Part shown: in pieces, positions 1 through 64,000 of the stretch
Position numbering within the stretch: the stretch's first letter is position 1
How the letters are laid out: every line of letters begins with the position of its first letter
Assembly: GCA_001917665.1 (NCBI GenBank)
Contig: MNEL01000057.1
Location: 1-64,000 of the forward strand
DNA from: Gemmatimonadetes bacterium 13_1_40CM_69_22
Lineage (GTDB): Bacteria > Gemmatimonadota > Gemmatimonadetes > Gemmatimonadales > GWC2-71-9
Reading direction: 5' to 3'
DNA length: 64,000 nucleotides
The notes under the pieces: model-generated
Database searches by the model: none
What the model saw: only the letters and a program-made list of their open reading frames with translations
Told to the model about the DNA's origin: nothing
Made by a program: the position numbers and the translations under genes

Positions 1-439
1 CGTTCATGCCGACCGCGAGCCACAGCCCCGCGAGCGACAGCGCGCCGACGAAGACGGTGTCGTCGCCGAGGCGCACGAACCGCGGCCCGCCCGCGTAGGC
101 GGCGATCGCCGCGGTGGCGACGAGCAACGACGGGAAGTAGAACAGGTTGTTGACCCAGTAGCCCCAGCCCGCCACGAATCCCTGGAGCGGTCCGAACGCC
201 CGTCGCACCCAGCGGTAGATACCGCCCGCCGCGGGATCGATGTCGGCGAGCTCCCGCACTGCGACTGCCGAAGGCAGGAAGAAGACGACCATCGCCACCA
301 CCCACAGGAGTAGGCTGGCGAGCCCGAACTGGCTCGCCGCTGTGGTGAGCCACCGCAGCCCGACGATCGCCGTGATGTTGAACAGCACGACGTCGCGCAG
401 CCGCATGACGCGGGGGAGCTGGTCAGGGACCCTTGGCAT
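1..439 (-). CDS. APC-superfamily amino acid permease, N-terminal part (gene runs off the left edge)
   Basis: Reading leftward from an ATG at 439 there is an open frame to the window edge (146 codons). It begins with a charged segment (MPRVPDQLPRVMRLRDVVLF) and then alternates hydrophobic helices. The sequence NITAIVGLRW in helix 1 and DIDPAAGGIYRWVRRAFGP after helix 2 match the N-terminal signature of APC-type amino acid/polyamine permeases, where an inner loop G-G-x-Y follows TM2. Family knowledge: a proton-coupled inner-membrane importer of about 12 helices; only about the first four are visible here. The start overlaps the end of the upstream PAP2 gene by 17 bases, suggesting co-transcription. 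Substrate cannot be inferred. Confidence 0.75.
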   Translation of the reverse strand, partial: MPRVPDQLPRVMRLRDVVLFNITAIVGLRWLTTAASQFGLASLLLWVVAMVVFFLPSAVAVRELADIDPAAGGIYRWVRRAFGPLQGFVAGWGYWVNNLFYFPSLLVATAAIAAYAGGPRFVRLGDDTVFVGALSLAGLWLAVGMN

Positions 440-1139
440 GAACCGTGGCGGTGAGCCACCCGATGCCGCTGCCCAGCGCCGCGCCACCCATCACGTCAGT
501 CGGGAAATGCTTGCCGCCGATCACGCGCAGCGCGGCGACGCCCGCCGCCCCCGCGTACAGCAGCACCGCGTTTCGGGCGCGGTGCGGCAGCTGCTCGCGC
601 TGGGCGATGACGAGATACGACGTCGCCGCCGCGAACGCGAGCGAGGCGTGCCCCGAGGGGAACGACTGCCGGCTTTCCCGCTGCGCCGCCGCCGCCACGG
701 CATCCGCCGTGTCCGCCGTGTAGAGGACCGGGCGACTGCGGTGCACGATGACCTTGAGCCACCCGGTCGCCGCCTGTGTCCAGGCGAGCGAGTTGAGGAG
801 CACCGCCGCGTTACCGCGCCGCTGACCCGGATCGAGCCCGTGGAGCGAGGCGAACGCCGCGGCGCCGACCACGCCTCCGAGCAGAACGCTGCTCGCGGTC
901 GCGGCGCTGGCCGAAGCGTTGTGCAGCCCGGCGCGATCGATGCCCGGAACCGCGGCCGGGTCGCACGGGGCGCACGGCGGCTGGCCATGCGGCAGATTCA
1001 AAGCGACAGGGATGAGTGAGAGTGCGCCCGCGGTTCCGACCGACGCAGCATCCCACCACGTGACACGATAGGGCGTCTGACTCGCTGCCGGCCGAGCGGC
1101 GGCGAACAGCCAGACGAAGACGACCGCCGACCGGGACAT
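423..1139 (-). CDS. Secreted/membrane PAP2-family phosphatase
   Basis: 238 residues with an N-terminal signal-like hydrophobic stretch ending ARPAASQ. The three PAP2 phosphatase motifs are present in order: KVIVHRSRP (K-x6-R-P), PSGHA, and RVIGGKHFPTDV (R-x5-H-x3-D). The family dephosphorylates lipid phosphates such as phosphatidic acid or undecaprenyl pyrophosphate on the periplasmic side. It is divergently transcribed from the sphingolipid operon starting at 1287, with 147 bases between, and is followed by the permease at 439. The lipid neighbourhood suggests a lipid phosphate substrate, but that is inference; acid-phosphatase-like specificity is equally possible. Confidence 0.85.
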   Translation of the reverse strand: MSRSAVVFVWLFAAARPAASQTPYRVTWWDAASVGTAGALSLIPVALNLPHGQPPCAPCDPAAVPGIDRAGLHNASASAATASSVLLGGVVGAAAFASLHGLDPGQRRGNAAVLLNSLAWTQAATGWLKVIVHRSRPVLYTADTADAVAAAAQRESRQSFPSGHASLAFAAATSYLVIAQREQLPHRARNAVLLYAGAAGVAALRVIGGKHFPTDVMGGAALGSGIGWLTATVHAKGP

Positions 1140-1218
1140 GCGGGCTCTCGCTCGAAACGGGAGGCTTGGAAGTTACGTAGTCCAGGCGACGGGTGCTAAC
1201 TTACGTCCGCGCGGGACC

Positions 1219-1247
1219 TTGCGGTTTCGTGGTAGCGCCACTAGTGT
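1219..1247 (+). promoter_or_regulatory. Possible promoter of the sphingolipid operon
   Basis: TTGCGG at 1219-1224 and TAGTGT at 1242-1247 are separated by 17 bases, 39 bases upstream of the GTG start of spt. Both hexamers are only partial matches to the sigma-70 consensus; this is the best candidate in the 147-base divergent gap between the two operons. Confidence 0.25.
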
Positions 1248-1286
1248 CTAGGCTGCTCTTTCTCACCCTAACAGTCTGGGGGCCCC

Positions 1287-2492
1287 GTGACTACCGAGAC
1301 CCTGCAGCACGTCGCGCTGTTCGATAAGTGCAAGAGCTTCACGAAGGCGCGGGAGCTTCAAGCTGCCGGGCTGTACCCGTACTTCCGCCCGATCTCCCAC
1401 TCGGAAGACACGGTCGTCGTGATCGAAGGCAAAGAGCGGATCATGATGGGCTCCAACAACTATCTGGGGCTCACGCATCATCCCGAGGTCCTGGCCGCGG
1501 CCAAGCACGCACTCGAGCGCTACGGCTCGGGCTGCACCGGCAGCCGACTGTTGAACGGCACGCTCGATTTGCACGAGCGGCTCGAGGCCGAGCTGGCGCA
1601 GTTCTTCGGCAAGGAAGCGTGCCTCGTGTTCTCGACGGGGTACCAGGCGAACCTGGGGCTGGTCTCGGGCCTCGTGGGGCGCGGCGACGTGGTGTTCCTC
1701 GACAAGCTCGATCACGCCTCGATCGTGGACGGGGCGAAGATGTCGTACGGCGACACCGTGCGCTTCAACCACGCCGACCTGGGGAACCTCGAGCACAAAA
1801 TGCAGCAGGTGCCCGCGGGCACGGGCATGATGATCATCGTCGACGGCGTCTACTCGATGGAAGGCGACATCGCCGACGTGCCGAGCCTGCTCAAGGTCGC
1901 GCAGAAGTACGGCTCCGCCCTCGCGCTGGACGACGCGCACGCGGTCGGCGTGCTCGGTCCGCGCGGAGACGGCACCGCCGCGCACTTCGGCCTGGTGGAC
2001 GAAGTGGATATCATCGTGGGCACGTTCTCGAAGTCGCTCGCCTCGATCGGGGGCTTTGCGGCAGGGTCCGAGACCGTCATCCACTACCTGAAGCACAACT
2101 CGCGGCCCCTGATTTTCACCGCCGCGCTGCCGCCCGCCAACACGGCCGGAGTGCTCGCCGCCCTGCACATCCTGCAGCGCGAGCCGGAGCGGCGCGACCA
2201 GCTCTGGGTCAATACGCGGCGCCTCCAGGAGGGGCTGCGCTGCGAGGGCTTCGATATCGGGCCGACGGCGACGCCCATCGTGCCGGTCCTCATCGGGCCG
2301 CTCGAGAAGACGTTCCTCTTCTGGCGGAAGCTGTTCGAGAACGGCGTGTTCACGAACCCCGTGGTGCCGCCCGCCGTGCCGCCGTCCCATTGCCGGTTGC
2401 GCACCAGCCTGATGGCGACCCATACCGCCCAGCAGATCGACCACGCCCTGGAGGTGTTCGCCCGGCTCGGCAAAGAGCTGGGGGTCATCTGA
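1287..2492 (+). CDS. spt: Serine palmitoyltransferase (alpha-oxoamine synthase family)
   Basis: 401-residue PLP enzyme of fold type I. Expected reaction: condensation of L-serine with an acyl-CoA (or acyl-ACP) to 3-ketosphinganine, the first step of sphingolipid synthesis. The N-terminus (KARELQAAGLYPYFRPI) resembles bacterial SPT rather than KBL or BioF. Visible motifs are the cofactor loop STGYQAN, the Asp that contacts the PLP ring in LALDDAHAVGVLG, and the Schiff-base lysine in VGTFSKSLASIGGF. Start is a GTG preceded by a G-rich stretch. It is the first gene of a four-gene operon with a GNAT-like acyltransferase, a CerR-like reductase and a PAP2 enzyme; that context separates it from 8-amino-7-oxononanoate synthase or 2-amino-3-ketobutyrate CoA ligase, the main alternatives. 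Confidence 0.87.
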   Translation: MTTETLQHVALFDKCKSFTKARELQAAGLYPYFRPISHSEDTVVVIEGKERIMMGSNNYLGLTHHPEVLAAAKHALERYGSGCTGSRLLNGTLDLHERLEAELAQFFGKEACLVFSTGYQANLGLVSGLVGRGDVVFLDKLDHASIVDGAKMSYGDTVRFNHADLGNLEHKMQQVPAGTGMMIIVDGVYSMEGDIADVPSLLKVAQKYGSALALDDAHAVGVLGPRGDGTAAHFGLVDEVDIIVGTFSKSLASIGGFAAGSETVIHYLKHNSRPLIFTAALPPANTAGVLAALHILQREPERRDQLWVNTRRLQEGLRCEGFDIGPTATPIVPVLIGPLEKTFLFWRKLFENGVFTNPVVPPAVPPSHCRLRTSLMATHTAQQIDHALEVFARLGKELGVI

Positions 2493-2497
2493 GCGCA

Positions 2498-3604
2498 GTG
2501 GAGATCGCGCCCGTCACCGACGGGCGCGATCTCGAGCGCTTCATCGCCTTTCCCTACGACCATTACCGCGGCGACCCGCTCTGGGTCCCACAGCTGCGCA
2601 TGGACGTGCGCACGCTGCTCTCGCCCGCGAAGAACCCGTTCTTCCAGCACGCGGAGGCGCAATACTTCGTCGCACACGCCAACGGTCGACCGACGGGGCG
2701 GATCGCGGCCATCAAGAACGACGCGCACACCCGCGCGCACAACGACCGGGTCGGGTTCTATGGCTTCTTCGAATGCGTGAACGACCCGGGCGTGGCGACC
2801 GCCCTGTTCGACGCGGCGGCGGCCTGGCTCCGACGCAAGGAGCTCGCCATCATGCGCGGCCCGATGAGCCCGTCCATCAACGACGAGTGCGGCCTGCTCA
2901 TCCAGGGGTTCGCCACCCCACCCACCGTGATGATGCCGCAGAATCCCCCGTACTACGTCGACCTGCACCAGCGCTACGGCTTCGCCAAGGCCAAGGATCT
3001 GCTGGTGTACGAGAGCACGACCACCCGCCTCCCCGAGCGCATCGTGCGGGCGGCCAGCGTGATCGCGCAGCGCAAGGGCATCACGCTGCGGGCGCTCAAC
3101 ATGCGGCGCTTCACAGCCGAGGTCGAGCTGGTCAAGGCCCTCTACAACGAAGCGTGGGAGAAGAACTGGGGGTTCGTGCCGTTGAGCGAGGCGGAGATCG
3201 ACCACCTCGCCAAGCAGCTCAAGCCGATCGTCGTGCCCGACCTGGTGTGCTTTGCCGAGCGCGCCGGACAGGTCATCGGCTTCGCCGTGGCCTTGCCCGA
3301 CTTGAACGTGGCGCTCAAGCACAACCCGTCGGGGCGTTTGTTCCCCGGCATCCTCAAGGTCCTGTGGCACGCCCGCAAGGTCCACCGCCTGCGCATCCTG
3401 CTGCTGGGCGTGCTGCGGGACTACCGCTCGAGCGGCGTCGACGCGTTGATGTACCACTGGATCTGGACCAAGGGTGTCGCGCACGGATTCACCTGGGGCG
3501 AAGGGGGCTGGATCCTCGAGGACAACGCGGCCATGAACAACGCGGCCGTGCAGCTCGGCTTCCGGCCCTACCGCACGTACCGGATCTACGACAAGCCGCT
3601 GTGA
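2498..3604 (+). CDS. GNAT-type acyltransferase, candidate bacterial ceramide synthase
   Basis: 368 residues from a GTG five bases after the spt stop. An earlier in-frame CTG at 2489 is less likely. The protein has two halves: an N-terminal part with the conserved stretch MRGPMSPSINDECGLL and a PPYYVD motif, and a C-terminal GNAT-like fold ending WILEDNAAMNNAAVQLGF, the usual GNAT helix before the last strand. Family knowledge: ceramide-producing bacteria such as Caulobacter use a GNAT-domain protein encoded near spt to N-acylate the sphingoid base. Position between spt and a CerR-like reductase supports that role here. The enzyme could instead acylate another amine of this lipid pathway. Its last codon overlaps the next start as GTGA. 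Confidence 0.65.
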   Translation: MEIAPVTDGRDLERFIAFPYDHYRGDPLWVPQLRMDVRTLLSPAKNPFFQHAEAQYFVAHANGRPTGRIAAIKNDAHTRAHNDRVGFYGFFECVNDPGVATALFDAAAAWLRRKELAIMRGPMSPSINDECGLLIQGFATPPTVMMPQNPPYYVDLHQRYGFAKAKDLLVYESTTTRLPERIVRAASVIAQRKGITLRALNMRRFTAEVELVKALYNEAWEKNWGFVPLSEAEIDHLAKQLKPIVVPDLVCFAERAGQVIGFAVALPDLNVALKHNPSGRLFPGILKVLWHARKVHRLRILLLGVLRDYRSSGVDALMYHWIWTKGVAHGFTWGEGGWILEDNAAMNNAAVQLGFRPYRTYRIYDKPL

Positions 3605-4569
3605 AGGCGTTCGTCACCGGCGGGACGGGCTTCGTCGGCGCGCACCTCGTTCGGGCGCTGCTCGAGCGCGGCGGCGAGGTCGGGTGCCTCGTCCGCAGCC
3701 CCGCCAAGGCACAAGCGCTCGGCTGGCGGAACGTCCGGATCGTGCGGGGCGATCTGGACGACGCCCGCGCCCTGGCGGAGGGCTGCGCGGGCGCGGACGT
3801 CGTGTTTCACGTCGCCGGCCGGATCAGCGCCCGCGATCTGCGGGAATTCATGGAGGCGAACCGCGACGGCACCGCCAACGTGCTCGAAGCCGCCTCGCTC
3901 CAGCCGCCGCAGCGCTTCGTGCTCGTCTCATCGCTCGCTGCCGGCGGGCCCACGACGCCGGGCCAGCCGATCGACGAAGCGCGCCGTCCTGCGCCCGTGA
4001 CACCGTACGGCCAGAGCAAGCTCGCGGCCGAGATCCTGGTGCGGGCGATGCCGTTTCCCTGGACCATCGTGCGCCCGCCGACGGTGTACGGCGAATGGGA
4101 TCGCGAGGTCTTGAAGGTCTTCAAGTTGGCCCGCAGGGGGCTCGTGCCGGTGTTCGGTGACGGATCGCAGGAGCTGTCGGTCATCTATGCAGGAGACCTG
4201 GCGGGCGCGTTGGTCGCCGCAGCGACCTCCCCCGGCGCGGCGCGCAAGGTATACTACGCGGCGCATCCCGCCGTGACGACGAGCCGCGAGCTGGTGCGGG
4301 CGGTCGGCCGGGCGGTGGGACGCGAGCCGCGCATCGTGCCGCTGCCCGCGCCCGTCGCCCGCGCAATGCTCTGGGCCATCGGGTCGCTCGCCCACCTCGC
4401 GGGCCGCGCGACCGTGTTGTCGGCTGACAAGGCGGACGAGTTCCTCGCCCCCGCCTGGACCTGCCGGTCCGACGCGCTGATGCGGGACACGGGGTGGCGC
4501 GCCGCGACGGACCTGGACGCGGGGCTGCGGCGCACCGCCGAGTGGTACCGCGCGGAGGGATGGCTGTGA
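3601..4569 (+). CDS. cerR: NAD(P)-dependent epimerase/reductase, CerR-like
   Basis: 322-residue extended short-chain dehydrogenase. The Rossmann glycine motif GGTGFVG is near residue 7 and the catalytic YGQSK (Y-x3-K) near residue 137, with VSSLAA supplying the serine. In ceramide-producing bacteria the CerR homologue reduces the 3-keto group of the sphingoid base or oxidised ceramide. The GTG start overlaps the upstream stop by 4 bases (GTGA), and the next gene starts the same way, so the four genes are translationally coupled. Family alone would also allow a dihydroflavonol-4-reductase-like or sterol-dehydrogenase-like activity; context makes ceramide reduction the best guess. Confidence 0.7.
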   Translation: MKAFVTGGTGFVGAHLVRALLERGGEVGCLVRSPAKAQALGWRNVRIVRGDLDDARALAEGCAGADVVFHVAGRISARDLREFMEANRDGTANVLEAASLQPPQRFVLVSSLAAGGPTTPGQPIDEARRPAPVTPYGQSKLAAEILVRAMPFPWTIVRPPTVYGEWDREVLKVFKLARRGLVPVFGDGSQELSVIYAGDLAGALVAAATSPGAARKVYYAAHPAVTTSRELVRAVGRAVGREPRIVPLPAPVARAMLWAIGSLAHLAGRATVLSADKADEFLAPAWTCRSDALMRDTGWRAATDLDAGLRRTAEWYRAEGWL

Positions 4570-5519
4570 ACGACACGTCACACGACGGCACCACGGCACG
4601 TCGCACCGGACCGCTGGCGTTGCGTCGTGCGGTCATGCAACGGTTCACCGCCATCGATCTCGTCACCCTGCTGTACGTCGCCGTCGCGACCGCCGCCGTC
4701 CTGCTCTTCACCGCCGACGATCGAGCGGGGTGGGACTGGCTGCTCCTCGCGCACGTGCTGCTGGTCGGGCTCGTCCTGCTCGCCCCGCGGGCGCGCGAGG
4801 CGGGGTCGGTCGGCCGGTTCCTCGGCGACTGGTACCCCATGCTGCTGCTCGGCGGGCTGTACGCCGAGGTGGGCGTGCTCAACGTGGACGTCGGCTACCA
4901 GCACGACCTCGCGATCCAACGCCTCGAGCTGTGGGTGTTCGGCTCGCAGCTGTCGTACCGCTGGATTCGCGAATGGCCGAACCCCGTGTTCTCATGGATC
5001 ATGCACACGTGTTACATCGCTTATTACGCGATCCTGTGTGCCTCTCCCCTCGGCCTGTGGATCAGCGGGCGGCGCGACGCCGCGCGGCGCACGATCTTCG
5101 CCGTGATGGTGACGTTCTATCTCTGCTACGTGGTGTTCCTCTTCTTTCCGGTGGCAGGCCCGCGCTACGCCTTCGATCTCGCGCACAACGCCGCGACCGA
5201 CACCTGGCCGGCGCGCGCCACGCAGTGGTTGCTCGACCGCGGCGACTCCTGGGGCGCGGCGTTCCCTTCCTCCCATGTGGCCGCCGCCGTGGTCGCCGCG
5301 ATCTGCGCGCTGCGCTACTGGCGCCCGTTGGGACTCGCGCTCGCGCCCCTGACGCTCGGCCTGGTGCTGTCGGTGGTGTACGGACAGTTCCACTACGCGG
5401 TAGACGCGCTGGCCGGCCTGTTCGTGGCCGGCGGGGTGCTGGCATCGCAGTACATCTACGGGGCGGAGCCGGAGCAGGTCGGCGCCCGACTCCCGGCGGG
5501 GAGCCTTGAGCAAGCCTGA
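4566..5519 (+). CDS. Membrane PAP2-family enzyme, inositol-phosphorylceramide-synthase-like
   Basis: 317 residues with about six hydrophobic helices. PAP2-type catalytic motifs sit at the C-terminal end: PSSHVAAA and GQFHYAVDALAG (H-x3-D), with GPRYAF upstream. This arrangement is that of the AUR1/IPC-synthase branch, which moves a phospho-head group from a phospholipid onto ceramide. I choose the GTG at 4566 because GGAGGG lies 6 bases upstream and the GTGA overlap repeats the junction at 3601; an in-frame ATG at 4560 sits directly against that ribosome site. Last gene of the operon, followed after 3 bases by a large palindrome. A simple lipid phosphatase is the alternative. Confidence 0.7.
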   Translation: MNDTSHDGTTARRTGPLALRRAVMQRFTAIDLVTLLYVAVATAAVLLFTADDRAGWDWLLLAHVLLVGLVLLAPRAREAGSVGRFLGDWYPMLLLGGLYAEVGVLNVDVGYQHDLAIQRLELWVFGSQLSYRWIREWPNPVFSWIMHTCYIAYYAILCASPLGLWISGRRDAARRTIFAVMVTFYLCYVVFLFFPVAGPRYAFDLAHNAATDTWPARATQWLLDRGDSWGAAFPSSHVAAAVVAAICALRYWRPLGLALAPLTLGLVLSVVYGQFHYAVDALAGLFVAGGVLASQYIYGAEPEQVGARLPAGSLEQA

Positions 5520-5522
5520 CCT

Positions 5523-5598
5523 CCCCTGAGGCCGCCCGGGCCTCCCTGCGTGACAAAAATACGCAGTCCGCTCCGGGAGGCTCCGGCGGCCTCAGGGG
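5523..5598. terminator. Large nested palindrome between convergent operons (bidirectional terminator; repeat element copy 1)
   Basis: A perfect 14-bp outer stem (CCCCTGAGGCCGCC at 5523-5536 with its complement at 5585-5598) and an inner stem CCTCCC/GGGAGG enclose a core reading CTGCGT, GACAAAAATACGCAGTC, then CGCTCC. The core can fold into its own CTGCGT/ACGCAG hairpin. The palindrome sits between the stop of the ceramide operon (5519) and that of the opposing lipid operon, and covers the latter's stop codon (5592-5594), as expected for a shared terminator. The same core occurs at 42597-42667 with unrelated arms. Confidence 0.75.
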
Positions 5599-6194
5599 GT
5601 GAGCTGGGCCGCACGCGACGCGATGGTGTCCAGGTCCCCGCCCAGCGCGTCCATGCGGCGTTGGAACTGGATGTCGATGATCAGCAACCCCACGACGTAC
5701 GCCGCCAAATTCACGCCGAACACGATCGTGAAGAGCAGCGGGTACGGGAGCCAGATCCCGAAGTAGAGCGCGAACCGCTTGACCCCGGGGTCGAGCTTCG
5801 AGCGGTCCGCGATGCTCGTCATGAGCAGAATCGCGACCAGCGCGAGCAGGCCCAGCTTGAGCGAGACGAGGCCGGCGTAGACGAAGCCGGCGAAGATGAC
5901 GGCTTCGCACGCCCGATCGAGCCGAGTGTCGAGCCGGCGGCCCGCGTCGGAGGCGAGCCCAAACTCCCGCGCGATGCCGCCGTCGATCCCGTCCAGCACC
6001 TGCCCCAGAGCCATCAAGCCGAGGCCCCAACCGAGCCGCCCGGCGGCCACCGCCGCCCCCGCGGCGACGCTCGCTCCGAACGCCGCCCAGGTGACCTGCG
6101 CAGGCGACAGGCCGAGCGTCAGGTGAACCAGCCGCAGCAGCGGGCGGATCGCCCGGTCCAATCCCCGGCCGACGACCGGCGCAAAGTCATACAT
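5592..6194 (-). CDS. CDP-alcohol phosphatidyltransferase (inner-membrane head-group transferase)
   Basis: 200 residues starting at the ATG at 6194 (MYDFAPV), which overlaps the upstream stop by 8 bases. The CDP-alcohol phosphotransferase signature D-x2-D-G-x2-A-R-x8-G-x3-D-x3-D is complete (DGIDGGIAR ... GRRLDTRLD), followed by several membrane helices. The family displaces CMP from a CDP-activated alcohol or CDP-diacylglycerol, making phosphatidyl-X lipids. It is one of two such enzymes in this operon; the other is at 8658. Which partner is the CDP-bearing one is not visible from sequence. Last gene of the 16151-5592 operon. Confidence 0.85.
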
Positions 6195-6636
6195 GGATGC
6201 CGAACCACCGGAAGTACACCACGACATTCGCCGCCAGCAGCACCGTAAACAGGACGCCTTCCTTCACCCTGTCCGGGATGTGGGTGAGCCATCCACGGGT
6301 CACCCAGGGCGAGTACGGGTACAACGGCATCTTCTCGAAGCGCACGCTGTAGTCCATGGCGATGTGGATCGCGAAGAACACGAGGGGCACCACGGTGCCG
6401 AGGAAGACGGACAGCGGCACGATCCAAAGCAGCGCTACCGGCTCCTGGAGGGACGAGCGCCAGTAATAGCCGCGCTTGTCTCGCAGGCCCACCTCCCGGA
6501 GGTAGAACGGCGCCTTCACCACGTGGTCCACGTCCACGCCGACTCCGAACGCGTAGGCGAGGGCCGCGTCGTGGCCGTGCAGCTCCATCGCTTGCACGCC
6601 GAGCGTGGTGGCGAGGATGTGCGTGAACAGCGTCAC
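6187..6636 (-). CDS. Small membrane protein, possibly DUF457/YdjM-type putative metal-dependent hydrolase
   Basis: 149 residues from a GTG at 6636 in a GTGA overlap with the preceding gene. Three or four hydrophobic segments carry scattered His/Asp: [12 protein letters not shown] at the N-terminus, a GVDVDHVVK loop, and HIAMDYS before the last helices. That spacing recalls the DUF457 (YdjM-like) membrane hydrolases, one of which lies at the head of the same operon (15693). I would not assign a reaction. It sits between the flippase-like protein and a CDP-alcohol phosphotransferase, so a role in the same lipid pathway is likely. Confidence 0.55.
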
Positions 6637-7634
6637 GGCGCGGTCGCCCGCTCCGCAGCCGGATGGCGCCCCGACAACCACACGAGTCCGAGTCCTGCCC
6701 CGATCCAGGCCAGGTCGCGCAGCCGGCTCACGATCGCCGTATAAACGCCGAGCGCCGGGTCGAGACGCAGCAGCCGGAAGAAGAGATACAGGGAGCCCTC
6801 CTTGGTGCCGACTTCGAAGGGCACGATGAAGATCACGTTCTGAATCAGCGAGGTGAGCCCCCCGATGGCGTAGGCTTGCAGATACGTGATGTGCAAGCCC
6901 ACGCCGAGGCCGATCAGCACGTACTCGAGCATGAAGATCGAGCGACTGAGATACTCGAGCAGGAGCGCCTGCCAGAAGCGACCGGCTCGCTTGTGATAGA
7001 AGTCCGTAATCTGCGCGTCCATGTCCGCGAGCGTCGCCCGCTTGGCCTCGAGGCGCTGGGCGAGGCGGTCGAGCAGCGGGACATGGTGTATCAAATCGAG
7101 CGCCCGCTGCAGCACGCCGCGGCGGTGTCCCGTCAACAGCAGCCAGCACAGCGCGGCGAGCACCGCACCGGCGACGGCCAGGCCGGCGAGCAGGGCCGGG
7201 TGCGGAGGCAGCAGGAACCCGCCGAGGATGACTGCCGTGAGGAAGCTCAGCAGCATCCCCAACGTATGCAGCATCTGATAGATCACGACCGACCCCGCCG
7301 CACGACGCATGCCCAGCCAGCGCGACAGCGCCGCGATCTTGAACGGCTCCCCGCCGACGTTGACCATCGGCGTGACGAAGTTGAGGGAGAAGCCGGCGAC
7401 GGTGATCGCGTACGTGCGCCAGAACGGCGGGCGCACCGGCTCGTCCGCCATGGTGAGCCACCACGCCGCCGCACTGCAGGCGTACACCACGCCGTAGAGC
7501 ATGAGGATCGGGACGAACATCCAGCCCGTGTGGACGGCGTCGGCGAGCAGCGTCCCCACGCCGATGCGCGCCACCAGGTAGGCGAATACCGCGGAGCCGC
7601 AGACAAACAGCAGGGCCTGCAGCTTGCGGCTCAC
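6633..7634 (-). CDS. Lysylphosphatidylglycerol-synthase-type transmembrane protein (UPF0104 flippase domain)
   Basis: 333 residues, about eight membrane helices, no soluble catalytic domain. It has the hallmarks of the LPG_synthase_TM family: an N-terminal helix pair, a conserved NFVTPMVNVGGEPFKI segment (usual consensus P-x2-G-G-x-E) and a VPFEVGTKEGSLYLFF segment. In MprF this membrane half moves the modified lipid across the membrane; stand-alone versions occur in many lipid and glycan clusters. The GTG start is in a GTGA overlap with the oxidoreductase gene upstream. Likely role (inference): translocating the lipid made by the neighbouring enzymes. Confidence 0.8.
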   Translation of the reverse strand: MSRKLQALLFVCGSAVFAYLVARIGVGTLLADAVHTGWMFVPILMLYGVVYACSAAAWWLTMADEPVRPPFWRTYAITVAGFSLNFVTPMVNVGGEPFKIAALSRWLGMRRAAGSVVIYQMLHTLGMLLSFLTAVILGGFLLPPHPALLAGLAVAGAVLAALCWLLLTGHRRGVLQRALDLIHHVPLLDRLAQRLEAKRATLADMDAQITDFYHKRAGRFWQALLLEYLSRSIFMLEYVLIGLGVGLHITYLQAYAIGGLTSLIQNVIFIVPFEVGTKEGSLYLFFRLLRLDPALGVYTAIVSRLRDLAWIGAGLGLVWLSGRHPAAERATAP

Positions 7635-8680
7635 ACGCCGTCCGGGATCGCGACCCTGCAGCCGCGCTGGGCGGCCTGGTAGGCGTGCTCGACCACCGTC
7701 GCCACGCGTCGGATGTCGTCGAGGTAGGGGACGGCGGCGCGGGTCGGATCGCCCCGGTCGAGCGATGCGACGAACGACTCGAAGAGGCCTGCGAACCAGC
7801 GATGGTACGCCGTCTTGTCGAGCTCGGCGGAGCAGTCGTACCGCTCGAGCGTGCCGTCGCGCTCGAGCCGCAGCTCACCGCCCACCCACTCGATCGCGCC
7901 GCGCTCTCCCACGAACCGGATGCGGTTCTCGCGACGGCGCGCGGCCCACGTGAAGAACATCGTCACCAGCCGCTCGGGGTATTCGAACTGCAGCGACGCC
8001 GTGTCCTCGACCTCGTAGGTGCGATGCCGCAGTCGCCCGGTCCACGCGGCCACGGCGGCGGGGACCCCCGCGACGTCGAGCAGCTGGTACACGAGATGCG
8101 TCCCGTGGTCGAGCAATACGCCGCCCCGGCCCGCCGCACTCGTCCCGCGCCACGGCGTACCCCCAGCGTCACGCCCCGGATCGGCCGTGAGCCGGTAGAC
8201 CGCGAGCTCCGCGAGGTGCCAGCGTCCGATCGCGCCCTCGCGCAGCCACTCCTTCACCCGAAGCCACACCGGATTGAAGCGGTACTGATGACACGGCATC
8301 ACGATCCGGTCGCGGACCCGGGCCGCCGCGGCGATGCGGTCCGCTTCGGCGCGCGTGAGCGCCACGGGCTTCTCGCACACGACGTGGTAGCCCCGCTCGA
8401 GGCCCCACAGGATGAGGTCGAGGTGCGAGGCCGTCGGCGTGCAGATGTCGATGAAGTCGACCGGTCCGAGGGCGGCGAGCTGCTCGCGTCCCGACAGCAG
8501 CGGGATGCCGTCGACGGGCGGCGCGTCCGCGGCGCTGTCCACGACGGCGACGATCTCGACCCGCTCGCGCAGGCCCGCCGCGGTCAGCAGCGCGGGGAGG
8601 TGGGACTGCCGCGCGGTGCCGCCCGCCCCGATGACGGCGCCGCGGTACCGCCGCGCGTCAGGTGATCCGGGCGTAGCCAT
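7631..8680 (-). CDS. Gfo/Idh/MocA-family NAD(P)-dependent oxidoreductase
   Basis: 349 residues. The N-terminal Rossmann fold has VIGAGGTARQSHLPALL, and the family E-K-P motif occurs in VVCEKPVALTRAEADRI. The catalytic-region histidine lies in DHGTHLVYQLLD. These enzymes oxidise a ring hydroxyl of sugars or cyclitols (for example myo-inositol to scyllo-inosose) or catalyse related dehydrogenations. The ATG start lies inside the 3' end of the upstream CDP-alcohol phosphotransferase gene (23-base overlap). Together with the class III aminotransferase two genes upstream, it could make a keto then amino cyclitol or sugar (inference). Confidence 0.8.
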   Translation of the reverse strand: MATPGSPDARRYRGAVIGAGGTARQSHLPALLTAAGLRERVEIVAVVDSAADAPPVDGIPLLSGREQLAALGPVDFIDICTPTASHLDLILWGLERGYHVVCEKPVALTRAEADRIAAAARVRDRIVMPCHQYRFNPVWLRVKEWLREGAIGRWHLAELAVYRLTADPGRDAGGTPWRGTSAAGRGGVLLDHGTHLVYQLLDVAGVPAAVAAWTGRLRHRTYEVEDTASLQFEYPERLVTMFFTWAARRRENRIRFVGERGAIEWVGGELRLERDGTLERYDCSAELDKTAYHRWFAGLFESFVASLDRGDPTRAAVPYLDDIRRVATVVEHAYQAAQRGCRVAIPDGV

Positions 8681-9569
8681 TGCGCTGGTGCTCGAGGGCG
8701 TCGGCGAGCGAGGCGGCGTTCCATTCGTGCATCAGGAGCAGCACCACCAGGAGCAGGCTCATGGGCACCGCCTCGGCCCAGAGGAACGCCGAGATGTGGC
8801 CCGCGACGGCCGCTGCGCCGAGCAGCACGAAGCGGATATTCTGGCCCAACCAGCTGCACAGCGGCAGCAGCACCTCCTGGCGCTCGCGGTACTCCACCCG
8901 GAACGCCTCAGGCACGCCCGCCCGCCGCAGCAGCCGGATCAGCTTGACCGAGCGCGGAAACAGCTGCGCCTGCCGCACCACGTAGTCCCGGTACACCCGC
9001 GCCCCGAAGCGCTCCAGCACCGTGCCGCCGGGTCGAGCCTCCAGGTCCTCGGGGAGGTCGAGCTCGCCGGCGGCCCCCGCGCCGATATGAAGAAACGCGT
9101 TCCGGATGAAATCCACCGCGGCGCTCTGGTACGTGTGGGCGAGCCCGGCGCATGCGACCAGCAACGCGGCGCCGGGCCACCACACGCCGCCGTGGGCCAG
9201 TCGGTACATCAGGTGGAAGTACAGATTGACGAACCGCAGGTTGTCGCTGATGCCGTCGAGCGCGCGCCCAAACCGGGTCGAGGTGCCCCGCAGCCGGGCG
9301 AGCTGGCCGTCCGCCGAATCGAAGACGTCCGACACGACGAACAGCAGGAACCCGATGACGTCAATCCAGCGGTCCTGGTACACGAAGAGATGGCCCGCGA
9401 CCAGGCCGATGAGCAGCGACCACAGCGTGACCTGGTCAGGTGAGATCCCGGTCGGGTAGAGCGCCCGCGCGATCCGGATCCCGACGGGCCGGAAGAAGCG
9501 CAGGTCGAGCCACTCCTCGACGGCGTGGCCCTTATCCGACAAGTCGTTCCGCGGCTTCACCGAGCACAT
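8658..9569 (-). CDS. CDP-alcohol phosphatidyltransferase family protein, second copy
   Basis: 303 residues. The signature is intact as DSADGQLAR, then eight residues, then GRALDGISD, matching D-x2-D-G-x2-A-R-x8-G-x3-D-x3-D. An unusual soluble insertion of roughly 70 residues (rich in E, R and P, around LDLPEDLEARPGG) separates the catalytic helices from the C-terminal membrane pair. The ATG at 9569 overlaps the aminotransferase gene by 38 bases. This copy is longer than the one at 5592, so the two probably handle different alcohols; that is inference. Confidence 0.83.
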   Translation of the reverse strand: MCSVKPRNDLSDKGHAVEEWLDLRFFRPVGIRIARALYPTGISPDQVTLWSLLIGLVAGHLFVYQDRWIDVIGFLLFVVSDVFDSADGQLARLRGTSTRFGRALDGISDNLRFVNLYFHLMYRLAHGGVWWPGAALLVACAGLAHTYQSAAVDFIRNAFLHIGAGAAGELDLPEDLEARPGGTVLERFGARVYRDYVVRQAQLFPRSVKLIRLLRRAGVPEAFRVEYRERQEVLLPLCSWLGQNIRFVLLGAAAVAGHISAFLWAEAVPMSLLLVVLLLMHEWNAASLADALEHQRNGYARIT

Positions 9570-10866
9570 CCTTCATGGTGGCGAGGGCGCCCATCGCCTG
9601 GTCCTCCTCGATGACGAGCGGCGGGTTGATGCGCACCTCGGGATTGTAGATCATCGCCAGCACGCCGCGCGACAACAGCGTGTCGAAGATCCACCGGGTC
9701 GTCTGCTTGTCGAGCAACGTGCGCGTGCCCGGCACCACGAGGTCCAGGCCGATCAGCAAGCCGCGGCCGCGCACATCCGAGACGATCGGTACCTCCGACT
9801 CCCAGCGCCGCATCTCGGCCAGCATCTTCGCTCCCAGCCGGCGGGAATGCTCGACCAGGTCCTCCTCGAGAATCGTCTCGATCGTGACCCGCGCGGCCGC
9901 GGCCGCAAGCGGATTCCCGCCGTAACTCGACGAGCTGCCGCTCGGATTGGCGAACGGCTTGGCGAACGCGACCTCCTCGCGCGCGATGAGCCCGCTCATC
10001 GGGAAGCCGCCGCCGAACCCCTTTCCCACGGTGATTACGTCGGGGATCACGCTCTCGTGCTCGATGGCGAACATCTTTCCGGTGCGCCCGAACCCGGTGA
10101 TCATCTCGTCGCAGATCAGCAGCGCACCGAGCTCGTCGGCGAGACGGCGGAGCACCTGGAGATAGCCCGGCGGCGGGACGACGTTGCCCGCGGTCCCTTG
10201 GATCGGCTCGACGATGATCGCCGCCACGTCCTTGCTCGTCTCGAGCTCCACCTTCTTCTTGAGGAACTCCACGCAGTGCCACTGGCACGACGGGAACGTC
10301 TTGTCGAACGCGCAGCGCGCGCACGCGGCATACGGCGAGAGATAGGCGCCCGGCATGAGGGGGCCGAGCGCGTGCTTGAAGCTCGCGCCGAGCACGGGGA
10401 GCACGCCGCCCGTCTTGCCGTGAAAACCGCCCCAAAACCCGAGCACTTCGGTGTGCCCGGTGCGCGACTTCGCGAGCCGCAGCGCCGCCTCGACGGCTTC
10501 GGCCCCGCTCGAATAGAACTGCGTCCGGTTCAAGTCTCCGGGCGCGAGCTCCGCGAGCAACTTGACGAGCGCCGCACGGTGCTCGGTGGTGAAGCTGCCG
10601 ACGTGAATCCGCGCGATCTGGCGCTGCAGCGCCGCCACGTACCGGGGATGCGCGTATCCGAGACTCGCCACCCCCACGCCCGCGAGGAGGTCGATGTAGC
10701 TGTTGCCGTCCACGTCGTACAGGACGGCGCCCTCGCCGCGCTCGATCGCGAGCTGGCTGAACAACGCCACGCTCTGCGTCCCGGGAGCGAGGGAGAGCGC
10801 CTCGAGGTCGAACAGCGTCTTTGACCTGGGCCCGGGGATCTGGGTCTTGCGCAGGGTATGCGTCAC
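9532..10866 (-). CDS. Class III PLP-dependent aminotransferase
   Basis: 444 residues from a GTG at 10866 in a GTGA overlap. Family features visible: SSGAEAVEAALRLAK (cofactor phosphate loop), FHGKTGG, the catalytic Asp region CDEMITGFGRTGK and the Schiff-base lysine in TVGKGFGGGFPMSG. The length is normal for GABA/ornithine/acetylornithine-type aminotransferases. A cysteine-rich patch (CARCAFDKTFPSCQWHC, near residue 180) is not standard and might bind a metal. In this operon the acceptor may be the ketone produced by the Gfo/Idh/MocA enzyme. A function on 4-aminobutyrate or putrescine cannot be excluded. Confidence 0.82.
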   Translation of the reverse strand: MTHTLRKTQIPGPRSKTLFDLEALSLAPGTQSVALFSQLAIERGEGAVLYDVDGNSYIDLLAGVGVASLGYAHPRYVAALQRQIARIHVGSFTTEHRAALVKLLAELAPGDLNRTQFYSSGAEAVEAALRLAKSRTGHTEVLGFWGGFHGKTGGVLPVLGASFKHALGPLMPGAYLSPYAACARCAFDKTFPSCQWHCVEFLKKKVELETSKDVAAIIVEPIQGTAGNVVPPPGYLQVLRRLADELGALLICDEMITGFGRTGKMFAIEHESVIPDVITVGKGFGGGFPMSGLIAREEVAFAKPFANPSGSSSSYGGNPLAAAAARVTIETILEEDLVEHSRRLGAKMLAEMRRWESEVPIVSDVRGRGLLIGLDLVVPGTRTLLDKQTTRWIFDTLLSRGVLAMIYNPEVRINPPLVIEEDQAMGALATMKDVLGEAAERLVG

Positions 10867-11705
10867 GCGTGTTTCCGGTGTGCGAAGCGACCAGTGATGT
10901 AGTCGGCGATGGCCCGCGCCGCCTCCTCGCGGAACGGCGCGAAGCTCGGCCAGTCGTTGATGTCGATGAGCACGGGACGATCGGGCTCGGGAAACGCCAC
11001 GTCGCCCCCGAACACCTCGAGCCCGAGGATCGCCGCCGCCTCGAACGCCAGCGCCTTGAGCCGGCTCTCGTCCACCTCCGGCCGCTCGCCGGCGCATCCG
11101 GCATCCGAGCCGTACCAGCGGAAGAACCGCCCGTCCGTCACACCGTAGAACTTCACGATCGGACCGGGCACGTGCTCCTGCAGCGCGACCCAGGGGATGC
11201 CGCGGGCCGTGAACGCCCGGAGCGCTGCCGCGACCCGCTCGCGCGGCGTCGCGACCACGTCCTCCGGCCGCTCGGCGTGGACGTCCCCTCGCTTGATCCA
11301 CACGTCATGATGGTCGGGACACAGGGCATCGAGCTGCTCCAGCGGCAACGCCGCGGAGCTGGCAAGGATGAGGGTACGGGGAAACGCCAGCGTGCTCTCG
11401 CCGAGGCGCTTTACCAGACGGTGGCGGTGGCAGTTGAGCGCGCTCGACGGCCGGTTCACGACCACGGCGCCATCGCACTCCAGCGGCATGAGCTGCTCCG
11501 CCGCGAGCGACCCCTGACACATGTTCAGGTACAGCTCCGCCACCGGGAGCCGCCCCTGCTCGACTTCGCGCTCGCTCGTCTTGACGGCGTCCCACCCCTT
11601 CGTCTCGAGCGCGGTGACCGTCGCGTCCAGCACGGCGGTATCGTTCACCCGATGCTGCATCGGCGAATACGACGGGCTGCGGTAAATCGCGACCAGTTGC
11701 GCCAA
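10863..11705 (-). CDS. ATP-grasp-like ligase
   Basis: 280 residues, starting from a TTG at 11705 (GGGGAG lies about 10 bases upstream); no ATG or GTG fits better. ATP-grasp features: an ATP-binding lysine region VWIKRGDVHAERP, an acidic/lysine pair in ALQEHVPGPIVKFYGV, and the metal-binding D-x-N of VLIDINDWPSFAPFR. Enzymes of this fold join a carboxylate to an amine via an acyl phosphate. It is followed by the aminotransferase through a GTGA overlap, so the new amine could be its substrate (inference). The N-terminal domain has no motif I recognise. Confidence 0.68.
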   Translation of the reverse strand: MAQLVAIYRSPSYSPMQHRVNDTAVLDATVTALETKGWDAVKTSEREVEQGRLPVAELYLNMCQGSLAAEQLMPLECDGAVVVNRPSSALNCHRHRLVKRLGESTLAFPRTLILASSAALPLEQLDALCPDHHDVWIKRGDVHAERPEDVVATPRERVAAALRAFTARGIPWVALQEHVPGPIVKFYGVTDGRFFRWYGSDAGCAGERPEVDESRLKALAFEAAAILGLEVFGGDVAFPEPDRPVLIDINDWPSFAPFREEAARAIADYITGRFAHRKHA

Positions 11706-11732
11706 GGCGGTCTCGCTCCCCGGGGTCCGGAC

Positions 11733-12443
11733 TCAGGCCTCGCGCGCGGCCAGCCACGCGTTGGCAGTTTGCAGATCTGATGGACGATCGATATCGATGA
11801 TGCGCGGCACCTCCACCGTCCCCAACCGCCCTCCCTCCGCCACCACCGCCTTAAGGAACCGGCGCATCTTGTGCACGCCGCCGCCGACAGCGTCGGCGGC
11901 CGCGCGGCGGACGCCGGCGCTCAGGCCGTACACGCCGCCCGTGACGCAGGGCGGGTGGATCGGGTCGTCGCTCACGGCCAGGACGAAGCCGCCCTCCCCC
12001 CTTCTCACGTACACAGGAGACTCGTCATCAACGTACGGCGTCACAGCGAGCGCCATGTCGGCGCCCTCCGCCAAATGCCGCTCCGTCCCCCGGTAGACCG
12101 CCTCCCAGTCCTCCCATCGCATCACCGTGTCGACCATGGTGCAAAAGACGGGGCCGGGCGGCACGGCGCGGAGCCCCTCGACCAGCGTGTGCAGCGACGA
12201 GGGGGTGCGGCACTCGATCACTGTAAGGGGCCGCGCAAACCGCGTTCCGTCAAGCAGGCGCCGCACGACCGGGAAATCTGCCCGCACCGCACAGGCGAGA
12301 CTGGTGCACCCGAGGGCCGCGAAGGTCTCGAGCAGGCGCAGGATCTGCGGCTGGCCCGCTACCTCCACCAGCGGCTTGGGGAGCGAAATCCCAGCAGTCG
12401 CGAGCCGCGAGCCTTCCCCACCGGCGAGAATCAGGCCGTGCAC
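11733..12443 (-). CDS. Sugar/cyclitol-phosphate nucleotidyltransferase
   Basis: 236 residues from a GTG at 12443 placed directly before the family motif: GLILAGGEGSRLATAG, then LPKPLVEVAGQP, the classical L-x-G-G-x-G-x-R ... K-P-L nucleotide-binding signature. A metal-ligand VD appears in TMVDTVMRWED. These enzymes join NTP and a sugar-1-phosphate, choline phosphate or inositol phosphate. With two CDP-alcohol phosphotransferases downstream in the same operon, CTP use to make a CDP-alcohol is the natural inference. One base separates it from the HAD phosphatase upstream. Confidence 0.8.
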   Translation of the reverse strand: MHGLILAGGEGSRLATAGISLPKPLVEVAGQPQILRLLETFAALGCTSLACAVRADFPVVRRLLDGTRFARPLTVIECRTPSSLHTLVEGLRAVPPGPVFCTMVDTVMRWEDWEAVYRGTERHLAEGADMALAVTPYVDDESPVYVRRGEGGFVLAVSDDPIHPPCVTGGVYGLSAGVRRAAADAVGGGVHKMRRFLKAVVAEGGRLGTVEVPRIIDIDRPSDLQTANAWLAAREA

Positions 12444-12444
12444 C

Positions 12445-13125
12445 CTAGGCGAGGATCCTTTCGATCTCGGGGAGGCGCGTGATGCGCGCCGTGGGACCGG
12501 GCCCCGCCGGTTGCGCCCGGTCCGACGGGGCAAGCCAGCACGTGCTCATGCCGAGCCCGGCGGCCGCGGTGATGTCCACCTCGAAGTTGTCGCCCACCAT
12601 CCAGGCGCGGTCCGCCGGCGCCCCCCCCAGCGCGGCCAGCGTCTCGCGGAAGATCCGGGGATCGGGCTTCGCCACGCCCAGCACGCCGGAGTCGCTGACG
12701 GCCGCGAACAACTGCGCGAGGCCCAACTCCTCCAAGCACAACGCCAAGTTCCCGGTGAAATTTGAGACGATACCGAGCGGGTAGCGACGCGCGACGCGCT
12801 CGAGCACCGGCCGATTGCGTTCCACTGCCGCGCATGCCTGACTGTGGAACGTCTCCGCCATCCGCCTCGCGTGCACGGCGTCGCGGTCGGGGACCAGCTC
12901 GAAGAGCAGCCGCACCTGCGTCTCGACCATCTTTCGGAACCCGAAGCCGCGGATCCCCGGCGCCTGCGCCAGCGCCTGATCGGACCGCTTGTACAGCAGC
13001 TCGAACGCCGCATAGTCCAGCGCGCCGCCCGCCGCCCGGTACGCCGCGTGGAAGCGCGGGCTCCAGTGCACCCCGTCGGCATCGAGCGTCCCGCCGAAGT
13101 CGAACAGAACGACCTCGGGGGTCAG
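12445..13125 (-). CDS. HAD-family phosphatase, probably initiated at a CTG codon
   Basis: 226 residues if translation starts at CTG 13125. HAD motifs I-IV are all visible: VVLFDFGGTLDADG, IVSNFTGN, KPDPRIFRE and WMVGDNFEVDI. No ATG, GTG or TTG lies near the point where the fold must begin, but CTG overlaps the upstream TGA as CTGA, the same geometry as the GTGA/ATGA junctions throughout this operon. The family dephosphorylates small phosphate esters. Next to the nucleotidyltransferase it may remove or prevent a phosphate in head-group synthesis; the substrate is unknown. Confidence 0.72.
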   Translation of the reverse strand: MTPEVVLFDFGGTLDADGVHWSPRFHAAYRAAGGALDYAAFELLYKRSDQALAQAPGIRGFGFRKMVETQVRLLFELVPDRDAVHARRMAETFHSQACAAVERNRPVLERVARRYPLGIVSNFTGNLALCLEELGLAQLFAAVSDSGVLGVAKPDPRIFRETLAALGGAPADRAWMVGDNFEVDITAAAGLGMSTCWLAPSDRAQPAGPGPTARITRLPEIERILA

Positions 13126-14228
13126 GGGGTGGGTTTCTCGCGGTGCGTGTGCGCTGCGCCGTGCTGGTGCGCGCCCACGCTCATCGGCATCGGCATGCGC
13201 ATCGGCATCTCGTGCCCTCCACCGAGGCGCATGTAATGCCGGTAGTCCTGCTGATAGAGCGAGTCCGTCCGATCCGCCGCCGGCCACTCGACGCCGCGGT
13301 CGGGCACAAACAGGCCACCCACGACCCCCATCCCGCCATCCGGAATCGATTGGGCGGTCGGATTATCGTAGTAGACGCTGACCCGGTACGTGTGGTCCGG
13401 GGCGATATGGACGCCGAGCCCGGTCCAACCGTACAGCCGACTCACCGGGACGGACGCGATGTGGCCGGCCGCGTCGCCGACCGGCGCCGCATGGTAGATC
13501 ACCTCGCCCGTCGTAGCATCGACGAACTCGATCAGGCGTCCATAGTCGTGCATGTGGCCGCCTAGGCCGACGACCTTCCCCGGGACCGCCGGACGCCCCT
13601 CGTACGTGCGCGACGAGCGCCCCGGCGGGAGGGTGAAGGACTTGTCTCCCACCGGGAAGGCGACGTCCATCTGCCACGGGGACGCCCGGAACAGCGGCCA
13701 CGGCCGCCCGGCAGGCGTGAAGTCCATCACGAGCCGCACCCGCGCCTGGTGGTAGGTGGCGGGCGTCAAGTTCTCGACCATCGCGCTGGCGACGACGTGC
13801 TCGCCCCGCTTGAGCGGCAACCCGAAGAGGAGCCCCGGCAGCCGGACCGGGCCCGTCTCGCGCCCGGCCGCGAGCAGGCGGCGCGAGATCGGGAGAAACA
13901 GCTCGCGGTGGTCCGGGTCGATCAAATTGAAATGATGGATCAGCTCGTCGGGGAGCTCGCGACCTGCGCTGTCCACCACCGCGACGCGAAAGCCGTGGAT
14001 GGAGCCGTCGGCCGGAATCTCGAGCGTCGCGACGGGCGGCTGCGCGAGCTGGTGGTGCGGCGTGTTGCCGGGCAGGTCGAGCGGCGCGAGGTCGATGACG
14101 AGTGCGCCGCGCCCCAGGTCGGTGAAAATCCGAGCGCCGGCGGCGTCGCCCGGCAGCCCGGGATGGCGCCCGTCCCCGGGATCGAGCGCGAGGAGCAGGG
14201 CGAGCGGCAGCGAGCGATGACGCATCAT
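13122..14228 (-). CDS. Secreted protein with a copper type II monooxygenase-like motif and a His/Met-rich tail
   Basis: 368 residues from the ATG at 14228 (a second ATG follows at 14225), with a short hydrophobic N-terminus RSLPLALLLALD. A motif GGHMHDYGRLIEF resembles the H-x-H-x2-G-x-x-I segment of the peptidylglycine monooxygenase-like copper fold, and the flanking strands are beta-rich. The last 35 residues are extraordinary: repeated MPM units followed by HQH and HTH, a typical soft-metal (Cu) binding tail. No enzyme family could be assigned with certainty. It lies between an alpha/beta hydrolase and the HAD gene; whether it belongs functionally to the lipid operon is unclear. Confidence 0.6.
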   Translation of the reverse strand: MMRHRSLPLALLLALDPGDGRHPGLPGDAAGARIFTDLGRGALVIDLAPLDLPGNTPHHQLAQPPVATLEIPADGSIHGFRVAVVDSAGRELPDELIHHFNLIDPDHRELFLPISRRLLAAGRETGPVRLPGLLFGLPLKRGEHVVASAMVENLTPATYHQARVRLVMDFTPAGRPWPLFRASPWQMDVAFPVGDKSFTLPPGRSSRTYEGRPAVPGKVVGLGGHMHDYGRLIEFVDATTGEVIYHAAPVGDAAGHIASVPVSRLYGWTGLGVHIAPDHTYRVSVYYDNPTAQSIPDGGMGVVGGLFVPDRGVEWPAADRTDSLYQQDYRHYMRLGGGHEMPMRMPMPMSVGAHQHGAAHTHREKPTP

Positions 14229-14266
14229 GGCGGGGAATTGTAATAGCGGCCGCCGACCCGAGGCAA

Positions 14267-14285
14267 CGGACCCTCCTCCGGTCCG
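14267..14285 (-). terminator. Short hairpin between genes
   Basis: CGGACC at 14267-14272 and GGTCCG at 14280-14285 form a 6-bp stem with a 7-base loop just after the stop of the alpha/beta hydrolase gene. No T-run follows, so it is a weak or processing-type structure at best. Confidence 0.25.
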
Positions 14286-14286
14286 C

Positions 14287-15183
14287 TCAAGGAGCCGCGG
14301 GGCGAGCGAGCGGGGCGCCGTCGCCCGAGGGGAGCCGCTGCACGGCCGCCACCACCGCGGCCGGTTGCTCCTCATAGATGAAGTGGCCCGCGCCGGGCAC
14401 GGTGTCCACGGCGAACGAGCGGAGCAGACCGGCGAGCGTGGCCACCTCCGCCGGGCTCACGCCGGACCCGCGCCCTACGGTGCCCACGACGAGGCGCACC
14501 GGGCAGCGGATCTCCCCGAGGTGCGGCGCGAGCCGCTCGCCCTCGCGCGCCTGGGCCATCGCCAGATAGGCCTTGAGCGTCCCATCGAGGTCGCGCGCGG
14601 CCCCGGCCGTGTAGCCGTCGACGACCTGCTCGGTCACCCACGTCGTATCGCCCGATGCGGCGATCAGGCCGTGCCGGACCTTGGCTCGGACCAATCGCTC
14701 GCCGCCGAACAGCTTGATCCACGGCGCGAGCTGGATCGCCCGGCGGAAGCCGCGGGTCGTAGCGGCCTCGGCGGGGCCGCCGTCGAGCGACACGATGCCC
14801 CGAACCAGATCGGGCCGCCGATACGCGAGCCGGTAGGCGATCGCTGCGCCGACCGAATGCGCGACGACGATCGCGTCGCGCACGCCCAGACGGTCGAGCG
14901 CGGCGGCCACTCGATCGGCCTGGGCGGTGAGCGAATAGTCGGCGTGCTCGGGCCGGGCCGAGGTGCCGATGCCGAGCGGCTCGATCACGATCGTGCGGTA
15001 CCCCGCCTCGACGAGCCTCGGCAGCACGCTGCGGTAGCCGAACGCCGATCCGAACAACCCCGGAATGAGCACGACCGGGTCGCCCGCTCCGCCGACCGTG
15101 ACCCATACCGACTCGGCCGGCGCGAGGGCGATTGCGAATGCGCGCGACGTGTCCGCGAGCAGCAGCGCGGCGAGGAGCCACAT
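14287..15183 (-). CDS. Exported alpha/beta-hydrolase
   Basis: 298 residues with an N-terminal signal-like segment (MWLLAALLLADTSRAFA). Alpha/beta-hydrolase landmarks: the oxyanion-hole region VVLIPGLFGSAFGY, the nucleophile elbow VVAHSVGAA (consensus G/A-H-S-x-G) and the catalytic histidine in VPGAGHFIYEE. The usual acid after strand 6 or 7 is not obvious; VVGTVGRG has no Asp there, so the acid may be elsewhere. Likely an esterase or lipase acting outside the cytoplasm. It starts 3 bases after the stop of the upstream membrane-protein gene. Confidence 0.78.
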   Translation of the reverse strand: MWLLAALLLADTSRAFAIALAPAESVWVTVGGAGDPVVLIPGLFGSAFGYRSVLPRLVEAGYRTIVIEPLGIGTSARPEHADYSLTAQADRVAAALDRLGVRDAIVVAHSVGAAIAYRLAYRRPDLVRGIVSLDGGPAEAATTRGFRRAIQLAPWIKLFGGERLVRAKVRHGLIAASGDTTWVTEQVVDGYTAGAARDLDGTLKAYLAMAQAREGERLAPHLGEIRCPVRLVVGTVGRGSGVSPAEVATLAGLLRSFAVDTVPGAGHFIYEEQPAAVVAAVQRLPSGDGAPLARPAAP

Positions 15184-15186
15184 CGG

Positions 15187-15696
15187 TCACTCCGCGGGAA
15201 GAAGACGACGCACGACGGTGAGCCCGACGAGCGCGACGGTGCCGACGAGCAGGACCCAAGTCGGCATGTGCACCAACACGCCGAATCCCGCGATCAACAA
15301 CAGGCGCGGGAAGCGTCCGAACGCAACGGCTGCGAGGAACTTGGAGAGTGGGTAGCGCGAGAGCGGCGCGAGAATCCTGACGGCGGAGTCAGGGATCGGC
15401 GAGAAAATCACGATCGCCGTCGTCCAAAAGGGCGCGCGCGAGAAGGCGTCGATACTCCACCGCACGGCTTTCCCGGCCTTCCACGCCGAGAGCTTCGGCT
15501 GCTCGGCCACCCAGTCGATCAGCCGGTAGTTGACCGCCTCGGCAAGCGACGCGGCCGCCGTCCCGACGAGCGCCAGCACCCACCCCGGGTAGAAGCGGGC
15601 GTAGTAGAGGAGGGTCGCTTCGAACGCGGTCGGCAGCAGCGGCGAGAGCGGGCCGTGCACGAACAGCGCGAGCAGAAAGAAGGCCACGAGCTTCAC
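15187..15696 (-). CDS. Small multi-pass membrane protein (VTT/DedA-like)
   Basis: 169 residues from a GTG at 15696, in a GTGA overlap with the upstream gene. About five hydrophobic segments are separated by a basic loop (QPKLSAWKAGKAVRW). The segment IFSPIPDSAVRILAPLSRYP with an interior proline pair recalls re-entrant helices of VTT/DedA-type proteins, some of which act as lipid scramblases. Similarity is by pattern only; a lipid-transport role would fit the operon. Confidence 0.55.
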   Translation of the reverse strand: MKLVAFFLLALFVHGPLSPLLPTAFEATLLYYARFYPGWVLALVGTAAASLAEAVNYRLIDWVAEQPKLSAWKAGKAVRWSIDAFSRAPFWTTAIVIFSPIPDSAVRILAPLSRYPLSKFLAAVAFGRFPRLLLIAGFGVLVHMPTWVLLVGTVALVGLTVVRRLLPAE

Positions 15697-16151
15697 GCGA
15701 GCAGTTCCGCGTAGCGCCACACCACGACCGCGAACACCGCGCCTTCGAGGATCCATGCCCACGGCTGCCGGTAGTAGCCCGCATACATCGAGTGGCCCCA
15801 GTAGCCGGTGTTCCTCCACAGGTCGAGGGAAAAGCGCCGCTCGCTGAACGGCAGCAGGAGCGGGATGCCCGTATCGGTCGGCAGATCGGCCACGACGTGC
15901 AGCACGATGCTCCCGAGCGCGAGCACGCCGAGCCACGGACCGAACACGCCGGCGGCCAGCGCGCCGACCGCTGCGCAGAACGGCAGGCTGTGACTCCAGG
16001 TGCCGTGGAACTCCGGCCGAGCCCACCCGGCCCGGATTAAAAGCGAGTCCGCGTTAGGGAGGAACTGCGCGGCGGTGACCACGGCGAAGGTCTCTGGCCG
16101 CGGATCGATCGAGGCGATCGCCAGGGCGATGCCCAGGTGGCCGAACTGCAT
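15693..16151 (-). CDS. DUF457/YdjM-family membrane-bound putative metal-dependent hydrolase
   Basis: 152 residues, four hydrophobic segments. Conserved polar pattern of the YdjM family: an N-terminal MQFGHLGIALA, FHGTWSHSLPF, and HVVADLPTDTGIPLLLPFS with clustered His and Asp. ATG at 16151 has GGAGA six bases upstream, which fixes the start. It is the first gene of the minus-strand lipid operon. The family's substrate is not established. Confidence 0.75.
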   Translation of the reverse strand: MQFGHLGIALAIASIDPRPETFAVVTAAQFLPNADSLLIRAGWARPEFHGTWSHSLPFCAAVGALAAGVFGPWLGVLALGSIVLHVVADLPTDTGIPLLLPFSERRFSLDLWRNTGYWGHSMYAGYYRQPWAWILEGAVFAVVVWRYAELLA

Positions 16152-16152
16152 G

Positions 16153-16180
16153 GTGTCTCCGGGAAAGGATCCGGGGACAC
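16153..16180. other. Hairpin in the leader of the lipid operon
   Basis: GTGTCTCCGG (16153-16162) and CCGGGGACAC (16171-16180) form a 10-bp stem with one G-T pair and an 8-base loop immediately upstream of the ATG at 16151; the stem includes the GGAGA ribosome site. It could shield initiation or be a terminator for the BTAD gene upstream. Confidence 0.4.
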
Positions 16181-16193
16181 GTTGGGCTCAGCG

Positions 16194-16211
16194 CTTCAAG
16201 CCCGTTTCAAG
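16194..16211 (-). promoter_or_regulatory. SARP/BTAD-type direct repeat upstream of the lipid operon
   Basis: On the minus strand CTTGAAA, four bases CGGG, then CTTGAAG: two heptamers with 11-bp period, the geometry bound by SARP (BTAD) activators near the -35 region. It overlaps the stop codon of the BTAD gene and lies 43 bases before the next start (16151). A matching arrangement exists at 31004-31021. No good -10 is visible downstream. Confidence 0.4.
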
Positions 16212-18105
16212 TGGAGGGATTCTCGCGGTACCGCTTGGCCTGCCCCGGGGTGACCATTTCCTGGAGCAGGACGCTACGCACGATCGGCGCGGCGAAAACG
16301 TAGCCCCGCGGGTCCGCCACGAGCCACCGCTCCCACTCGAGCAGGTCGAGCCCCTCCTCGACGGCGACCCGATCGAGCCGGGTGGCGCGCGCGAGCTGGC
16401 CGGCGTCGGCTCGCTCCGCCAACGCCGCCGCGGCAGCCAGCACCTGCTGCGCCGCCGGCGCGAGCTGGCGGAAGCGTTGGCAGATCACACCCACCACGGC
16501 CGGCGGCAAGTCGTTCGGCAGCGAGTCCACCAGCGTGCGCTTGGGCGACGGCCACGCGGCCGCGTCCGGCGCGAGCTTGTACCCGCCGGCCACGGCCTCA
16601 AGCATCGCCGTGGCGAGGAGCGGAATGCCCGCCGTGTCCCGCTCGACGCGCCGGACCAGCCGCGCGGCCGCGGCCGCGTCGTAGCGCGGGAGCGCCCAAG
16701 CGACGAGCGCCTCCAGCGCGGCGGGGTCGAGGCGGCCGAGCCGGATGACCTCGCCTTCCAGGTCGCGCCCGAGTCGCGCTCGCAGGTCGTCCAGGCGCCC
16801 GCGCTCCGGCGAGCCCCGGGCGAGGCCGAACAGCAGCAGCACCGGTCGCCGTGCCGTATCGCGCGCCAGCGCCGCGAGCGACTCGAGCGTTCCGCCGTCG
16901 ATCCAGTGGGCGTCGTCGAGCGCCAGGAGCACCGGCTGCTCCGCCGCGGCGGCGAGCACCACGGCGCTCAGCGCTTCGGACACCGGGAGCCCCGCACCCG
17001 CGGACCGGAACCGCGCCCCCAGGTCCGGGTCGAGGAATCCGAGGGCGGCGAGCGCGTCGGACGGCGCACCGGCGAGGCCCGGGGCCTCGGCGAGGCCGGC
17101 CGAGAGCAGCCCCGCGACCGCGCTCCACTGCTTCTCCTGATCGACCGCCACGGCTCGGGCCGCGGCGACCGTCGCGTCATCGAGACGAGCCCGTGCGACG
17201 AGCTCTTCGATCAGCCGGCTCTTCCCCTCGCCGGGCTCACCCTCGACGATCATCACCTGCCCCCGCCCGCTCTTGGTCCGCTCCCACACGGCCGCCAGCG
17301 CCGCGAGCTCGGGGCCCCGCCCGCACAGCGGCGGGCGCGGCCGCGCGGCCGGCGGCGCCGCGAGCACGCGGCGGCCCACCCGGGCCTCACGGATGCGGTC
17401 GGCGAGCCGCGTGGTATCGGACCCGGGCGCCGTCCCGACCTGCGCCCGGAGCGCGAGCCCCAGCTCGTCGGCGACGCGCAGCGCGGCCGCGCGATCGCCG
17501 GCGAGCGCGAGGGAGCGCATCGCCACCCGCGCTGCCGGCTCGGACGCGGGATCCAACGTCCGCGCCCGCAGCGCGACGCCCGCCGCCCCACGAGCATCAC
17601 CCCGCGCGAGCAGCCACTCGGCATACCGCACGAGGGCCTCGAGCGCCTGGGTGCGCCACCGCACGCGCTCGCCGCCCAGCCAGCTCTCGAACTCGTTCGC
17701 CCCGGGGACCGAGAGGCCCTCCAAGAAGTCCCCTTCGACGAGGGCCGCGGCGGCCTGCCAGTCGCCCTGCCCGCACGACTCTACGAACCGGTCGCAGTCG
17801 AGCGTGACCGCGTCGACGCCCAGCCGGATTTGGTCCACATCGGCGTGCACCTGCGCATCGCCGAGAATGCGCCGAAACACGCGCAGCGCCTCGCTCAGCG
17901 AATGGCGCGCCTGGCGCTCGTCCCGGTCGCTCCACAGCAAGCCCACGAGGTGCTCGCGCGTGCGGCTCCGGCGCGGGCTGCGCGCCAGGTAGACGAGCAG
18001 CGCGAGATGCTTGCGCCACAGCAGCTCGGGCGGCGCGTCCGCGCCATCGACGGTCACACGCGCGGGCCCGAGCACGCGGCAGTAGACGTGGGGAAACGGA
18101 AGCAT
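16207..18105 (-). CDS. BTAD/SARP-family regulator with AAA ATPase domain (copy A)
   Basis: 632 residues from ATG 18105. Order: winged-helix DNA-binding domain (residues 7-105, with ELLWRKHLALLVYLARSP and HSLSEALRVFRRIL), bacterial transcriptional activation (BTAD) helical domain (about 110-240), then an STAND/AAA-like ATPase with Walker A GEPGEGKS near 290 and Walker B VLLALDDAHW. AfsR-type proteins use ATP-dependent oligomerisation to activate promoters carrying heptamer direct repeats. It is divergently transcribed from a Ser/Thr kinase 62 bases away and paralogous to the protein at 31090. Phosphorylation by the partner kinase, as known for AfsK-AfsR, is a plausible inference. Confidence 0.87.
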   Translation of the reverse strand: MLPFPHVYCRVLGPARVTVDGADAPPELLWRKHLALLVYLARSPRRSRTREHLVGLLWSDRDERQARHSLSEALRVFRRILGDAQVHADVDQIRLGVDAVTLDCDRFVESCGQGDWQAAAALVEGDFLEGLSVPGANEFESWLGGERVRWRTQALEALVRYAEWLLARGDARGAAGVALRARTLDPASEPAARVAMRSLALAGDRAAALRVADELGLALRAQVGTAPGSDTTRLADRIREARVGRRVLAAPPAARPRPPLCGRGPELAALAAVWERTKSGRGQVMIVEGEPGEGKSRLIEELVARARLDDATVAAARAVAVDQEKQWSAVAGLLSAGLAEAPGLAGAPSDALAALGFLDPDLGARFRSAGAGLPVSEALSAVVLAAAAEQPVLLALDDAHWIDGGTLESLAALARDTARRPVLLLFGLARGSPERGRLDDLRARLGRDLEGEVIRLGRLDPAALEALVAWALPRYDAAAAARLVRRVERDTAGIPLLATAMLEAVAGGYKLAPDAAAWPSPKRTLVDSLPNDLPPAVVGVICQRFRQLAPAAQQVLAAAAALAERADAGQLARATRLDRVAVEEGLDLLEWERWLVADPRGYVFAAPIVRSVLLQEMVTPGQAKRYRENPST

Positions 18106-18167
18106 GGCGCCCGGGATTATCGGGTGGAGTGCGGTGAGCGGCAAGCGCCCCTAGATTCATCACGCGC

Positions 18168-20885
18168 ATGCAACCACCGGACAGCGCAGAGGTCCAGCAT
18201 GCCGTCGGCGAGCGCTACGAGGTCCTGGGCCTCGTCGGCGCCGGCGGCATGGGGTTCGTATATCGGGCACGCCACCGCGCCCTGGGACACATCGTCGCGG
18301 TGAAGATCCTGCCGCCCGAGGTAGCCGCGAGCGCGATGCGGCTGAAGCGCTTCCAGCAAGAGGCGGCGCTGGCAGCCTCCCTCTCCCACCCTCACATCGT
18401 GCCCGTCTATGACTTCGGCTCGCGCGAAGGCATCACCTTCCTCATCATGCCCTTCGTCCGGGGCACGACGTTTGAAAGCGTGCTCGCGACGGGCCGTCCT
18501 TCGCTCGCCGCCAGCCTGCGCGTCGTGCAAGACGTGGGCGCGGCGCTCGATCACGCGCACGGGCGCGGCGTCGTGCACCGCGACGTCAAACCATCCAACA
18601 TCCTGATCGACGAGGATAGCGGCCGCGCCCTCCTGGCGGACTTCGGCGTGGCGCACGTCGTGCGGGTGGCGACGTCCGCGCTGACCGCACCGGGCGTGCC
18701 GATCGGCACCCCCGGCTACATGGCGCCCGAACAGGAAGCGGGCAGCGAGCACGTCGACGGTCGGGCGGACCTCTACTCGCTGGCCATCGTGGCGTTCGAA
18801 GCGCTGACCGGGACGAAACCGGCGGGCGGCAGCGACCTCGCCACCCTGGCGCGCACGCTGCGCGGGGCCCGCCGGGAGCTGTCGGCGGCGGTCGCCGCGG
18901 CACTGGTCGCGCCGCTCGCCGCCCGCCCGGACGATCGCCCCGTCACCGCCGCGGCGTGGCTCGCGGCCTGGGACCGCGCCGGCAGGCGCGCCTGGCGCCG
19001 CTGGGGCGGTGCGGGCGTGGCCGCGGCGGTGGCGCTCACGGGGACCGGGTGGTCCTTGTGCCGCGCCCACATCCTGCTCTGCCGGACGGCCGCGATCGAG
19101 ACTGTGGCCGTGATGCCGTTCGACAAGCTGGGGGAGACCTTGCCGGACCGGCAGCTCATGGAGTCGTTCGCCCGCCGCCTGTCCGCCGCCCCCAAGCTCG
19201 ACGTGCTGTCGGGCGCACGGGTGTACACCGAAGCGGTCAGTCGCTACGGGGCGGGCGCGCTGAGTAATCCCGAGGCGGACACCCTCGCCAAGCAGCTCGG
19301 CGCCAAGTTCTTCATCCAGCCGAGCGTCGTGTTCACGGGCACGCGGAGTCGGCTCACCGCCCGCCTGTACCGCGCTCGCTCGGGCGACGTGGTGGCCGAG
19401 GCGGACGTCGAGGGCTCGGTGGACTCGCTCGCCGATATGATGACGAGCGTCGGGGAGAAGCTGCTGCACCGCATCATCCCGGCGGGGCGCACCTGCCCGG
19501 TCGGCTTCCGCGCGTGTGCGGCGTACCTCAAGGCGGACGAGGCGTTCCGCCGCGGTGACTACGAGCGCGCGCGCGCACTCTACGACGAGGTCGTCGCGGG
19601 CGATTCCGACTTCGCGCCCGCGTACTTCGGCCGCCTCCTCGTGGTCGGGCAGACGAATCCCAGCGAGGAGACGCTGCGCCAGACGATCACCGGCGCCCGG
19701 CTGCATTGGACCGGACTGGAGCGCTCCGATAGTCTCTTGCTCGCGGGTTACGTCCACCTGCTGGAGCGGGGCGACGGGTACCGGGCGCTCGAGGACTTCC
19801 AGCTCGCCAAGCAGGCCGCGCCGGACCAGCCGTACGTCCGGTTCGTGCTGGGCGAGTTCTACCTGTACTTCGGCGCCCTGTTCGAGCAACGCCTGCCGGA
19901 GGCGAAGGCGGAGTTCGACAGCGTCCTGACACTCGACCCGAAGTTCGCGCCGGCCGTGGCGAACAGCATCTCGCTCGCCCATCTGGCAGGAGACGAGCCG
20001 GAAGTGCGACGTCTCATACAACTGTACCACAGCATCGACACGACCTCGGTCGTCGCCGAAGTCGTGCGCATCGTCGATACGCTGCTCTTTCGGCCCGCCG
20101 AGGGACTGCGACTCCTGGACGCGACGCTCGAGCGGCGCCGTTTCCCGGTGCTCCAATTCCTCGCGTTCCAGGCGGCGCAGTTCGCGACGCCGACCGACAG
20201 CGCCGTCAAGGAGTTCGCGACGCGCCGCATCGTGCGCGCGTTGGAGCGGCGCGCCGCGACCGAGTACGAGCGCGCGCTGGCGCTGCGCTGGGCGGTCGCC
20301 GCCCACCTGCGCGGCGGGCGGGGCGACAGCGCGCGTGCGCGGATCGCCCGGGCGGCGCCTGGCAGCGCCGGCCGGGAAGGCGATGCCTGGATCGTGCTCG
20401 CCCGCGTGATGAAGCTCGACTCGCTGGGGGATTGGCGGAGCGCGACCAGCCGACTGAGCGCCTGGGCCCGCTCGGCGGCCGGCGGCCGGGATGCCGCGGC
20501 GCACTGGATCCTCGCACGGGCCGGTCGGGATCCGGGCGCCCACGCGATGGCGTTGCACCGTCTCGCTCGCCCCGACAGCGCCCCGCTCCCCGTGAGCCTG
20601 AGTCTCGACCTGGACGCGTGGGTCCGCCTGGGGGCGGCTGACACGACCGGCGCGCTCGCGCTGTGGGACCGCGCGACACGTCGCTACGCCGTGCTGAGCG
20701 CGCCGTTCGATCTCGTTGCATCGCTGTGGCCGCTCCGGCTCGAGCAGGCGCGCGTCGCCACGGCGCGCGGCGACACCGCGGCCGCCCGACGAGCGTGCGA
20801 CAGCTTCGACGCTCTGGTGGGGTACGTGGATCAGGTCGCGCTGCCGCAGATCGAGCGGGCATGCCGTCCGCACGAGCCCCGATGA
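18168..20885 (+). CDS. Membrane Ser/Thr protein kinase with periplasmic TPR-like sensor (copy A)
   Basis: 905 residues. PknB-type kinase: glycine loop GAGGMG (24-29), ATP lysine 46, HRDVKPSN (137-144), DFG (158-160), APE (186-188). One membrane helix at about 281-297 separates it from a long extracytoplasmic part, which begins with a TolB-N-like segment ETVAVMPFDKLGE. TPR-like helical pairs rich in R-A-x-A-L-Y and D-P-K-F-A-P-A then run to the end. The start ATG follows a TAGATT box at 18152. Predicted to phosphorylate cytoplasmic targets in response to envelope signals; the adjacent BTAD regulator is the obvious candidate (inference). Confidence 0.88.
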   Translation: MQPPDSAEVQHAVGERYEVLGLVGAGGMGFVYRARHRALGHIVAVKILPPEVAASAMRLKRFQQEAALAASLSHPHIVPVYDFGSREGITFLIMPFVRGTTFESVLATGRPSLAASLRVVQDVGAALDHAHGRGVVHRDVKPSNILIDEDSGRALLADFGVAHVVRVATSALTAPGVPIGTPGYMAPEQEAGSEHVDGRADLYSLAIVAFEALTGTKPAGGSDLATLARTLRGARRELSAAVAAALVAPLAARPDDRPVTAAAWLAAWDRAGRRAWRRWGGAGVAAAVALTGTGWSLCRAHILLCRTAAIETVAVMPFDKLGETLPDRQLMESFARRLSAAPKLDVLSGARVYTEAVSRYGAGALSNPEADTLAKQLGAKFFIQPSVVFTGTRSRLTARLYRARSGDVVAEADVEGSVDSLADMMTSVGEKLLHRIIPAGRTCPVGFRACAAYLKADEAFRRGDYERARALYDEVVAGDSDFAPAYFGRLLVVGQTNPSEETLRQTITGARLHWTGLERSDSLLLAGYVHLLERGDGYRALEDFQLAKQAAPDQPYVRFVLGEFYLYFGALFEQRLPEAKAEFDSVLTLDPKFAPAVANSISLAHLAGDEPEVRRLIQLYHSIDTTSVVAEVVRIVDTLLFRPAEGLRLLDATLERRRFPVLQFLAFQAAQFATPTDSAVKEFATRRIVRALERRAATEYERALALRWAVAAHLRGGRGDSARARIARAAPGSAGREGDAWIVLARVMKLDSLGDWRSATSRLSAWARSAAGGRDAAAHWILARAGRDPGAHAMALHRLARPDSAPLPVSLSLDLDAWVRLGAADTTGALALWDRATRRYAVLSAPFDLVASLWPLRLEQARVATARGDTAAARRACDSFDALVGYVDQVALPQIERACRPHEPR

Positions 20886-20892
20886 GACCGGT

Positions 20893-21495
20893 TCAGGGAC
20901 GCTCCACGCGGTAGACGGGATGGATTTCCCACAGGGCGCGCAACGACGAATTGCAGCGCCCGTGCTTCGGGTCGATCGCATCGCGCCGGCGCGCGCCCGC
21001 CCGGTGATGGCCATCGAAGAATGCGGCGCCGACGATCTGCACTGCGACGGGCTTCGCCAGCACGCCGCTTTTCGACCGCCTCCGGCCGGCGACCAGCCTT
21101 CCCAGGTCCGCGCGTGCCTGCCGATACGTGCCCCCGAGCTCCACCAGCGGGATCTCGGCCACGATGCAGGAATCGGCCGGGCTGTCCCGTCGATCGGTCA
21201 GCTCGATGTGCCAGTCGCCGTCGTCCTTGGACGTCTCGAGGCGGCGGACCCAGCCGCGCACCCGGTAGACGAGCAGCTCCCGCGCGGCGCGCGGCACGCA
21301 CCAATCCCGGGCCGTGACCGCCGGCGGATTCCAGCTCTGCAGCATCTCCGAAATCGACGCGGGCTGTGGCGTGATTGCGGCGAGCGTCGTGTCGATCTTC
21401 GCGCTCCAGCGGTAGCGCGGCTCCGCGCACCGCTGCCGCTGGGGCGGCGGTTCGGACCAGAGCCCGACGAAGGTCAGGACGGCGACGCGCCACAC
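20893..21495 (-). CDS. Conserved secreted protein of unknown function
   Basis: 200 residues from a GTG at 21495, with a short hydrophobic N-terminus (MWRVAVLTFVGLW). The middle contains DGDWHIELTD and CIVAEIPL, and the C-terminal part has AVQIVGAAFFDGHHRAG, then a segment NSSLRALWEIHPVYRV. This D-W/Y-H-I ... F-F-D ... E-(I/L)-H-P pattern recurs in small secreted bacterial proteins without assigned role. It lies 10 bases after the polyphosphate kinase gene and is probably its operon partner. Confidence 0.6.
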   Translation of the reverse strand: MWRVAVLTFVGLWSEPPPQRQRCAEPRYRWSAKIDTTLAAITPQPASISEMLQSWNPPAVTARDWCVPRAARELLVYRVRGWVRRLETSKDDGDWHIELTDRRDSPADSCIVAEIPLVELGGTYRQARADLGRLVAGRRRSKSGVLAKPVAVQIVGAAFFDGHHRAGARRRDAIDPKHGRCNSSLRALWEIHPVYRVERP

Positions 21496-21505
21496 GTCCG
21501 GCTGG

Positions 21506-24500
21506 CTACGCGCGCCCTGCTTCGGCGAGACGCATCAGGTGTTCCTGTGCGCTGGCGCGGACGGCGCCGGATGGCGCGGCACGGCGATAGTACGCGCCGT
21601 CCGGGCCCAGCTCCCATGCCGTCGGGTCTGCGAGCTCCATCTCGAGAATGCTGTCGAGTCGGGTGCGACAGTCGCGATCCAGAATCGGAGTGGCCACCTC
21701 GACCCGCCGGCGCAGGTTGCGGGGTCGCCAGTCGGCCGACCCGATGTAGTACTCGGGCTCACCGCCGTTGGCGAAGCAGAACATGCGCCCGTGCTCGAGA
21801 AAGCGCCCGAGAATGCTGATGACGCGAATCCGGTCGGAGAGCCCCGGCACCCCGGGGCGCAAACAGCAGATGCCCCGAACCACGAGATCGATCTCCACCC
21901 CCGCCTGGGAGGCGCGATACAGTGCGCCGATCACGTCGGCGTCCGCCAGGCCGTTGAGCTTGGCACGGATGCGCCCACCGCGTCCCGCGCGGGCGTACTC
22001 CGCCTCACGGTTGACGAGTGCGAGAAGGCGCTCGAGCATCTGTTCCGGCGCGACCAGCAGGCGGCGGAAGGTGACCCGGGGAGGCCGCGACGACCCGCTC
22101 AGCTCGTTGAACAGGTCGTTCACGTCGGCGCCCAGCTCGGGGTGCGCCGTGAGCAATCCGAGGTCCGTGTAGACCGCCGCGGTCGCGGCGTTGTAGTTCC
22201 CCGTCCCGACGTGGACGTACCGCCGGATCCCACCGCCCTCGCGACGCACCACGAGACCGACCTTGGCGTGCGTCTTCACGTCCACGAGGCCGTACACCAC
22301 GTGGATGCCGGCGCGCTCCAGCTTCTTGGCCCAGTCCACGTTGCGCTCTTCGTCGAAGCGCGCCTTGAGCTCGACGAACACGAAGACCTCTTTTCCGGCT
22401 GCCGCCGCCCGCACCAGCGCGTCGGCGATGTGCGAGCGCCCGCCGGGCCGGTACAGCGTCAGCTTGATCGCCACCACGTCCGGGGCGTCGGCCGCCTCGA
22501 CGAAGAAGCGCTCCACCGCGTCCGGAAACGAATCGTACGGGTGGTGCACGAGCACGTCACGCTCGGCCACGACGTCCAACACCGACGTCGCCGCCTCGAG
22601 GACGCGACGCCCGGGAAACGGCGGGTATTGCAGGGGTGGCCGGGGGAGGTCTGCGATCTCGCGGAGGGCCAACGGGTCGAGTGGTCCCGCCATGTCGAAC
22701 AGGTCGGCGTCGCCGAGCGTGCTGACGTGCGCCGCGTCCTCGAACTGCAGCTCGCGCAGCAGCAGGCGGCGCACATCGGTTCGCATCCCCTGCTCCACTT
22801 CGATCCTCACCGCGAGGCCGTACGGCCGTCGCTTCGCTTCCTCCTCAATGACGTGCAGCAGATTCTCGGCGTGCCGCTCGTCCAAGTCGAGATCCCCGCT
22901 GCGGGTGACGCGGAACGTGTAGGCGGCTTCGATCTCGCGGCCTCGATAGACGAGGTCCAGACACCCGCGCACCACCTCCTCGAGCGATACCAGCCCGCCG
23001 TCGTCCGGCAGCGGCACGAGGCGCGGCAGGCCGTCCGGCAGTTTCACATACGCGAAGTGCACGGGCCCGGTCACCGAATCACGCACCAAGGCGGCGAGCG
23101 ACAGCCGCAGGTTCGCCATGACCGGGAACGGGTAGCCCGGGGCTCGGGTGATCGCCTGCGGCGTGAGCAGCGGAAAGACCTGGTCGACGAAGTAGCGGCG
23201 CAGCAGCACCCGCTCCGGCTCGCTCAAATCGCTCCAGCCCCGCACCCGGATGCCCTGGGCCTGGAGCGCGGGGAGGCACTGCTGCGCCCAGCAGTCCGCG
23301 TACCGCTCCAGGTGGGACCGCAGCCGGATGAAGATGGCGTCGAGCTGCTCCTTGGCACTGAGCCCGTCCTCGCTCAGGTCCGCCACGCCCATCTGGAGCG
23401 CCCGCTTGAGGGCGCCGACCCGCACCATGAAGAACTCGTCGAGGTTGGTGCGGAAGATCGACAGGAAGCGGACCCGGGCGAGCAGGGGAAGCGTCGCGTC
23501 CTCCGCTAGGGCGAGCACACGGGCATTGAACTCGAGCCAGCTCAGTTGGCTGTTCAAGAAGTGGTCGCGCAGGCCCAACGCGGACTCCTCGACCGCCGAA
23601 GGCCGTCGTTCCCGCAGGCCGGCGATGGCCCACTCACGCGTGATCACCCCCGGGGAGACAGTGGCCGAATCTCTCGATGCACCGCGTGGCCGCGGTCCGT
23701 TCGGCCATTCGGGCACGAGGTCCGAGCGCGCGGCGACGGCGAGGGCGGCGAGCGTACGCGGCTCGTGCAGCACCGGCGCCCCGACGCGCTCGACGACCTC
23801 GGAAAGCGGCACCCACTGGATCTGCATTCCCTCGGGCACCGCCAGCCCCTTACCGAGCCGCCGCGCGAGCCACACTTCCAGTAAGGGACGGCCCGGCGCG
23901 GCCGGAACGGTCCCCAGCAGACGGACCTGGCCATCGGCGCTCCCGAACTCCGTGCGCAACACGTACCGGCAGCCCTCCTCACCGCTGCCGCTTCCGGCCG
24001 GGAGCATCAGCGTCCCACCGGCGTGGCGCAGCGCGATCTGTCCCTGCTCCAACGCCATCACCGCCACCGCGCGATTCTCCTGCACCGCGCGCGCCAGCGC
24101 CTCACTCTCGAGCGCCTCGTGCAGCTTCTCGGCCCGCTCGCGCTTGCCGATCAACAGCGGGCGCACGTCATGGTCGTCGCGGAACGCGCTCACCAACCGA
24201 TCGAGCCCGGGCCACCCGCGACGCAGGGTGCGGATCTTGAGCTCTTGAAACGTCCGGGCGAGCCCGCCGGCCCGAACTGTGACGACATCGTAGCACAGCT
24301 CGTAGACGGCCTCCGCGAACCAGCGGGGCCGGCTGCGGCGCAGCCGGCGCTCGGTCTCGAACTCGATTCGCGACGTCAGCAACTGGGGATCGATCAGCGC
24401 GCGGAGCCGACGCGCGGGGTCGGAGCTGCCCGCGAGCGCCGACGGCTCGTCGAGCTCCGCCACTTCGGCTTCGTACAGCTGGGTCGATCCCACTGCGCTC

Positions 24501-24727
24501 CCGGGCCCAGGCTCGACTCGCAGAGTCAGCAATCGCCGGTCGTCGATACGAGTCCGGAAACGGCAGGTGACACCCCGGCGGCGCAGGGTCCGGTCGGGCG
24601 CGTCGAAGTAGACGTCCCGGTTGAAGAGCGTCTCGATCGACCCCGCCCGCAGTCCGGCCGGCAGCGGCGCCAGGACGAGGCGGTTCAGCAGCTCGAGGCT
24701 CTTGACCTCCCCGCGATAGTCGCGCAT
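21506..24727 (-). CDS. ppk1: Polyphosphate kinase 1 with N-terminal CYTH-like and Nudix-like domains
   Basis: 1073 residues; ordinary PPK1 is about 690. Residues 386-1073 are a complete PPK1: LNSQLSWLEFNARVL, SIFRTNLDEFFMVRV, HHPYDSF, and the two catalytic-region histidines in VKTHAKVG (H820) and YVHVGTGNYN (H839), 19 apart as in E. coli (435/454). Residues about 5-205 resemble a CYTH triphosphate-tunnel domain (GEVKSLELLNR, FNRDVYFDAPDRTLRRRG, R-x-R pairs, QELKIR). Residues about 218-335 look like a degenerate Nudix fold without an intact Nudix box. ATG 24727 is fixed by AGGAG five bases upstream. Reaction: ATP to polyphosphate, reversible. Context: DUF4956 and kinase-like barrel proteins. 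Confidence 0.88.
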   Translation of the reverse strand: MRDYRGEVKSLELLNRLVLAPLPAGLRAGSIETLFNRDVYFDAPDRTLRRRGVTCRFRTRIDDRRLLTLRVEPGPGSAVGSTQLYEAEVAELDEPSALAGSSDPARRLRALIDPQLLTSRIEFETERRLRRSRPRWFAEAVYELCYDVVTVRAGGLARTFQELKIRTLRRGWPGLDRLVSAFRDDHDVRPLLIGKRERAEKLHEALESEALARAVQENRAVAVMALEQGQIALRHAGGTLMLPAGSGSGEEGCRYVLRTEFGSADGQVRLLGTVPAAPGRPLLEVWLARRLGKGLAVPEGMQIQWVPLSEVVERVGAPVLHEPRTLAALAVAARSDLVPEWPNGPRPRGASRDSATVSPGVITREWAIAGLRERRPSAVEESALGLRDHFLNSQLSWLEFNARVLALAEDATLPLLARVRFLSIFRTNLDEFFMVRVGALKRALQMGVADLSEDGLSAKEQLDAIFIRLRSHLERYADCWAQQCLPALQAQGIRVRGWSDLSEPERVLLRRYFVDQVFPLLTPQAITRAPGYPFPVMANLRLSLAALVRDSVTGPVHFAYVKLPDGLPRLVPLPDDGGLVSLEEVVRGCLDLVYRGREIEAAYTFRVTRSGDLDLDERHAENLLHVIEEEAKRRPYGLAVRIEVEQGMRTDVRRLLLRELQFEDAAHVSTLGDADLFDMAGPLDPLALREIADLPRPPLQYPPFPGRRVLEAATSVLDVVAERDVLVHHPYDSFPDAVERFFVEAADAPDVVAIKLTLYRPGGRSHIADALVRAAAAGKEVFVFVELKARFDEERNVDWAKKLERAGIHVVYGLVDVKTHAKVGLVVRREGGGIRRYVHVGTGNYNAATAAVYTDLGLLTAHPELGADVNDLFNELSGSSRPPRVTFRRLLVAPEQMLERLLALVNREAEYARAGRGGRIRAKLNGLADADVIGALYRASQAGVEIDLVVRGICCLRPGVPGLSDRIRVISILGRFLEHGRMFCFANGGEPEYYIGSADWRPRNLRRRVEVATPILDRDCRTRLDSILEMELADPTAWELGPDGAYYRRAAPSGAVRASAQEHLMRLAEAGRA

Positions 24728-24738
24728 CCGGCTCCTGC

Positions 24739-27297
24739 TCAAAACGCGAACCCGGCCCGCACGTACACACGCGTCCCCTCCACGCTTCGCGCGGCGGCGA
24801 CGCTCAGGGTGTTGGTCCGGCTCAAGAACGCGACCCACATACCGCCGCCCACCGCCGCGTGCCACCGGTCCGACGTCTCCCCAGCCAGGTAGACTCGCCC
24901 CGCGTCGGCCAATCCGAACACGCCGAGCTCCTCCGGCACCAGCATGAAGAGTCTGGCAAGGCGCAGCCGGAGCTCTGCGTTCCCGTACACCGCCCCATCA
25001 CCGGCGAAGCGGTGCTCGGAAAAGCCGCGCACGGTCGCAGCGCCCCCGATGTACGCAGCCTCATGGAACGGATATGCCCCCCAAACTTTCTTCCCCGCGA
25101 CCCGCAGTGCGAGGGTGGGTTGGAGCGGGATCGGCGCCGTCAGATAGGTCGCCACCTCCGCGTGCCCCTCGCCGAACGGCGCGGCGACGTCGTAGGCCGC
25201 CGCATACCAGCTGCCGCCGAGCGTGAGCAGTGCGCCCCGTCCCGGTGCCCGCACCCGATCCCGAGCGTCGAACCGCAGCTCCGCCCGCGCGCCGACCTGA
25301 AGGAAGTGCGGGACACCGGACGGCCGCAACGACCCGACGAGCGTCCCCGTGTCGACCGTCGTTCGGGCGTACTTCAACAGTGGGCCGAGCGAGAACCGGG
25401 CAATGCCCGAGCGGGCGACGAACGACGGGCCGATCAAATACTGCTCTTGGCGCACCTTGTAATAGTCGTCCGACCTTGGCGCGGCGATCTCGTTGCCGAA
25501 GCCGTAGAAGCGCACGACCTCGATGCCCGATGCCCGAAGATCGAGGTCAGCGTCCAGGCCCCACGCGACATCGCGAAAATCGCCGGTAACCGCCGCGCGG
25601 AAGCGCTGCGCCGCGGTCGCGTAGCTCACGCTGAAACCGAGCTGCGACCGGTACGGATCCTGGCGGAAACCGTACCAGGTACCGGTCTCGCCGATCCCGG
25701 CGACGACGCCCAAGTCCGGCGCGAAGAGGAGTCGCACGCCCGGATTCCAGCGGGCGCCCCAATCGCGCAGCTGTGGCTTGGTGGGATCATCCCGCGGCCC
25801 GTCCCGCGCCGCGCCGCGGTCGACGGACGTGCGCGGCCCGGTGATCAGCCGTGCCGGTGGATGGTCCATGTAGAAGTAGTTCCGCCCCCACCCCCGCGCC
25901 GAGTCCACGACTGCGCTCTTCCCCGCCCCGGTAATGACGCGCACGGTGATGCCGCCGTGGCCGGCCCCCCGCACGACGACCCGATCGTCCCCACCGTGCA
26001 GGTACAGCCGGACCTCGCTCGTTTCCTCCCGGCGGAACGTGCGGGCGAAATACGGCGTGCCGTCGGGCCGCGACAGCTGGACCGCCACCGCGCCGTCCCC
26101 GCGACGCTCCACCCCAGCGACGTCGGCCTCGTCCGTGGCCTGCACGTCGACCGAACCCGCCAGCAAGGCGTAGAACCGGTCCGAGGCCATCCGCAGCAGA
26201 TCGCGTCGCCGCTTGAGCGCGCGGGACAGCCGTGCACCGTCGCGCGCATAGTACTCGGGCGGCAACCGCCGCACCGCCGCGTCGATCACCGAGTCCGGCA
26301 ACCGTGCCTGCAGCGCTCCCGCCACCGAATCCCACACCGGCTTCTCGAGGTCGACCAGCAGGCGGCGATCCAGCGCGCGACCGTCCCACGTGAGCCCGAT
26401 CATGGCCGGATAGCGATCGCCGAAGCCGACGAGGTCCGGGTAATAGTAGCGCGCCAGCCCCGGGAGCACGCCGTCGAGCCGGGAGAAGGCCTGATCGCGA
26501 TCCCGCGGGATCGGCCGCCAGACGTGGACGCCACCTTCATCGAACCGCGCCCAGCGCCACTGGTCGGGGTGGCGGTCCCAGTCGCCGACGAAGACGTCGA
26601 GCAGGCGCGCCGCGAGCAAGGCGCGCGAATCGACGCGATGACGCGAATCCCGCGTGAGGTGCTCCCACAGCTTCTGCGTGCTCGCGATCTTCTCCGCCCC
26701 TTCGAACCCGACGTCTTCCTCCGGATCGACCGTGGGACGCTCCTCCAGTTGGCCCAGCATCCCCTTGAATTCCGGAAACGAATCCAGGCGCGGGTCATCT
26801 GGCATCGCCACCAGTTGGGGCTCGGCGTGGTACACACCCGCCGCCCGCAACAGCGGACCCACCACGAGGGCCCCAGCCGGATGGCTCGCGCTGATCTGAT
26901 CCTGGAGGAGCCGCTCCACGAACGTCGCCCGGAGCTCGGGGGGCATCGCACCAGCGGGGTCCTTGTCGACGGACCGGAAGACGTACACGTGACCATCCGC
27001 GCCGCGGAGGCGGAGCGACTTCGTCTGGCGCCCGCCGCCGCGCTTGAGCGGCGTGAGTCCGCCGCCGAAGCGCGCCAGGTCGAGCACCGGCACCTGAATC
27101 GGCGTCGCCCAGAGGTTGCGATAATGCGCGCCCAGCAAAGCCCGATGCAGCCAGCCGGCGCTGTACTGGGGGCCCGCCGTCACGGTGGCGGAGCCCCGCG
27201 CCGGCGCGCCGGGTGACCGCGGCGGTGCCTGCCCCCCGAGCGGTCCGCTCCCGGCGGCGACCAACAGCAGGCCCCGGCACCCCAGTCTACGCGCCAT
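24739..27297 (-). CDS. Outer-membrane protein: kinase-like domain fused to Omp85-type beta-barrel (copy 2)
   Basis: 852 residues, ATG 27297 two bases after the stop of its paralogue. Signal-like N-terminus, then a conserved block LDLARFGGGLTPL and VYVFRSVDK (K112). The catalytic-looking signature GDWDRHPDQWRW (238-249) and PIPRDRDQAF (262-271) resembles the D-x-H/N and D-F-G-equivalent loops of CotH/HipA/FAM20-like atypical kinases. From about residue 560 the sequence is amphipathic beta-strand, with VRGFSEHRFAGD matching the Omp85 (V/I)RG(F/Y) motif, and it ends in ...GFAF, a terminal aromatic as in barrel proteins. Sequence similarity to the gene at 27300 runs through the whole length. Predicted to expose a phosphotransferase in the periplasm; biochemical role unproven. 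Confidence 0.75.
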   Translation of the reverse strand: MARRLGCRGLLLVAAGSGPLGGQAPPRSPGAPARGSATVTAGPQYSAGWLHRALLGAHYRNLWATPIQVPVLDLARFGGGLTPLKRGGGRQTKSLRLRGADGHVYVFRSVDKDPAGAMPPELRATFVERLLQDQISASHPAGALVVGPLLRAAGVYHAEPQLVAMPDDPRLDSFPEFKGMLGQLEERPTVDPEEDVGFEGAEKIASTQKLWEHLTRDSRHRVDSRALLAARLLDVFVGDWDRHPDQWRWARFDEGGVHVWRPIPRDRDQAFSRLDGVLPGLARYYYPDLVGFGDRYPAMIGLTWDGRALDRRLLVDLEKPVWDSVAGALQARLPDSVIDAAVRRLPPEYYARDGARLSRALKRRRDLLRMASDRFYALLAGSVDVQATDEADVAGVERRGDGAVAVQLSRPDGTPYFARTFRREETSEVRLYLHGGDDRVVVRGAGHGGITVRVITGAGKSAVVDSARGWGRNYFYMDHPPARLITGPRTSVDRGAARDGPRDDPTKPQLRDWGARWNPGVRLLFAPDLGVVAGIGETGTWYGFRQDPYRSQLGFSVSYATAAQRFRAAVTGDFRDVAWGLDADLDLRASGIEVVRFYGFGNEIAAPRSDDYYKVRQEQYLIGPSFVARSGIARFSLGPLLKYARTTVDTGTLVGSLRPSGVPHFLQVGARAELRFDARDRVRAPGRGALLTLGGSWYAAAYDVAAPFGEGHAEVATYLTAPIPLQPTLALRVAGKKVWGAYPFHEAAYIGGAATVRGFSEHRFAGDGAVYGNAELRLRLARLFMLVPEELGVFGLADAGRVYLAGETSDRWHAAVGGGMWVAFLSRTNTLSVAAARSVEGTRVYVRAGFAF

Positions 27298-27299
27298 GA

Positions 27300-29909
27300 T
27301 CAGAACGCGAACCCGAGCCGGAGGTAGATCGCGGTCCGCCTCGGACTGCGGGCCACCGCGACACTCAGCGTGTTGGAGGCGCTCAAAGGCGCAAACCACA
27401 GCCCACCGCCGGCGGCGGCGTGCCAGCGGTCCGACGGCTCCCCGGAGACGTACACTCGCCCCGCGTCCGCCAGCCCGAAGGCGCCGAAGTCGCCAGGTAA
27501 GACGAGGGAGGGCCGCGCGAGTCGGAAACGGAGCTCGACATTCGCGTACAGCCCCGCATCGCCGGCGAAGCGGTGCTCGCTGTAGCCACGGACCGTGCCG
27601 GCCCCGCCGACGAACGCCGCCTCGTGGAACGGAACGCTCCCCCACACTCTCTTGCCGGCGATCCGAACCGCCAACGTGGGTCGCGTCGCAATCGCCGCCG
27701 TGAGGTAGGTCGCCGCCTCAGCGTGCGCTTCCTGAAACGGGGCGGTCACGTCCCAAAACGTCGGGTAGGCGCTGCCGCCCAGCGTGAGCAGCACGCCGCG
27801 GGTGGGGCTCGTGGCCCGGTCCCGTGTGTCGACGCGCAAACCGGCCTGCACTCCCACCTGCCCCCAGCTCCCGATTCCGTACGGCCGTCTCGTGTCGATG
27901 AAAGTGCCGGAGAGAAGATCCGTGAACGCGTATTTCAAGAGGGGGCCGACCGTCAGCTCCGTGCGGCGCCCCAGCGGGAGCACCAGGGACGGCGCGACGA
28001 GGTATTGCTGCTGCTTGACCTTGTAGAAGTCGGTCGAGCCCGTGTCCGGCGTCTCGTTGCCGAAGCCGTAGAACCGCACGACGTCGAACCCCGACCAGTC
28101 CGCGCGTATCGCCACGCGCGCGGCGCCCGCCGTCCGAAAGTCGCCCGTGTACTCCACGCCGAAGTTTCCCGCGCCCGTCGCGAAGCCCAGGCGAAAACTC
28201 ATCGACGACTGGTAAGGGAAGCGGCGGAAGCCGTAGCTGCGCAGCGTGGCCCCGCCGCCCACGATCACCCCGACGTCCGGCTGGACACTGATCCAGGTCC
28301 ACGGCGCCCAGGCACGTCCCTGGTCTCGCGGCTGGGCGTGGAACACGTCGGGCCGCTGTCGCGGAACCGCGGGTCGATGGTCGACTGCCGTGGTCGGTCC
28401 CGCCACGATCCACGTCGCACCCCGGCCGCCGTCGTACACGCGTGTCGACCGTCCCCGCCCGGCGACCCGCGAGGAATCCACCACCTCCGCACGTCCTGTA
28501 TCGCTGATCACTCGCACGAGGATACTCCGCGTCGCCGCGCCCGAGATCGTCACGCGATCGTCACTGCCCCGCAGATATAGGCGGATCTCCTTTGTCTCGG
28601 CGCGATCGAACGTGCGCACAAAATAGGGCGCTGCGATCGGTGCCGCCGGCGCCTTGGGGCGCCGCGCCAGGCGCAGGGTGACGCGGCCGTCGGCGCGTCG
28701 CTCGACAGCGATGAGCTCGGGGTGGTCCGTCGTCTCGATATCCACGTCGGCCGCGAGCAACCCGTACAGCTCGCCCGCAGCGGCCGCCAATCTGTTCCGC
28801 CGGTGCTTCAGAGCCCGTGCCAGGTCAGCCGCGTTGCCGCCGTAGTACTCGGAGGGTAGACGCCCGACGGCGAGGTCGATCACCGAGTCGGTCAGGCGCG
28901 CCTGCGTCGCATGGGCGACAGAGTCCCACACCGGACGCTCGAGATCGGTCAGAAAGCGTCGGTCGAGATCCTCGGCCCGCCAACTCAGCCCGTAGACGCT
29001 GCCGTAGTCGTAACCGAAACCCACCAGATCCGGGTGGCTGATGCGCGCGAGCCGCGGCAAGAGACCGTCGAAGCGCGAGAACGCTTCGTCGCGGTCGCGC
29101 GGGATCGGCCGCCACACGTGGCCTTCCGTTGCGTCGAAGCGCGCCCACCGCCATTGATCGGCATGGCGATCGCCGTCACCGAGCAGGAGGTCGAGCAAGC
29201 GCGCCGTGAGGAACGCGCGGGAATCCACCCGCTCACGCGAGCTGCTCCGTCGCAGGTCCAGCAGGCGGTCCGTGCCCGCGACCTCGCTCGCGCCTGCGAA
29301 CCCGCTCGCACCGCCCGGTCCCTCGCGCGGGCGCTCCTCGAGGATCCCCAGCATGCCGGCGAACTCTGGGCGGAAGTCGCCGAGGCGAGGATCGTCCGGC
29401 AGCACGACGAGGTACGGCTGCACGTGCAGCACGCCCGCCGCCCCGAGCAGGGGGGCCGCGACCAGCGCCGCGCTCGGATGCAGCACGCTGATCTGGTCGC
29501 GGACGACGCGTTCGGCGATCGTCTCGCGCAGGTCGGCCGGCAGCCAGCTCGGGTGTTTGTTCACGGAGCGAAACACGTATTCGCGACCGTCCGCGCCGGC
29601 GAGGCGGAGCGCGCGCGTCTGGGCACCACCGCCGCGCCGCAGCGGAGTCAGGCCGCCGGCGAAGGCTCCGAGGTCGAGCAACTCCACCTCGATCGGCGTG
29701 GTCCAGAGGTCACGGTAGTGGCGGCCGAACAGCACCTGATGCAGCCACCCGGCCCGATACTCGGGACCGGCGGTGACGGTGACTGTGCGGGGCGGAGGCG
29801 GCGTGCTCGCGCCGCCCTGCCCCGTGGTCGCTCCCGGCGCGAGGCCGCCCGCCGCGACGAGCGCCGCGCAAACCCAGGTTCGTTCACTCGAAGGCGTGGC
29901 GGGCGGCAT
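27300..29909 (-). CDS. Outer-membrane protein: kinase-like domain fused to Omp85-type beta-barrel (copy 1)
   Basis: 869 residues, paralogue of the next gene in the operon. Same order: signal region with an alanine/glycine-rich stretch and PPPP linker (1-45), LDLGAFAGGLTPL, YVFRSVNK (K118), GDGDRHADQWRW (244-255) and PIPRDRDEAF (268-277). A beta-rich middle is followed by a C-terminal barrel containing TVRGYSEHRFAGD and ending GFAF. Tandem duplication with divergence, particularly in the central region (residues 430-560), implies two related substrates or a heteromer. It starts 12 bases after the DUF4956 gene. Confidence 0.75.
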   Translation of the reverse strand: MPPATPSSERTWVCAALVAAGGLAPGATTGQGGASTPPPPRTVTVTAGPEYRAGWLHQVLFGRHYRDLWTTPIEVELLDLGAFAGGLTPLRRGGGAQTRALRLAGADGREYVFRSVNKHPSWLPADLRETIAERVVRDQISVLHPSAALVAAPLLGAAGVLHVQPYLVVLPDDPRLGDFRPEFAGMLGILEERPREGPGGASGFAGASEVAGTDRLLDLRRSSSRERVDSRAFLTARLLDLLLGDGDRHADQWRWARFDATEGHVWRPIPRDRDEAFSRFDGLLPRLARISHPDLVGFGYDYGSVYGLSWRAEDLDRRFLTDLERPVWDSVAHATQARLTDSVIDLAVGRLPSEYYGGNAADLARALKHRRNRLAAAAGELYGLLAADVDIETTDHPELIAVERRADGRVTLRLARRPKAPAAPIAAPYFVRTFDRAETKEIRLYLRGSDDRVTISGAATRSILVRVISDTGRAEVVDSSRVAGRGRSTRVYDGGRGATWIVAGPTTAVDHRPAVPRQRPDVFHAQPRDQGRAWAPWTWISVQPDVGVIVGGGATLRSYGFRRFPYQSSMSFRLGFATGAGNFGVEYTGDFRTAGAARVAIRADWSGFDVVRFYGFGNETPDTGSTDFYKVKQQQYLVAPSLVLPLGRRTELTVGPLLKYAFTDLLSGTFIDTRRPYGIGSWGQVGVQAGLRVDTRDRATSPTRGVLLTLGGSAYPTFWDVTAPFQEAHAEAATYLTAAIATRPTLAVRIAGKRVWGSVPFHEAAFVGGAGTVRGYSEHRFAGDAGLYANVELRFRLARPSLVLPGDFGAFGLADAGRVYVSGEPSDRWHAAAGGGLWFAPLSASNTLSVAVARSPRRTAIYLRLGFAF

Positions 29910-29921
29910 CGGTCACTCTCG

Positions 29922-30977
29922 CTACTCGTTCCCGAGCCCGCGCAACGAGCGGTATTCGGCGGCGATCACGTGGGGCGCGCCGCGCGCTTTCACTGCGTCG
30001 AGCAGCGGGCCGGGGGGCGCGTCCTTCGCGAGCCGCACCAAGTATTCGAGCGTGGACTTGCCGTCGCCGGCAGGAAGCACCTCCCGGAGCTCCCAGCGCT
30101 TTGCGAGTTGATCGAGCACCGCTTCGACGGCCTGCTGCGCCGGCTCCAGCATGGTGGTGTGGACGAGCAGCAGAGTGTTAAAGAGCCGCTTCTTGCCTTT
30201 GGCGCGATCCTCGATGTAGCGACGCAGGCGGTCCGACGCCGCCGCTACCTTCTCGAATTCCCGCGGTGCCAACGCCTGCAACATCTCGGGGTCGCCGATG
30301 ACCTGATATTCACCGGTGTGCGCGCGCGGAGCCACAATCGCCTGACCGAGCCGGAGACGTCCGGCCAACGCCTGGTCCGCGTAGATGTTCCCGACGTTGA
30401 ACTTCCACAGCGCCAGCAGCGTGTAGTTGAAAACGAGCGACATCACCGCCGACACCACGGGGGCGAACACTCCGGCAGCCATGCCCACGCCCAAGGCGAG
30501 ATAGATGTAGACAATGTCCTTCGTGTCCTTGAGCGTATTGCGGAACCGAATCGCCGCCACGATGCCGCCGAGCGCAAACGCCAGCGCGAGTGCGTTTTGG
30601 ACGAGGATGAGCGTGCCGGCGACCGTCATCGGGAGCACGATCACCGTCTGCACCACGGACTGGTCGTACCCGCGGTGCTGCTTCGTGATCATATAGACCC
30701 AGGCGACGGGTAAGGCGAGTGCGAGCGCTCCGAGCATCGACAGCAAGGTGATGAGCGCCAAGTTCGCCGAGCCGAGACTGGCAACCCCCGGCGTATTCGC
30801 CGCCTGATCGAGCGCGTCCTTCTTGCCGCCGCTGCCGTAAATCGGGGAGACTTTTTGGAAGGCGTCGAACAGATCGACGATCTGGGGCAAGGCCTTCACG
30901 AGCAGCACAACGACGAGGCCCAGCAGGACGTAATAGCCCGCCAACCGCACGAACGGGGACTGCCAGATGCGCACCAT
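29922..30977 (-). CDS. DUF4956-family membrane protein
   Basis: 351 residues: four or five transmembrane segments in the first 190 residues (first at about 10-30; a cluster at 80-190 containing FALGGIVAAIRFRNTLKDTKDIVYIYLALG in two overlapping helices), then a soluble C-terminal domain. The basic helix-loop RFRNTLKDTKD is the conserved heart of DUF4956. Family knowledge: such genes are commonly neighbours of CYTH/VTC-type polyphosphate polymerases, which agrees with the ppk1 fusion in this operon. ATG 30977 has AAGGAG at optimal distance. Head of the operon; molecular role unknown, possibly polyphosphate or phosphate handling in the membrane. Confidence 0.78.
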   Translation of the reverse strand: MVRIWQSPFVRLAGYYVLLGLVVVLLVKALPQIVDLFDAFQKVSPIYGSGGKKDALDQAANTPGVASLGSANLALITLLSMLGALALALPVAWVYMITKQHRGYDQSVVQTVIVLPMTVAGTLILVQNALALAFALGGIVAAIRFRNTLKDTKDIVYIYLALGVGMAAGVFAPVVSAVMSLVFNYTLLALWKFNVGNIYADQALAGRLRLGQAIVAPRAHTGEYQVIGDPEMLQALAPREFEKVAAASDRLRRYIEDRAKGKKRLFNTLLLVHTTMLEPAQQAVEAVLDQLAKRWELREVLPAGDGKSTLEYLVRLAKDAPPGPLLDAVKARGAPHVIAAEYRSLRGLGNE

Positions 30978-31003
30978 ACGCGCTCCTTCTAGGCGCCCGG
31001 TCG

Positions 31004-31021
31004 CAAGCGCGGGTCAAGCGC
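31004..31021 (-). promoter_or_regulatory. SARP/BTAD-type direct heptamer repeat upstream of the polyphosphate operon
   Basis: Minus strand GCGCTTG, four bases ACCC, GCGCTTG: two identical heptamers with 11-bp period, ending 27 bases before the DUF4956 start. Eight bases further is CGCCTAGA, a poor but correctly placed -10 candidate. Same CTTG-N7-CTTG spacing as at 16194-16211; both lie just downstream of a BTAD regulator gene. Confidence 0.5.
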
Positions 31022-31040
31022 CCCTGAGCGGGGGCCGCAC

Positions 31041-31073
31041 CCCCGTCCCGCAATACTACGCGGCGGGACGGGG
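31041..31073. terminator. Hairpin after the BTAD regulator gene (copy B)
   Basis: CCCCGTCCCGC (31041-31051) and GCGGGACGGGG (31063-31073) form a perfect 11-bp stem with an 11-base loop, 16 bases beyond the stop of the minus-strand regulator. No T-run follows, so termination may be Rho-assisted. It would separate regulator transcription from the downstream polyphosphate operon. Confidence 0.55.
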
Positions 31074-31089
31074 CCGGGCCAGACGCACG

Positions 31090-32964
31090 TCAGCTGGCTG
31101 GGTCCGCTGCGTCGAGCATGCGCTGCCGCTGCCCCGGCGTCACCATGTCGCGCTCCACCACGTCGCGCATGATCCGGGCGACGAACGCGTAGCCGCGCGG
31201 CTCGACGGTCAGCCAATGCTGCCACTCGAGCTCATCCAGCGCCGCAGCAAGGGCGTCGGCGTCGAGCCCCGACCCGCGCGCCAAGCGCGCCGCCGAGACG
31301 CGCCCGCCCAGCACCGCCGCGACCTGCAGCACGCGCTGCGCTTCGGTCGTGAAGCGCCGGAAGCCCATGCGGATGGCGGCCACCACGGCGTCCGGGAGGT
31401 CGCCCGGCAAGGTCTGATCGAAGGTGCGGAACGGCTCAGGCCAGGCGCCGTGCGAGTCCCGCAGATCGAGGCCCACCGCCACCGCCCGCAACAGCTCGAC
31501 CGCGAGCAGCGGGATGCCCGCCGAATCGGTTGCCACGCGTCGCGTCACGCGGTCGAGCTCCACGTCGTTGTAGCCGGGCAGCGCCCAGCGCGCCAGCGCC
31601 CGGAGCGCGTCGCCGGAGAGCGACTCGAGCCGCACCGCGGCCCCCAGGAGCTCGCGTCCGATCCGCACCCGCAGCGCATCGAGCTCGGCGCGGGGCGGCT
31701 GAGCCGTGATCGTGAAGAGGAGGAACAGCGGAGCCGGAGTGAGATCGCGGGCGACGGCACCGAGCGCGAGCAACGACTCGCGGTCGACCCACTGCGCGTC
31801 ATCCACCAGCACGAGAACCGGCTGCTCGTCCGAGATCGCGCGCAGCACTTCGCTCAGCGCGCGGCCAACTGGCTCCGCCGCCGCGCCGCCGGCGCGGAGC
31901 GTGGAGAGCGAGGGCGGGGCCGCCCCTGCCACACCGGGCGCCTCGAGCAGGCCGCCCCGCGCGATACCGTGCACCCCGCTCCAGGGATCGTGCATGTCTG
32001 CCTCCACGGCGCGCACCGCCGCGGTCGCCGCCCCGTCGAGGCGCGCCCGGTCCATCAGCTCCTCGGCCAACCGCGTCTTCCCAGCGCCTGCGTCTCCTTC
32101 GACGATCGCCACGGCAGGCCGCCGCTCCCGCCGACACGCGGCCCACGCGTCGAGCAGCTGCTCCAACTCAGCGGCGCGCCCCACCAGCGGCGACCGCTGT
32201 GCTGTCGCGGCGACGTCCTCGCCCGGGCGCGTGCGGGCGGGCAGCCGCCACACCCGCTCCCGCCGGATCCGCTCCGCGAGCGCTTTCGTGTCCGCATCAG
32301 GCTCGGTGCCCACGTCGGAGTGGAGGCGCGCCGCGAATTCGTCGAAGTGGGCGAGCGCGCCCGCCCGGTCTCCCGTGAGCGCGAGGCAGCACATGACCGC
32401 CCGCACGGCCGCGTCGGAGCTGCGCTCGAGCCCGAGCGCCCGTTGGGCCACGGCCTGTGCGGCAGTGACGCTTCCCGACCGGAGCAGCTCGTCGACGCGG
32501 TGGAGCAGCGCGTCCACGGAACGCGTGCGCCAGAACGTCCGTTCCGCGGCGACCCAGTCGTCGAGGCCCGACGCGCCCGGGACGCTGAAGCCCTCGAGGA
32601 ACTCCCCGCTGACGAGCGCGGCGGCGGCCGCGTAGTCCCGCCCGGCCACGAGCGCTTCGAGCCGATCGATATCGAGCTCGACGGCACCCGCGCCGAGTCG
32701 CACTTGGTTGGTATCCGACGTGAGCCCGCCTTCACCGAGGTAGCGGCGCAGGATCCGCACTGCCTCGTTGAGCGAATGGCGCGCGTCCTTCTCTAGCTTT
32801 TCAGCCCACAGCAGCCCGAGCAGATGCTCCCGGGTACGGGTGCGCTTCGGCGAGCGTGCGAGGTACACGAGGAGCGCCAGGTTCTTGCGCCACAGGAGCT
32901 CGGGCGGCGCGCCCATGCCGTTCACACTCACCTCCACGGGCCCGAGGACGCGGCACACGATCAT
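31090..32964 (-). CDS. BTAD/SARP-family regulator with AAA ATPase domain (copy B)
   Basis: 624 residues from ATG 32964, overlapping the kinase stop as ATGA. Domain order as in the protein at 16207: winged helix (MIVCRVLGPVEVSVNG ... ELLWRKNLALLVYLARSP), BTAD helices, Walker A EGDAGAGKT, Walker B VLVLVDDAQW and a helical C-terminus ending in the shared MVTPGQRQR. The strong similarity indicates duplication of the whole regulator. Co-transcribed with its kinase, unlike copy A which is divergent from its kinase. Candidate target: the direct repeat at 31004 before the polyphosphate operon (inference). Confidence 0.87.
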   Translation of the reverse strand: MIVCRVLGPVEVSVNGMGAPPELLWRKNLALLVYLARSPKRTRTREHLLGLLWAEKLEKDARHSLNEAVRILRRYLGEGGLTSDTNQVRLGAGAVELDIDRLEALVAGRDYAAAAALVSGEFLEGFSVPGASGLDDWVAAERTFWRTRSVDALLHRVDELLRSGSVTAAQAVAQRALGLERSSDAAVRAVMCCLALTGDRAGALAHFDEFAARLHSDVGTEPDADTKALAERIRRERVWRLPARTRPGEDVAATAQRSPLVGRAAELEQLLDAWAACRRERRPAVAIVEGDAGAGKTRLAEELMDRARLDGAATAAVRAVEADMHDPWSGVHGIARGGLLEAPGVAGAAPPSLSTLRAGGAAAEPVGRALSEVLRAISDEQPVLVLVDDAQWVDRESLLALGAVARDLTPAPLFLLFTITAQPPRAELDALRVRIGRELLGAAVRLESLSGDALRALARWALPGYNDVELDRVTRRVATDSAGIPLLAVELLRAVAVGLDLRDSHGAWPEPFRTFDQTLPGDLPDAVVAAIRMGFRRFTTEAQRVLQVAAVLGGRVSAARLARGSGLDADALAAALDELEWQHWLTVEPRGYAFVARIMRDVVERDMVTPGQRQRMLDAADPAS

Positions 32965-35798
32965 GGCGAAGCTCCGCAGTGGAGCTCGGACATCCGCCGG
33001 GTGGCGCTGTCGGCGCGGGCGCGGTAGCGCGCGTCGCCGCTCGCCCACAATCGCTTCACATCCCGGTATGCGCGGCACGCGACGTCGCCACGGTCGAGCA
33101 GCGGCGCGACGCGCCACCGCGCGAGCGCGCCGAATGCCCAGTCGACTTCGGCGAGCTCGGGTTCACCGACCGGGTAGCGGTACACGTCCGAGTTCTGGTA
33201 CCAGACCAGCTCCCGCCGCGCACCTTCTGGCGAAGCAACGCCTTGGTACCACTCCGCGCGAAGCAGGTGCAGCACGGCGCGGAAGAAGGGATCTGGATCG
33301 GACGCTCCTGCCTCCATGACCATCGCGGGCTCTGACAGCTTCAGCGCCTGACGCACATCGCCGCGAGACGCAGCCTCCACAGCGGACAGTAGTCGACCCA
33401 AGGGACGGGGCTGCGGCTCGTCCGCGAGCAGGGCGTGCACACCGGCATCGTCCCACTCTCCCAGCCGCCGGGCGACGAGGGCGATCATCCACGCGGCTCG
33501 CTGCCGCTCTTCCGGAGCGGTCGCCGGCAACGTAGCGCGCTCGGCGAGGGACGCGTGGATCGACGCCCACCGCGCGCGTCCGGCCGAGTCGGGATCGAAC
33601 GCGAGCCAAGCCGCCTCGAACTCGTCCGCGAACAGCGCGAGACGCCGTTCGCCGTAGCGGACCTGGAGCCGGCGTAGCGCCGCACGGGCCGAGTCGACGC
33701 GGCCCAGGCCGAGAGCGCCAAAAGTCTGCGCGAGCAGCGCCGAGCGGGCTAGCCGCGGGCGCGCTTCGAGGATCCGCCCGAGGTCAAGCGCGCCGAGTTG
33801 CGCGTCGAAGTACGGCAAATAACGCGCCCCAGCGTCGAGCGCGGTGGCGCCCGCAGCCTCCGTTTTGCGAACTTGCTCCACCGTGACGCTGTGGGCGCGG
33901 GCCGAGTCCAGGAAGCGCCAGGCGAAGGCGACATCGAGGAGCGCGCGAATCTGGGCGGTGAAGGCATCGCTCGACGGGCCGGTGGAACGCAATTGTATAA
34001 GCGCGCGGGTCGCCTCCTCCGAATCGCCGTCTGCGATCGCCCGCCACGCCAGGTGCTCCCACGCAGGGCCGAAGTCGGCGCGCCCCTCGAGCAGGTCGTT
34101 GAACGGCGGTACGGCTTCCCGCCGGGCGCGGCCGATAAGCGGGCCCCGGTGCAACAGCTCGTCGGCGAGGCGAAACCGCCCGAAGAAGAACTCCGGCCAG
34201 CGGCGGACGCCGGCCTCCAAATCGGCGATCCGGTGATCGAGGGGACGTGCCTCAGCGTCGATGAGCCATTGGTACTGAGCGGGAAACAGACTGCGGTGCT
34301 GCTCGTAGCGGGCGACCTCGTCGCTGTCTTCGGGAAGGCTGAGCCACCGGCCCACTTCGACGTGGCGCCAGTCACAGATCCAGCACGTCGTGTCGGCTGC
34401 CGCGGCTCGGCCGTAGGCCGCGTACGCTTCACCCCACCGCGCCTGGGCAAACAAGTGCTCCGCTGCGAGGAACGCCCCCCGAGCCGCAGGACCCTTGGGC
34501 AAGATCGCAGCGGGTAGCGACGGCTCGAGCGCTCGACCCGGACCGAGCAGAGAATCGAAGCTACCGGCCGCCAGATCCGCGACGCCCTGCCGCCAAGCCA
34601 TCGCCGGGAACGACGCCACCTTCTGCCAGCGCCCGCCCCCCGGACCCGCCCTCACGCGAATCGTGTCGCCAGTCGCGTTCACCTCGCCCTCGAGTCGCGT
34701 CTTGCGCTGGAACCGGCCCCACGGCCGTTCGCATGGGCCGCGCACGGCTAGATCCGGATACCGACCGAGAGCGTCTGCGAGGCCGCAGGAGATCGAATCC
34801 CCGAGCCACTGTTCTGCGGGCGAACTCGTGGTCGCGAAGCGTGTGATCTGGATTCGCGTCGGGCCACGCTGAAAGCCGAAGATGTCCGACAACCAGCGGA
34901 GGACCAGCGGCCTCCATGCGGGCAAGTTCGCTCCGAGCATGAGACACCCGATGGCAATGGCGATCACGCGACGCTGATAGGGCCAGACTCGCGCATGCCA
35001 AAGCCGACGCCGGAACGAAGTAGCGTCGCGCCAACGGTCCTCAGGCTTCCACGCGAGGGCGCGCTTGAGCACACGCGCCTCGAGACGGGGGACACCGGAC
35101 CACGCTCCGCGAGCCAAGCGCTGAGTCTCGAGCCAGTGCCGGCCCGTGTAGGCCTCATAAATCACTAGCGCTGCTGCGTACAGATCGGTGCCCGCCGTCG
35201 CCTCCGCTCCGCCAAGCTGCTCGGGCGACCAGTACGCGCGCGTCCCCGGTCTCATGCCCGGCGCGGTGAGCGGATCGCCGATGGACTCCAACGTCCCGCC
35301 CAGTACCTGAACGTTCTTGGCAATGCCGAAGTCCACGAGCACGGCGCTACCGGCGACGAGGAAGACGTTCGCCGGCTTCACGTCCCGGTGGACGATGCCA
35401 CGGGTGTGTGCGGCCTCGAGCGCGGCGAGCAGATCGCGGCCGAGCTTGCGAACCTCGTTTGCGGGAATCGGCCCTTTTCGCAGGCGATCGGCGACCGTCT
35501 CGCCCTCGAGATACTGCATGGTGTAGTACGGCAGGCCATCAGGGGTCTCGTCGGCCTCGTACACCGGCACAATGTTGGGATGGGAGACGTGGGCGAGGGT
35601 CTTCGCTTCGCGCTGGAAGCGCTCGGTGGCGATGGCGGTGTGCAGCTCGGGACGGATGACCTTGACGGCGACCGGGCGGTCGAGCGAGACCTGGCGGGCC
35701 AATACGACGATCCCCATGCCCCCGCTCCCCAGCTCGCGTTCGACCTGGTAGCCCTTCTCCGCCAGAGCGGCCCGCACCCGCTCGAAGAACGAGGGCAT
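32961..35798 (-). CDS. Membrane Ser/Thr protein kinase with C-terminal helical-repeat sensor (copy B)
   Basis: 945 residues from ATG 35798. Kinase domain: GSGGMG (24-29), K46, HRDVKPAN (137-144), DFG (156-158), SPE in place of APE (191-193). A single hydrophobic helix near 270-290 is followed by a TolB-N-like segment RIQITRFATTSSPAEQWLGD. The remainder is TPR-like (ARWGEAYAAYGRAAAADTTCWICDW and similar, in broken repeats), with a Cys pair CWIC. The sensor diverges from that of copy A, so the two kinases probably read different envelope cues. Directly precedes and overlaps the BTAD gene it probably controls. Confidence 0.87.
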   Translation of the reverse strand: MPSFFERVRAALAEKGYQVERELGSGGMGIVVLARQVSLDRPVAVKVIRPELHTAIATERFQREAKTLAHVSHPNIVPVYEADETPDGLPYYTMQYLEGETVADRLRKGPIPANEVRKLGRDLLAALEAAHTRGIVHRDVKPANVFLVAGSAVLVDFGIAKNVQVLGGTLESIGDPLTAPGMRPGTRAYWSPEQLGGAEATAGTDLYAAALVIYEAYTGRHWLETQRLARGAWSGVPRLEARVLKRALAWKPEDRWRDATSFRRRLWHARVWPYQRRVIAIAIGCLMLGANLPAWRPLVLRWLSDIFGFQRGPTRIQITRFATTSSPAEQWLGDSISCGLADALGRYPDLAVRGPCERPWGRFQRKTRLEGEVNATGDTIRVRAGPGGGRWQKVASFPAMAWRQGVADLAAGSFDSLLGPGRALEPSLPAAILPKGPAARGAFLAAEHLFAQARWGEAYAAYGRAAAADTTCWICDWRHVEVGRWLSLPEDSDEVARYEQHRSLFPAQYQWLIDAEARPLDHRIADLEAGVRRWPEFFFGRFRLADELLHRGPLIGRARREAVPPFNDLLEGRADFGPAWEHLAWRAIADGDSEEATRALIQLRSTGPSSDAFTAQIRALLDVAFAWRFLDSARAHSVTVEQVRKTEAAGATALDAGARYLPYFDAQLGALDLGRILEARPRLARSALLAQTFGALGLGRVDSARAALRRLQVRYGERRLALFADEFEAAWLAFDPDSAGRARWASIHASLAERATLPATAPEERQRAAWMIALVARRLGEWDDAGVHALLADEPQPRPLGRLLSAVEAASRGDVRQALKLSEPAMVMEAGASDPDPFFRAVLHLLRAEWYQGVASPEGARRELVWYQNSDVYRYPVGEPELAEVDWAFGALARWRVAPLLDRGDVACRAYRDVKRLWASGDARYRARADSATRRMSELHCGASP

Positions 35799-35819
35799 GG
35801 ATGGATGTCCCGGCGAGAG

Positions 35820-35848
35820 AACATCCCGGCCGGTCACCGGAAAGTCAA
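35820..35848 (-). promoter_or_regulatory. Probable promoter of the kinase B / BTAD B operon
   Basis: On the minus strand TTGACT (35848-35843), a 17-base spacer and GATGTT (35825-35820), ending 21 bases upstream of the kinase ATG. The -35 matches 5 of 6 consensus bases; the -10 is weak. It abuts the terminator hairpin of the upstream cupredoxin gene. Confidence 0.35.
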
Positions 35849-35849
35849 A

Positions 35850-35877
35850 CGGCCCCGGGACCAATGCCCCGGGGCCG
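35850..35877 (-). terminator. Rho-independent-type terminator of the cupredoxin gene
   Basis: CGGCCCCGGG (35850-35859) pairs perfectly with CCCGGGGCCG (35868-35877) around an 8-base loop. Read on the minus strand the stem is followed by TTTGACTTT, a short T-rich tail. Confidence 0.65.
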
Positions 35878-35903
35878 TGACGTCCCGCGACGCAGGCAGC
35901 GGG

Positions 35904-36386
35904 CTACTGCACCGTGAGCGTGATGTGCATGCCGAGCGCGACGTGCGGCATACAGTACCCCTTGTAGTTGCCCGCCGGCGCCCCGGCGAACGACACGTCG
36001 TACTTCTCGTTCGGCTGGGTCAGGAACGGGCCGGTGAGATCGCCCATGGGGTTGGGCATGCCCTTCTTCAGCACGTCCGCGGCGCCCTTCGGGACCGAGT
36101 CGGGGTAGAACGCGACGTTGTGCGGGCCGCCCGACACATTGATGAACCGCACAATGGCGCCCGGCTTGATGGTCAACGTCGCCGGCTCGAACGCGGCCTT
36201 GGTGGTGCCGTTGCCGGTCATCTTCACCTCGACGATGACCGCTCCGGTCGCGGGCGCCGCGGGCGCCGCCGCAGCGTTCGCCGCCGCGGGAACGGCCGCC
36301 GCTGCCTGAGACGCGTCCGGTTTGCTCCCGCCGCCGCAGGCCACGGCGCCGAGCGCGAGAAGCGAGGTGAGCGCAATCAACCGCAT
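35904..36386 (-). CDS. Plastocyanin/azurin-like cupredoxin lipoprotein
   Basis: 160 residues. ATG 36386 is supported by GGAGG eight bases upstream. Lipoprotein signal with lipobox GAVAC, an alanine-rich linker (about 25-55), then a single cupredoxin domain. Type I copper ligands visible: His in GGPHNVAFYP and Cys-His-Met in YKGYCMPHVALGM. Role: small one-electron carrier at the membrane surface. The alternative complex III operon at 42688-49907 is a likely electron donor (inference). It is divergent from the rhodanese/MBL gene, with a CRP-type palindrome between. Confidence 0.85.
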   Translation of the reverse strand: MRLIALTSLLALGAVACGGGSKPDASQAAAAVPAAANAAAAPAAPATGAVIVEVKMTGNGTTKAAFEPATLTIKPGAIVRFINVSGGPHNVAFYPDSVPKGAADVLKKGMPNPMGDLTGPFLTQPNEKYDVSFAGAPAGNYKGYCMPHVALGMHITLTVQ

Positions 36387-36420
36387 GCTGATGTCCTCCG
36401 AGACGATGGCTGGGTGTCGC

Positions 36421-36438
36421 TTGTGAACGCGTTCACAA
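36421..36438. promoter_or_regulatory. Perfect CRP/FNR-family palindrome between divergent genes
   Basis: TTGTGAACGCGTTCACAA is an 18-bp perfect palindrome containing TGTGA-N6-TCACA, the consensus of CRP-type regulators. It lies 34 bases upstream of the cupredoxin start and 84 bases upstream of the rhodanese/MBL start. Confidence 0.6.
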
Positions 36439-36522
36439 TAACCCGGCGGCCCGCAAAACGGGAGACCTCGCGCGCCGGGGCCGCGGTTGCATTTTCGCAC
36501 GCCCGCGACGACACTCATCCCC

Positions 36523-37674
36523 ATGCCGAGCGCCCCGATTCCTCAAATCTCGCCCGATGAGCTCGCGCGGCGCCTCGACTCAGGCGAGCCCGTGCAACTG
36601 CTCGATATCCGCGCCGCGGAGCGGGTCGCGCAGGGCGCGGTGAGTTTCGGGCCTACGCTCGACTTCCGTGCCCTCCCCGCCTCCCAGATCTATCGGCTAC
36701 CCCACCTCGAGCCGCTCGAGCTCGACCCACGCCGGCCGGTCGTCGTGATCTGCGGGCATGGCAACTCGAGCAAACAGGCCACGCTGTTCCTGCGCGAGCG
36801 TGGGTTCGAGGCGTACTCCGTCAGCGGCGGGATGGCGGCGTGGGAGACGGTGTATCTGGCGCGAGTCCTCACACCCACGCCCTCCGTGGAGCACGTCGTC
36901 CAGCTCGACCGGGTCGGGAAGGGCGCGCTCTCCTACGTGCTGGTGAGCGATGGCGACGCCGTAGTCATCGATCCGGGCCGCCACGTCGAGCGCTACGATG
37001 AGCTGCTCCAGGAGCTCGGGGCCACGCCGGCCGCGGTGGTCGACACCCACATGCACGCGGACTACCTGAGCGGCGCGCGCGCGGCCGCCGCGCGGTGGCG
37101 TGTGCCCTACTTCCTCCATCCCGACGACGCCCGCTCCCCGTACGACGGGACCGAGGGCCGCTTCACCTCTCAACCGGTCACGGAGGGCGACACCGTCGCC
37201 TTCGGGCGCGCCACGCTGCGCGTGCAGCACGTTCCCGGACACACCCTGGGCAGTATCGCGCTGCTGGCGGACGACGCACTCGCGCTCACGGGGGACTTCC
37301 TGTTCGTCCAGTCGGTGGGCCGCCCTGACCTGGGCGGGCAGCGGGACGCTTGGACCCGGCTCCTGTGGCAGAGCCTCGCGCGGATACGACGCGAGTGGTC
37401 GGGCGATCGACTCGTGCTCCCCGCGCACTACGCCGGCGAGCCCGAGCGCCGCGCCGACCGCAGCGTCGCGGCGCGCTTCGATGTCATCACGGCGACCAAC
37501 GAGGCGATCGCCATCCGCGACGAAGCGGCGCTCCTCGGGTGGGTTGCGCACAACACGCCCGCGCCACCCGAGAGCTACCGGACGATCAAGCTGGCGAATC
37601 TGGGCCTGGTGGATGTGTCGGAGGCGGACGCGGAGATCTTGGAGTTCGGGCAGAATCAGTGCGCGGTGAAATAG
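36523..37674 (+). CDS. Rhodanese / metallo-beta-lactamase-fold fusion (persulfide dioxygenase-like)
   Basis: 383 residues from ATG 36523. An N-terminal rhodanese domain (about 1-110) has active cysteine loop CGHGNSSKQA. A C-terminal glyoxalase-II/ETHE1-like metallo-hydrolase (about 120-383) has DTHMHADYLSGA, HVPGHTLGSIAL and TGDFLFVQSVGRPDL. In ETHE1 the first motif is T-H-x-H-A-D-H; here the last histidine is tyrosine. The order is the reverse of many MBL-rhodanese fusions. Expected role: persulfide oxidation or sulfane-sulfur transfer, using glutathione or another thiol. The Y substitution makes the metal site uncertain. Confidence 0.8.
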   Translation: MPSAPIPQISPDELARRLDSGEPVQLLDIRAAERVAQGAVSFGPTLDFRALPASQIYRLPHLEPLELDPRRPVVVICGHGNSSKQATLFLRERGFEAYSVSGGMAAWETVYLARVLTPTPSVEHVVQLDRVGKGALSYVLVSDGDAVVIDPGRHVERYDELLQELGATPAAVVDTHMHADYLSGARAAAARWRVPYFLHPDDARSPYDGTEGRFTSQPVTEGDTVAFGRATLRVQHVPGHTLGSIALLADDALALTGDFLFVQSVGRPDLGGQRDAWTRLLWQSLARIRREWSGDRLVLPAHYAGEPERRADRSVAARFDVITATNEAIAIRDEAALLGWVAHNTPAPPESYRTIKLANLGLVDVSEADAEILEFGQNQCAVK

Positions 37675-37715
37675 ACGTCAGACAGACGTCAGACATCTGA
37701 CGTCTGACGTCTATT
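37670..37715. repeat. Palindrome built from TGACGTC heptamers at convergent stop codons
   Basis: Perfect 14-bp arms (AATAGACGTCAGAC at 37670-37683 and its complement at 37702-37715) enclose a second small hairpin GTCAGA/TCTGAC. Heptamers TGACGTC/GACGTCA recur in both arms. Both convergent genes end inside it: TAG at 37672 on plus and TAG (read as CTA at 37711) on minus. Likely a shared terminator grown from short tandem repeats. Confidence 0.7.
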
Positions 37716-38046
37716 CTACTGGCGCCTGGAGCACGACGTACGTCCAATCCGTTCCGCCCAGGGTCTGCAGCCCGTACGGCACGCCCGCGGGAATGTGCAC
37801 CAGGTCGTTCGCCGCCACCTCGATGCGGTCACCGTCGAGCAGCATCACCCCGCGGCCCGTGAGCGTGAAGATCAGAATCCCCGTCGCATCTTCCACGGAG
37901 ATCGGCAGCGCGGCACCGGGTTGCATGATCATGTGCTCGAAGCTGAGCCCGGCGAGCATGCCGGGGAGATTGAGAACCGTATGGCGGCGCAAGTCCTCCG
38001 CCGTCGTAGGCAGCTTGGTGAGGCGGCGGTAAGTGTAGCGCGGCAC
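37711..38046 (-). CDS. Small cupin-domain protein
   Basis: 111 residues from GTG 38046, chosen because GGGGAC lies upstream and the fold begins there. Two cupin motifs are recognisable: MIMQPGAALPISVEDATGIL (motif 1 region, without the usual His pair) and VAANDLVHIPAGVPYGL (G/N-D-x-x-x-I-P-A-G-x-P, motif 2). The missing histidines in motif 1 suggest either no metal or a substrate-binding role. Convergent with the rhodanese fusion, divergent from the vWA gene. Confidence 0.72.
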   Translation of the reverse strand: MPRYTYRRLTKLPTTAEDLRRHTVLNLPGMLAGLSFEHMIMQPGAALPISVEDATGILIFTLTGRGVMLLDGDRIEVAANDLVHIPAGVPYGLQTLGGTDWTYVVLQAPVE

Positions 38047-38247
38047 GAGTCCCCGTCCCCTAGGGCGCGGCAATCGTACGGCCGACAACGCACAGGCGCG
38101 CTCCAAAATGGCGCTGCGCGTCCCCTCCCCGCAACCCCTTGGCGCACTGCACAGTACCACACCCGCCCCCGCCGTCGTGACGCCCACTGTGCAACCCGTT
38201 CCATGTCAATCGTCTCTCATGGCGTCCCTTCACAGGAACCGGTCGCC

Positions 38248-40419
38248 ATGTTGTCTCTGAAGCGTCTGTTCGGTCTCTGCTCCACGCTCCTGTCGATTGC
38301 ACCCGCGGCTCTCGCGCAGGGCTGGATCGAGCCGGTGCGGCCGCTCCCCCGTGGGACGATCGAGAAGGTGCGCAGCGCCGTGCAGGTGGCGGTGACCGGA
38401 CGCATCGCCCGCGTGTCCGTAGAAGAATGGTTCCGCAACACCGGGCCGCTGATGGACGAGGGGAGCTACCTGTATCCGCTGCCGGGCGAGACGGTGTTCA
38501 GCGATTTCTCCCTCTGGCAGGGGGACCGCGAGCTGAAAGGCGAGCCGATGGACGCCGGGCAAGCGCGCGCGATCTACGAGCAGATCGTGCGGCGCCGGCG
38601 TGACCCCGCCTTGATCGAGCTCGCCGGCCACGGGCTGCTGCGGGCCAGGGTCTTCCCCATCGCACCTGGCGAGACGCGCAAGATCACGCTGCGTTACACG
38701 CAGATCCTCGATCGAGTAGGTGATGCCATGCGGTTCCGGTACGCAGCCGGGACGGCAGCGCCCTCCCGGAGCTTCCGGCTCCAGGTGGACAGCGCCGCGC
38801 GCTGGGGCGACCCGTACTCGCCCACCCACCGGCTGACGGTGAGCCACAGCGGCGATCACCTCGAGCTCGCCCTGGCGGACACCACGGCCGGCGGCGATCT
38901 GGAGCTGCTGCTGCCGCTGGCGCGCGGGTTGGTAGGGACCTCGCTCCTCACGCACCAACCAGTGGGTGAGGACGGATTCTTCATGTTGCTGCTCGCACCT
39001 GGCCGGGCCGCAGAGACGGGAGCGCCTGTGCGGCGTGACATCGTAGCCGTGCTCGACGTGTCCGGGTCGATGTCCGGCGACAAGCTCGACCAGGCGAGGG
39101 CTGCGCTCGTCCAACTGCTCGGCACATTGCGCCGGGGGGACCGGTTCCGCGTGGTCACGTTCGGGAGCGGAGTGCGCCGCTACGCCGCCGGGTGGACCGA
39201 GGTATCGGCGGACAACGTCCACGCCGCCCAGGACTGGGTCCGCCGGCTCGACACCAACGGCGGCACCAACATCGCGGGTGCGCTCACGGAGGCCTTCGCC
39301 GAGCGGCCGGGCGAGGGCGCCCTCGGCGTCGTCGTGTTCTTGACGGATGGACTGCCCACGGTGGGCGAGACCGATCCCGAGCGTATCGCCGACCAGGCGG
39401 AGCACGGCCGGGGGCCGTTTCGGGTCTTTGCCTTCGGAATCGGGTACGACGTGAACACCTACCTCCTGGACCGGCTGACCGACCGCGCGCGCGGCGTCAC
39501 CGAATACATCCGGCCGGGCGGCGACATCGAGCAGGCGGTGGGGTCGCTCGCGACGAAGATCGCAAGCCCGGTGCTCACCGATCTCGCCCTGCGGGGCGAC
39601 GGCGTCGAGCTCTACGACCTGCAGCCGGAGCGCCTGCCCGATCTGTTCGCGGGTGACGAGCTGGTGTTGTTCGGGCGAAATCGGGGAGAAGGGAGAAGGG
39701 AGAGGTCCGTGACCGTGACTGGACGGAGAAACGGCCGGGAAGAGTCCTTCACGACGAATGCCCGGTTCGGCGACGAGAACGCCGGGAGCGACTACGTGCC
39801 GCAGCTGTGGGCCGCTCGCAAAGTGGGCGCCCTGTCTCGAGAGATCCGGCTCCACGGACCGAACACGGAGATCGTGAACGAGCTGAAGCGGCTCGCGCTG
39901 CGCTACGGCATCCTCACCGAGTACACATCCTATCTCGTGCAGGAGCCCAATCAGGTCGTGGTCCGGCCGATGTTCGATCGCGCCCCGCCCGCTGCCCCGG
40001 CCCCGCAAGACCAGGCAGGCGCCGCCGCGGTGGAGCGGTCCCGCGCAGAGCGGGCGCTCTCCGGCTCGCTCCAGCTGAGCGCCGTGACCGTCACTGGCGC
40101 GGCGGCCGACTCCGTGATCACACGCGGCTCCGCTGAGGCCACGCGCATACGGCGGGTCGGCGGTCGCGTCTTCCTGTGGCGCGACAGCACCTGGACGGAC
40201 AGCGCGCACGGCGACTCGTTGCAGGTGGTTTCGGTGGCGGCGTTCAGCGACGCCTACTTCGCCCTGCTGCACGCCCTCCCCGAGCTCGTGAAGCCCGCGA
40301 CGCTGGAGCCCGCAGTCCTCGTGGCCGGCCGGCGCGTGAGCATCAAGATTGAGGCGGGGGGCAAGACCGCTTGGGCACCGGGCGAGTTGGCGAAGGTCGT
40401 CACGGATTTCAGGGGATAG
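38248..40419 (+). CDS. Secreted VIT / von Willebrand factor A domain protein
   Basis: 723 residues. ATG 38248 precedes a clear signal peptide (LSLKRLFGLCSTLLSIAPAA, cleaved near ALA-QG); an upstream in-frame ATG at 38202 lacks these features. VIT domain at about 30-150 (EEWFRNTGPLMDEGSYLYPL), then a vWA domain with intact metal-ion-dependent adhesion site: LDVSGSMSGD, TNGGTNI and FLTDGLPT. The C-terminal quarter has a beta-rich module (VGGRVFLWRDSTWTD) and a short LSAVTVTGAA motif reminiscent of TonB-box-like sequences. Probably an envelope protein-protein adhesion or assembly factor. The ECF sigma genes downstream share the orientation. Confidence 0.82.
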   Translation: MLSLKRLFGLCSTLLSIAPAALAQGWIEPVRPLPRGTIEKVRSAVQVAVTGRIARVSVEEWFRNTGPLMDEGSYLYPLPGETVFSDFSLWQGDRELKGEPMDAGQARAIYEQIVRRRRDPALIELAGHGLLRARVFPIAPGETRKITLRYTQILDRVGDAMRFRYAAGTAAPSRSFRLQVDSAARWGDPYSPTHRLTVSHSGDHLELALADTTAGGDLELLLPLARGLVGTSLLTHQPVGEDGFFMLLLAPGRAAETGAPVRRDIVAVLDVSGSMSGDKLDQARAALVQLLGTLRRGDRFRVVTFGSGVRRYAAGWTEVSADNVHAAQDWVRRLDTNGGTNIAGALTEAFAERPGEGALGVVVFLTDGLPTVGETDPERIADQAEHGRGPFRVFAFGIGYDVNTYLLDRLTDRARGVTEYIRPGGDIEQAVGSLATKIASPVLTDLALRGDGVELYDLQPERLPDLFAGDELVLFGRNRGEGRRERSVTVTGRRNGREESFTTNARFGDENAGSDYVPQLWAARKVGALSREIRLHGPNTEIVNELKRLALRYGILTEYTSYLVQEPNQVVVRPMFDRAPPAAPAPQDQAGAAAVERSRAERALSGSLQLSAVTVTGAAADSVITRGSAEATRIRRVGGRVFLWRDSTWTDSAHGDSLQVVSVAAFSDAYFALLHALPELVKPATLEPAVLVAGRRVSIKIEAGGKTAWAPGELAKVVTDFRG
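39684..39704. repeat. GGGAGAA heptamer triplet inside the vWA gene
   Basis: Units 39684-39690, 39691-39697 and 39698-39704 (last base changed) encode a Gly/Arg/Glu stretch GEGRRERS. Unit length 7 is not a multiple of 3, so slippage by one unit would shift the reading frame after the vWA domain. Confidence 0.65.
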
Positions 40420-40422
40420 TGC

Positions 40423-40520
40423 GAATGCGGAATTCGGAATGCGGAATGCGGAATCACAAGGGTAGTTCGTGGACGGGACATGGCCGTTCATTCCGCATTC
40501 CACATTCCGCATTCCACATT
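40423..40520. repeat. Inverted arrays of GCGGAAT heptamers
   Basis: About four GCGGAAT-type units (40423-40454, one interrupted by GAATTC) face about four ATTCCGC-type units (40490-40520) across a 35-base spacer. The two arms can pair over about 20 bases. The structure fills the 108 bases between the vWA stop and the ECF sigma start, ending 7 bases before it. Confidence 0.7.
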
Positions 40521-40527
40521 TGATCTC

Positions 40528-41031
40528 ATGCCCGACGACCTGGCCGACGTGTACCGGACCACGTACCGCGCCCTGGTGCGGTTCCTGTACCGCAAGGTGT
40601 GGGACGCGGAGCGCGCGGAGGACCTCGCCCAGGAGGCGTTCGCCCGGGCGCTCGTCCACAAGCCCGCGCACGCGCGCGGCTGGCTGTTCGTCGTGGCGGC
40701 GAACATGGCGCGCGACGACGCCCGGCGCGCCGCGCGGGAGCGGCGCCACCTCACGCTCCTGAAGAGCGAGCCGCCGGCCAGCGCTCCGCCGTCGGATGAG
40801 GCGCTGCACACGGAAGGCGAGCGGTCGCAGGTGCGCACCGCACTCGAACAGCTCACGCCGCGCGACCGCGAAGTGCTCCTCCTGTGGGATTCGGGACTGT
40901 CGTACGACGAGATCGCCACGCAGACGGGGTTGGCGCGCGGCGCCATCGGCACGACCCTCGCCCGCGCGCGCCGCCGGCTGGTGGAGGCGTTCGAGGCGGG
41001 AAGGACAGGTGAACATGTCGCACGTGGATGA
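40528..41031 (+). CDS. ECF-type RNA polymerase sigma factor
   Basis: 167 residues from ATG 40528; starts further upstream would be encoded by the heptamer array. Region 2: DVYRTTYRALVRFLYRKVWDAERAEDLAQEAFARAL, shown here as two adjoining helices with the conserved D-x-E/A-x-D-L-x-Q-E core. Region 4: LTPRDREVLLLWDSGLSYDEIATQTGLARGAIGTTLARAR, a helix-turn-helix. The gene overlaps the anti-sigma gene by 17 bases. Its own promoter and target promoters are not recognisable. It may control the upstream vWA gene. Confidence 0.87.
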   Translation: MPDDLADVYRTTYRALVRFLYRKVWDAERAEDLAQEAFARALVHKPAHARGWLFVVAANMARDDARRAARERRHLTLLKSEPPASAPPSDEALHTEGERSQVRTALEQLTPRDREVLLLWDSGLSYDEIATQTGLARGAIGTTLARARRRLVEAFEAGRTGEHVARG

Positions 41032-42166
41032 CGGCACGCTGCACGCTTATCTCGACGCCGAGCTCTCGCCGGTCCAGTCTCAGGACGTCGAGGCGCATAT
41101 CGCACAGTGCCCCGGCTGCCGTGACCGCCTGGAGGAAGAGCGGGCGCTCATCGCGCGCGCCGATGAGCTGCTCGGGCTCGCCGCCCCTCCAGACCGCGCG
41201 ACCCCGCCGTTCCGGCCGGGTGACCCGGAGCCCCCGGTGCGGCTGTGGTGGCGTGTACGGTTGCCGCTCGCCTGGGCCGCGACCGTGGTGCTCGCGCTCG
41301 GAGCCGGGATGTATTTTGGGCCCCGGGCATTGCAGCGGGAGCAGCCGGCGGTAGACCAGCGCACCGGCGATCTCGCCGCAAAGAGCACCCTCCCTCCCGC
41401 GGCCGCGCCCGAGAACGGCGCTACGAGCCGTGCCGCGCCACTGCCGGTGCGGCGCACGCGCGCGCCCGCGGCGACCAGCGCGGTAGTGGAACGCAAATCG
41501 GGAGCGAAGGACAAGTCCATGGAGGCGGTGGTCGCGGATCGAGCGTCGACGGCCGAGGCCGCCCGGCCCGAGACCGCAGTCGCGCTCCGCGCGCGCGACG
41601 AGCGCGCCGCCGGTGCGCTCCAGCAGCCGGTGCCCCGCCCCGCCCTCGCCCCTTCCCCCGTCCGCGCCGACCAAGAGCGCGCGCCGGCTGTCGCTGGCAT
41701 GGTCGGGCAGTACGCCCTGACCGGCTCCCCAGTCACCTTGGACAGCGCTCGTGCGCTCCTGGGCACGGATCCCTACGCCGTGCCCGACCTTCCGGTCCGG
41801 GGCATTTACCGGGCGCGCCTGATCGGCTACTCCGCGGTCGTCGTCGTCAAGCAGGCGCTCGACTCGAGCACCGCAATCGACGTCATCACCGGTCGCCAGG
41901 CTACGCTCTCGCTCCAAGCGGTCGTCGTGACTGGTGCGGCGCGCTCCGATACCGCGCAGCCTGCCGAGCGGGCATTACTGGGCCGTGCCGCGGCGGCGCC
42001 GGATTCCCTCGCAGCGGCGGAGCGCAGGGCCGAGGCGGCACCCGTGCGCGCGCGCGGCGCCGCCGCTAATCGGCCCGCCACAGCGCTCGTTTTCGAAGTG
42101 CGCGGGCCGCTTTCCCCCGATTCCCTCGCAGCCTTGCAGCGGCGCCTCCAGCCACTCCGACCCTAG
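41015..42166 (+). CDS. Zinc-finger anti-sigma factor with long periplasmic domain
   Basis: 383 residues from ATG 41015 (AAGGA upstream); an in-frame GTG lies two codons earlier. The N-terminal ZAS motif is intact (H-x3-C-x2-C in HIAQCPGC). One membrane helix near residue 75-95 (LPLAWAATVVLALGAGMYFG) is followed by a long, low-complexity Ala/Pro/Arg region and a C-terminal beta-rich domain with GIYRARLIGYSAVVVVKQ and LQAVVVTGAARSD. The latter resembles the LSAVTVTGAA segment of the vWA protein, so the two may share a partner. It should hold the ECF sigma factor inactive until a periplasmic signal arrives. Confidence 0.83.
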   Translation: MSHVDDGTLHAYLDAELSPVQSQDVEAHIAQCPGCRDRLEEERALIARADELLGLAAPPDRATPPFRPGDPEPPVRLWWRVRLPLAWAATVVLALGAGMYFGPRALQREQPAVDQRTGDLAAKSTLPPAAAPENGATSRAAPLPVRRTRAPAATSAVVERKSGAKDKSMEAVVADRASTAEAARPETAVALRARDERAAGALQQPVPRPALAPSPVRADQERAPAVAGMVGQYALTGSPVTLDSARALLGTDPYAVPDLPVRGIYRARLIGYSAVVVVKQALDSSTAIDVITGRQATLSLQAVVVTGAARSDTAQPAERALLGRAAAAPDSLAAAERRAEAAPVRARGAAANRPATALVFEVRGPLSPDSLAALQRRLQPLRP

Positions 42167-42173
42167 GCGAAGC

Positions 42174-42509
42174 TCACTGCACCACGATCGTACCGTTCAT
42201 GCCCGCGTGAATCGTGCAGTGGTAGGTGTAGGTCCCCGCCTGGAGCGTGGCCGGAAACGTGCCGGACTGCATTGTCGCGGAGTTGGGAGGCGTCGTCGGC
42301 CCGGTCAGCCAGGTGACGTTGTGTCCGTTGGACGGCGTCGACCACGAGAACGTCACTTGCCCTGCGGCGACGGTGTCCGGCGTGGGTGAGAAGAAGTTGT
42401 TTCCTACCGTGATCGTCGTGCTGCGGCCGCCCCCCGAAGGAGAGGTTGAGCTCTTGCACCCCACCGCCAACGCCAGAGCTGCCGCCAACAGAAGCAGTTG
42501 CGACCGCAT
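42174..42509 (-). CDS. Small cupredoxin lipoprotein
   Basis: 111 residues. ATG 42509 is preceded by GGAGG four bases away. Lipobox AVGC, short Ser/Gly linker, then one cupredoxin domain: GHNVTWL supplies the first His and YHCTIHAGMNG the Cys, His and Met of a type I copper site. Smaller than the cupredoxin at 35904. It lies directly downstream of the alternative complex III operon, separated by the palindromic element at 42597, so it is a candidate electron acceptor for that complex. It converges on the anti-sigma gene with a 7-base gap. Confidence 0.85.
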   Translation of the reverse strand: MRSQLLLLAAALALAVGCKSSTSPSGGGRSTTITVGNNFFSPTPDTVAAGQVTFSWSTPSNGHNVTWLTGPTTPPNSATMQSGTFPATLQAGTYTYHCTIHAGMNGTIVVQ

Positions 42510-42596
42510 GAGACCTCCGAGTTGTCCAGGGAACGGGCCGGATTCTATCGCGTACCAGTGCTACCCTTAGAAACGCCGCAAGAGCCTGGGGCGGAT

Positions 42597-42667
42597 GTCG
42601 CTGGCTCGCGGGGCCCGCTGCGCGACAAAAATACGCAGTCGCTCCGCGGGCCCCGTGAGCCGGCGAC
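42597..42667. repeat. Large palindrome with conserved core (repeat element copy 2; probable act operon terminator)
   Basis: Arms of 22 bp (42597-42618 and 42646-42667, two mismatches) enclose a core CTGCGC, GACAAAAATACGCAGTC, GCTCC almost identical to that at 5546-5574, although the arms of the two copies are unrelated. It lies 20 bases after the stop of the actF-like gene. Within the core two mutually exclusive stems are possible: CTGCG/CGCAG or GCGAC/GTCGC. Confidence 0.75.
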
Positions 42668-42687
42668 GTTGCGTCCGGCAACAGCGT

Positions 42688-43899
42688 CTAGTGCGCTTCC
42701 CGCTCGAGTGTATCGGCCGCCAGCCGGGGCGAGATCATCGGATACCGCGTGGCGAACCACCCCATGGCGACGAGGAACAAGCCGGCGAACAGCAACGTGA
42801 CACCAGCTTCCGGCAACCCGATCGCCGGGCCGGCGCCGCCGTTGATCGATGGCACGATCTCGAGGTAGCGCTCGAGCCAGATTCCAGCGAGGCTGACGAG
42901 GGCGAAGGCGAGAAACGTGGGCGGATACTTTTTCGGGCGGACGCCGAGCAGGCCCACGAACGGAATCACGAACACCAGCAGGAAGACCCACACGCCCACC
43001 GGCCGCCACGGGCCGATCAGCCGATAAAAGATGAAGTACGTCTCCTCCGGGAGGTTCCCGTACCAGATCACCAGGAACTGGGCCCACATGAGATAGGCCC
43101 AGAACACCGTGAAGCCGAAGCACAGCTTGCCCAGGTCGTGCAGCTGCTTCGGCGAGATCAGCTGCGCCAGGCCCATCCGCCGGCGCAGCGTGACGGCGAG
43201 CACCGCGAGCAACATCAGCGCGGCGAGGAAGCTGCCCATAAAGTAGAAAGCGCCGAACAGGTTGCTCACCCACTTGTGGGCGAGCGACATCATCAGGTCG
43301 AACGCGAGCAGGCTGTAGCCGAACGCGTACCCGACGATGAGCATCGCCGCCTCGCGGGCGATCCGGTCGCGGCCCTCGAGCCGATCCGCGGGGCGGCCGT
43401 CCGCGAGCTCTCGCACGTCGGGCGCGATGTCGTGGCGCACGAAGCGCCACGAGAGCCACACCAGGGCCGCCAGGATCAAGCCGGTGCGGGGAAAGAAGAA
43501 CCGGCTCGTGAGCCAGCCGCCGATGTCGGGGCGTGGCTCGTGCAGCCACGAGAAGATGTAGGCCCGCCCGAGCGCGAGGCCCAGGAACAGCACCAGGGCG
43601 ACCACCAGAAACGCGGCGGCGGACTCGGCGAACCGGATCAGCAGCCCGGACCAGTGCCCTTTCGCGAGCTTCTGCGTGGCCGCGAACACGACCAGGCCCT
43701 GCGCGAGCCCGGTCCAAAACATGAAATTGACGTGGTAGGCCTGCCACGCCCGGGCGGCCTGGCCGGTCGTGAGCGCCCACAGGAACACCGCCGCGCCGAC
43801 GCCCGACGCCACGACCCCGTAGCCGATGAACGCCCGCGCCGGGAACTGTCGTGCCTTCTCGACCAGCTGCGCGCGGGAACCAGCTGTGACTGCGCTCAT
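42688..43899 (-). CDS. actF: Alternative complex III subunit ActF (quinol-binding membrane subunit)
   Basis: 403 residues from ATG 43899 in an ATGA overlap. About ten transmembrane helices. It is the NrfD-like second membrane subunit of quinol:cytochrome c oxidoreductase, usually shorter than ActC and without its extended loops. Conserved segments include FMFWTGLAQGLVVFAA and SLAHKWVSNLFGAFYFMGSF, and the helix-loop WAQFLVIWYGNLPEETYFI. Last gene of the act operon, followed by the repeat-type terminator. Confidence 0.87.
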   Translation of the reverse strand: MSAVTAGSRAQLVEKARQFPARAFIGYGVVASGVGAAVFLWALTTGQAARAWQAYHVNFMFWTGLAQGLVVFAATQKLAKGHWSGLLIRFAESAAAFLVVALVLFLGLALGRAYIFSWLHEPRPDIGGWLTSRFFFPRTGLILAALVWLSWRFVRHDIAPDVRELADGRPADRLEGRDRIAREAAMLIVGYAFGYSLLAFDLMMSLAHKWVSNLFGAFYFMGSFLAALMLLAVLAVTLRRRMGLAQLISPKQLHDLGKLCFGFTVFWAYLMWAQFLVIWYGNLPEETYFIFYRLIGPWRPVGVWVFLLVFVIPFVGLLGVRPKKYPPTFLAFALVSLAGIWLERYLEIVPSINGGAGPAIGLPEAGVTLLFAGLFLVAMGWFATRYPMISPRLAADTLEREAH

Positions 43900-44450
43900 C
43901 GCTTCGCTCCGCCCCCGCTCCGCGCTTGCGCCTGGAGCGTGCGGACGTAGTTGACGAGGTCCCAGCGATCGTTGCCCCGCACCTTGTCGCCGTACACCGG
44001 CATGAGGCCGCGCCCCATCACCTGCCCGCTCACGATCACCGCGTAGATGTAGCCGTCGGTGCGCCGCGCGATCGTGTCGTTCACCAGCGAGCGCACGCCG
44101 AAGAAGGGCCCGGGCGGCGTCTGCCCGTTCGTGGCCGAGATCGGCCCGTCGCCTCTTCCGCTCGCGCCGTGGCAGACCAGGCAGTAGGTCTCGTACACGA
44201 ACCGGCCGCGGTTGATGGACTCGGACGTGCGGGTGCGGGGGTTGGCGAGCCGGTCCGCGGTTGTGAGATCCGCCGCCGGCTCGACGCCGGTGATCGGGAC
44301 CGTGCCCGCGACCGGCGGGATGGGCCGCGCGTACGGCTTGATGCTGCGCTGGTGCCGCATCGTGGCGAACCATCCGACGCGGTGCACGACGTCGTCCGGA
44401 TTACAGGCGGCAAGCGCCGCGAGTCCGAGCAGCAACACGCGCTTACGCAC
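43896..44450 (-). CDS. actE: Alternative complex III subunit ActE (monohaem cytochrome c lipoprotein)
   Basis: 184 residues from GTG 44450, overlapping the ActD stop by 8 bases. The lipobox is LAAC, the cytochrome c haem motif CLVCH is near residue 90, and a methionine in VMGRGLMPVYGDK is a candidate sixth ligand. It delivers electrons from the complex to a soluble or membrane acceptor. The position between actD and actF is canonical. Confidence 0.87.
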   Translation of the reverse strand: MRKRVLLLGLAALAACNPDDVVHRVGWFATMRHQRSIKPYARPIPPVAGTVPITGVEPAADLTTADRLANPRTRTSESINRGRFVYETYCLVCHGASGRGDGPISATNGQTPPGPFFGVRSLVNDTIARRTDGYIYAVIVSGQVMGRGLMPVYGDKVRGNDRWDLVNYVRTLQAQARSGGGAKR

Positions 44451-44988
44451 GCCGCACCTCCTCCGCACCGGTGCCGCGGAGCAGCGCTTCCACCTGCCCC
44501 GCCCGCGCCGGCTCGCACGGCACGAAGATGCCGAACTTGTCGTTCGTGAACCGGGCGTCGTAGGCGACCGTCCCGAGGCGGCGCGCCGCGAACAGGGCGT
44601 TGAACAGGATGCCGAGGATGGTCGCGAGCGCGCCGAACAGGATCGTCATCTCGAACATGATCACTACGTACGGCGGGATCGAGCCCACGGGTTTGCCACC
44701 GAGCACGATCGGCCAGTCGTACGACATGTACAGCGTGATCCAGGCCCCGACGGCGCACCCGGCGATGCCGCCGATCAGGGTGAATATGCGGACCGGGCTC
44801 ACCGGCTGGTCGAGCGCGTCCTCGATCTCGTGCCGCGGAATCGGGGAATAGACGGTGAAGTCGGTGTGGCCGCCCTGGCGCAGCTTGCCGATGGCGTCCA
44901 CGGTCGCGTCGAGGTGACCAAACACGCCCAGCACGCCCGGCGTCGGCGGCGGGTGGAAGATCGCGGTGAGCGGGTTTACGAGCTTCAC
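44443..44988 (-). CDS. actD: Alternative complex III subunit ActD (DUF3341)
   Basis: 181 residues from GTG 44988 in a GTGA overlap. The N-terminal soluble part contains DATVDAIGKLRQGGHTDFTVYSP split by helices, then two membrane helices (IFTLIGGIAGCAVGAWITLY and VVIMFEMTILFGALATILG) and a C-terminal DARFTNDKFGIFVPC segment: the standard DUF3341 layout. Structural subunit that joins ActB and the membrane arm. Confidence 0.86.
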   Translation of the reverse strand: MKLVNPLTAIFHPPPTPGVLGVFGHLDATVDAIGKLRQGGHTDFTVYSPIPRHEIEDALDQPVSPVRIFTLIGGIAGCAVGAWITLYMSYDWPIVLGGKPVGSIPPYVVIMFEMTILFGALATILGILFNALFAARRLGTVAYDARFTNDKFGIFVPCEPARAGQVEALLRGTGAEEVRRA

Positions 44989-46343
44989 GCGTGCACCGCC
45001 GTGCCGCGCGTGGGTGCCGGGAGCACTTCCTTCACCTCGGAGATCGAGACCGCCGGGAAATTCTTCACGAACAAGAGGAACCACATGAAGAACCAGCCGA
45101 AGCTGCCGGCCATGATTCCCCAGTCCGCCCAGGTCGGGTTGTACGTGGCGTTCGCGAACCGCTCGTACGGCTCCCCCGCGAGCGACACGACGATGATCAC
45201 AAAGCGCTCGAACCACATGCCGATGTTCACGAAGATCGAGATCACGAACAGCGCCAGGATGCTCGTGCGGATCGGCTTGAACCACAGGAGCTGCGGCAGG
45301 AAGGCGTTACAGATGATCATCGTCCACGACGCCCACCAAAACGGTCCGAACGCCCGGTACCAAAACGCCGCGCGCTCGGCGGGATTGCCGCCGAACCAGG
45401 CTGTGAAATACTCGACGCAGTACGCGTACGCGACGATCATGCCGGTCAGGAGGCACAGCTTCGCCAGGTTCTCGAAGTGGTGGACGGTGATGAGCTCCTC
45501 GAGACGGAACAGCTTGCGGATCGGCACGAGCAGCGTGATCACCATCGCCACGCCCGAGTAAATCGCGCCGGCCACGAAGTACGGAGCGAAGATGGTCGCA
45601 TGCCAGCCGGGCACGATCGCCATCGCGAAATCCCACGACACCACGCTGTGCACCGACAGGACCAGCGGCGTCGCGAGCGCGGCGAGGTAGAGGTAGCCGC
45701 GCGTATAGTGGCGCCACTGCTCGTTCGTGCCGCGCCACCCCAGCGACGTGATGGCGTACAGCTTCTTGCGCCAGCCGCTCACCACGTCGCGCGCCGCCGC
45801 GATGTCCGGGATCAACCCCATGATCAGGAACACCGTCGACACGGTGAAGTACGTCCCGATCGCGAACTCGTCCCAGATGAGCGGCGACTTGAAGTTGGGC
45901 CACAGGCCGCGCTCGTTCGGGTAGGGGATGAGCCAGTAGAAGTACCATTGCCGGCCGATGTGGATCAGCGGAAACAGGCCCGCCGTCATGACGGCGAACA
46001 CCGTCATGGCCTCGGCCGTGCGATACACCGCGGTGCGCCACCCCGACCGGAACAAGAACAGGATCGCCGAGATCAGCGTGCCCGAGTGCGCGATGCCCAC
46101 CCAGAACACGAAGCACGTGATGTACACCGCCCAGTACACGGGGTGGGAGTAGCCGGCCAGTCCCAGCCCATAGCGGAGCAGCAGCAGCAGGCAGCCGATC
46201 CCGACTGCCAGCAGCGTGACCGCGCTCCCGAGCAACGCGAAGTAGCCCTTCCCCGGGTGACCCAGCGTGCGCGCGATGGCGCGCGTGACGAAATCATAGG
46301 TCACGCGGGTGCCGCGGGCCGGTGCCGTCGCGGTCTCAGGCAT
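44985..46343 (-). CDS. actC: Alternative complex III subunit ActC (NrfD-like quinol-binding membrane subunit)
   Basis: 452 residues from ATG 46343, overlapping actB by 8 bases. Ten predicted helices of the NrfD fold; the first membrane block VYWAVYITCFVFWVGIAHSG and the second SVVSWDFAMAIVPGWHATIF are the strongly conserved parts, the latter with the W-D-F motif near the quinol site. It pairs with ActB2 iron-sulfur clusters to oxidise menaquinol. Confidence 0.9.
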   Translation of the reverse strand: MPETATAPARGTRVTYDFVTRAIARTLGHPGKGYFALLGSAVTLLAVGIGCLLLLLRYGLGLAGYSHPVYWAVYITCFVFWVGIAHSGTLISAILFLFRSGWRTAVYRTAEAMTVFAVMTAGLFPLIHIGRQWYFYWLIPYPNERGLWPNFKSPLIWDEFAIGTYFTVSTVFLIMGLIPDIAAARDVVSGWRKKLYAITSLGWRGTNEQWRHYTRGYLYLAALATPLVLSVHSVVSWDFAMAIVPGWHATIFAPYFVAGAIYSGVAMVITLLVPIRKLFRLEELITVHHFENLAKLCLLTGMIVAYAYCVEYFTAWFGGNPAERAAFWYRAFGPFWWASWTMIICNAFLPQLLWFKPIRTSILALFVISIFVNIGMWFERFVIIVVSLAGEPYERFANATYNPTWADWGIMAGSFGWFFMWFLLFVKNFPAVSISEVKEVLPAPTRGTAVHA

Positions 46344-49329
46344 GCGGGGTTGGCTCGCCTGCCGGGCGGTGCACCACTCTGGCCATGTACGTGATCGCGG
46401 GCCGGGTGTTGAGCTCGGCGTGCACGTGGTAGCCGCGCGGGTCCTCGGCGAGCCGGGCGACGAGTGAGGTCTTGTCGTGCAGATCGCCGAACACGATCGC
46501 CTCCGACGGGCAGGCCTGCGCGCAGGCCGGCGTGATGTCCCCGTCGCGCACGCTGCGATCCTCGAGGCGTGCGCGGTTCTGAGCGCCGCGGATGCGCTGC
46601 ACACAGAAGGTGCACTTCTCCATCACACCCTTCTCGCGCACGGTGACGTCCGGGTTGAGCAGCAGGTTGAGCGGGTCGGGCCAGCTCTCCCATTCGCCAC
46701 CCGGCTCCGCGTAGTTGTACCAGTTGAAGTAGCGCACCTTGTACGGACAGTTGTTGGCGCAGTAGCGCGTGCCGACGCAGCGGTTGTAGACCTGGCCGTT
46801 AAGCCCGTCGGGGGTGTGGTACGCGGCGTACACAGGGCACACTGGCTCGCACGGGGCGTTGCCGCACTGCTGGCACAACATCGGCGTGACGACCGCCCCC
46901 ACAGGCTTGCCCTCGCCGCCCGTGTAGTAGCGCTCGATCCGCATCCAGCTCATCTGGCGGCGCCGCACGACGAGCTCCTCGCCCACGGTTGCCAGGTTGT
47001 TTTCCGCATAGCACGCCGTCACGCAGGCCGAGCAGCCGGTGCACTTCGAGAGGTCGATCGCCATCCCCCAGCGCGGCACGGCGCCCGCGTAGTTGCCGAG
47101 CGAGGCCTGCTGGTGCTGCGCCTCGGCCCATTCCTTGAGCGCCTCGTCCGCGTACGCCGGTACCTCGCGCTCCTCGAAGGGATGGGCGCCGGCCTTGAGC
47201 TTGCGCGCCTCGGCGAGCGGTAGCACCTCGCTGATCCCGCGGCCCTGCTCGCGGGCGTCGCCCTCGCTGGTGGCCAGCCGCCGGTGGTCCCCGGTCTTCA
47301 CCACCGACACCCGCACTGCGAACGCACGCCCGCCGAAGTCCGCCGGCTTGTCGCTCAGCAGTTCGAAGGCGTTGAACGAGCGGTCCTTGGCGTAGCGGCC
47401 GTACGCCTTGTGCCCCTGCCCCGTCGGGACCGCCAGCACGTCGGGCCGGACGCCCGGCGTGATCCACACGGGCGCGCGCACGGCGCCGTACGGCGACTCG
47501 AGCAGCAGGATGTCCCCATTCGCCAGTTGCCACTTCGCCGCGGTTTCGGGATGGACCTCCACCCACGCGTGCCACGTGATCTTCGAGACCGGGTCGGGGA
47601 GCTCCTGCAACCACGGCTTGTTCGCGCCGCGGCCGTCGTGCAGCGCCAGCGACGGGAAAACGATCAGCGTCACCTGCTCCGCCGGGTTGCCGCCGATGAC
47701 CCACGCCAGCGCGTCGAAGGCGCGCGGCCCGAGGCGTACGGGCTGCGAGGGTGCCTCACCGTACAGCCCGCCGTGCTGCAAGGCATCGGTCCAGAACTCC
47801 GAGAAGTCTCTGCCCTTTCCGAACTGCTGATGCAACGCTTTCCAGCGACTCTGGAGATAGTCCTTGAACGTGCCGGGTCTCCCGGCCACGCGGAGCAACA
47901 CGTCGCCGACATGCATGGCGTTTGGGAAAACGGGCTGCATCACCGGCTGTTGCAGCGCGTGGATCCCGGCCCGGGGGCGCGAGTCGTTCCACTGCTCGAG
48001 CGGGTGCAGGTCGGGGAGCACGAGATCCGACGCCGCAGCGCTCTCGTCCAGATACGACGAGAAGCTGACCTTGTAGCCGACCTTTCCGAGTGCTTGCGAG
48101 AAGGCGGCTGGGAGGGAATGACCCGGGTTCGCCCCGTGGACGAGCAGCAGTGCGACCTTGCCCGCGCCCATATCGGTCGCGAGATCCGTGACCTCCTTGA
48201 ACGAGCCCGCGCCTTCGAGCGCGTGATTGGGCCCGAACTTCATGGTCTTGCCGATCTGACCCGCCACGTAGTTCAGCAGGTTCACGTCCGCCACGATCTG
48301 GGCGCCGGTGGCGTACTGCGCCGCCATGCCCCCCGCGACCGCAAGACCGCCCTTGGACCCCGCGAACTCCCGCGCCAGCCGTCTGATCTCCTTCGCATCA
48401 ATCCCGATGAACGGGGCCACCTTCTCCGGCGCCAGCGTGGCGAGGCCATCCCGCAGGCGCGCGGCATCGGGCGGAGCCGTTGAGAGGCGCTCGCTGAGAA
48501 TGACGTGCGCCATCGCGAGCGCCAGCATGCCTTCGGTTCCGGGCTGGGCCGCGATCCACTCGTCCGCGCTCATCCCGGTGAGCGACAGCCGCGGGCCCAC
48601 GTATACGAACTTCGCCATCGACGCGTCGCGATCGCCGTCGAAGCTGTGGGCGCGGGTGAAACCGTTCTGGTAGCCGACCGGGGAGAGCCACGTCTCCATG
48701 AAGTCGGCGCCGAAGGAGACGATGTAGCGGGCGCTCGCGAAGTCGTAGAAGGGAATCGCCGACGTGCCGAAGGCGAGGCGGTTCCCCTCCCGCAACGCCT
48801 CGAAGGCGAACGGCTCGTAGGTGACATGCCGGCCGCCTATGTCCTTCGTCCACGAGTCGACGAGCTCGCCGAACGAACCGCTTTCGAGCCCGGTGACGAA
48901 CACGATCCCCCGGCCGCGCGCCTCCTTGACCTTCGTCGCGAGCCGGCCGATGGCGTCATCCCATGTCAGCTTCTGCCATTCGCCGTTCGGCCCGCGGGCC
49001 ATGGGATCGGTGACGCGGTCCGGGTTGTAGAGCCCCTGGAGCGCGGCCTGGCCGCGCGAGCAGAGCCGACCGTCGTTGATCGGGGACTCCGGGTTGCCCT
49101 CGAGCTTGATCACCCGCCCCTCGCGCACCTTGGCGTGCAGCCCGCACCCGGCCGCGCATTCGCGGCACGTCGTGGCGTAATACGTCGCGGTCCCCGGAAC
49201 CTGGTCTTCGGGCGGCACGAGATAGGGGACGAGGTGCTCGGTCGGCTCGGGCCCGATGCCACACGCCGACAGCGCAGCGGCGCCGCCGCTCGTCGCGCCC
49301 AACACTTTGAGGAACCGTCTGCGATCCAT
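46336..49329 (-). CDS. actB: Alternative complex III subunit ActB (Mo-oxidoreductase-like/iron-sulfur fusion, Tat-exported)
   Basis: 997 residues from ATG 49329. The twin-arginine signal DRRRFLKVLGA begins at residue 2. First half: molybdopterin-oxidoreductase-like fold. It retains cysteines CRECAAGC near residue 55 and RLCSRG about 30 residues later, a complete C-x2-C-x3-C-x(n)-C set often lost in ActB1. Second half: ferredoxin-like domain with four cluster motifs: CTGCSACVTAC, CQQCGNAPCEPVC, CVGTRYCANNC and CTFC with CAQACP. No evidence of bound molybdenum cofactor can be read from sequence alone. Core electron conduit of the complex. Confidence 0.9.
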   Translation of the reverse strand: MDRRRFLKVLGATSGGAAALSACGIGPEPTEHLVPYLVPPEDQVPGTATYYATTCRECAAGCGLHAKVREGRVIKLEGNPESPINDGRLCSRGQAALQGLYNPDRVTDPMARGPNGEWQKLTWDDAIGRLATKVKEARGRGIVFVTGLESGSFGELVDSWTKDIGGRHVTYEPFAFEALREGNRLAFGTSAIPFYDFASARYIVSFGADFMETWLSPVGYQNGFTRAHSFDGDRDASMAKFVYVGPRLSLTGMSADEWIAAQPGTEGMLALAMAHVILSERLSTAPPDAARLRDGLATLAPEKVAPFIGIDAKEIRRLAREFAGSKGGLAVAGGMAAQYATGAQIVADVNLLNYVAGQIGKTMKFGPNHALEGAGSFKEVTDLATDMGAGKVALLLVHGANPGHSLPAAFSQALGKVGYKVSFSSYLDESAAASDLVLPDLHPLEQWNDSRPRAGIHALQQPVMQPVFPNAMHVGDVLLRVAGRPGTFKDYLQSRWKALHQQFGKGRDFSEFWTDALQHGGLYGEAPSQPVRLGPRAFDALAWVIGGNPAEQVTLIVFPSLALHDGRGANKPWLQELPDPVSKITWHAWVEVHPETAAKWQLANGDILLLESPYGAVRAPVWITPGVRPDVLAVPTGQGHKAYGRYAKDRSFNAFELLSDKPADFGGRAFAVRVSVVKTGDHRRLATSEGDAREQGRGISEVLPLAEARKLKAGAHPFEEREVPAYADEALKEWAEAQHQQASLGNYAGAVPRWGMAIDLSKCTGCSACVTACYAENNLATVGEELVVRRRQMSWMRIERYYTGGEGKPVGAVVTPMLCQQCGNAPCEPVCPVYAAYHTPDGLNGQVYNRCVGTRYCANNCPYKVRYFNWYNYAEPGGEWESWPDPLNLLLNPDVTVREKGVMEKCTFCVQRIRGAQNRARLEDRSVRDGDITPACAQACPSEAIVFGDLHDKTSLVARLAEDPRGYHVHAELNTRPAITYMARVVHRPAGEPTPHA

Positions 49330-49340
49330 GGGCGCCGGCC

Positions 49341-49907
49341 TCAGTAGTGGCACAGGGTGCAGTCGCGGCTCACCTGCCGCTGCACGTGACAGGTGATGCA
49401 CCAGCCCATCGTGAGCGTGGCGACCTGGTGCACCTGGGGCATCATCCGCACGTCACCGTGGCACGTGAGACAGCTCTCGGTGCCGAGGACCTTGATGTGG
49501 CGCATGTGCGGGAACCGCACGAAGCCCGGAAGTGCGTGGATGCGGATCCAGTGCGGCGGCTGTTTGCTCGCCCACGCCTCGCGCACCTTCTTGATCTCCG
49601 CCTGATGCGAGGGGGTGGAGCCGGCAATCATCTGGTGGCAGCCAAAGCACGTCTGGATCGCCGGGATCCCCGGCTCGCTCGAAATAGCGACCGTGCTGTG
49701 GCAGTAGAGGCAGGGGATCTGGTCCTGACCGGCGTGGACGTCGTGACGAAAGAAGATCGGCTGCCGGGGACCGGCGAGTTTCCCCGTGTCGCTGATGACG
49801 GGGGCTCGGAAGACCGGGGTACGTTGTCCGTTTTGCGCCGCGGCGGGGCCGGCCACGAGGAGAGCGACTGCGACGCCGGCCGCGGCCCTACCACCCCTCT
49901 TCGTCAT
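49341..49907 (-). CDS. actA: Alternative complex III subunit ActA (pentahaem cytochrome c)
   Basis: 188 residues from ATG 49907, followed by a signal peptide (GVAVALLVAGPAAA). An ORF start further upstream would lie within a hairpin and is unlikely. Exactly five haem motifs: CLYCH, CFGCH, CLTCH, CITCH, CTLCH. First gene of the act operon, 11 bases before actB. Transcription must start between 49908 and the hairpin at 49997-50037. Confidence 0.9.
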   Translation of the reverse strand: MTKRGGRAAAGVAVALLVAGPAAAQNGQRTPVFRAPVISDTGKLAGPRQPIFFRHDVHAGQDQIPCLYCHSTVAISSEPGIPAIQTCFGCHQMIAGSTPSHQAEIKKVREAWASKQPPHWIRIHALPGFVRFPHMRHIKVLGTESCLTCHGDVRMMPQVHQVATLTMGWCITCHVQRQVSRDCTLCHY

Positions 49908-49996
49908 CAATCGCGCTCGATGGCGAATGTATCGTTTTGTGTGTGGAACGGCTTGCGGGCGCCGGAATGTAGCGTCAGCGACGAACGGCGCACAAG

Positions 49997-50037
49997 CCCG
50001 GAGTAGGGGCACGGCAGCGCCGTGCCCCTACTCCGGG
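49997..50037. terminator. Perfect 19-bp hairpin before the act operon
   Basis: CCCGGAGTAGGGGCACGGC (49997-50015) and its exact complement (50019-50037) flank a 3-base loop. The stop codon of the DUF3788-like gene (TAG, 50030-50028) lies within the right arm. It is placed to terminate transcription from the BNR gene cluster and to insulate actA. Confidence 0.65.
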
Positions 50038-50498
50038 CGCGCCAGAAACTGGTGCTTCAGCCGGATGATCGCGACGAATGCGTCGACCGCGCCCAAGTCC
50101 GGGAACTCCATCCAGCACCACCGCACCCCGGCCGACACCGGCCCACCGCGCATCGCCCGGCGCACGGACGTGGGCAGCCCGTCGGTGACGGCCAACTCGC
50201 GCTCCTCCGGCTCCGACAGCACGAACGTGCCGCTGACGCCCGCCTCCATCGGATGGAGATACCCGAGCTTGCGGCCGCCGACCTCGTACATCCACACCCA
50301 CTTCCATGCCGTCCCCATGAACACCACCTGCTCGGTGACGTGCTTGAGCGCGCGGATGCCCTCTCGCGCCTGCTTGAAGCGCTGTGCCGCGCGCGGCGGG
50401 AGATCCTTGATCGGAGCGTCCGACTTGGGGCGCTTGCGCGGGTTCGTGTACAGGTTCGTCGCCCAGTAGCCGGGCGGCTGGTGCTGGATGGGGATCAT
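50028..50498 (-). CDS. DUF3788-like small soluble protein
   Basis: 156 residues from ATG 50498 in an ATGA overlap with the BNR gene. The pattern AWKWVWMYEVGGRKLGYL, a central FVLSEPEERE and a final WCWMEFPDLGAVDAFVAIIRLKHQ resembles the DUF3788/YdhG-like fold of small alpha+beta proteins. Assignment is by pattern; function unknown. It ends inside the hairpin at 49997-50037. Confidence 0.55.
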   Translation of the reverse strand: MIPIQHQPPGYWATNLYTNPRKRPKSDAPIKDLPPRAAQRFKQAREGIRALKHVTEQVVFMGTAWKWVWMYEVGGRKLGYLHPMEAGVSGTFVLSEPEERELAVTDGLPTSVRRAMRGGPVSAGVRWCWMEFPDLGAVDAFVAIIRLKHQFLARPE

Positions 50499-53400
50499 GG
50501 CCCTCTATTGTAGAAACGCCGCTCTAGCTCCCGCAAGCGCGCGAGCAGCTCCGCGAGCGCGCGCTCGAGGTCGCCCAGCGCGGCGCGAGCCGCCGCGGTA
50601 GGCGTCGCATCTGCGCCCTCCACCACACCATACACGGCGACGAGGTCACCGTTCAAGCGCATCAGGTTCTCCTTCCCACGCTGCCCTGGGGATGGCGGGG
50701 GCTCACCCGCCCCCGACTCCAGTGCCGCAGCTCGGGCGTCGAGCGAATCGATGGCGGCCGCCGCGCCCTGCTGGGCGCGCGCGCGCGCGCCCTTCACCTG
50801 CACCCGCAGGGCGCGCACCCGTTCCAACGCGGCCGAGTCGCCACGCAGGGCGGCGACAATCCGCATCGCCAAAGCCAGCTGCTGTGCCAGGGCGCCGGGC
50901 CCGGGCCGCGCGCGAGGATCCATCCGGACTGCGAGCGGCTGGGTGAGCGTCTCCCCGCCCACGGTGAGCCGCACCGTGTATGATCCGGGCAGCACCCACG
51001 GCCCGCGCGGCTCGCGCGGCGTATCACCGGGGATGGCCGAGATGGGGTATTCGTACCGCACGGCAGGCGGTGGCGCGCCGTGCAGGTCCCACACAAAGCG
51101 GTGCATCCCCCGAGCGGTGGAGAGCGTCTGCGGCGGCCGGATCCACATGAGGGGGATGTTGAGCGTCGTGTCCGGCTGCTCCGGCCGGTCGGGGGAGGGG
51201 GAGGGGGAGGGGGACGCGCTCGAAAAGCGGCGCACCAGGCTTCCCGCCCGATCGAGAATCTCGAGCGTGACGGCTCCAGCAGCCGGGCGCGTCAGATAGT
51301 AGTCGACGATGGCGCCATCGGGCGGGTTCTTCCCTGCGGGCTCGTCCGGCGGCAGCGGCGTATCGGTGTTCTCGTTCCAGCGAACCCGAACGGCGGGCGC
51401 CGGCCGGTACAGGTAGGCGGCCGTCGCCGCAGCGGCGGCCGCGATCTGGCGCAGCGGCGTGATGTCGTCCAGGATCCACAACGAGCGACCGTGCGTCGCC
51501 ACGACGAGGTCGCTGTCGTGCACCACGAGGTCGCGCACCGAGGTCGCCGGCAGATCGAGCTTGAGCGACTGCCAGTGATCGCCCTCGTCGAACGATACGT
51601 AAACTCCCCGCTCCGTCCCGGCGTAGAGCAGCCCGCGCCGCACCGGGTCCTCCCGCACCGCGTTGACGACCTCGTTCGACGGTATCCCCTCGACGACTTC
51701 GGTCCATGTCCTTCCGCCGTCTTTCGTGCGGTAGATGTGGGGGTGGAGGTCGTCGAGACGGAAGCGGTTCACCGCGGCGTAGACCGCCAGGGTATCGACG
51801 TGCGACGCCTCCATGAGCGAGACCTTGCTCCAGGGCGTCAGCGCGGTCGGGGTCACGTTCGTCCACTTGCGGCCGCCGTCGTGCGTTACGTGGATCAGCC
51901 CATCATCGGTCCCGACCCAGATGAGGTTCGGTCGCGTGAAGGACGGGGCGATGGTGTAGATCACCCCGCGGTGCGCGCCCTTCTCCGGATCGAGCGCCGT
52001 GAACGCTCCGAGGCTCGTCGGCACATCGTACGCCGCGCGGGTCAGTTCGGGGCTCATCACTTGCCAGCTCCGCCCGCCGTTCACCGTCTTGAAGAGCACG
52101 TTGCCACCGAGGTACAGGACATGCGGGTCGAGCGGCGAGAACAGGAGCGGCATCGTCCGGACGAAGCGGTATCGCCCCGTCCGCACCGGCTCGGGCGACA
52201 CGTCCTGGACCTCGCCCGTGCTCCAGTCGAAGCGCGTGACCTTGCCGCCGTACACGATGTCGGGGTGCAGCGGATCGGGTGCCACGTAGCCGTACTCCTC
52301 CACGCCGACGGGATGCCACTCGCGAACGGTGATCTGTCCGTCGGCGCCGCGGCTCACGATGCCGGCCGATCCGCTCTCCTGCTGGCCACCGTATACGCGG
52401 TAGGGAAAGGCGTTGTCGGTGCTGACATGGTAGAACTGTGCCGTGGGCTGGTTGTACCACGAGCTCCACGTCTCCCCCCCGTTGACCGTGACGACGGCGC
52501 CCTGATCGCTGGCGAGGAGGATGATGTTGGGATCGTCCGGATTGATCCACAGGCGGTGGTAGTCGTCGCCGCCCGGCGCGCCCCGCAGCGCGCTGAAGGT
52601 CTTGCCGCCGTCCGCGGACTTCCACGTCACGACGTTCGCGACGTACACGACGTCGGCGTGCTTCGGATCGACCTTCACCTCGTTGAAATCCCCGTCGCGA
52701 CCCCAGAGGCGCTGGTCCGCGTTGACGAGCCGCCACTGCTCGCCGCCGTCGTCGGAGCGGTACACCCCGCCGCCGGTGGCGGCGCCCACCACCGCGTACA
52801 TGCGGGCGGGCTCGCCGGGCGACACGGCGAGGCCGATGCGGCCCAGCCGGGCCTGGGCGGTGGGCAGGCCGGCGGTGACGCGCCGCCACGTGGTCCCACC
52901 ATCGATGGATTTGTACAGGCCGTTGTTGGCGGAGAGGGTCCAGGAACTGCCGATCTCCCAGGGCGCCTGGCGCGCGGCCCAGAGCACGGCGAACACCGTC
53001 TGCGGGTTCGCGGGGTCGAATGCGACGTCCATGGCGCCGGTGTTCTCGTCGGTGTACAGCACCTTCTGCCACGTCGCCCCGCCGTCCTGGGAGCGGAACA
53101 CGCCACGCTCCGCGTTCGGGCCGTACGGGTGACCGAGCACCGCGACGAAGACCCGGTTCGCATCGTGCGGGTCGACGATCACCGCGGGGATCTGCTGGCC
53201 GTCCTGCAGGCCGAGCTGCCGCCACGTCCGCCCGGCGTCGGTGGACTTGTAGATCCCGTCGCCCACCGACAGGTCGGGGCGCTGCAGGCCTTCGCCGCTC
53301 CCGACATAGACGACATTGGGATCGGAGGTGGCGACTGTGAGAGCGCCGACCGAGCCGGTCGCCTGATCGTCGAAGATCGGTCTCCAGGTGCGCCCGTAGT

Positions 53401-53620
53401 CGGTGCTCTTCCACACGCCGCCGTTGTTGACGCCGATATAGAAGACGTTGGGCTGACCCGGCACACCGGTCGCCCCGACCGTACGGCCGCCGCGGAACGG
53501 CCCGATCAAGCGCCAGTGCAGGTCGGCGAGGAGGGAGGGGTCGTAGTGCTGCGCGCTCGCGACTGCGGGGAAGAGAATCACGAGCCAGATCGGCAGTACG
53601 ATGCAGCGCAAGAGAATCAC
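50495..53620 (-). CDS. Secreted BNR-repeat (sortilin/Vps10-like) beta-propeller protein
   Basis: 1041 residues from GTG 53620 (GGGAG nine bases upstream), followed by a signal peptide ending AVASAQ. At least eight Asp-box repeats of the type S-x-D-x-G-x-T-W are visible (KSTDYGRTW, KSTDAGRTW, RSQDGGATW, KSIDGGTTW, RSDDGGEQW, KSADGGKTF, RTKDGGRTW, VSFDEGDHW), forming one or two propellers. A C-terminal region (from about 760) has an immunoglobulin-like fold and alpha-helical tail. Large proteins of this kind are abundant in Gemmatimonadota-like genomes and have no established substrate. A SPSPSPSP linker is encoded by a hexamer repeat. Confidence 0.85.
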   Translation of the reverse strand: MILLRCIVLPIWLVILFPAVASAQHYDPSLLADLHWRLIGPFRGGRTVGATGVPGQPNVFYIGVNNGGVWKSTDYGRTWRPIFDDQATGSVGALTVATSDPNVVYVGSGEGLQRPDLSVGDGIYKSTDAGRTWRQLGLQDGQQIPAVIVDPHDANRVFVAVLGHPYGPNAERGVFRSQDGGATWQKVLYTDENTGAMDVAFDPANPQTVFAVLWAARQAPWEIGSSWTLSANNGLYKSIDGGTTWRRVTAGLPTAQARLGRIGLAVSPGEPARMYAVVGAATGGGVYRSDDGGEQWRLVNADQRLWGRDGDFNEVKVDPKHADVVYVANVVTWKSADGGKTFSALRGAPGGDDYHRLWINPDDPNIILLASDQGAVVTVNGGETWSSWYNQPTAQFYHVSTDNAFPYRVYGGQQESGSAGIVSRGADGQITVREWHPVGVEEYGYVAPDPLHPDIVYGGKVTRFDWSTGEVQDVSPEPVRTGRYRFVRTMPLLFSPLDPHVLYLGGNVLFKTVNGGRSWQVMSPELTRAAYDVPTSLGAFTALDPEKGAHRGVIYTIAPSFTRPNLIWVGTDDGLIHVTHDGGRKWTNVTPTALTPWSKVSLMEASHVDTLAVYAAVNRFRLDDLHPHIYRTKDGGRTWTEVVEGIPSNEVVNAVREDPVRRGLLYAGTERGVYVSFDEGDHWQSLKLDLPATSVRDLVVHDSDLVVATHGRSLWILDDITPLRQIAAAAAATAAYLYRPAPAVRVRWNENTDTPLPPDEPAGKNPPDGAIVDYYLTRPAAGAVTLEILDRAGSLVRRFSSASPSPSPSPDRPEQPDTTLNIPLMWIRPPQTLSTARGMHRFVWDLHGAPPPAVRYEYPISAIPGDTPREPRGPWVLPGSYTVRLTVGGETLTQPLAVRMDPRARPGPGALAQQLALAMRIVAALRGDSAALERVRALRVQVKGARARAQQGAAAAIDSLDARAAALESGAGEPPPSPGQRGKENLMRLNGDLVAVYGVVEGADATPTAAARAALGDLERALAELLARLRELERRFYNRGP
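51191..51214. repeat. GGGGGA hexamer array in the BNR gene
   Basis: Four exact units (51191-51214). Read on the minus strand they encode an Ser-Pro repeat linker between propeller and C-terminal domains. Slippage by one unit adds or removes two residues in frame. Confidence 0.7.
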
Positions 53621-53727
53621 GTTGTAGCTCTCCCGAATGATGTGGCCTCCGGAAATTCCCCAGACTAAAGTTCGGGCTCTCAGCCCGCGGAAACCGGCGG
53701 AGGATTTGACACTGCCACACGGCGGCG

Positions 53728-54861
53728 TCAAGCGACGACGGGTCGCGTCGCGGCCCGAAAGCGCGCCACGTCCAGCAAGCGCGCGACCGACACCCCCGGC
53801 ACCGCCATGCGCCCGTCCTTGCTCATGCTGAGCTTGATCACATCCCCGTCGCGGCCATACCACCGGGCGCTCGGCTCGAGGTCGGACGGGTAGACGCACA
53901 GCGGCAGGCCGGCCACCGCGAGCGCCGCCTGGGACCCGATGCCTGATTCAGGCATTGTCCCAACCCACAGCTCGGCCCCGTAGTGGGCCGCCAGCTCGTA
54001 GATCCGGCACACCTCCGCCAGGCCGCCCACCCGGTGCACCTTGATGTTCCAGACGCGGGGCCCGTCCAGGTCCATCATCTGCCGCGCGATCGCGGCGCTC
54101 TTGAGCGTCTCGTCGAGGCAGACCGGCGTGTGCAGCGTATGACTCAGCGCCGCGTGGGCGACGAGCTCGTCCGGGGCGAGGGGCTGCTCGATGTACAGCA
54201 GGCCGGCGCCGTCGAGGGCGCGCAAGCTCTTCTCGTGGGCGGGCCACGCGTAGGCGCCATTCGCATCGACGGTGAGCGGGAGCTCGACGGCGCCCATCGC
54301 GGCGCGCGCCGCGCTGACCGCCACCGCGTCCCATCCCGGCATCACTTTGATCTTCACGCGACGGTACCCCTGCTCCAGCGCGGCGTACACGCGGCGGGTG
54401 AGCGTGTCCGGTTTCCCGTCTTCGGGAATGCCGAGCGCCACCCCACAGGAGACGCTCGCCGCCGGCTGCACACCGAGCCGGGCAGCGACCAGCTGCCCGA
54501 GCCCGATCCCGCGTCCGTGGGCCTCGAGGTCCCACGCCGCCGTTTCGATCCCCGCCCGGGCGAACGGATTGCCCCGCACGCCCGCGTGCAGCGCGGCATC
54601 CACGGCCGCGGGCGAGTCGAACTCCTTGCCCACCACGCGGGGGACCAGCACCCGGACGATCAGATCGCGGGCGCTCGCGAGCGTCTCCTCGGAGTAGAAC
54701 GGCAGCTCGAATGGCGGCGACTCGCCGTACCCGACATGGCCCGCATCGTCGTGCAGGGCGATGACGAGCGAGCGGCGCGCATCGATCCGCCCACCGGAGA
54801 TGATGAACGGCTCGACGAACGGGAGCGTCAGCTCGAACAGCTCAGCCCGGGCGATGCGCAC
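53728..54861 (-). CDS. Enolase-superfamily enzyme, o-succinylbenzoate synthase / N-succinylamino acid racemase-like
   Basis: 377 residues from GTG 54861, where the domain begins (RIARAELFELTLPFVEPF). A GTG at 54912 would add a non-homologous 17 residues and overlap the upstream gene by 71 bases. Catalytic landmarks are in order: KIKV (Lys acid/base), VDANGAY (metal Asp), IEQPL (metal Glu), CLDE (metal Asp), NIKVHRVGG (second Lys) and GTMPESGIG. Family reactions: OSB synthesis for menaquinone, or racemisation of N-succinylamino acids. No other men genes are visible, so a racemase or epimerase role in the adjoining enzyme cluster is at least as likely. Confidence 0.78.
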   Translation of the reverse strand: MRIARAELFELTLPFVEPFIISGGRIDARRSLVIALHDDAGHVGYGESPPFELPFYSEETLASARDLIVRVLVPRVVGKEFDSPAAVDAALHAGVRGNPFARAGIETAAWDLEAHGRGIGLGQLVAARLGVQPAASVSCGVALGIPEDGKPDTLTRRVYAALEQGYRRVKIKVMPGWDAVAVSAARAAMGAVELPLTVDANGAYAWPAHEKSLRALDGAGLLYIEQPLAPDELVAHAALSHTLHTPVCLDETLKSAAIARQMMDLDGPRVWNIKVHRVGGLAEVCRIYELAAHYGAELWVGTMPESGIGSQAALAVAGLPLCVYPSDLEPSARWYGRDGDVIKLSMSKDGRMAVPGVSVARLLDVARFRAATRPVVA

Positions 54862-56020
54862 CGGTCGCGATGTCGAGGAAATGCAGCGCACCGTCACGTC
54901 GCTCGAGCTCACCTGCAGCTTCGAGCTCGAGCATTGCGACGACGAGGCCGTCGCTCGGGTGAAACACCAGCGCGTGCAGCGCCCGCTGGGTGCGCGAGCC
55001 GCGGGTCGCGCCGTACTCGAAGAGCGGAAGCTGGAAAAACGTGTGGAGCTGCACGCTCTCGCAGCCGCGCCGGGCGTAGTCCACGATCAAGCGGCCGGAG
55101 CGGATGTTTCCGGTGCCGCACAGCCCCGGGAACCCCGGGCCCTTCCCCGGGAGCCGGTCAAGCACCCGCAGGTTCCGCTCGCTCAAGTCCCAGCCTCCGT
55201 ACGCGACACCGCGTTCGGCGTCGAACAGGCGATTGAACACCACCAGCGCGTCGGCCCCGGTGCATGCGTCCACCATCGCGAGCTGGAAGTCGTCGTCGAA
55301 GCGCGCATTCATCAGCTTGACGGCGATGCGTACCGGCCCGGGCGACGCGCTGCGGATGCGGCCCGGCACCTCGCGCAGCCACCGCACAATCTGGCCGCGG
55401 TCCGCCGCGAGCGAATCGCCCGCGAGCGTCGGGGAGAAATCTTTCTCCACGAGGAGCGGGGGCTGCCCCCAACCGTCGACGAGACGCCGCGTGGTGTAGC
55501 GGTACTCGGCGTCCCGAAACGGCTCCTCGAGCCGCGGCAGATGATATTTCACCGACGGCACGACGAGGAGACTCCCCGCTCGCGTGAGATCACGTCCCGC
55601 CCGCACCAGGGCGACGTACTCGTCCAGGGTGCGGTCCCAGCCCCGGCCTTTCCAGGTGACCGTCCATCCCGTCCGGCCGCTCGCGGCGCGGCGCTGCTCC
55701 AATTTCATCTTCGTTTCGTGGATCGCCCAGGCGGCCATCGACTGGCTGCCCGCCTCGTCTTGCGCGATCACCGTCTTCAGCACCACGAAAGCGAGCCCCG
55801 CCTCAGCGTCGGCGGCGAGCTGGGTCTCGTTCAGGGACAACTGGCCCGAACCCTTCCCGATCGGATGCGGGATGGTCTCACCGAGGTAGCGCGCGGTGAG
55901 GTCGATCCGGTATGTCTCGCGCACGTGGTCCGGAAAGCCGCGCGGGAGTTCCCGCTTGAAGCGCTCGAAATCCCGCTCGAGCTCCGATCGCCTAAGCAGA
56001 TGGGCCAACCCCGGGGCCAT
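54842..56020 (-). CDS. FMN TIM-barrel enzyme resembling dihydroorotate dehydrogenase
   Basis: 392 residues from ATG 56020, which lies in the first copy of a 23-bp repeat. The DHODH-like features are IGKGSGQLSLNETQLAA with FVVLKTVIAQD (strand 1 and 2 region) and GTGNIRSGRLIVDYARRG with SVQLHTFFQLP near the phosphate-binding end. Additional sequence in the middle (about 110-200) is unlike class 1 or 2 enzymes. The substrate is uncertain; it may reduce or oxidise a dihydro compound of the enzyme cluster. Ends 20 bases inside the start of the racemase-like gene. Confidence 0.62.
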   Translation of the reverse strand: MAPGLAHLLRRSELERDFERFKRELPRGFPDHVRETYRIDLTARYLGETIPHPIGKGSGQLSLNETQLAADAEAGLAFVVLKTVIAQDEAGSQSMAAWAIHETKMKLEQRRAASGRTGWTVTWKGRGWDRTLDEYVALVRAGRDLTRAGSLLVVPSVKYHLPRLEEPFRDAEYRYTTRRLVDGWGQPPLLVEKDFSPTLAGDSLAADRGQIVRWLREVPGRIRSASPGPVRIAVKLMNARFDDDFQLAMVDACTGADALVVFNRLFDAERGVAYGGWDLSERNLRVLDRLPGKGPGFPGLCGTGNIRSGRLIVDYARRGCESVQLHTFFQLPLFEYGATRGSRTQRALHALVFHPSDGLVVAMLELEAAGELERRDGALHFLDIATGAHRPG

Positions 56021-56052
56021 GCCCCGACCAACCCCGGGGCCATGCCCCGGGG
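56005..56052. repeat. 23-bp direct repeat with internal palindrome at a start codon
   Basis: Copy 1 (56005-56027) and copy 2 (56028-56050) differ at one base. Copy 2 with its flank forms CCCCGGGGC (56032-56040), loop CAT, GCCCCGGGG (56044-56052). Copy 1 carries the ATG of the TIM-barrel gene; copy 2 fills the gap after the FAD enzyme stop (56053). Confidence 0.75.
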
Positions 56053-57255
56053 TCAGCTGCCAAACCGGGCCAACCGGAAGTGCGGGTCCGGCGCCTGCCC
56101 ATCCAGCACCAGCCCCGCGACCAACTCGCCTACCGCCGGGCCGTGCTTGAACCCATGTCCCGATCCACCGCCCACGAGCCACACGTTCTCCGCACTCGGA
56201 TGGCGGTCGACGATGAAGTGTTCGTCCGGAGAGTTCTCGTACTGACACACCCGCGCCTCGAGCAGGGGGGCGTCCTTGAGCGCCGGGAAGCGGACTGCCA
56301 GGTAGTCGCGGGCGCTCCGGAGCGCCTCCGGCGACGGCAGCCGCTCACCGGTGGTGGGATCGAACACCGGCCCGCGCGCGTCGTCCGCCACTTTGAACCC
56401 CCGCCACTCGTTCCCGGGGATCCCGTACGTGAAGTGATTGCCGTGATCGGCCCACACGGGCAGCGCCTCCTCGGTGAAGCGCCCGTCACCGGGGGGCGTG
56501 CCGAAGAAGAACACTTCCTGACGCGTCGCGCGCACGCGATCGCCAATCACATCCGGAAACAGCTTCCCGAGCCACGGCCCGCAGGCGAACACGTACGCGT
56601 CGGCCGCTAGCGTGCTGCCGTCGTTGCCGCGCAGGGCCTCGCCCGGCGCGGGCGGCTGCACCGCGACCTGACGATAGACGCCGCCAGCCGCGAGAAGTCC
56701 CTCGAGCACGGCGGCACAAGCGCGTCGCGCCGTCAGATAGCCGCCGTCCCGCTCGAAGATCGCCCAGCGCACGCGCTCGCAGTTGATCTGCGGGTAGCGC
56801 TTCGCGGTCTCCGCGCCCGACAACTCCTCGAACCGAGCCCCGGCCTCCTTGAGGATCGGCAGGGCGGCCTTTTCGTACGCGTCGTCATCCTCGACGAGCC
56901 ACAGCACGCCGATCGGATGGAGCAGGCGCTGCTTCCAGCGCCGCTCGTGCTCCTGCCATAGCGCGAGCGCCCGCACTGCCAGGTGTGTGTAGACGGCGCG
57001 GGGGCCGTAGGTAGCGCGGATCACCCGGGTCTCGCCGCCCGAGCTCGCGCGAGCGTTGCCGGGTCCCCACGCGTCAACGAGGGTCACGCGCGCTCCCCGG
57101 CGCTGGAGGTACAACGCCGTCCAGCCACCGAATGCCCCCGCCCCAACCACCACGACGTGCGGTTTCTGCTTCATGGGAACGAAGCCCTTGACTAGGGGGA
57201 ATGCCGCGGACGCGGCGCACGCTTCGAGAAACGACCGCCTCGCCATGCGGCTCAC
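56053..57255 (-). CDS. FAD-dependent amine oxidoreductase (DAO / sarcosine-oxidase-like), probably Tat-exported
   Basis: 400 residues from GTG 57255, in a GTGA overlap with the DHDPS-like gene; ATG 57246 is an alternative. The N-terminus SRMARRSFLEACAASAAFP has a twin-arginine motif, then the FAD dinucleotide fold VVVVGAGAFGGWTALYL. Late conserved segments are QYENSPDEHFIVDRHP and LVGGGSGHGFKHGP, typical of monomeric sarcosine/N-methyltryptophan oxidases and relatives. It oxidises a C-N bond, releasing an imine; the substrate in this cluster is unknown. Followed by the 23-bp repeat. Confidence 0.78.
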   Translation of the reverse strand: MSRMARRSFLEACAASAAFPLVKGFVPMKQKPHVVVVGAGAFGGWTALYLQRRGARVTLVDAWGPGNARASSGGETRVIRATYGPRAVYTHLAVRALALWQEHERRWKQRLLHPIGVLWLVEDDDAYEKAALPILKEAGARFEELSGAETAKRYPQINCERVRWAIFERDGGYLTARRACAAVLEGLLAAGGVYRQVAVQPPAPGEALRGNDGSTLAADAYVFACGPWLGKLFPDVIGDRVRATRQEVFFFGTPPGDGRFTEEALPVWADHGNHFTYGIPGNEWRGFKVADDARGPVFDPTTGERLPSPEALRSARDYLAVRFPALKDAPLLEARVCQYENSPDEHFIVDRHPSAENVWLVGGGSGHGFKHGPAVGELVAGLVLDGQAPDPHFRLARFGS

Positions 57256-58157
57256 GGCAGGCTCACACGCGCGCTGCGCGCTTCGCGGACGGCGCGGCGC
57301 ACGGCGTCCCGCTCGGCCGGCGTGAGGGGGGGGCCCCAGGGATCGTCGCACGCGTCGTCCGGGATCACGCCGTCGGCCGCGAGGGCCCAGAGCACGCGGC
57401 GCACGTACCCCTCCATCGGGGGGATGAACGTCGCCGCCGCGAACCGGTCGCAGATCGCCGAGAGGCGGACAAACTTGGCGAAGTCGCCGGCGTGGAAGGC
57501 CTCGATCAACCCCACCTGCAAGTTCGTCAGGGCTGCACCCATCCCCACCAGGGCCGCCCGCGCGCCCATCGTCAGCGAGTAGCCGAAGAAGCGATCCTCA
57601 CCGGTGATCAAGAGCTTCTCGGGGTGGTCGCGGATCAGTCCCGCGAGCCGCTGGAACGTCATGACCGAATCGAGGGTCGCCACCTTGATGCCGATCACGC
57701 CGGGCTGGGCGAGGATGGCGTGCAGCGTCTGGTTGTCGTACGCGACGCCGCCCGCGGCCTCGTACAGATAGAACGCGATCACCGGCAGCTCGCGACTGAG
57801 GGCGTCGTGGTAGCCGACGGGGTCGTCGGCGCGCGGGAACGCGAGCAGCGCGTCCGCCCCGCCCGCCTTCGCCTCGCGCGCCATCTCGACGGTCGCCGCG
57901 CCCGCGACGATCACGCTCAGCGGGAGGGCTGCCCGCCACGTGGCGAGCACCTGGCGACGCTGCGCGGGCGTCAGGTGCAGGCCGCGGCCCGTATGCGCCC
58001 ACACCGCCACGCCCGCCACCTGCTGGCCGGCCATCCACAGTGCATATGCTCCCTGCGCGTCCTCGGCGAGTGCGCCGTCCCGAAACGGGACCGGGACGGC
58101 CGGAACCAGGCCCCACTCGAGCCGGGCGGCCAGGCGCTCGGGCGGTCGGGCGGTCAG
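57252..58157 (-). CDS. DHDPS/NAL-superfamily aldolase, probably initiated at CTG
   Basis: 301 residues if started at CTG 58157, which overlaps the upstream TGA as CTGA; no ATG, GTG or TTG is available between that point and well inside the barrel. TIM-barrel features: GLVPAVPVPF at strand 1, the AFYLYEAAGG segment supplying the conserved tyrosine, and the Schiff-base lysine in GVIGIKVATLD. Family members condense or cleave pyruvate with aldehydes or act as dehydratases. Cluster context (two amidohydrolases upstream) suggests catabolism of a cyclic or amide compound. Confidence 0.78.
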   Translation of the reverse strand: MTARPPERLAARLEWGLVPAVPVPFRDGALAEDAQGAYALWMAGQQVAGVAVWAHTGRGLHLTPAQRRQVLATWRAALPLSVIVAGAATVEMAREAKAGGADALLAFPRADDPVGYHDALSRELPVIAFYLYEAAGGVAYDNQTLHAILAQPGVIGIKVATLDSVMTFQRLAGLIRDHPEKLLITGEDRFFGYSLTMGARAALVGMGAALTNLQVGLIEAFHAGDFAKFVRLSAICDRFAAATFIPPMEGYVRRVLWALAADGVIPDDACDDPWGPPLTPAERDAVRRAVREARSARVSLP

Positions 58158-58927
58158 CGGGAGAGCCTCGTGCGAACGTTGCCAGACTCGATCGCCGTGC
58201 GTTGCGCGGCGGGGAGGTCCAGGAGATCGAGCTTCGCCACGGCGTTCTCCGGGATCCGGAGCGGCTGCCCCGTTCCGAACACGAACCGCTCGACTCCGAC
58301 GGTGCCGAGCAGCGTCTCGAGGTGGTCCTCGGGCGGCCCCCAGATCCAGCAGATGTCCCACCAAACGCGGGCGGCTTCCTCGGGGGTGGAGCCGAAATGC
58401 ACCTCCTCGACGAGCGCGCGGTCGGCGTGCGTCACGACGAGGCGCAGCTTGGCGTGGCTCCGCAGCAGTGCCCGGAGCGCGGCCGCGGGGAGCTCCGCGG
58501 CTCGATCGTTGGGGTGCCGCTGGCGCACGTCCTCCAAGCGCACGGCGCTGAGCAGGGGCAGCCGCGCCGCGCCGCACGCGGCCGCGAGCCCGCGCATCTC
58601 CGCGCCCCCGGGATCGAGCCCGAAATAGGTCGGGTCGCACCGCACCGCGGGTGCGCCGCGGTCGACCGCCTCCGCGACCACGGCCTCCCATCCCGGCAAG
58701 CCCGGGTGCACTGCCGGCACCGGCTTGAGGCGCGGCGCCCGGGTGGTCGTCTCGTACAGCCAAGCGTTCCCCTCGGCCGGCGCCTGCCAGAACAGGCCCG
58801 GGAGGTGGGTCGCCCAGGCCTCGTCGATCCCGACGCGTTCCATCGCCCGGAGCACGGCGTCGGGCGAGGTGCCGGGGACGCGGCGGTACGGGTACGCGCC
58901 CAGGAAGACGTTGACGTCGATCCGCAT
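58154..58927 (-). CDS. Amidohydrolase-family protein (amidohydro_2 type), second of pair
   Basis: 257 residues from ATG 58927, sharing one base with the previous stop (TGATG). TIM-barrel with weakly preserved metal motifs: the usual H-x-H near the N-terminus is replaced (RIDVNVFLGAYP), while LVVTHADRAL and FVFGTGQPLR recall the later His and Asp strands. The loss of H-x-H suggests it is a decarboxylase-type or inactive relative of the upstream protein. Confidence 0.62.
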   Translation of the reverse strand: MRIDVNVFLGAYPYRRVPGTSPDAVLRAMERVGIDEAWATHLPGLFWQAPAEGNAWLYETTTRAPRLKPVPAVHPGLPGWEAVVAEAVDRGAPAVRCDPTYFGLDPGGAEMRGLAAACGAARLPLLSAVRLEDVRQRHPNDRAAELPAAALRALLRSHAKLRLVVTHADRALVEEVHFGSTPEEAARVWWDICWIWGPPEDHLETLLGTVGVERFVFGTGQPLRIPENAVAKLDLLDLPAAQRTAIESGNVRTRLSR

Positions 58928-59727
58928 CAGTCGAACGGGAACGCGCCGCGCGGGAAGATGCCCGCCGCGTTTTTCCATTTCACCAGGTCGAGCTCCTCCG
59001 GGGAGAGCAGGCGCTCGAGGGAGCGCAGCTTGGCCCATCCGGTGTCCATCGTGAGGTCGGTGCCCCAGAGCAGCCGCGCGACGCCGACCGCTGCAAGACA
59101 CTCCTCGAGCATCCCGGCATCCACACCGCTCCCCGAGAGATCGACGTACACATTGGGCGCGGCGCGCACTGCCGCGAGCGAGTGGCGCCAATCCCCTCCC
59201 CCACCGATGTGGGCCAGGATGAAGCGCACGTCGGGGTGTCGGCGCGCCAGCGCACACAGCTCGACGGCATCGGATGCCTCTTGCCCCGGCCAATCTCGCC
59301 GGCGGTGTTGCCACACGTGCTGCAGCACGGGGACGTCGCGGTCGCGGGCGATGTCGCAGATCGGGTCGAGCAGCGGGTCGCTCGCACGACGACTCGCCGC
59401 CAGCTTGATGCCGATCATCCCCGCAGCGAGGCATCGCAGGATCTCACCCCGTGCGTGCGCCGTGTAGTTCGGGTTGACGGTCACGTAGCCGCGGATTCGG
59501 TTGGGGTGGTCGCGCACCAGGGCGAGCAGCGCGTCGTTCCCGTACGGCAGGTCGGCGGGCGATGGAAAGTACGTCGGGGACGTTCTCCCCCAGCTGCCCA
59601 GGATCGACGCCACATGGATGGTGATGCCGATCTTCTCCCCGGCGGCGAGGCGGCTCGCGTTGCGCTCGCGCCAGTCGGCACGCGGGGTGCGGTCGTGGTA
59701 AAAATGGGCATGGACGTCGATCAGCAT
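58927..59727 (-). CDS. Amidohydrolase-family metal-dependent hydrolase
   Basis: 266 residues from ATG 59727. Metal ligands of the amidohydrolase_2 family: H-x-H in IDVHAHFYHD, His in VLQHVWQH, His in ILAHIGGG and Asp in LLWGTDLTMDTG. Enzymes of this type hydrolyse lactones/amides or decarboxylate aromatic acids (for example ACMSD). First gene of a tightly overlapped six-gene cluster running to 53728. The paralogue directly downstream has lost the first motif. Confidence 0.78.
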   Translation of the reverse strand: MLIDVHAHFYHDRTPRADWRERNASRLAAGEKIGITIHVASILGSWGRTSPTYFPSPADLPYGNDALLALVRDHPNRIRGYVTVNPNYTAHARGEILRCLAAGMIGIKLAASRRASDPLLDPICDIARDRDVPVLQHVWQHRRRDWPGQEASDAVELCALARRHPDVRFILAHIGGGGDWRHSLAAVRAAPNVYVDLSGSGVDAGMLEECLAAVGVARLLWGTDLTMDTGWAKLRSLERLLSPEELDLVKWKNAAGIFPRGAFPFD

Positions 59728-59745
59728 GGCTGGAAATCTGGGTTA

Positions 59746-59816
59746 CACGACGGCACGACGCCACGTTGCCCAAACCGCAGCGCGCGCAACGGGTAAGGTG
59801 CCGTCGTGCCGTCGTG
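59746..59816. repeat. Long palindrome in a divergent promoter region
   Basis: CACGACGGCACGACGCCAC (59746-59764) pairs with 59798-59816 at 18 of 19 positions across a 33-base interval that itself contains GTTGC ... GCAAC. It lies between the amidohydrolase start (59727, minus) and the Yip1 gene start (59863, plus). Confidence 0.65.
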
Positions 59817-59862
59817 GATCGCTTTGTGTATCTTGTGGCACCAGCTCGACCGGACCGAGCCC

Positions 59863-60558
59863 ATGCGTACGCCGCCTCAACCGCCCCGCGGCCCGACGCC
59901 GCCGCGCGGACCCACGCCCCCGAAGGCCGGACCGCCACCGCGGCCCGTGGCCAAGCCGGTTGCCTCACGGCCCAGGCCATCGCGCAAGCTGCCCGCCTGG
60001 CTCGAGCGCGCCCGGCGCCTGATCCTGCAGCCGGCGCAGGAGTGGGCCGCCATCGCGGGGGAGTTCGCCAAGCCGGCAGCGATCTACCGGGGTTTCCTGT
60101 TGCCCGTGGCTGCGATCGCGCCGCTCGCAGAGACGTTCGGTACGATCGTGTTCGGCGTGCGGCGGACGATCGCCGGACCGTTGACCGTGACGATGATGGA
60201 CGCCGTCGCATACGGCATTCTCACCTATGCCCTGAGCTTCGCCGGCGTGTACGCGCTGGCGGGGCTGATCGACGCCCTCGCCCCGACGTTCGGCGGCCAG
60301 CGCAACCGGGTGCAGGCGCTCAAAGTCGCCGCGTACGCGGCGACGCCGTACTGGGTGTTCGGCGTGTGCGCCATCATCCCCCCCCTCACGCTCGTCGGTC
60401 GGGTGTTGGCGCTCTATAGCGTCTACCTGCTGTGGCGGGGACTCGCCCTGGTCATGCGGTCGCCGAAGGACAAAGTGGCGGCGTATACGCTGGTGATCGC
60501 GATGGCCGGCGTGATCATCACGCTGTTCGTCCGCGCGATTCCCTACATCTTCATTTAG
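59863..60558 (+). CDS. Yip1-domain inner-membrane protein with proline-rich N-terminus
   Basis: 231 residues from ATG 59863. The first 45 residues are proline/arginine-rich with tandem RGPTPP units. Then comes the bacterial Yip1 fold: a loop PAQEWAAIAGEFAKPAAIYRGFLLP in two helices, and four or five membrane helices including GRVLALYSVYLLWRGL. Bacterial Yip1 proteins have no assigned reaction. Its stop overlaps the stop of the convergent ABC permease gene by 4 bases. Confidence 0.78.
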   Translation: MRTPPQPPRGPTPPRGPTPPKAGPPPRPVAKPVASRPRPSRKLPAWLERARRLILQPAQEWAAIAGEFAKPAAIYRGFLLPVAAIAPLAETFGTIVFGVRRTIAGPLTVTMMDAVAYGILTYALSFAGVYALAGLIDALAPTFGGQRNRVQALKVAAYAATPYWVFGVCAIIPPLTLVGRVLALYSVYLLWRGLALVMRSPKDKVAAYTLVIAMAGVIITLFVRAIPYIFI

Positions 60559-61358
60559 TCACGCTCCCGGAAGGCGGCGCGCGTGACGCCTTCTTCGCGA
60601 CCGAGCAGCCGGGCCGCGGCCAGCAGCCCCGCGACCGCGAACGCCGCCAGCCCGGCCACGTCGAGGGCCACGGGCATCTCACCGCCGTAGCCCGCGCTCG
60701 TCCAGCCCGCGAGCAGGGCGTGTTTCAGGAGATCGACACCGTAGGCTAGCGGATTGAGGTACACGACGGCGTGCAACGCCGGGCCGAGACGACGCACCGG
60801 ATACAGCGCGCCCGACAGAAACAGCATCGGGAAGACCACGAAGTTCATCACGCCCGCGAAGTTCTCGATCGAGCGGATGGTCGCAGCCAGGAGAAGCCCC
60901 AGCGCCCCCAGCGCGAGACTCGACAGCACGATAGCCACGAAGGCCAGCAGCAGCCCCGCGGGGCCCGGCCACAGCCGCACCAGCGAGAGCAGAATCGTTC
61001 CCACCATGACGGCCTGCGTCGTGCCGAGCAAGGTCGCGCCGAGCGTCTTGCCGAGCGCGATCGTGCTGCGGCGGATGGGCGCGACGAGCACCATGCGCAA
61101 CACCCCCGCGTCGCGGTCCGTGACGGTGGAGAGCGCGGCGAGCAGTGACCCGAACATCACGACCATGCCGAGCAGGCCGGGCGCCATGTAGCGTCGGTAA
61201 TCGATCTCCCCGGCCCCCGTGAAGACGGTCGCGAACCCGGCCCCCGCGAAGATCAGCCACACGAACGGTCGCACCAGGCTCGCGAGGACGCGACCCCGCT
61301 GCCGCTGGAAGCGGATCAGCTCGCGTGCCACGATGCCGCAGACGGCGCGCCGGCTCAC
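60555..61358 (-). CDS. ABC-2 type transporter permease
   Basis: 267 residues from GTG 61358, in a GTGA overlap with its ATPase. N-terminal cytoplasmic segment (VARELIRFQRQRGRVLASL), then six hydrophobic helices; MNFVVFPMLFLSGALYPVRRL is the conserved ABC-2 segment with the F-P-x-x-F-L-S-G pattern. With the ATPase it forms an exporter; coupling to pqqE suggests export of a PQQ-related compound or protection from it, though ABC-2 genes near pqq are known and the substrate is not established. Confidence 0.85.
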   Translation of the reverse strand: MSRRAVCGIVARELIRFQRQRGRVLASLVRPFVWLIFAGAGFATVFTGAGEIDYRRYMAPGLLGMVVMFGSLLAALSTVTDRDAGVLRMVLVAPIRRSTIALGKTLGATLLGTTQAVMVGTILLSLVRLWPGPAGLLLAFVAIVLSSLALGALGLLLAATIRSIENFAGVMNFVVFPMLFLSGALYPVRRLGPALHAVVYLNPLAYGVDLLKHALLAGWTSAGYGGEMPVALDVAGLAAFAVAGLLAAARLLGREEGVTRAAFRERD

Positions 61359-62107
61359 GCCGCGCTCGGCTCGGCGAGCGGATGGCCGGTGCGCGCCAGG
61401 AACACGTCCTCCAGCGACTGCACTCCGGCCGCGCGCTTGAGCTCGGCAGGCGTGCCGAGCGCGGCGAGGCGCCCGCGGTCGAGCACCGCGACGCGGTCGC
61501 ACGGCTCCGCTTCTTCGACGTAGTGGGTCGTGAGGAACACGGTGAGCCCCGACGCCGCCCGCAGCCGCTGGAGCAGCTCCCACAACGAGCGCCGGGCGCG
61601 CGGGTCGAGGCCGGCCGTGGGCTCGTCCAGGAACAGCACCCGTGGCTCGTGCAGCATGCCGCGCGCGATGTCGAGCGCCCGCCGCATCCCGCCCGCCAAG
61701 GCGCGCACGCGATCCCGCCGCCGTTCGAGCAACCCGAACTGCCCGAGCAGCTCGGCGATGCGCGGGGCCGCGACCCGGCCCGGCAGGTTCCACAGCCGCG
61801 CCGCGAAGCGCAGGTTCTCCTCCACCGTGAGATCGCGGTCCAGCGTCGTCTCCTGGAAGACGAGGCCGATGCTGCGACGGGTCTGGAGGTCATCGCGTAC
61901 GACGTCGTATCCGGCGACACGCGCCGCGCCCCGAGTGGGACGCAGCAGCGTGGCGAGCAGATGGACGGTGGTCGTCTTGCCGGCGCCGTTGGGCCCGAGG
62001 AACCCGAAGAACTCGCCCTCCCTCACCTCGAGGTCGAGGTGGTCGAGCGCGCGGATCGAGCCGAAGTCTTTGCCGAGGCCGCGGGCTTCGATCGCGGCGG
62101 CGGTCAT
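61355..62107 (-). CDS. ABC transporter ATP-binding protein (ABC-2 partner)
   Basis: 250 residues from ATG 62107, in an ATGA overlap with pqqE. Walker A GPNGAGKTT, Q-loop VFQETTLDRDLTVEEN, signature ALAGGMRRALDIAR (LAGGM instead of LSGGQ), Walker B VLFLDEPTAGLD, and the switch His in LTTHYVEEAE. The C-terminal SLEDVFLARTGHPL matches drug/nodulation-type exporters of the DrrA/NodI group. Confidence 0.9.
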   Translation of the reverse strand: MTAAAIEARGLGKDFGSIRALDHLDLEVREGEFFGFLGPNGAGKTTTVHLLATLLRPTRGAARVAGYDVVRDDLQTRRSIGLVFQETTLDRDLTVEENLRFAARLWNLPGRVAAPRIAELLGQFGLLERRRDRVRALAGGMRRALDIARGMLHEPRVLFLDEPTAGLDPRARRSLWELLQRLRAASGLTVFLTTHYVEEAEPCDRVAVLDRGRLAALGTPAELKRAAGVQSLEDVFLARTGHPLAEPSAA

Positions 62108-63246
62108 TCCTGCGCGGCGAGTGCGCGCGAGGCCGGCGCCGCGCGGTAGGTCAGGGTCGGCGGCGCGACGCACGCCGCGGCCGCGCGCTCGACCTCGGCG
62201 ACCGCCGCGTCGATCACGGGCCGGTGCGGCGCCAGCGAGCACACCGGGTCGGTCGCGCCCGCGTCTCCGGTGACGAGAAACGCCTGGCAGCGACAGCCGC
62301 CGAAGTCGACCGCTCGCCGCGCGCAGGACCGGCACGGCTCGGGCATCCAGGACTCGCCGCGGAAGCGCTTGAGCGCCTCCGATTCATGCCAGATCCATTC
62401 GAGCGGATGCTCGCGCACCGTCTCGAACCGCAGCGTCGTGATGCGCCCCGCGGCGTGACACGGCCACACCTCGCCACCCGGGGTCACCGTCATGTAAGCG
62501 CGCGCCCAGCCGCCCATGCACGGCTTGGGGAATTGCTCGTGGTAGTCGGGGAGCACCCAGACGATCTCGAGCCGTGCGCCGAGGCGCGCCCGCTCGCGTT
62601 GCACGACCTGCCAGGCCGCGTCGAGCTGCGCCTTCGTGGGCATCAGCGCGGCCCGGTTATGGAACGCCCAGCCGTAGAACTGCGTGTTCGCGAGCTCGAT
62701 GCGCTCCGCGCCGAGCGACTCCGCGAGCCGGATGAGCGCCTCGACTTGATGCAGATTCGCTCGGTGCAGCACCACATTCACGGTGAGCGGGAAGCCGAGC
62801 TCCTTGGTGTACCGGTAGCCGGCCAGCTTGTCGCGGTATGAGACTGTGCCCGCAATGCGATCCGAGAGCTCTGCGTCCGCGGCCTGGACGCTGATCTGAA
62901 CGTGGTCCAGCCCGGCCCGCTTGAGTGCCGCGAGCCGATCTCGTGTCAGGCGGTAGGCGGAGGTGATGAGCGACGAGTACAGGCCCAGCTCGCGGGCGGT
63001 CGCGACCAGCGTCTCGAGATCGGGCCGGAGCAGCGGCTCGCCGCCCGACAGGCCGAGCTGCAGCACCCCCAGCGCCTTCGCCTCACGGAAGACGCGGCAC
63101 CACTCTTCGGTCGTCAGCTCGGTCTTGAAGCGCGCGCCCGCAAAGTCGAGCGGGTTGGAGCAGTATGGGCATTGCAGCGGGCACCGGTACGTGAGCTCGG
63201 CCAGGAGCCACAGCGGAGGGGCGGGCGCGGTGGGCACGGGAGCCAT
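62104..63246 (-). CDS. pqqE: PQQ biosynthesis radical SAM protein PqqE
   Basis: 380 residues from ATG 63246. The radical SAM cluster is CPLQCPYC (C-x3-C-x2-C) near residue 23. SPASM-type auxiliary cysteines follow in KPCMGGWARAYM and in CRSCARRAVDFGGCRCQAF with a later TDPVCSLAPHR, the distinctive PqqE C-terminus. It makes the first carbon-carbon cross-link between Glu and Tyr of the PqqA peptide, presented by PqqD. PqqD is encoded at 63752; a Fur-family gene on the other strand separates the two. PqqA, B and C are not within the window. Confidence 0.93.
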   Translation of the reverse strand: MAPVPTAPAPPLWLLAELTYRCPLQCPYCSNPLDFAGARFKTELTTEEWCRVFREAKALGVLQLGLSGGEPLLRPDLETLVATARELGLYSSLITSAYRLTRDRLAALKRAGLDHVQISVQAADAELSDRIAGTVSYRDKLAGYRYTKELGFPLTVNVVLHRANLHQVEALIRLAESLGAERIELANTQFYGWAFHNRAALMPTKAQLDAAWQVVQRERARLGARLEIVWVLPDYHEQFPKPCMGGWARAYMTVTPGGEVWPCHAAGRITTLRFETVREHPLEWIWHESEALKRFRGESWMPEPCRSCARRAVDFGGCRCQAFLVTGDAGATDPVCSLAPHRPVIDAAVAEVERAAAACVAPPTLTYRAAPASRALAAQE

Positions 63247-63327
63247 GGGATCGGGAATCTATCGCCCGGAAGGCCGACGCGTTGCGCAAGCGTCGAACCG
63301 GCGCTTATGTTGGCGCCACGGGCCCGC

Positions 63328-63846
63328 ATGCAGAAACGCACCGAGTCGTCTCATCGCGAGCTGATTCTGGCAATCGTCCGCCGCAGCGACCGTCATCCCA
63401 CGGCCGACGACGTGTTCATGAGCGCGCGGGCGCACGTGCCGAGCATCAGCCTCACGACGGTCTACCGCAACCTGCGCCGCCTCGTCAGCGACGGACAGCT
63501 GCGGGAGCGGATGTTCGGGGGCGTCAGCCGGTTCGACGCTCACCTGGAAGAGCACGGCCACCTCGTGTGCACGGAGTGCGGGGCGATCGGGGACCTCGCG
63601 GCGGAAGGCCAAGCCCTGGCGCAGTCCCTCAAGCCGACGGCGCCGTCCTGGCAGGTGGAGCATGTGGATATCGAGCTGCGCGGTCGCTGCCCCACCTGCC
63701 TGCGGAAGGCAGAGCGTGGCGCGTACACTGGCACGGCGCCGCACGCGCTGATCACGTCCCATAGGTCACCAGCCCCTTCGCGGCGAGCCCGTCGAGAAAC
63801 GCCCCGACGTCCCGCTCGAGCCCCTCCGTCTGATAGCGCTGTGTGA
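63328..63846 (+). CDS. Fur/PerR-family metal-dependent transcriptional regulator
   Basis: 172 residues from ATG 63328; an in-frame ATG at 63307 would add seven. N-terminal winged helix: HRELILAIVRRSDRHPTADD then SISLTTVYRNLRRLVSDGQL, the Fur recognition helix with T-T-V-Y-R-N-L. The dimer domain has FDAHLEEHGHLVCTECG and RGRCPTCL, giving the structural C-x2-C pairs. An extra basic tail of about 40 residues after CPTCL is encoded antisense to the pqqD 3' end and may simply be read-through of the overlap. It probably senses peroxide or iron/manganese, but the sensing residues do not settle Fur versus PerR. Confidence 0.85.
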   Translation: MQKRTESSHRELILAIVRRSDRHPTADDVFMSARAHVPSISLTTVYRNLRRLVSDGQLRERMFGGVSRFDAHLEEHGHLVCTECGAIGDLAAEGQALAQSLKPTAPSWQVEHVDIELRGRCPTCLRKAERGAYTGTAPHALITSHRSPAPSRRARRETPRRPARAPPSDSAV

Positions 63847-64000
63847 GCGTCGCGGCGACGGCCGCCACCGAGCGTGACCCGTCGCACAGGTGCAAGATCG
63901 CCGCGCCCGTCTCGTTCAGCGCCACGAGCCCTTCCGGGTAAAGCAGGACATGGCGCTTGCGCACCTCGTCCCACTGCAGCCGCGCCTTCGGAGCAATGCG
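63752..64000 (-). CDS. pqqD: PQQ peptide chaperone PqqD (5' end beyond the window)
   Basis: 82 residues visible. The frame is open beyond 63964 to the window edge and reads RIAPKARLQWDEVRKRHVLL, the PqqD N-terminal consensus; the annotated short ORF starting at 63964 therefore is only a fragment. Further consensus: YPEGLVALNETGAAILHLCDG and AATLTQRYQ, the winged-helix-like RiPP recognition fold. PqqD binds PqqA and presents it to PqqE. Its last 95 bases overlap the Fur-family gene on the opposite strand. Confidence 0.9.
   Translation of the reverse strand, partial: RIAPKARLQWDEVRKRHVLLYPEGLVALNETGAAILHLCDGSRSVAAVAATLTQRYQTEGLERDVGAFLDGLAAKGLVTYGT

Follow-up and report, generated by a model that had tools for sequence, protein, structure and literature searches.

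The Omp85 proteins studied so far act mostly in protein assembly or movement (PMC11116518). One of them, PlpD, is dimeric and carries an enzyme domain that stays in the periplasm (PMC11116518), and the 'Metallo' subfamily combines the barrel with an N-terminal PF00149 domain that was termed a metalloprotease, no kinase having been reported there (Heinz and Lithgow 2014, PMC4104836). CotH (5jd9/5jda) is an exported atypical Ser/Thr spore-coat kinase (PMC7821199), and CotH, a polyphosphate polymerase and DUF4956 have been reported together beside pel (PMC7112168). The locus described here lies in a window (the whole stretch of DNA that was analysed, 64,000 nucleotides) from a soil bacterium. Its operon runs on the minus strand in the order DUF4956, OmpKin1, OmpKin2 and CYTH-PPK1, with the following features:

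29922..30977, minus strand: DUF4956 inner-membrane protein, 351 aa (PF16316, 6.2e-10)
27300..29909, minus strand: OmpKin1, 869 aa, with a signal-peptide-like N-terminus, kinase-like domain, all-beta domain and Omp85 barrel
28755..29792, minus strand: kinase-like domain of OmpKin1, residues 40-385 (AlphaFold2 and Foldseek)
29556..29579, minus strand: YVFRSVNK, N-lobe strand plus next residue (R114 conserved in 89/89 sequences, K118 in 88/89)
29151..29180, minus strand: GDGDRHADQW, putative catalytic loop with D245, D247, H249 and Q252 (conservation and secondary structure)
29079..29108, minus strand: PIPRDRDEAF, putative metal loop with D272 (89/89) and D274 (88/89), the DFG equivalent
28350..28748, minus strand: residues 388-520, an all-beta domain that separates the kinase-like domain from the barrel (DSSP of the model)
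27303..28202, minus strand: OmpKin1 Omp85 beta-barrel, containing VRGYSEHRFAGD and ending in F (PF01103, 7.3e-10)
24739..27297, minus strand: OmpKin2, 852 aa, tandem paralogue of OmpKin1
25897..27183, minus strand: kinase-like domain of OmpKin2 (sequence comparison)
21506..24727, minus strand: CYTH-PPK1 fusion, 1073 aa (Pfam)
20896..21534, minus strand: putative extra operon member, ORF of about 200 aa after CYTH-PPK1, frame tentative

All four genes and every motif quoted in the preliminary description were recovered from the sequence. The span given there, 24739-30977, holds DUF4956 and both barrel genes, whereas CYTH-PPK1 (24727-21506) falls almost wholly outside it. OmpKin2 was assigned the ATG at 27297, three bases past the OmpKin1 stop, in preference to a 968-aa ORF from 27645, which was rejected as over-extended. 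The small ORF at 20896..21534 had no match in Pfam, and neighbour grouping placed a comparable ORF at the equivalent position in five relatives. TM helices are predicted in the DUF4956 protein, and its C-terminal domain, of beta-alpha-beta-beta-alpha-beta order, in a structure search weakly resembled, among others, that of MgtC (2lqj, E 0.02). The AlphaFold2 model of the protein is of modest quality (pLDDT 70, pTM 0.45), too weak for the structure to be taken as a clue to a channel, and only the small C-terminal domain was matched. CYTH-PPK1, in which no signal peptide was seen, matches four PPK1 Pfam domains (down to 1e-67) and NCBIfam TIGR03705 above cut-off; its CYTH domain lies just above the Pfam cut-off (5e-5), and the Pfam search of the operon gave no VTC match in this slot. 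The ExExK motif of the CYTH domain is not conserved, with GEVKS, ADVPT or CDVPT at that position in relatives. We therefore rejected it as a functional triphosphate-tunnel enzyme, and it probably lacks a working TTM site.

The region preceding the Omp85 barrel matched no Pfam family in a profile search and no solved structure by sequence. In contrast, an AlphaFold2 model of the OmpKin1 domain, built with no templates, was of high confidence (pLDDT 92, pTM 0.92) and displayed a two-lobed kinase fold, and all 11 Foldseek matches in the PDB at E <= 0.001 were kinases. The E-values were 3e-6 for CtkA, 1.7e-4 for PI4KII-alpha, 1.9e-4 for HipA and 6e-4 for Rio2, with Fam20C at 0.027. TM-scores against the best-matching solved kinases were modest (0.44-0.52 by target), probably because the domain carries insertions. 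The kinase-like domains of OmpKin1 and OmpKin2 are about 60% identical, and the active-site motifs of OmpKin2 are intact. In a tree the two proteins fall into separate clades, the window pair matching the pair of a genus-mate. The preliminary description had proposed a kinase-like fold and had named a POTRA or other non-kinase fold as the contrary outcome; the model and the Foldseek matches bear out the kinase-like fold, and on the model we rejected a POTRA, or another accessory fold of Omp85 proteins, ahead of the barrel.

Active-site conservation was scored over 89 sequences of the kinase-like domain, and the putative Lys/Asp/Gln/Asp set is present in 88-89 of them, D245 and Q252 being found in 89/89 and D247 in 88/89. 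The conserved lysine (K118), the catalytic aspartate (D247, with D245) and the metal-binding aspartate (D272) occur in the order expected of a kinase and with fitting secondary structure; for instance, DSSP of the AlphaFold2 model sets GDGDRHADQW between a helix and a beta-hairpin, a kinase-like placement. That is, both the catalytic-loop and the metal-loop motifs fall at kinase-like sites, as had been supposed, although we infer the putative active-site geometry solely from residue order and secondary structure. The likeness to CotH/HipA/FAM20-like kinases that had been suggested at the outset also holds for fold and motif, but not as CotH membership by sequence, which we rejected on two tests. 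PF08757 (CotH) gave no clear match among the 89 domain members (a single one at 0.0052), and hhalign comparison of the domain with CotH and with a CotH-like set gave a probability of 0.2% each, the alignments being shallow; nor did the CotH-like set give a significant match to CotH itself. As judged from these comparisons, the kinase-like domain lies outside CotH, and its likeness is one of fold and motif alone.

Between the kinase-like domain and the barrel of OmpKin1, the all-beta domain consists of strands only and is not a POTRA according to DSSP of the model; no POTRA was found before the barrel in either protein by Pfam search, or in the OmpKin1 model. The barrel of OmpKin2 matches PF03865 (ShlB) above cut-off (6e-6) and PF01103 at 23.8 against a cut-off of 24. 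Its VRG(F/Y) motif reads VRGFSEHRFAGD, the counterpart of VRGYSEHRFAGD in OmpKin1, and both proteins terminate in FAF. By the parallel with PlpD, the kinase-like domain would face the periplasm. Barrel-less forms of 430-580 aa exist among the relatives, so the kinase-like domain evidently works without a barrel.

Both the domain and its neighbourhood are conserved beyond chance. In addition to its near-invariant active site, the domain occurs in 75 of the 249 genomes of the phylum (Gemmatimonadota), in about one third of the sampled genomes of both Gemmatimonadota and the Bacteroidota group, and at no fewer than 585 loci of a species-level collection, spanning about ten phyla. Within the 249 genomes, 48 of 100 OmpKin copies lie no more than 10 kb from a DUF4956 gene, against 0.66 expected (a roughly 70-fold linkage), and OmpKin and DUF4956 are found together in 61 genomes (Fisher p = 3e-11). 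The arrangement DUF4956, OmpKin in one or two copies, CYTH-PPK1 is kept in all four domain-bearing genomes of the genus (the window's own, G215, G205 and G114). A lack of co-occurrence elsewhere, which the preliminary description had named as refuting, was not borne out, the neighbourhood being conserved in Gemmatimonadota. Most Bacteroidota fusions have neither DUF4956 nor PPK nearby, and about half of the 100 copies from the phylum have no DUF4956 within 10 kb. With so many loci devoid of DUF4956 and PPK, the OmpKin family does not depend on a link to polyphosphate. Considering neighbour-gene groups backed by Pfam or profiles, all four genes together are found mostly in Gemmatimonadota, and the wider core comprises a phosphatase and an SdiA-regulated/phytase-like protein along with the kinase-barrel protein. 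A purple-acid-phosphatase-like gene or fused domain was present at 34/60 and 46/80 OmpKin loci, with PF00149 fused to the kinase-like domain in 27/80 relatives, and the metal ligands of this partner are intact in sequence. In Bacteroidota, the kinase-like domain sits within the 'Metallo' Omp85 architecture, with the phosphatase-like domain in front, and is a previously unrecognised part of it. OmpKin1 and OmpKin2 themselves are devoid of PF00149, and no close homologue of the phosphatase was found in the four genomes of the window's genus. A query for the SdiA-regulated partner matched none of the genomes at all, and so says nothing about this genus.

Where DUF4956 occurs without OmpKin, it is often adjoined by a secreted CotH-like kinase (best member, CotH Pfam 1.3e-6). 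At L184 and L185 such a kinase precedes DUF4956 and CYTH-PPK1, and a classical CotH-VTC-DUF4956 operon exists within the same phylum (L178). In the window, the kinase slot beside DUF4956 and CYTH-PPK1 is filled by an exported protein of predicted kinase fold and another sequence family, with putative activity.

We consider it fairly probable that OmpKins are periplasm-facing phosphotransferases of atypical kinase fold that are carried on POTRA-less Omp85 barrels and act on an envelope target as part of a polyphosphate-linked module, with reversal by a phosphatase in relatives. The predicted phosphotransferase domain of OmpKin1 and OmpKin2, of HipA/CtkA/PI4K/FAM20/CotH-like fold and anchored by the barrel, would pass phosphate to, for example, a protein of the outer membrane, a lipid or a glycan. 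The inner-membrane DUF4956 protein and the cytoplasmic polyphosphate enzyme would cooperate with the exported kinase, and in many relatives the adjacent or same-chain purple-acid-phosphatase-like enzyme would undo the modification. Since the phosphatase was not found in the genus, the window could hold a reduced version with two kinases. The frequent position of the kinase family beside, or fused to, a phosphatase suggests that phosphate may be both attached and taken off again at the outer membrane of bacteria. ATP is not normally present in the periplasm, which leaves the donor unexplained; we speculate that polyphosphate is exported and used as the phosphate donor. In its broadest form, which we hold to be rather unlikely, there would be a widespread reversible outer-membrane phosphorylation, with an Omp85-barrel kinase, a purple-acid-phosphatase-like eraser encoded on the kinase chain or by the adjoining gene, and polyphosphate that a CYTH-PPK1 or VTC partner would make and export and that would reach the kinase through DUF4956. 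If true, this supply would explain how the kinase acts without ATP.

A kinase fold may also serve AMPylation or glutamylation, or lack activity, and SelO and SidJ are examples that transfer AMP or another group. It is unlikely that the domain is active in transferring AMP or another group, or in phosphorylating a lipid or small molecule, instead of in protein phosphotransfer. The presence of the lipid kinase PI4KII among the best Foldseek matches is consistent with this, as are the invariant D245, a Q252 where HipA and CotH types carry N (so that the chemistry may differ), and a phosphatase and SdiA-regulated/phytase-like neighbour that would fit a small phosphorylated ligand. However, the overall Lys/Asp/Asp arrangement is that of ordinary phosphotransfer, and there is no specific sign of AMPylation. 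A role as pseudokinase or structural plug, binding nucleotide, polyphosphate or a partner protein and gating or helping the barrel in protein or lipid transport, appears improbable: the domain does occupy the usual POTRA position, and studied Omp85 proteins mostly assemble or move proteins (PMC11116518), but near-complete conservation of an acidic active site over about ten phyla is unusual in pseudokinases, and the barrel-less forms also argue against a plug. Lastly, the operon could be coincidental, with the barrel kinases acting alone and DUF4956 and CYTH-PPK1 serving cytoplasmic polyphosphate storage. The many OmpKin loci lacking both partners, and the many DUF4956 loci lacking OmpKin, would agree with such independence; we nevertheless find it very unlikely in view of the strong linkage, the filling of the same slot by an exported kinase of unrelated sequence, and the independent report of CotH with a polyphosphate polymerase and DUF4956 (PMC7112168).

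Compared with known proteins, CtkA and HipA provide the nearest solved folds to the OmpKin1 domain (Foldseek), but they are soluble, sequence similarity is undetectable, and a Q replaces the metal-binding N in OmpKin. HipA has a D-x-D-x-H loop similar to that of OmpKin. We know of no earlier description of a kinase that is integrated into the outer membrane of a bacterium, and none was found in the open-access papers searched. The CotH spore-coat kinase (5jd9/5jda) has comparable N-x-D and D-x-D loops, although profile comparison was not significant and CotH has no barrel. PlpD likewise presents an Omp85 barrel bearing an N-terminal enzyme domain, but this is a lipase, not a kinase, and the gene neighbourhoods are unrelated (PMC11116518). 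The preliminary description knew of no characterised system of this composition. This needs qualifying, given that a set of kinase, polyphosphate polymerase and DUF4956 was known (PMC7112168) and that the Bacteroidota form fits the published 'Metallo' class (PMC4104836), but the kinase in the latter had not been seen. The Bacteroidota relatives match that class by architecture (Omp85 barrel plus N-terminal PF00149), whereas the window proteins have a kinase-like domain instead of PF00149. The kinase-like domain, which has no Pfam family despite its frequency in both groups, offers a testable function for the 'Metallo' class. Among the closest parallels is the CotH-VTC-DUF4956 set (PMC7112168; L178), in which DUF4956 is likewise clustered with an exported kinase-fold protein and a triphosphate-tunnel/polyphosphate enzyme. 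The operon in the window differs in that its kinase comes from another sequence family and is borne on an outer-membrane barrel, CYTH is fused to PPK1 in place of VTC, and no pel genes were seen. The findings connect DUF4956 with exported kinases in general, and OmpKin sharpens the question of which donor feeds an extracytoplasmic kinase.

Four genes form a tight minus-strand operon in the window, encoding an inner-membrane protein (DUF4956), two Omp85-barrel proteins in which a kinase-like domain precedes the barrel (OmpKin1 and its tandem paralogue OmpKin2), and polyphosphate kinase 1 with an N-terminal CYTH domain (CYTH-PPK1):

30977-29922, minus strand, DUF4956 (Pfam)
29909-27300, minus strand, OmpKin1 (Pfam Omp85/ShlB barrel)
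27297-24739, minus strand, OmpKin2 (Pfam Omp85/ShlB barrel)
24727-21506, minus strand, CYTH-PPK1 (Pfam, four PPK1 domains and CYTH)

OmpKin2 starts three bases past the OmpKin1 stop, so that the 968-aa ORF of the preliminary description was too long. The motifs quoted in that description, YVFRSV(N/D)K, GD(G/W)DRHxDQW, PIPRDRD(E/Q)AF and VRG(Y/F)SEHRFAGD, were all recovered in the OmpKins. The genome is 72% complete. Immediately upstream of DUF4956, on the same strand, lies a BTAD/AAA_16 transcriptional regulator gene (31090-33117), possibly regulating DUF4956. The operon is flanked by genes for two large Ser/Thr kinases whose C-terminal parts are long (18168-20885, plus; 32961-35864, minus), as it is by similar genes in relatives. 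A short ORF after CYTH-PPK1 (20896-21534, minus), assigned to no family, has similar ORFs at the same position in five relatives. Elsewhere in this genome (G000:C50:12089-13114, 482-aa frame), a third gene encodes an Omp85 barrel of this type, there lacking the kinase-like domain.

The kinase-like fold proposed for the pre-barrel domain was supported by an AlphaFold2 model of OmpKin1 residues 40-545, built without templates from an alignment of 89 relatives (pLDDT 92, pTM 0.92). All 11 Foldseek matches in the PDB at E <= 0.001 were kinases (CtkA, PI4KII-alpha, HipA, Rio2 and a bacterial kinase), followed by Fam20C (E 0.027); a DUF4956 model, compared likewise as a contrast, gave nothing at E <= 0.001. 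The model thus indicates a kinase fold, with which the motif order is compatible: a strand with R114 then K118, a helix (191-204, model numbering), the GDGDRHADQW loop, a beta-hairpin and PIPRDRD. R114, D245, Q252 and D272 occur in 89/89 sequences, and K118, D247 and D274 in 88/89. A POTRA domain before the barrel was ruled out, since residues 388-520 are modelled as strands only. Pfam gave zero matches in residues 1-550 of either OmpKin and no convincing match among the 89 family members, a PDB sequence search with the kinase-like domain found no relative, and profile comparison with CotH was not significant; the domain is therefore a separate family within the kinase fold.

The domain was found in 75/249 genomes of the window's phylum, in 72/198 of the phylum of Pedobacter, and at no fewer than 585 confirmed loci in a species-level scan, the best 80 of which belong to Gemmatimonadota, Bacteroidota, Ignavibacteria/Chlorobi, KSB1, Latescibacterota, Calditrichota, Acidobacteriota, Poribacteria, Aminicenantes and others. 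Plasmids have it too: four records (Hymenobacter, Persicobacter) label it hypothetical or leave it unannotated. Most copies have the barrel, which is missing from some of 430-580 aa. Free-standing proteins of ~530-580 aa occur in Rufibacter (L155, L160, L162, L165) and Pontibacter (G251), with several per genome in the latter.

In the window's phylum, DUF4956 lies within 10 kb of 48/100 kinase-domain places (expected, 0.66) and within 3 kb of 38/100. In two locus sets (n=60 and n=80), where contig ends make counts lower bounds, DUF4956 was present at at least 33 and 21 loci, CYTH at 15 and 5, a calcineurin-like phosphatase at 34 and 46, and an SdiA-regulated/phytase-like protein at 17 and 38, respectively. 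In Bacteroidota, phosphatase, kinase-like domain and barrel form a single chain of ~1,250 residues (at least 27/80 loci); the phosphatase retains its metal ligands and shows weak similarity to purple acid phosphatases.

That the module requires an exported kinase is argued most strongly by the exchange of sequence-unrelated kinase-fold proteins in one slot. Twelve DUF4956 loci without OmpKin encode a secreted protein of ~390 aa with GNTDxS..LHN and YDFDFSG motifs, one member matching CotH (1.3e-6). Two of them (L184, L185) have the order kinase - DUF4956 - CYTH-PPK1, that is, the window operon with its barrel kinase replaced by a secreted one. Locus L178, from the window's phylum, is a textbook CotH (2e-58) - VTC (1.5e-24) - DUF4956 (7e-48) operon, a set also reported from Gram-positives, where it lies beside pel (PMC7112168). 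It continues into DUF2490 (6998-10495 in all), which resembles an outer-membrane protein of small size; this variant, too, might therefore extend to the outer membrane. The window's genome also has a second DUF4956 gene right behind a secreted CotH-like kinase gene (G000:C37, L180 1503-3429).

We infer that the kinase-like domain would put phosphate on an envelope component and the linked phosphatase would remove it, with the polyphosphate enzyme and DUF4956 supporting modification from inside; more speculatively, DUF4956 might pass polyphosphate outward as donor. The CYTH part, lacking a conserved ExExK motif, may only bind polyphosphate. If the predicted activity holds, we would know of no earlier kinase integrated into the outer membrane, as far as open-access papers show.

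The system is only partly new, because its components have precedents: the set of CotH, VTC and DUF4956 is already published, and so is the Omp85 class called 'Metallo' (PMC4104836). The former shares DUF4956 with the window, whereas the window has the CYTH-PPK1 form and a putative barrel kinase outside CotH. The latter combines PF00149 and Omp85, as do the Bacteroidota relatives, but PF00149 was taken there as a metalloprotease and no kinase was seen. New are the kinase-like domain, its link to this class, its pairing with a phosphatase and the form with CYTH-PPK1. PlpD offers a precedent: its Omp85 barrel bears an enzyme domain that is kept in the periplasm, and the protein is a dimer (PMC11116518). 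By analogy, the OmpKin domain could be sited similarly, and since tandem OmpKin pairs recur in the window and several other loci, an OmpKin1-OmpKin2 heterodimer would be plausible.
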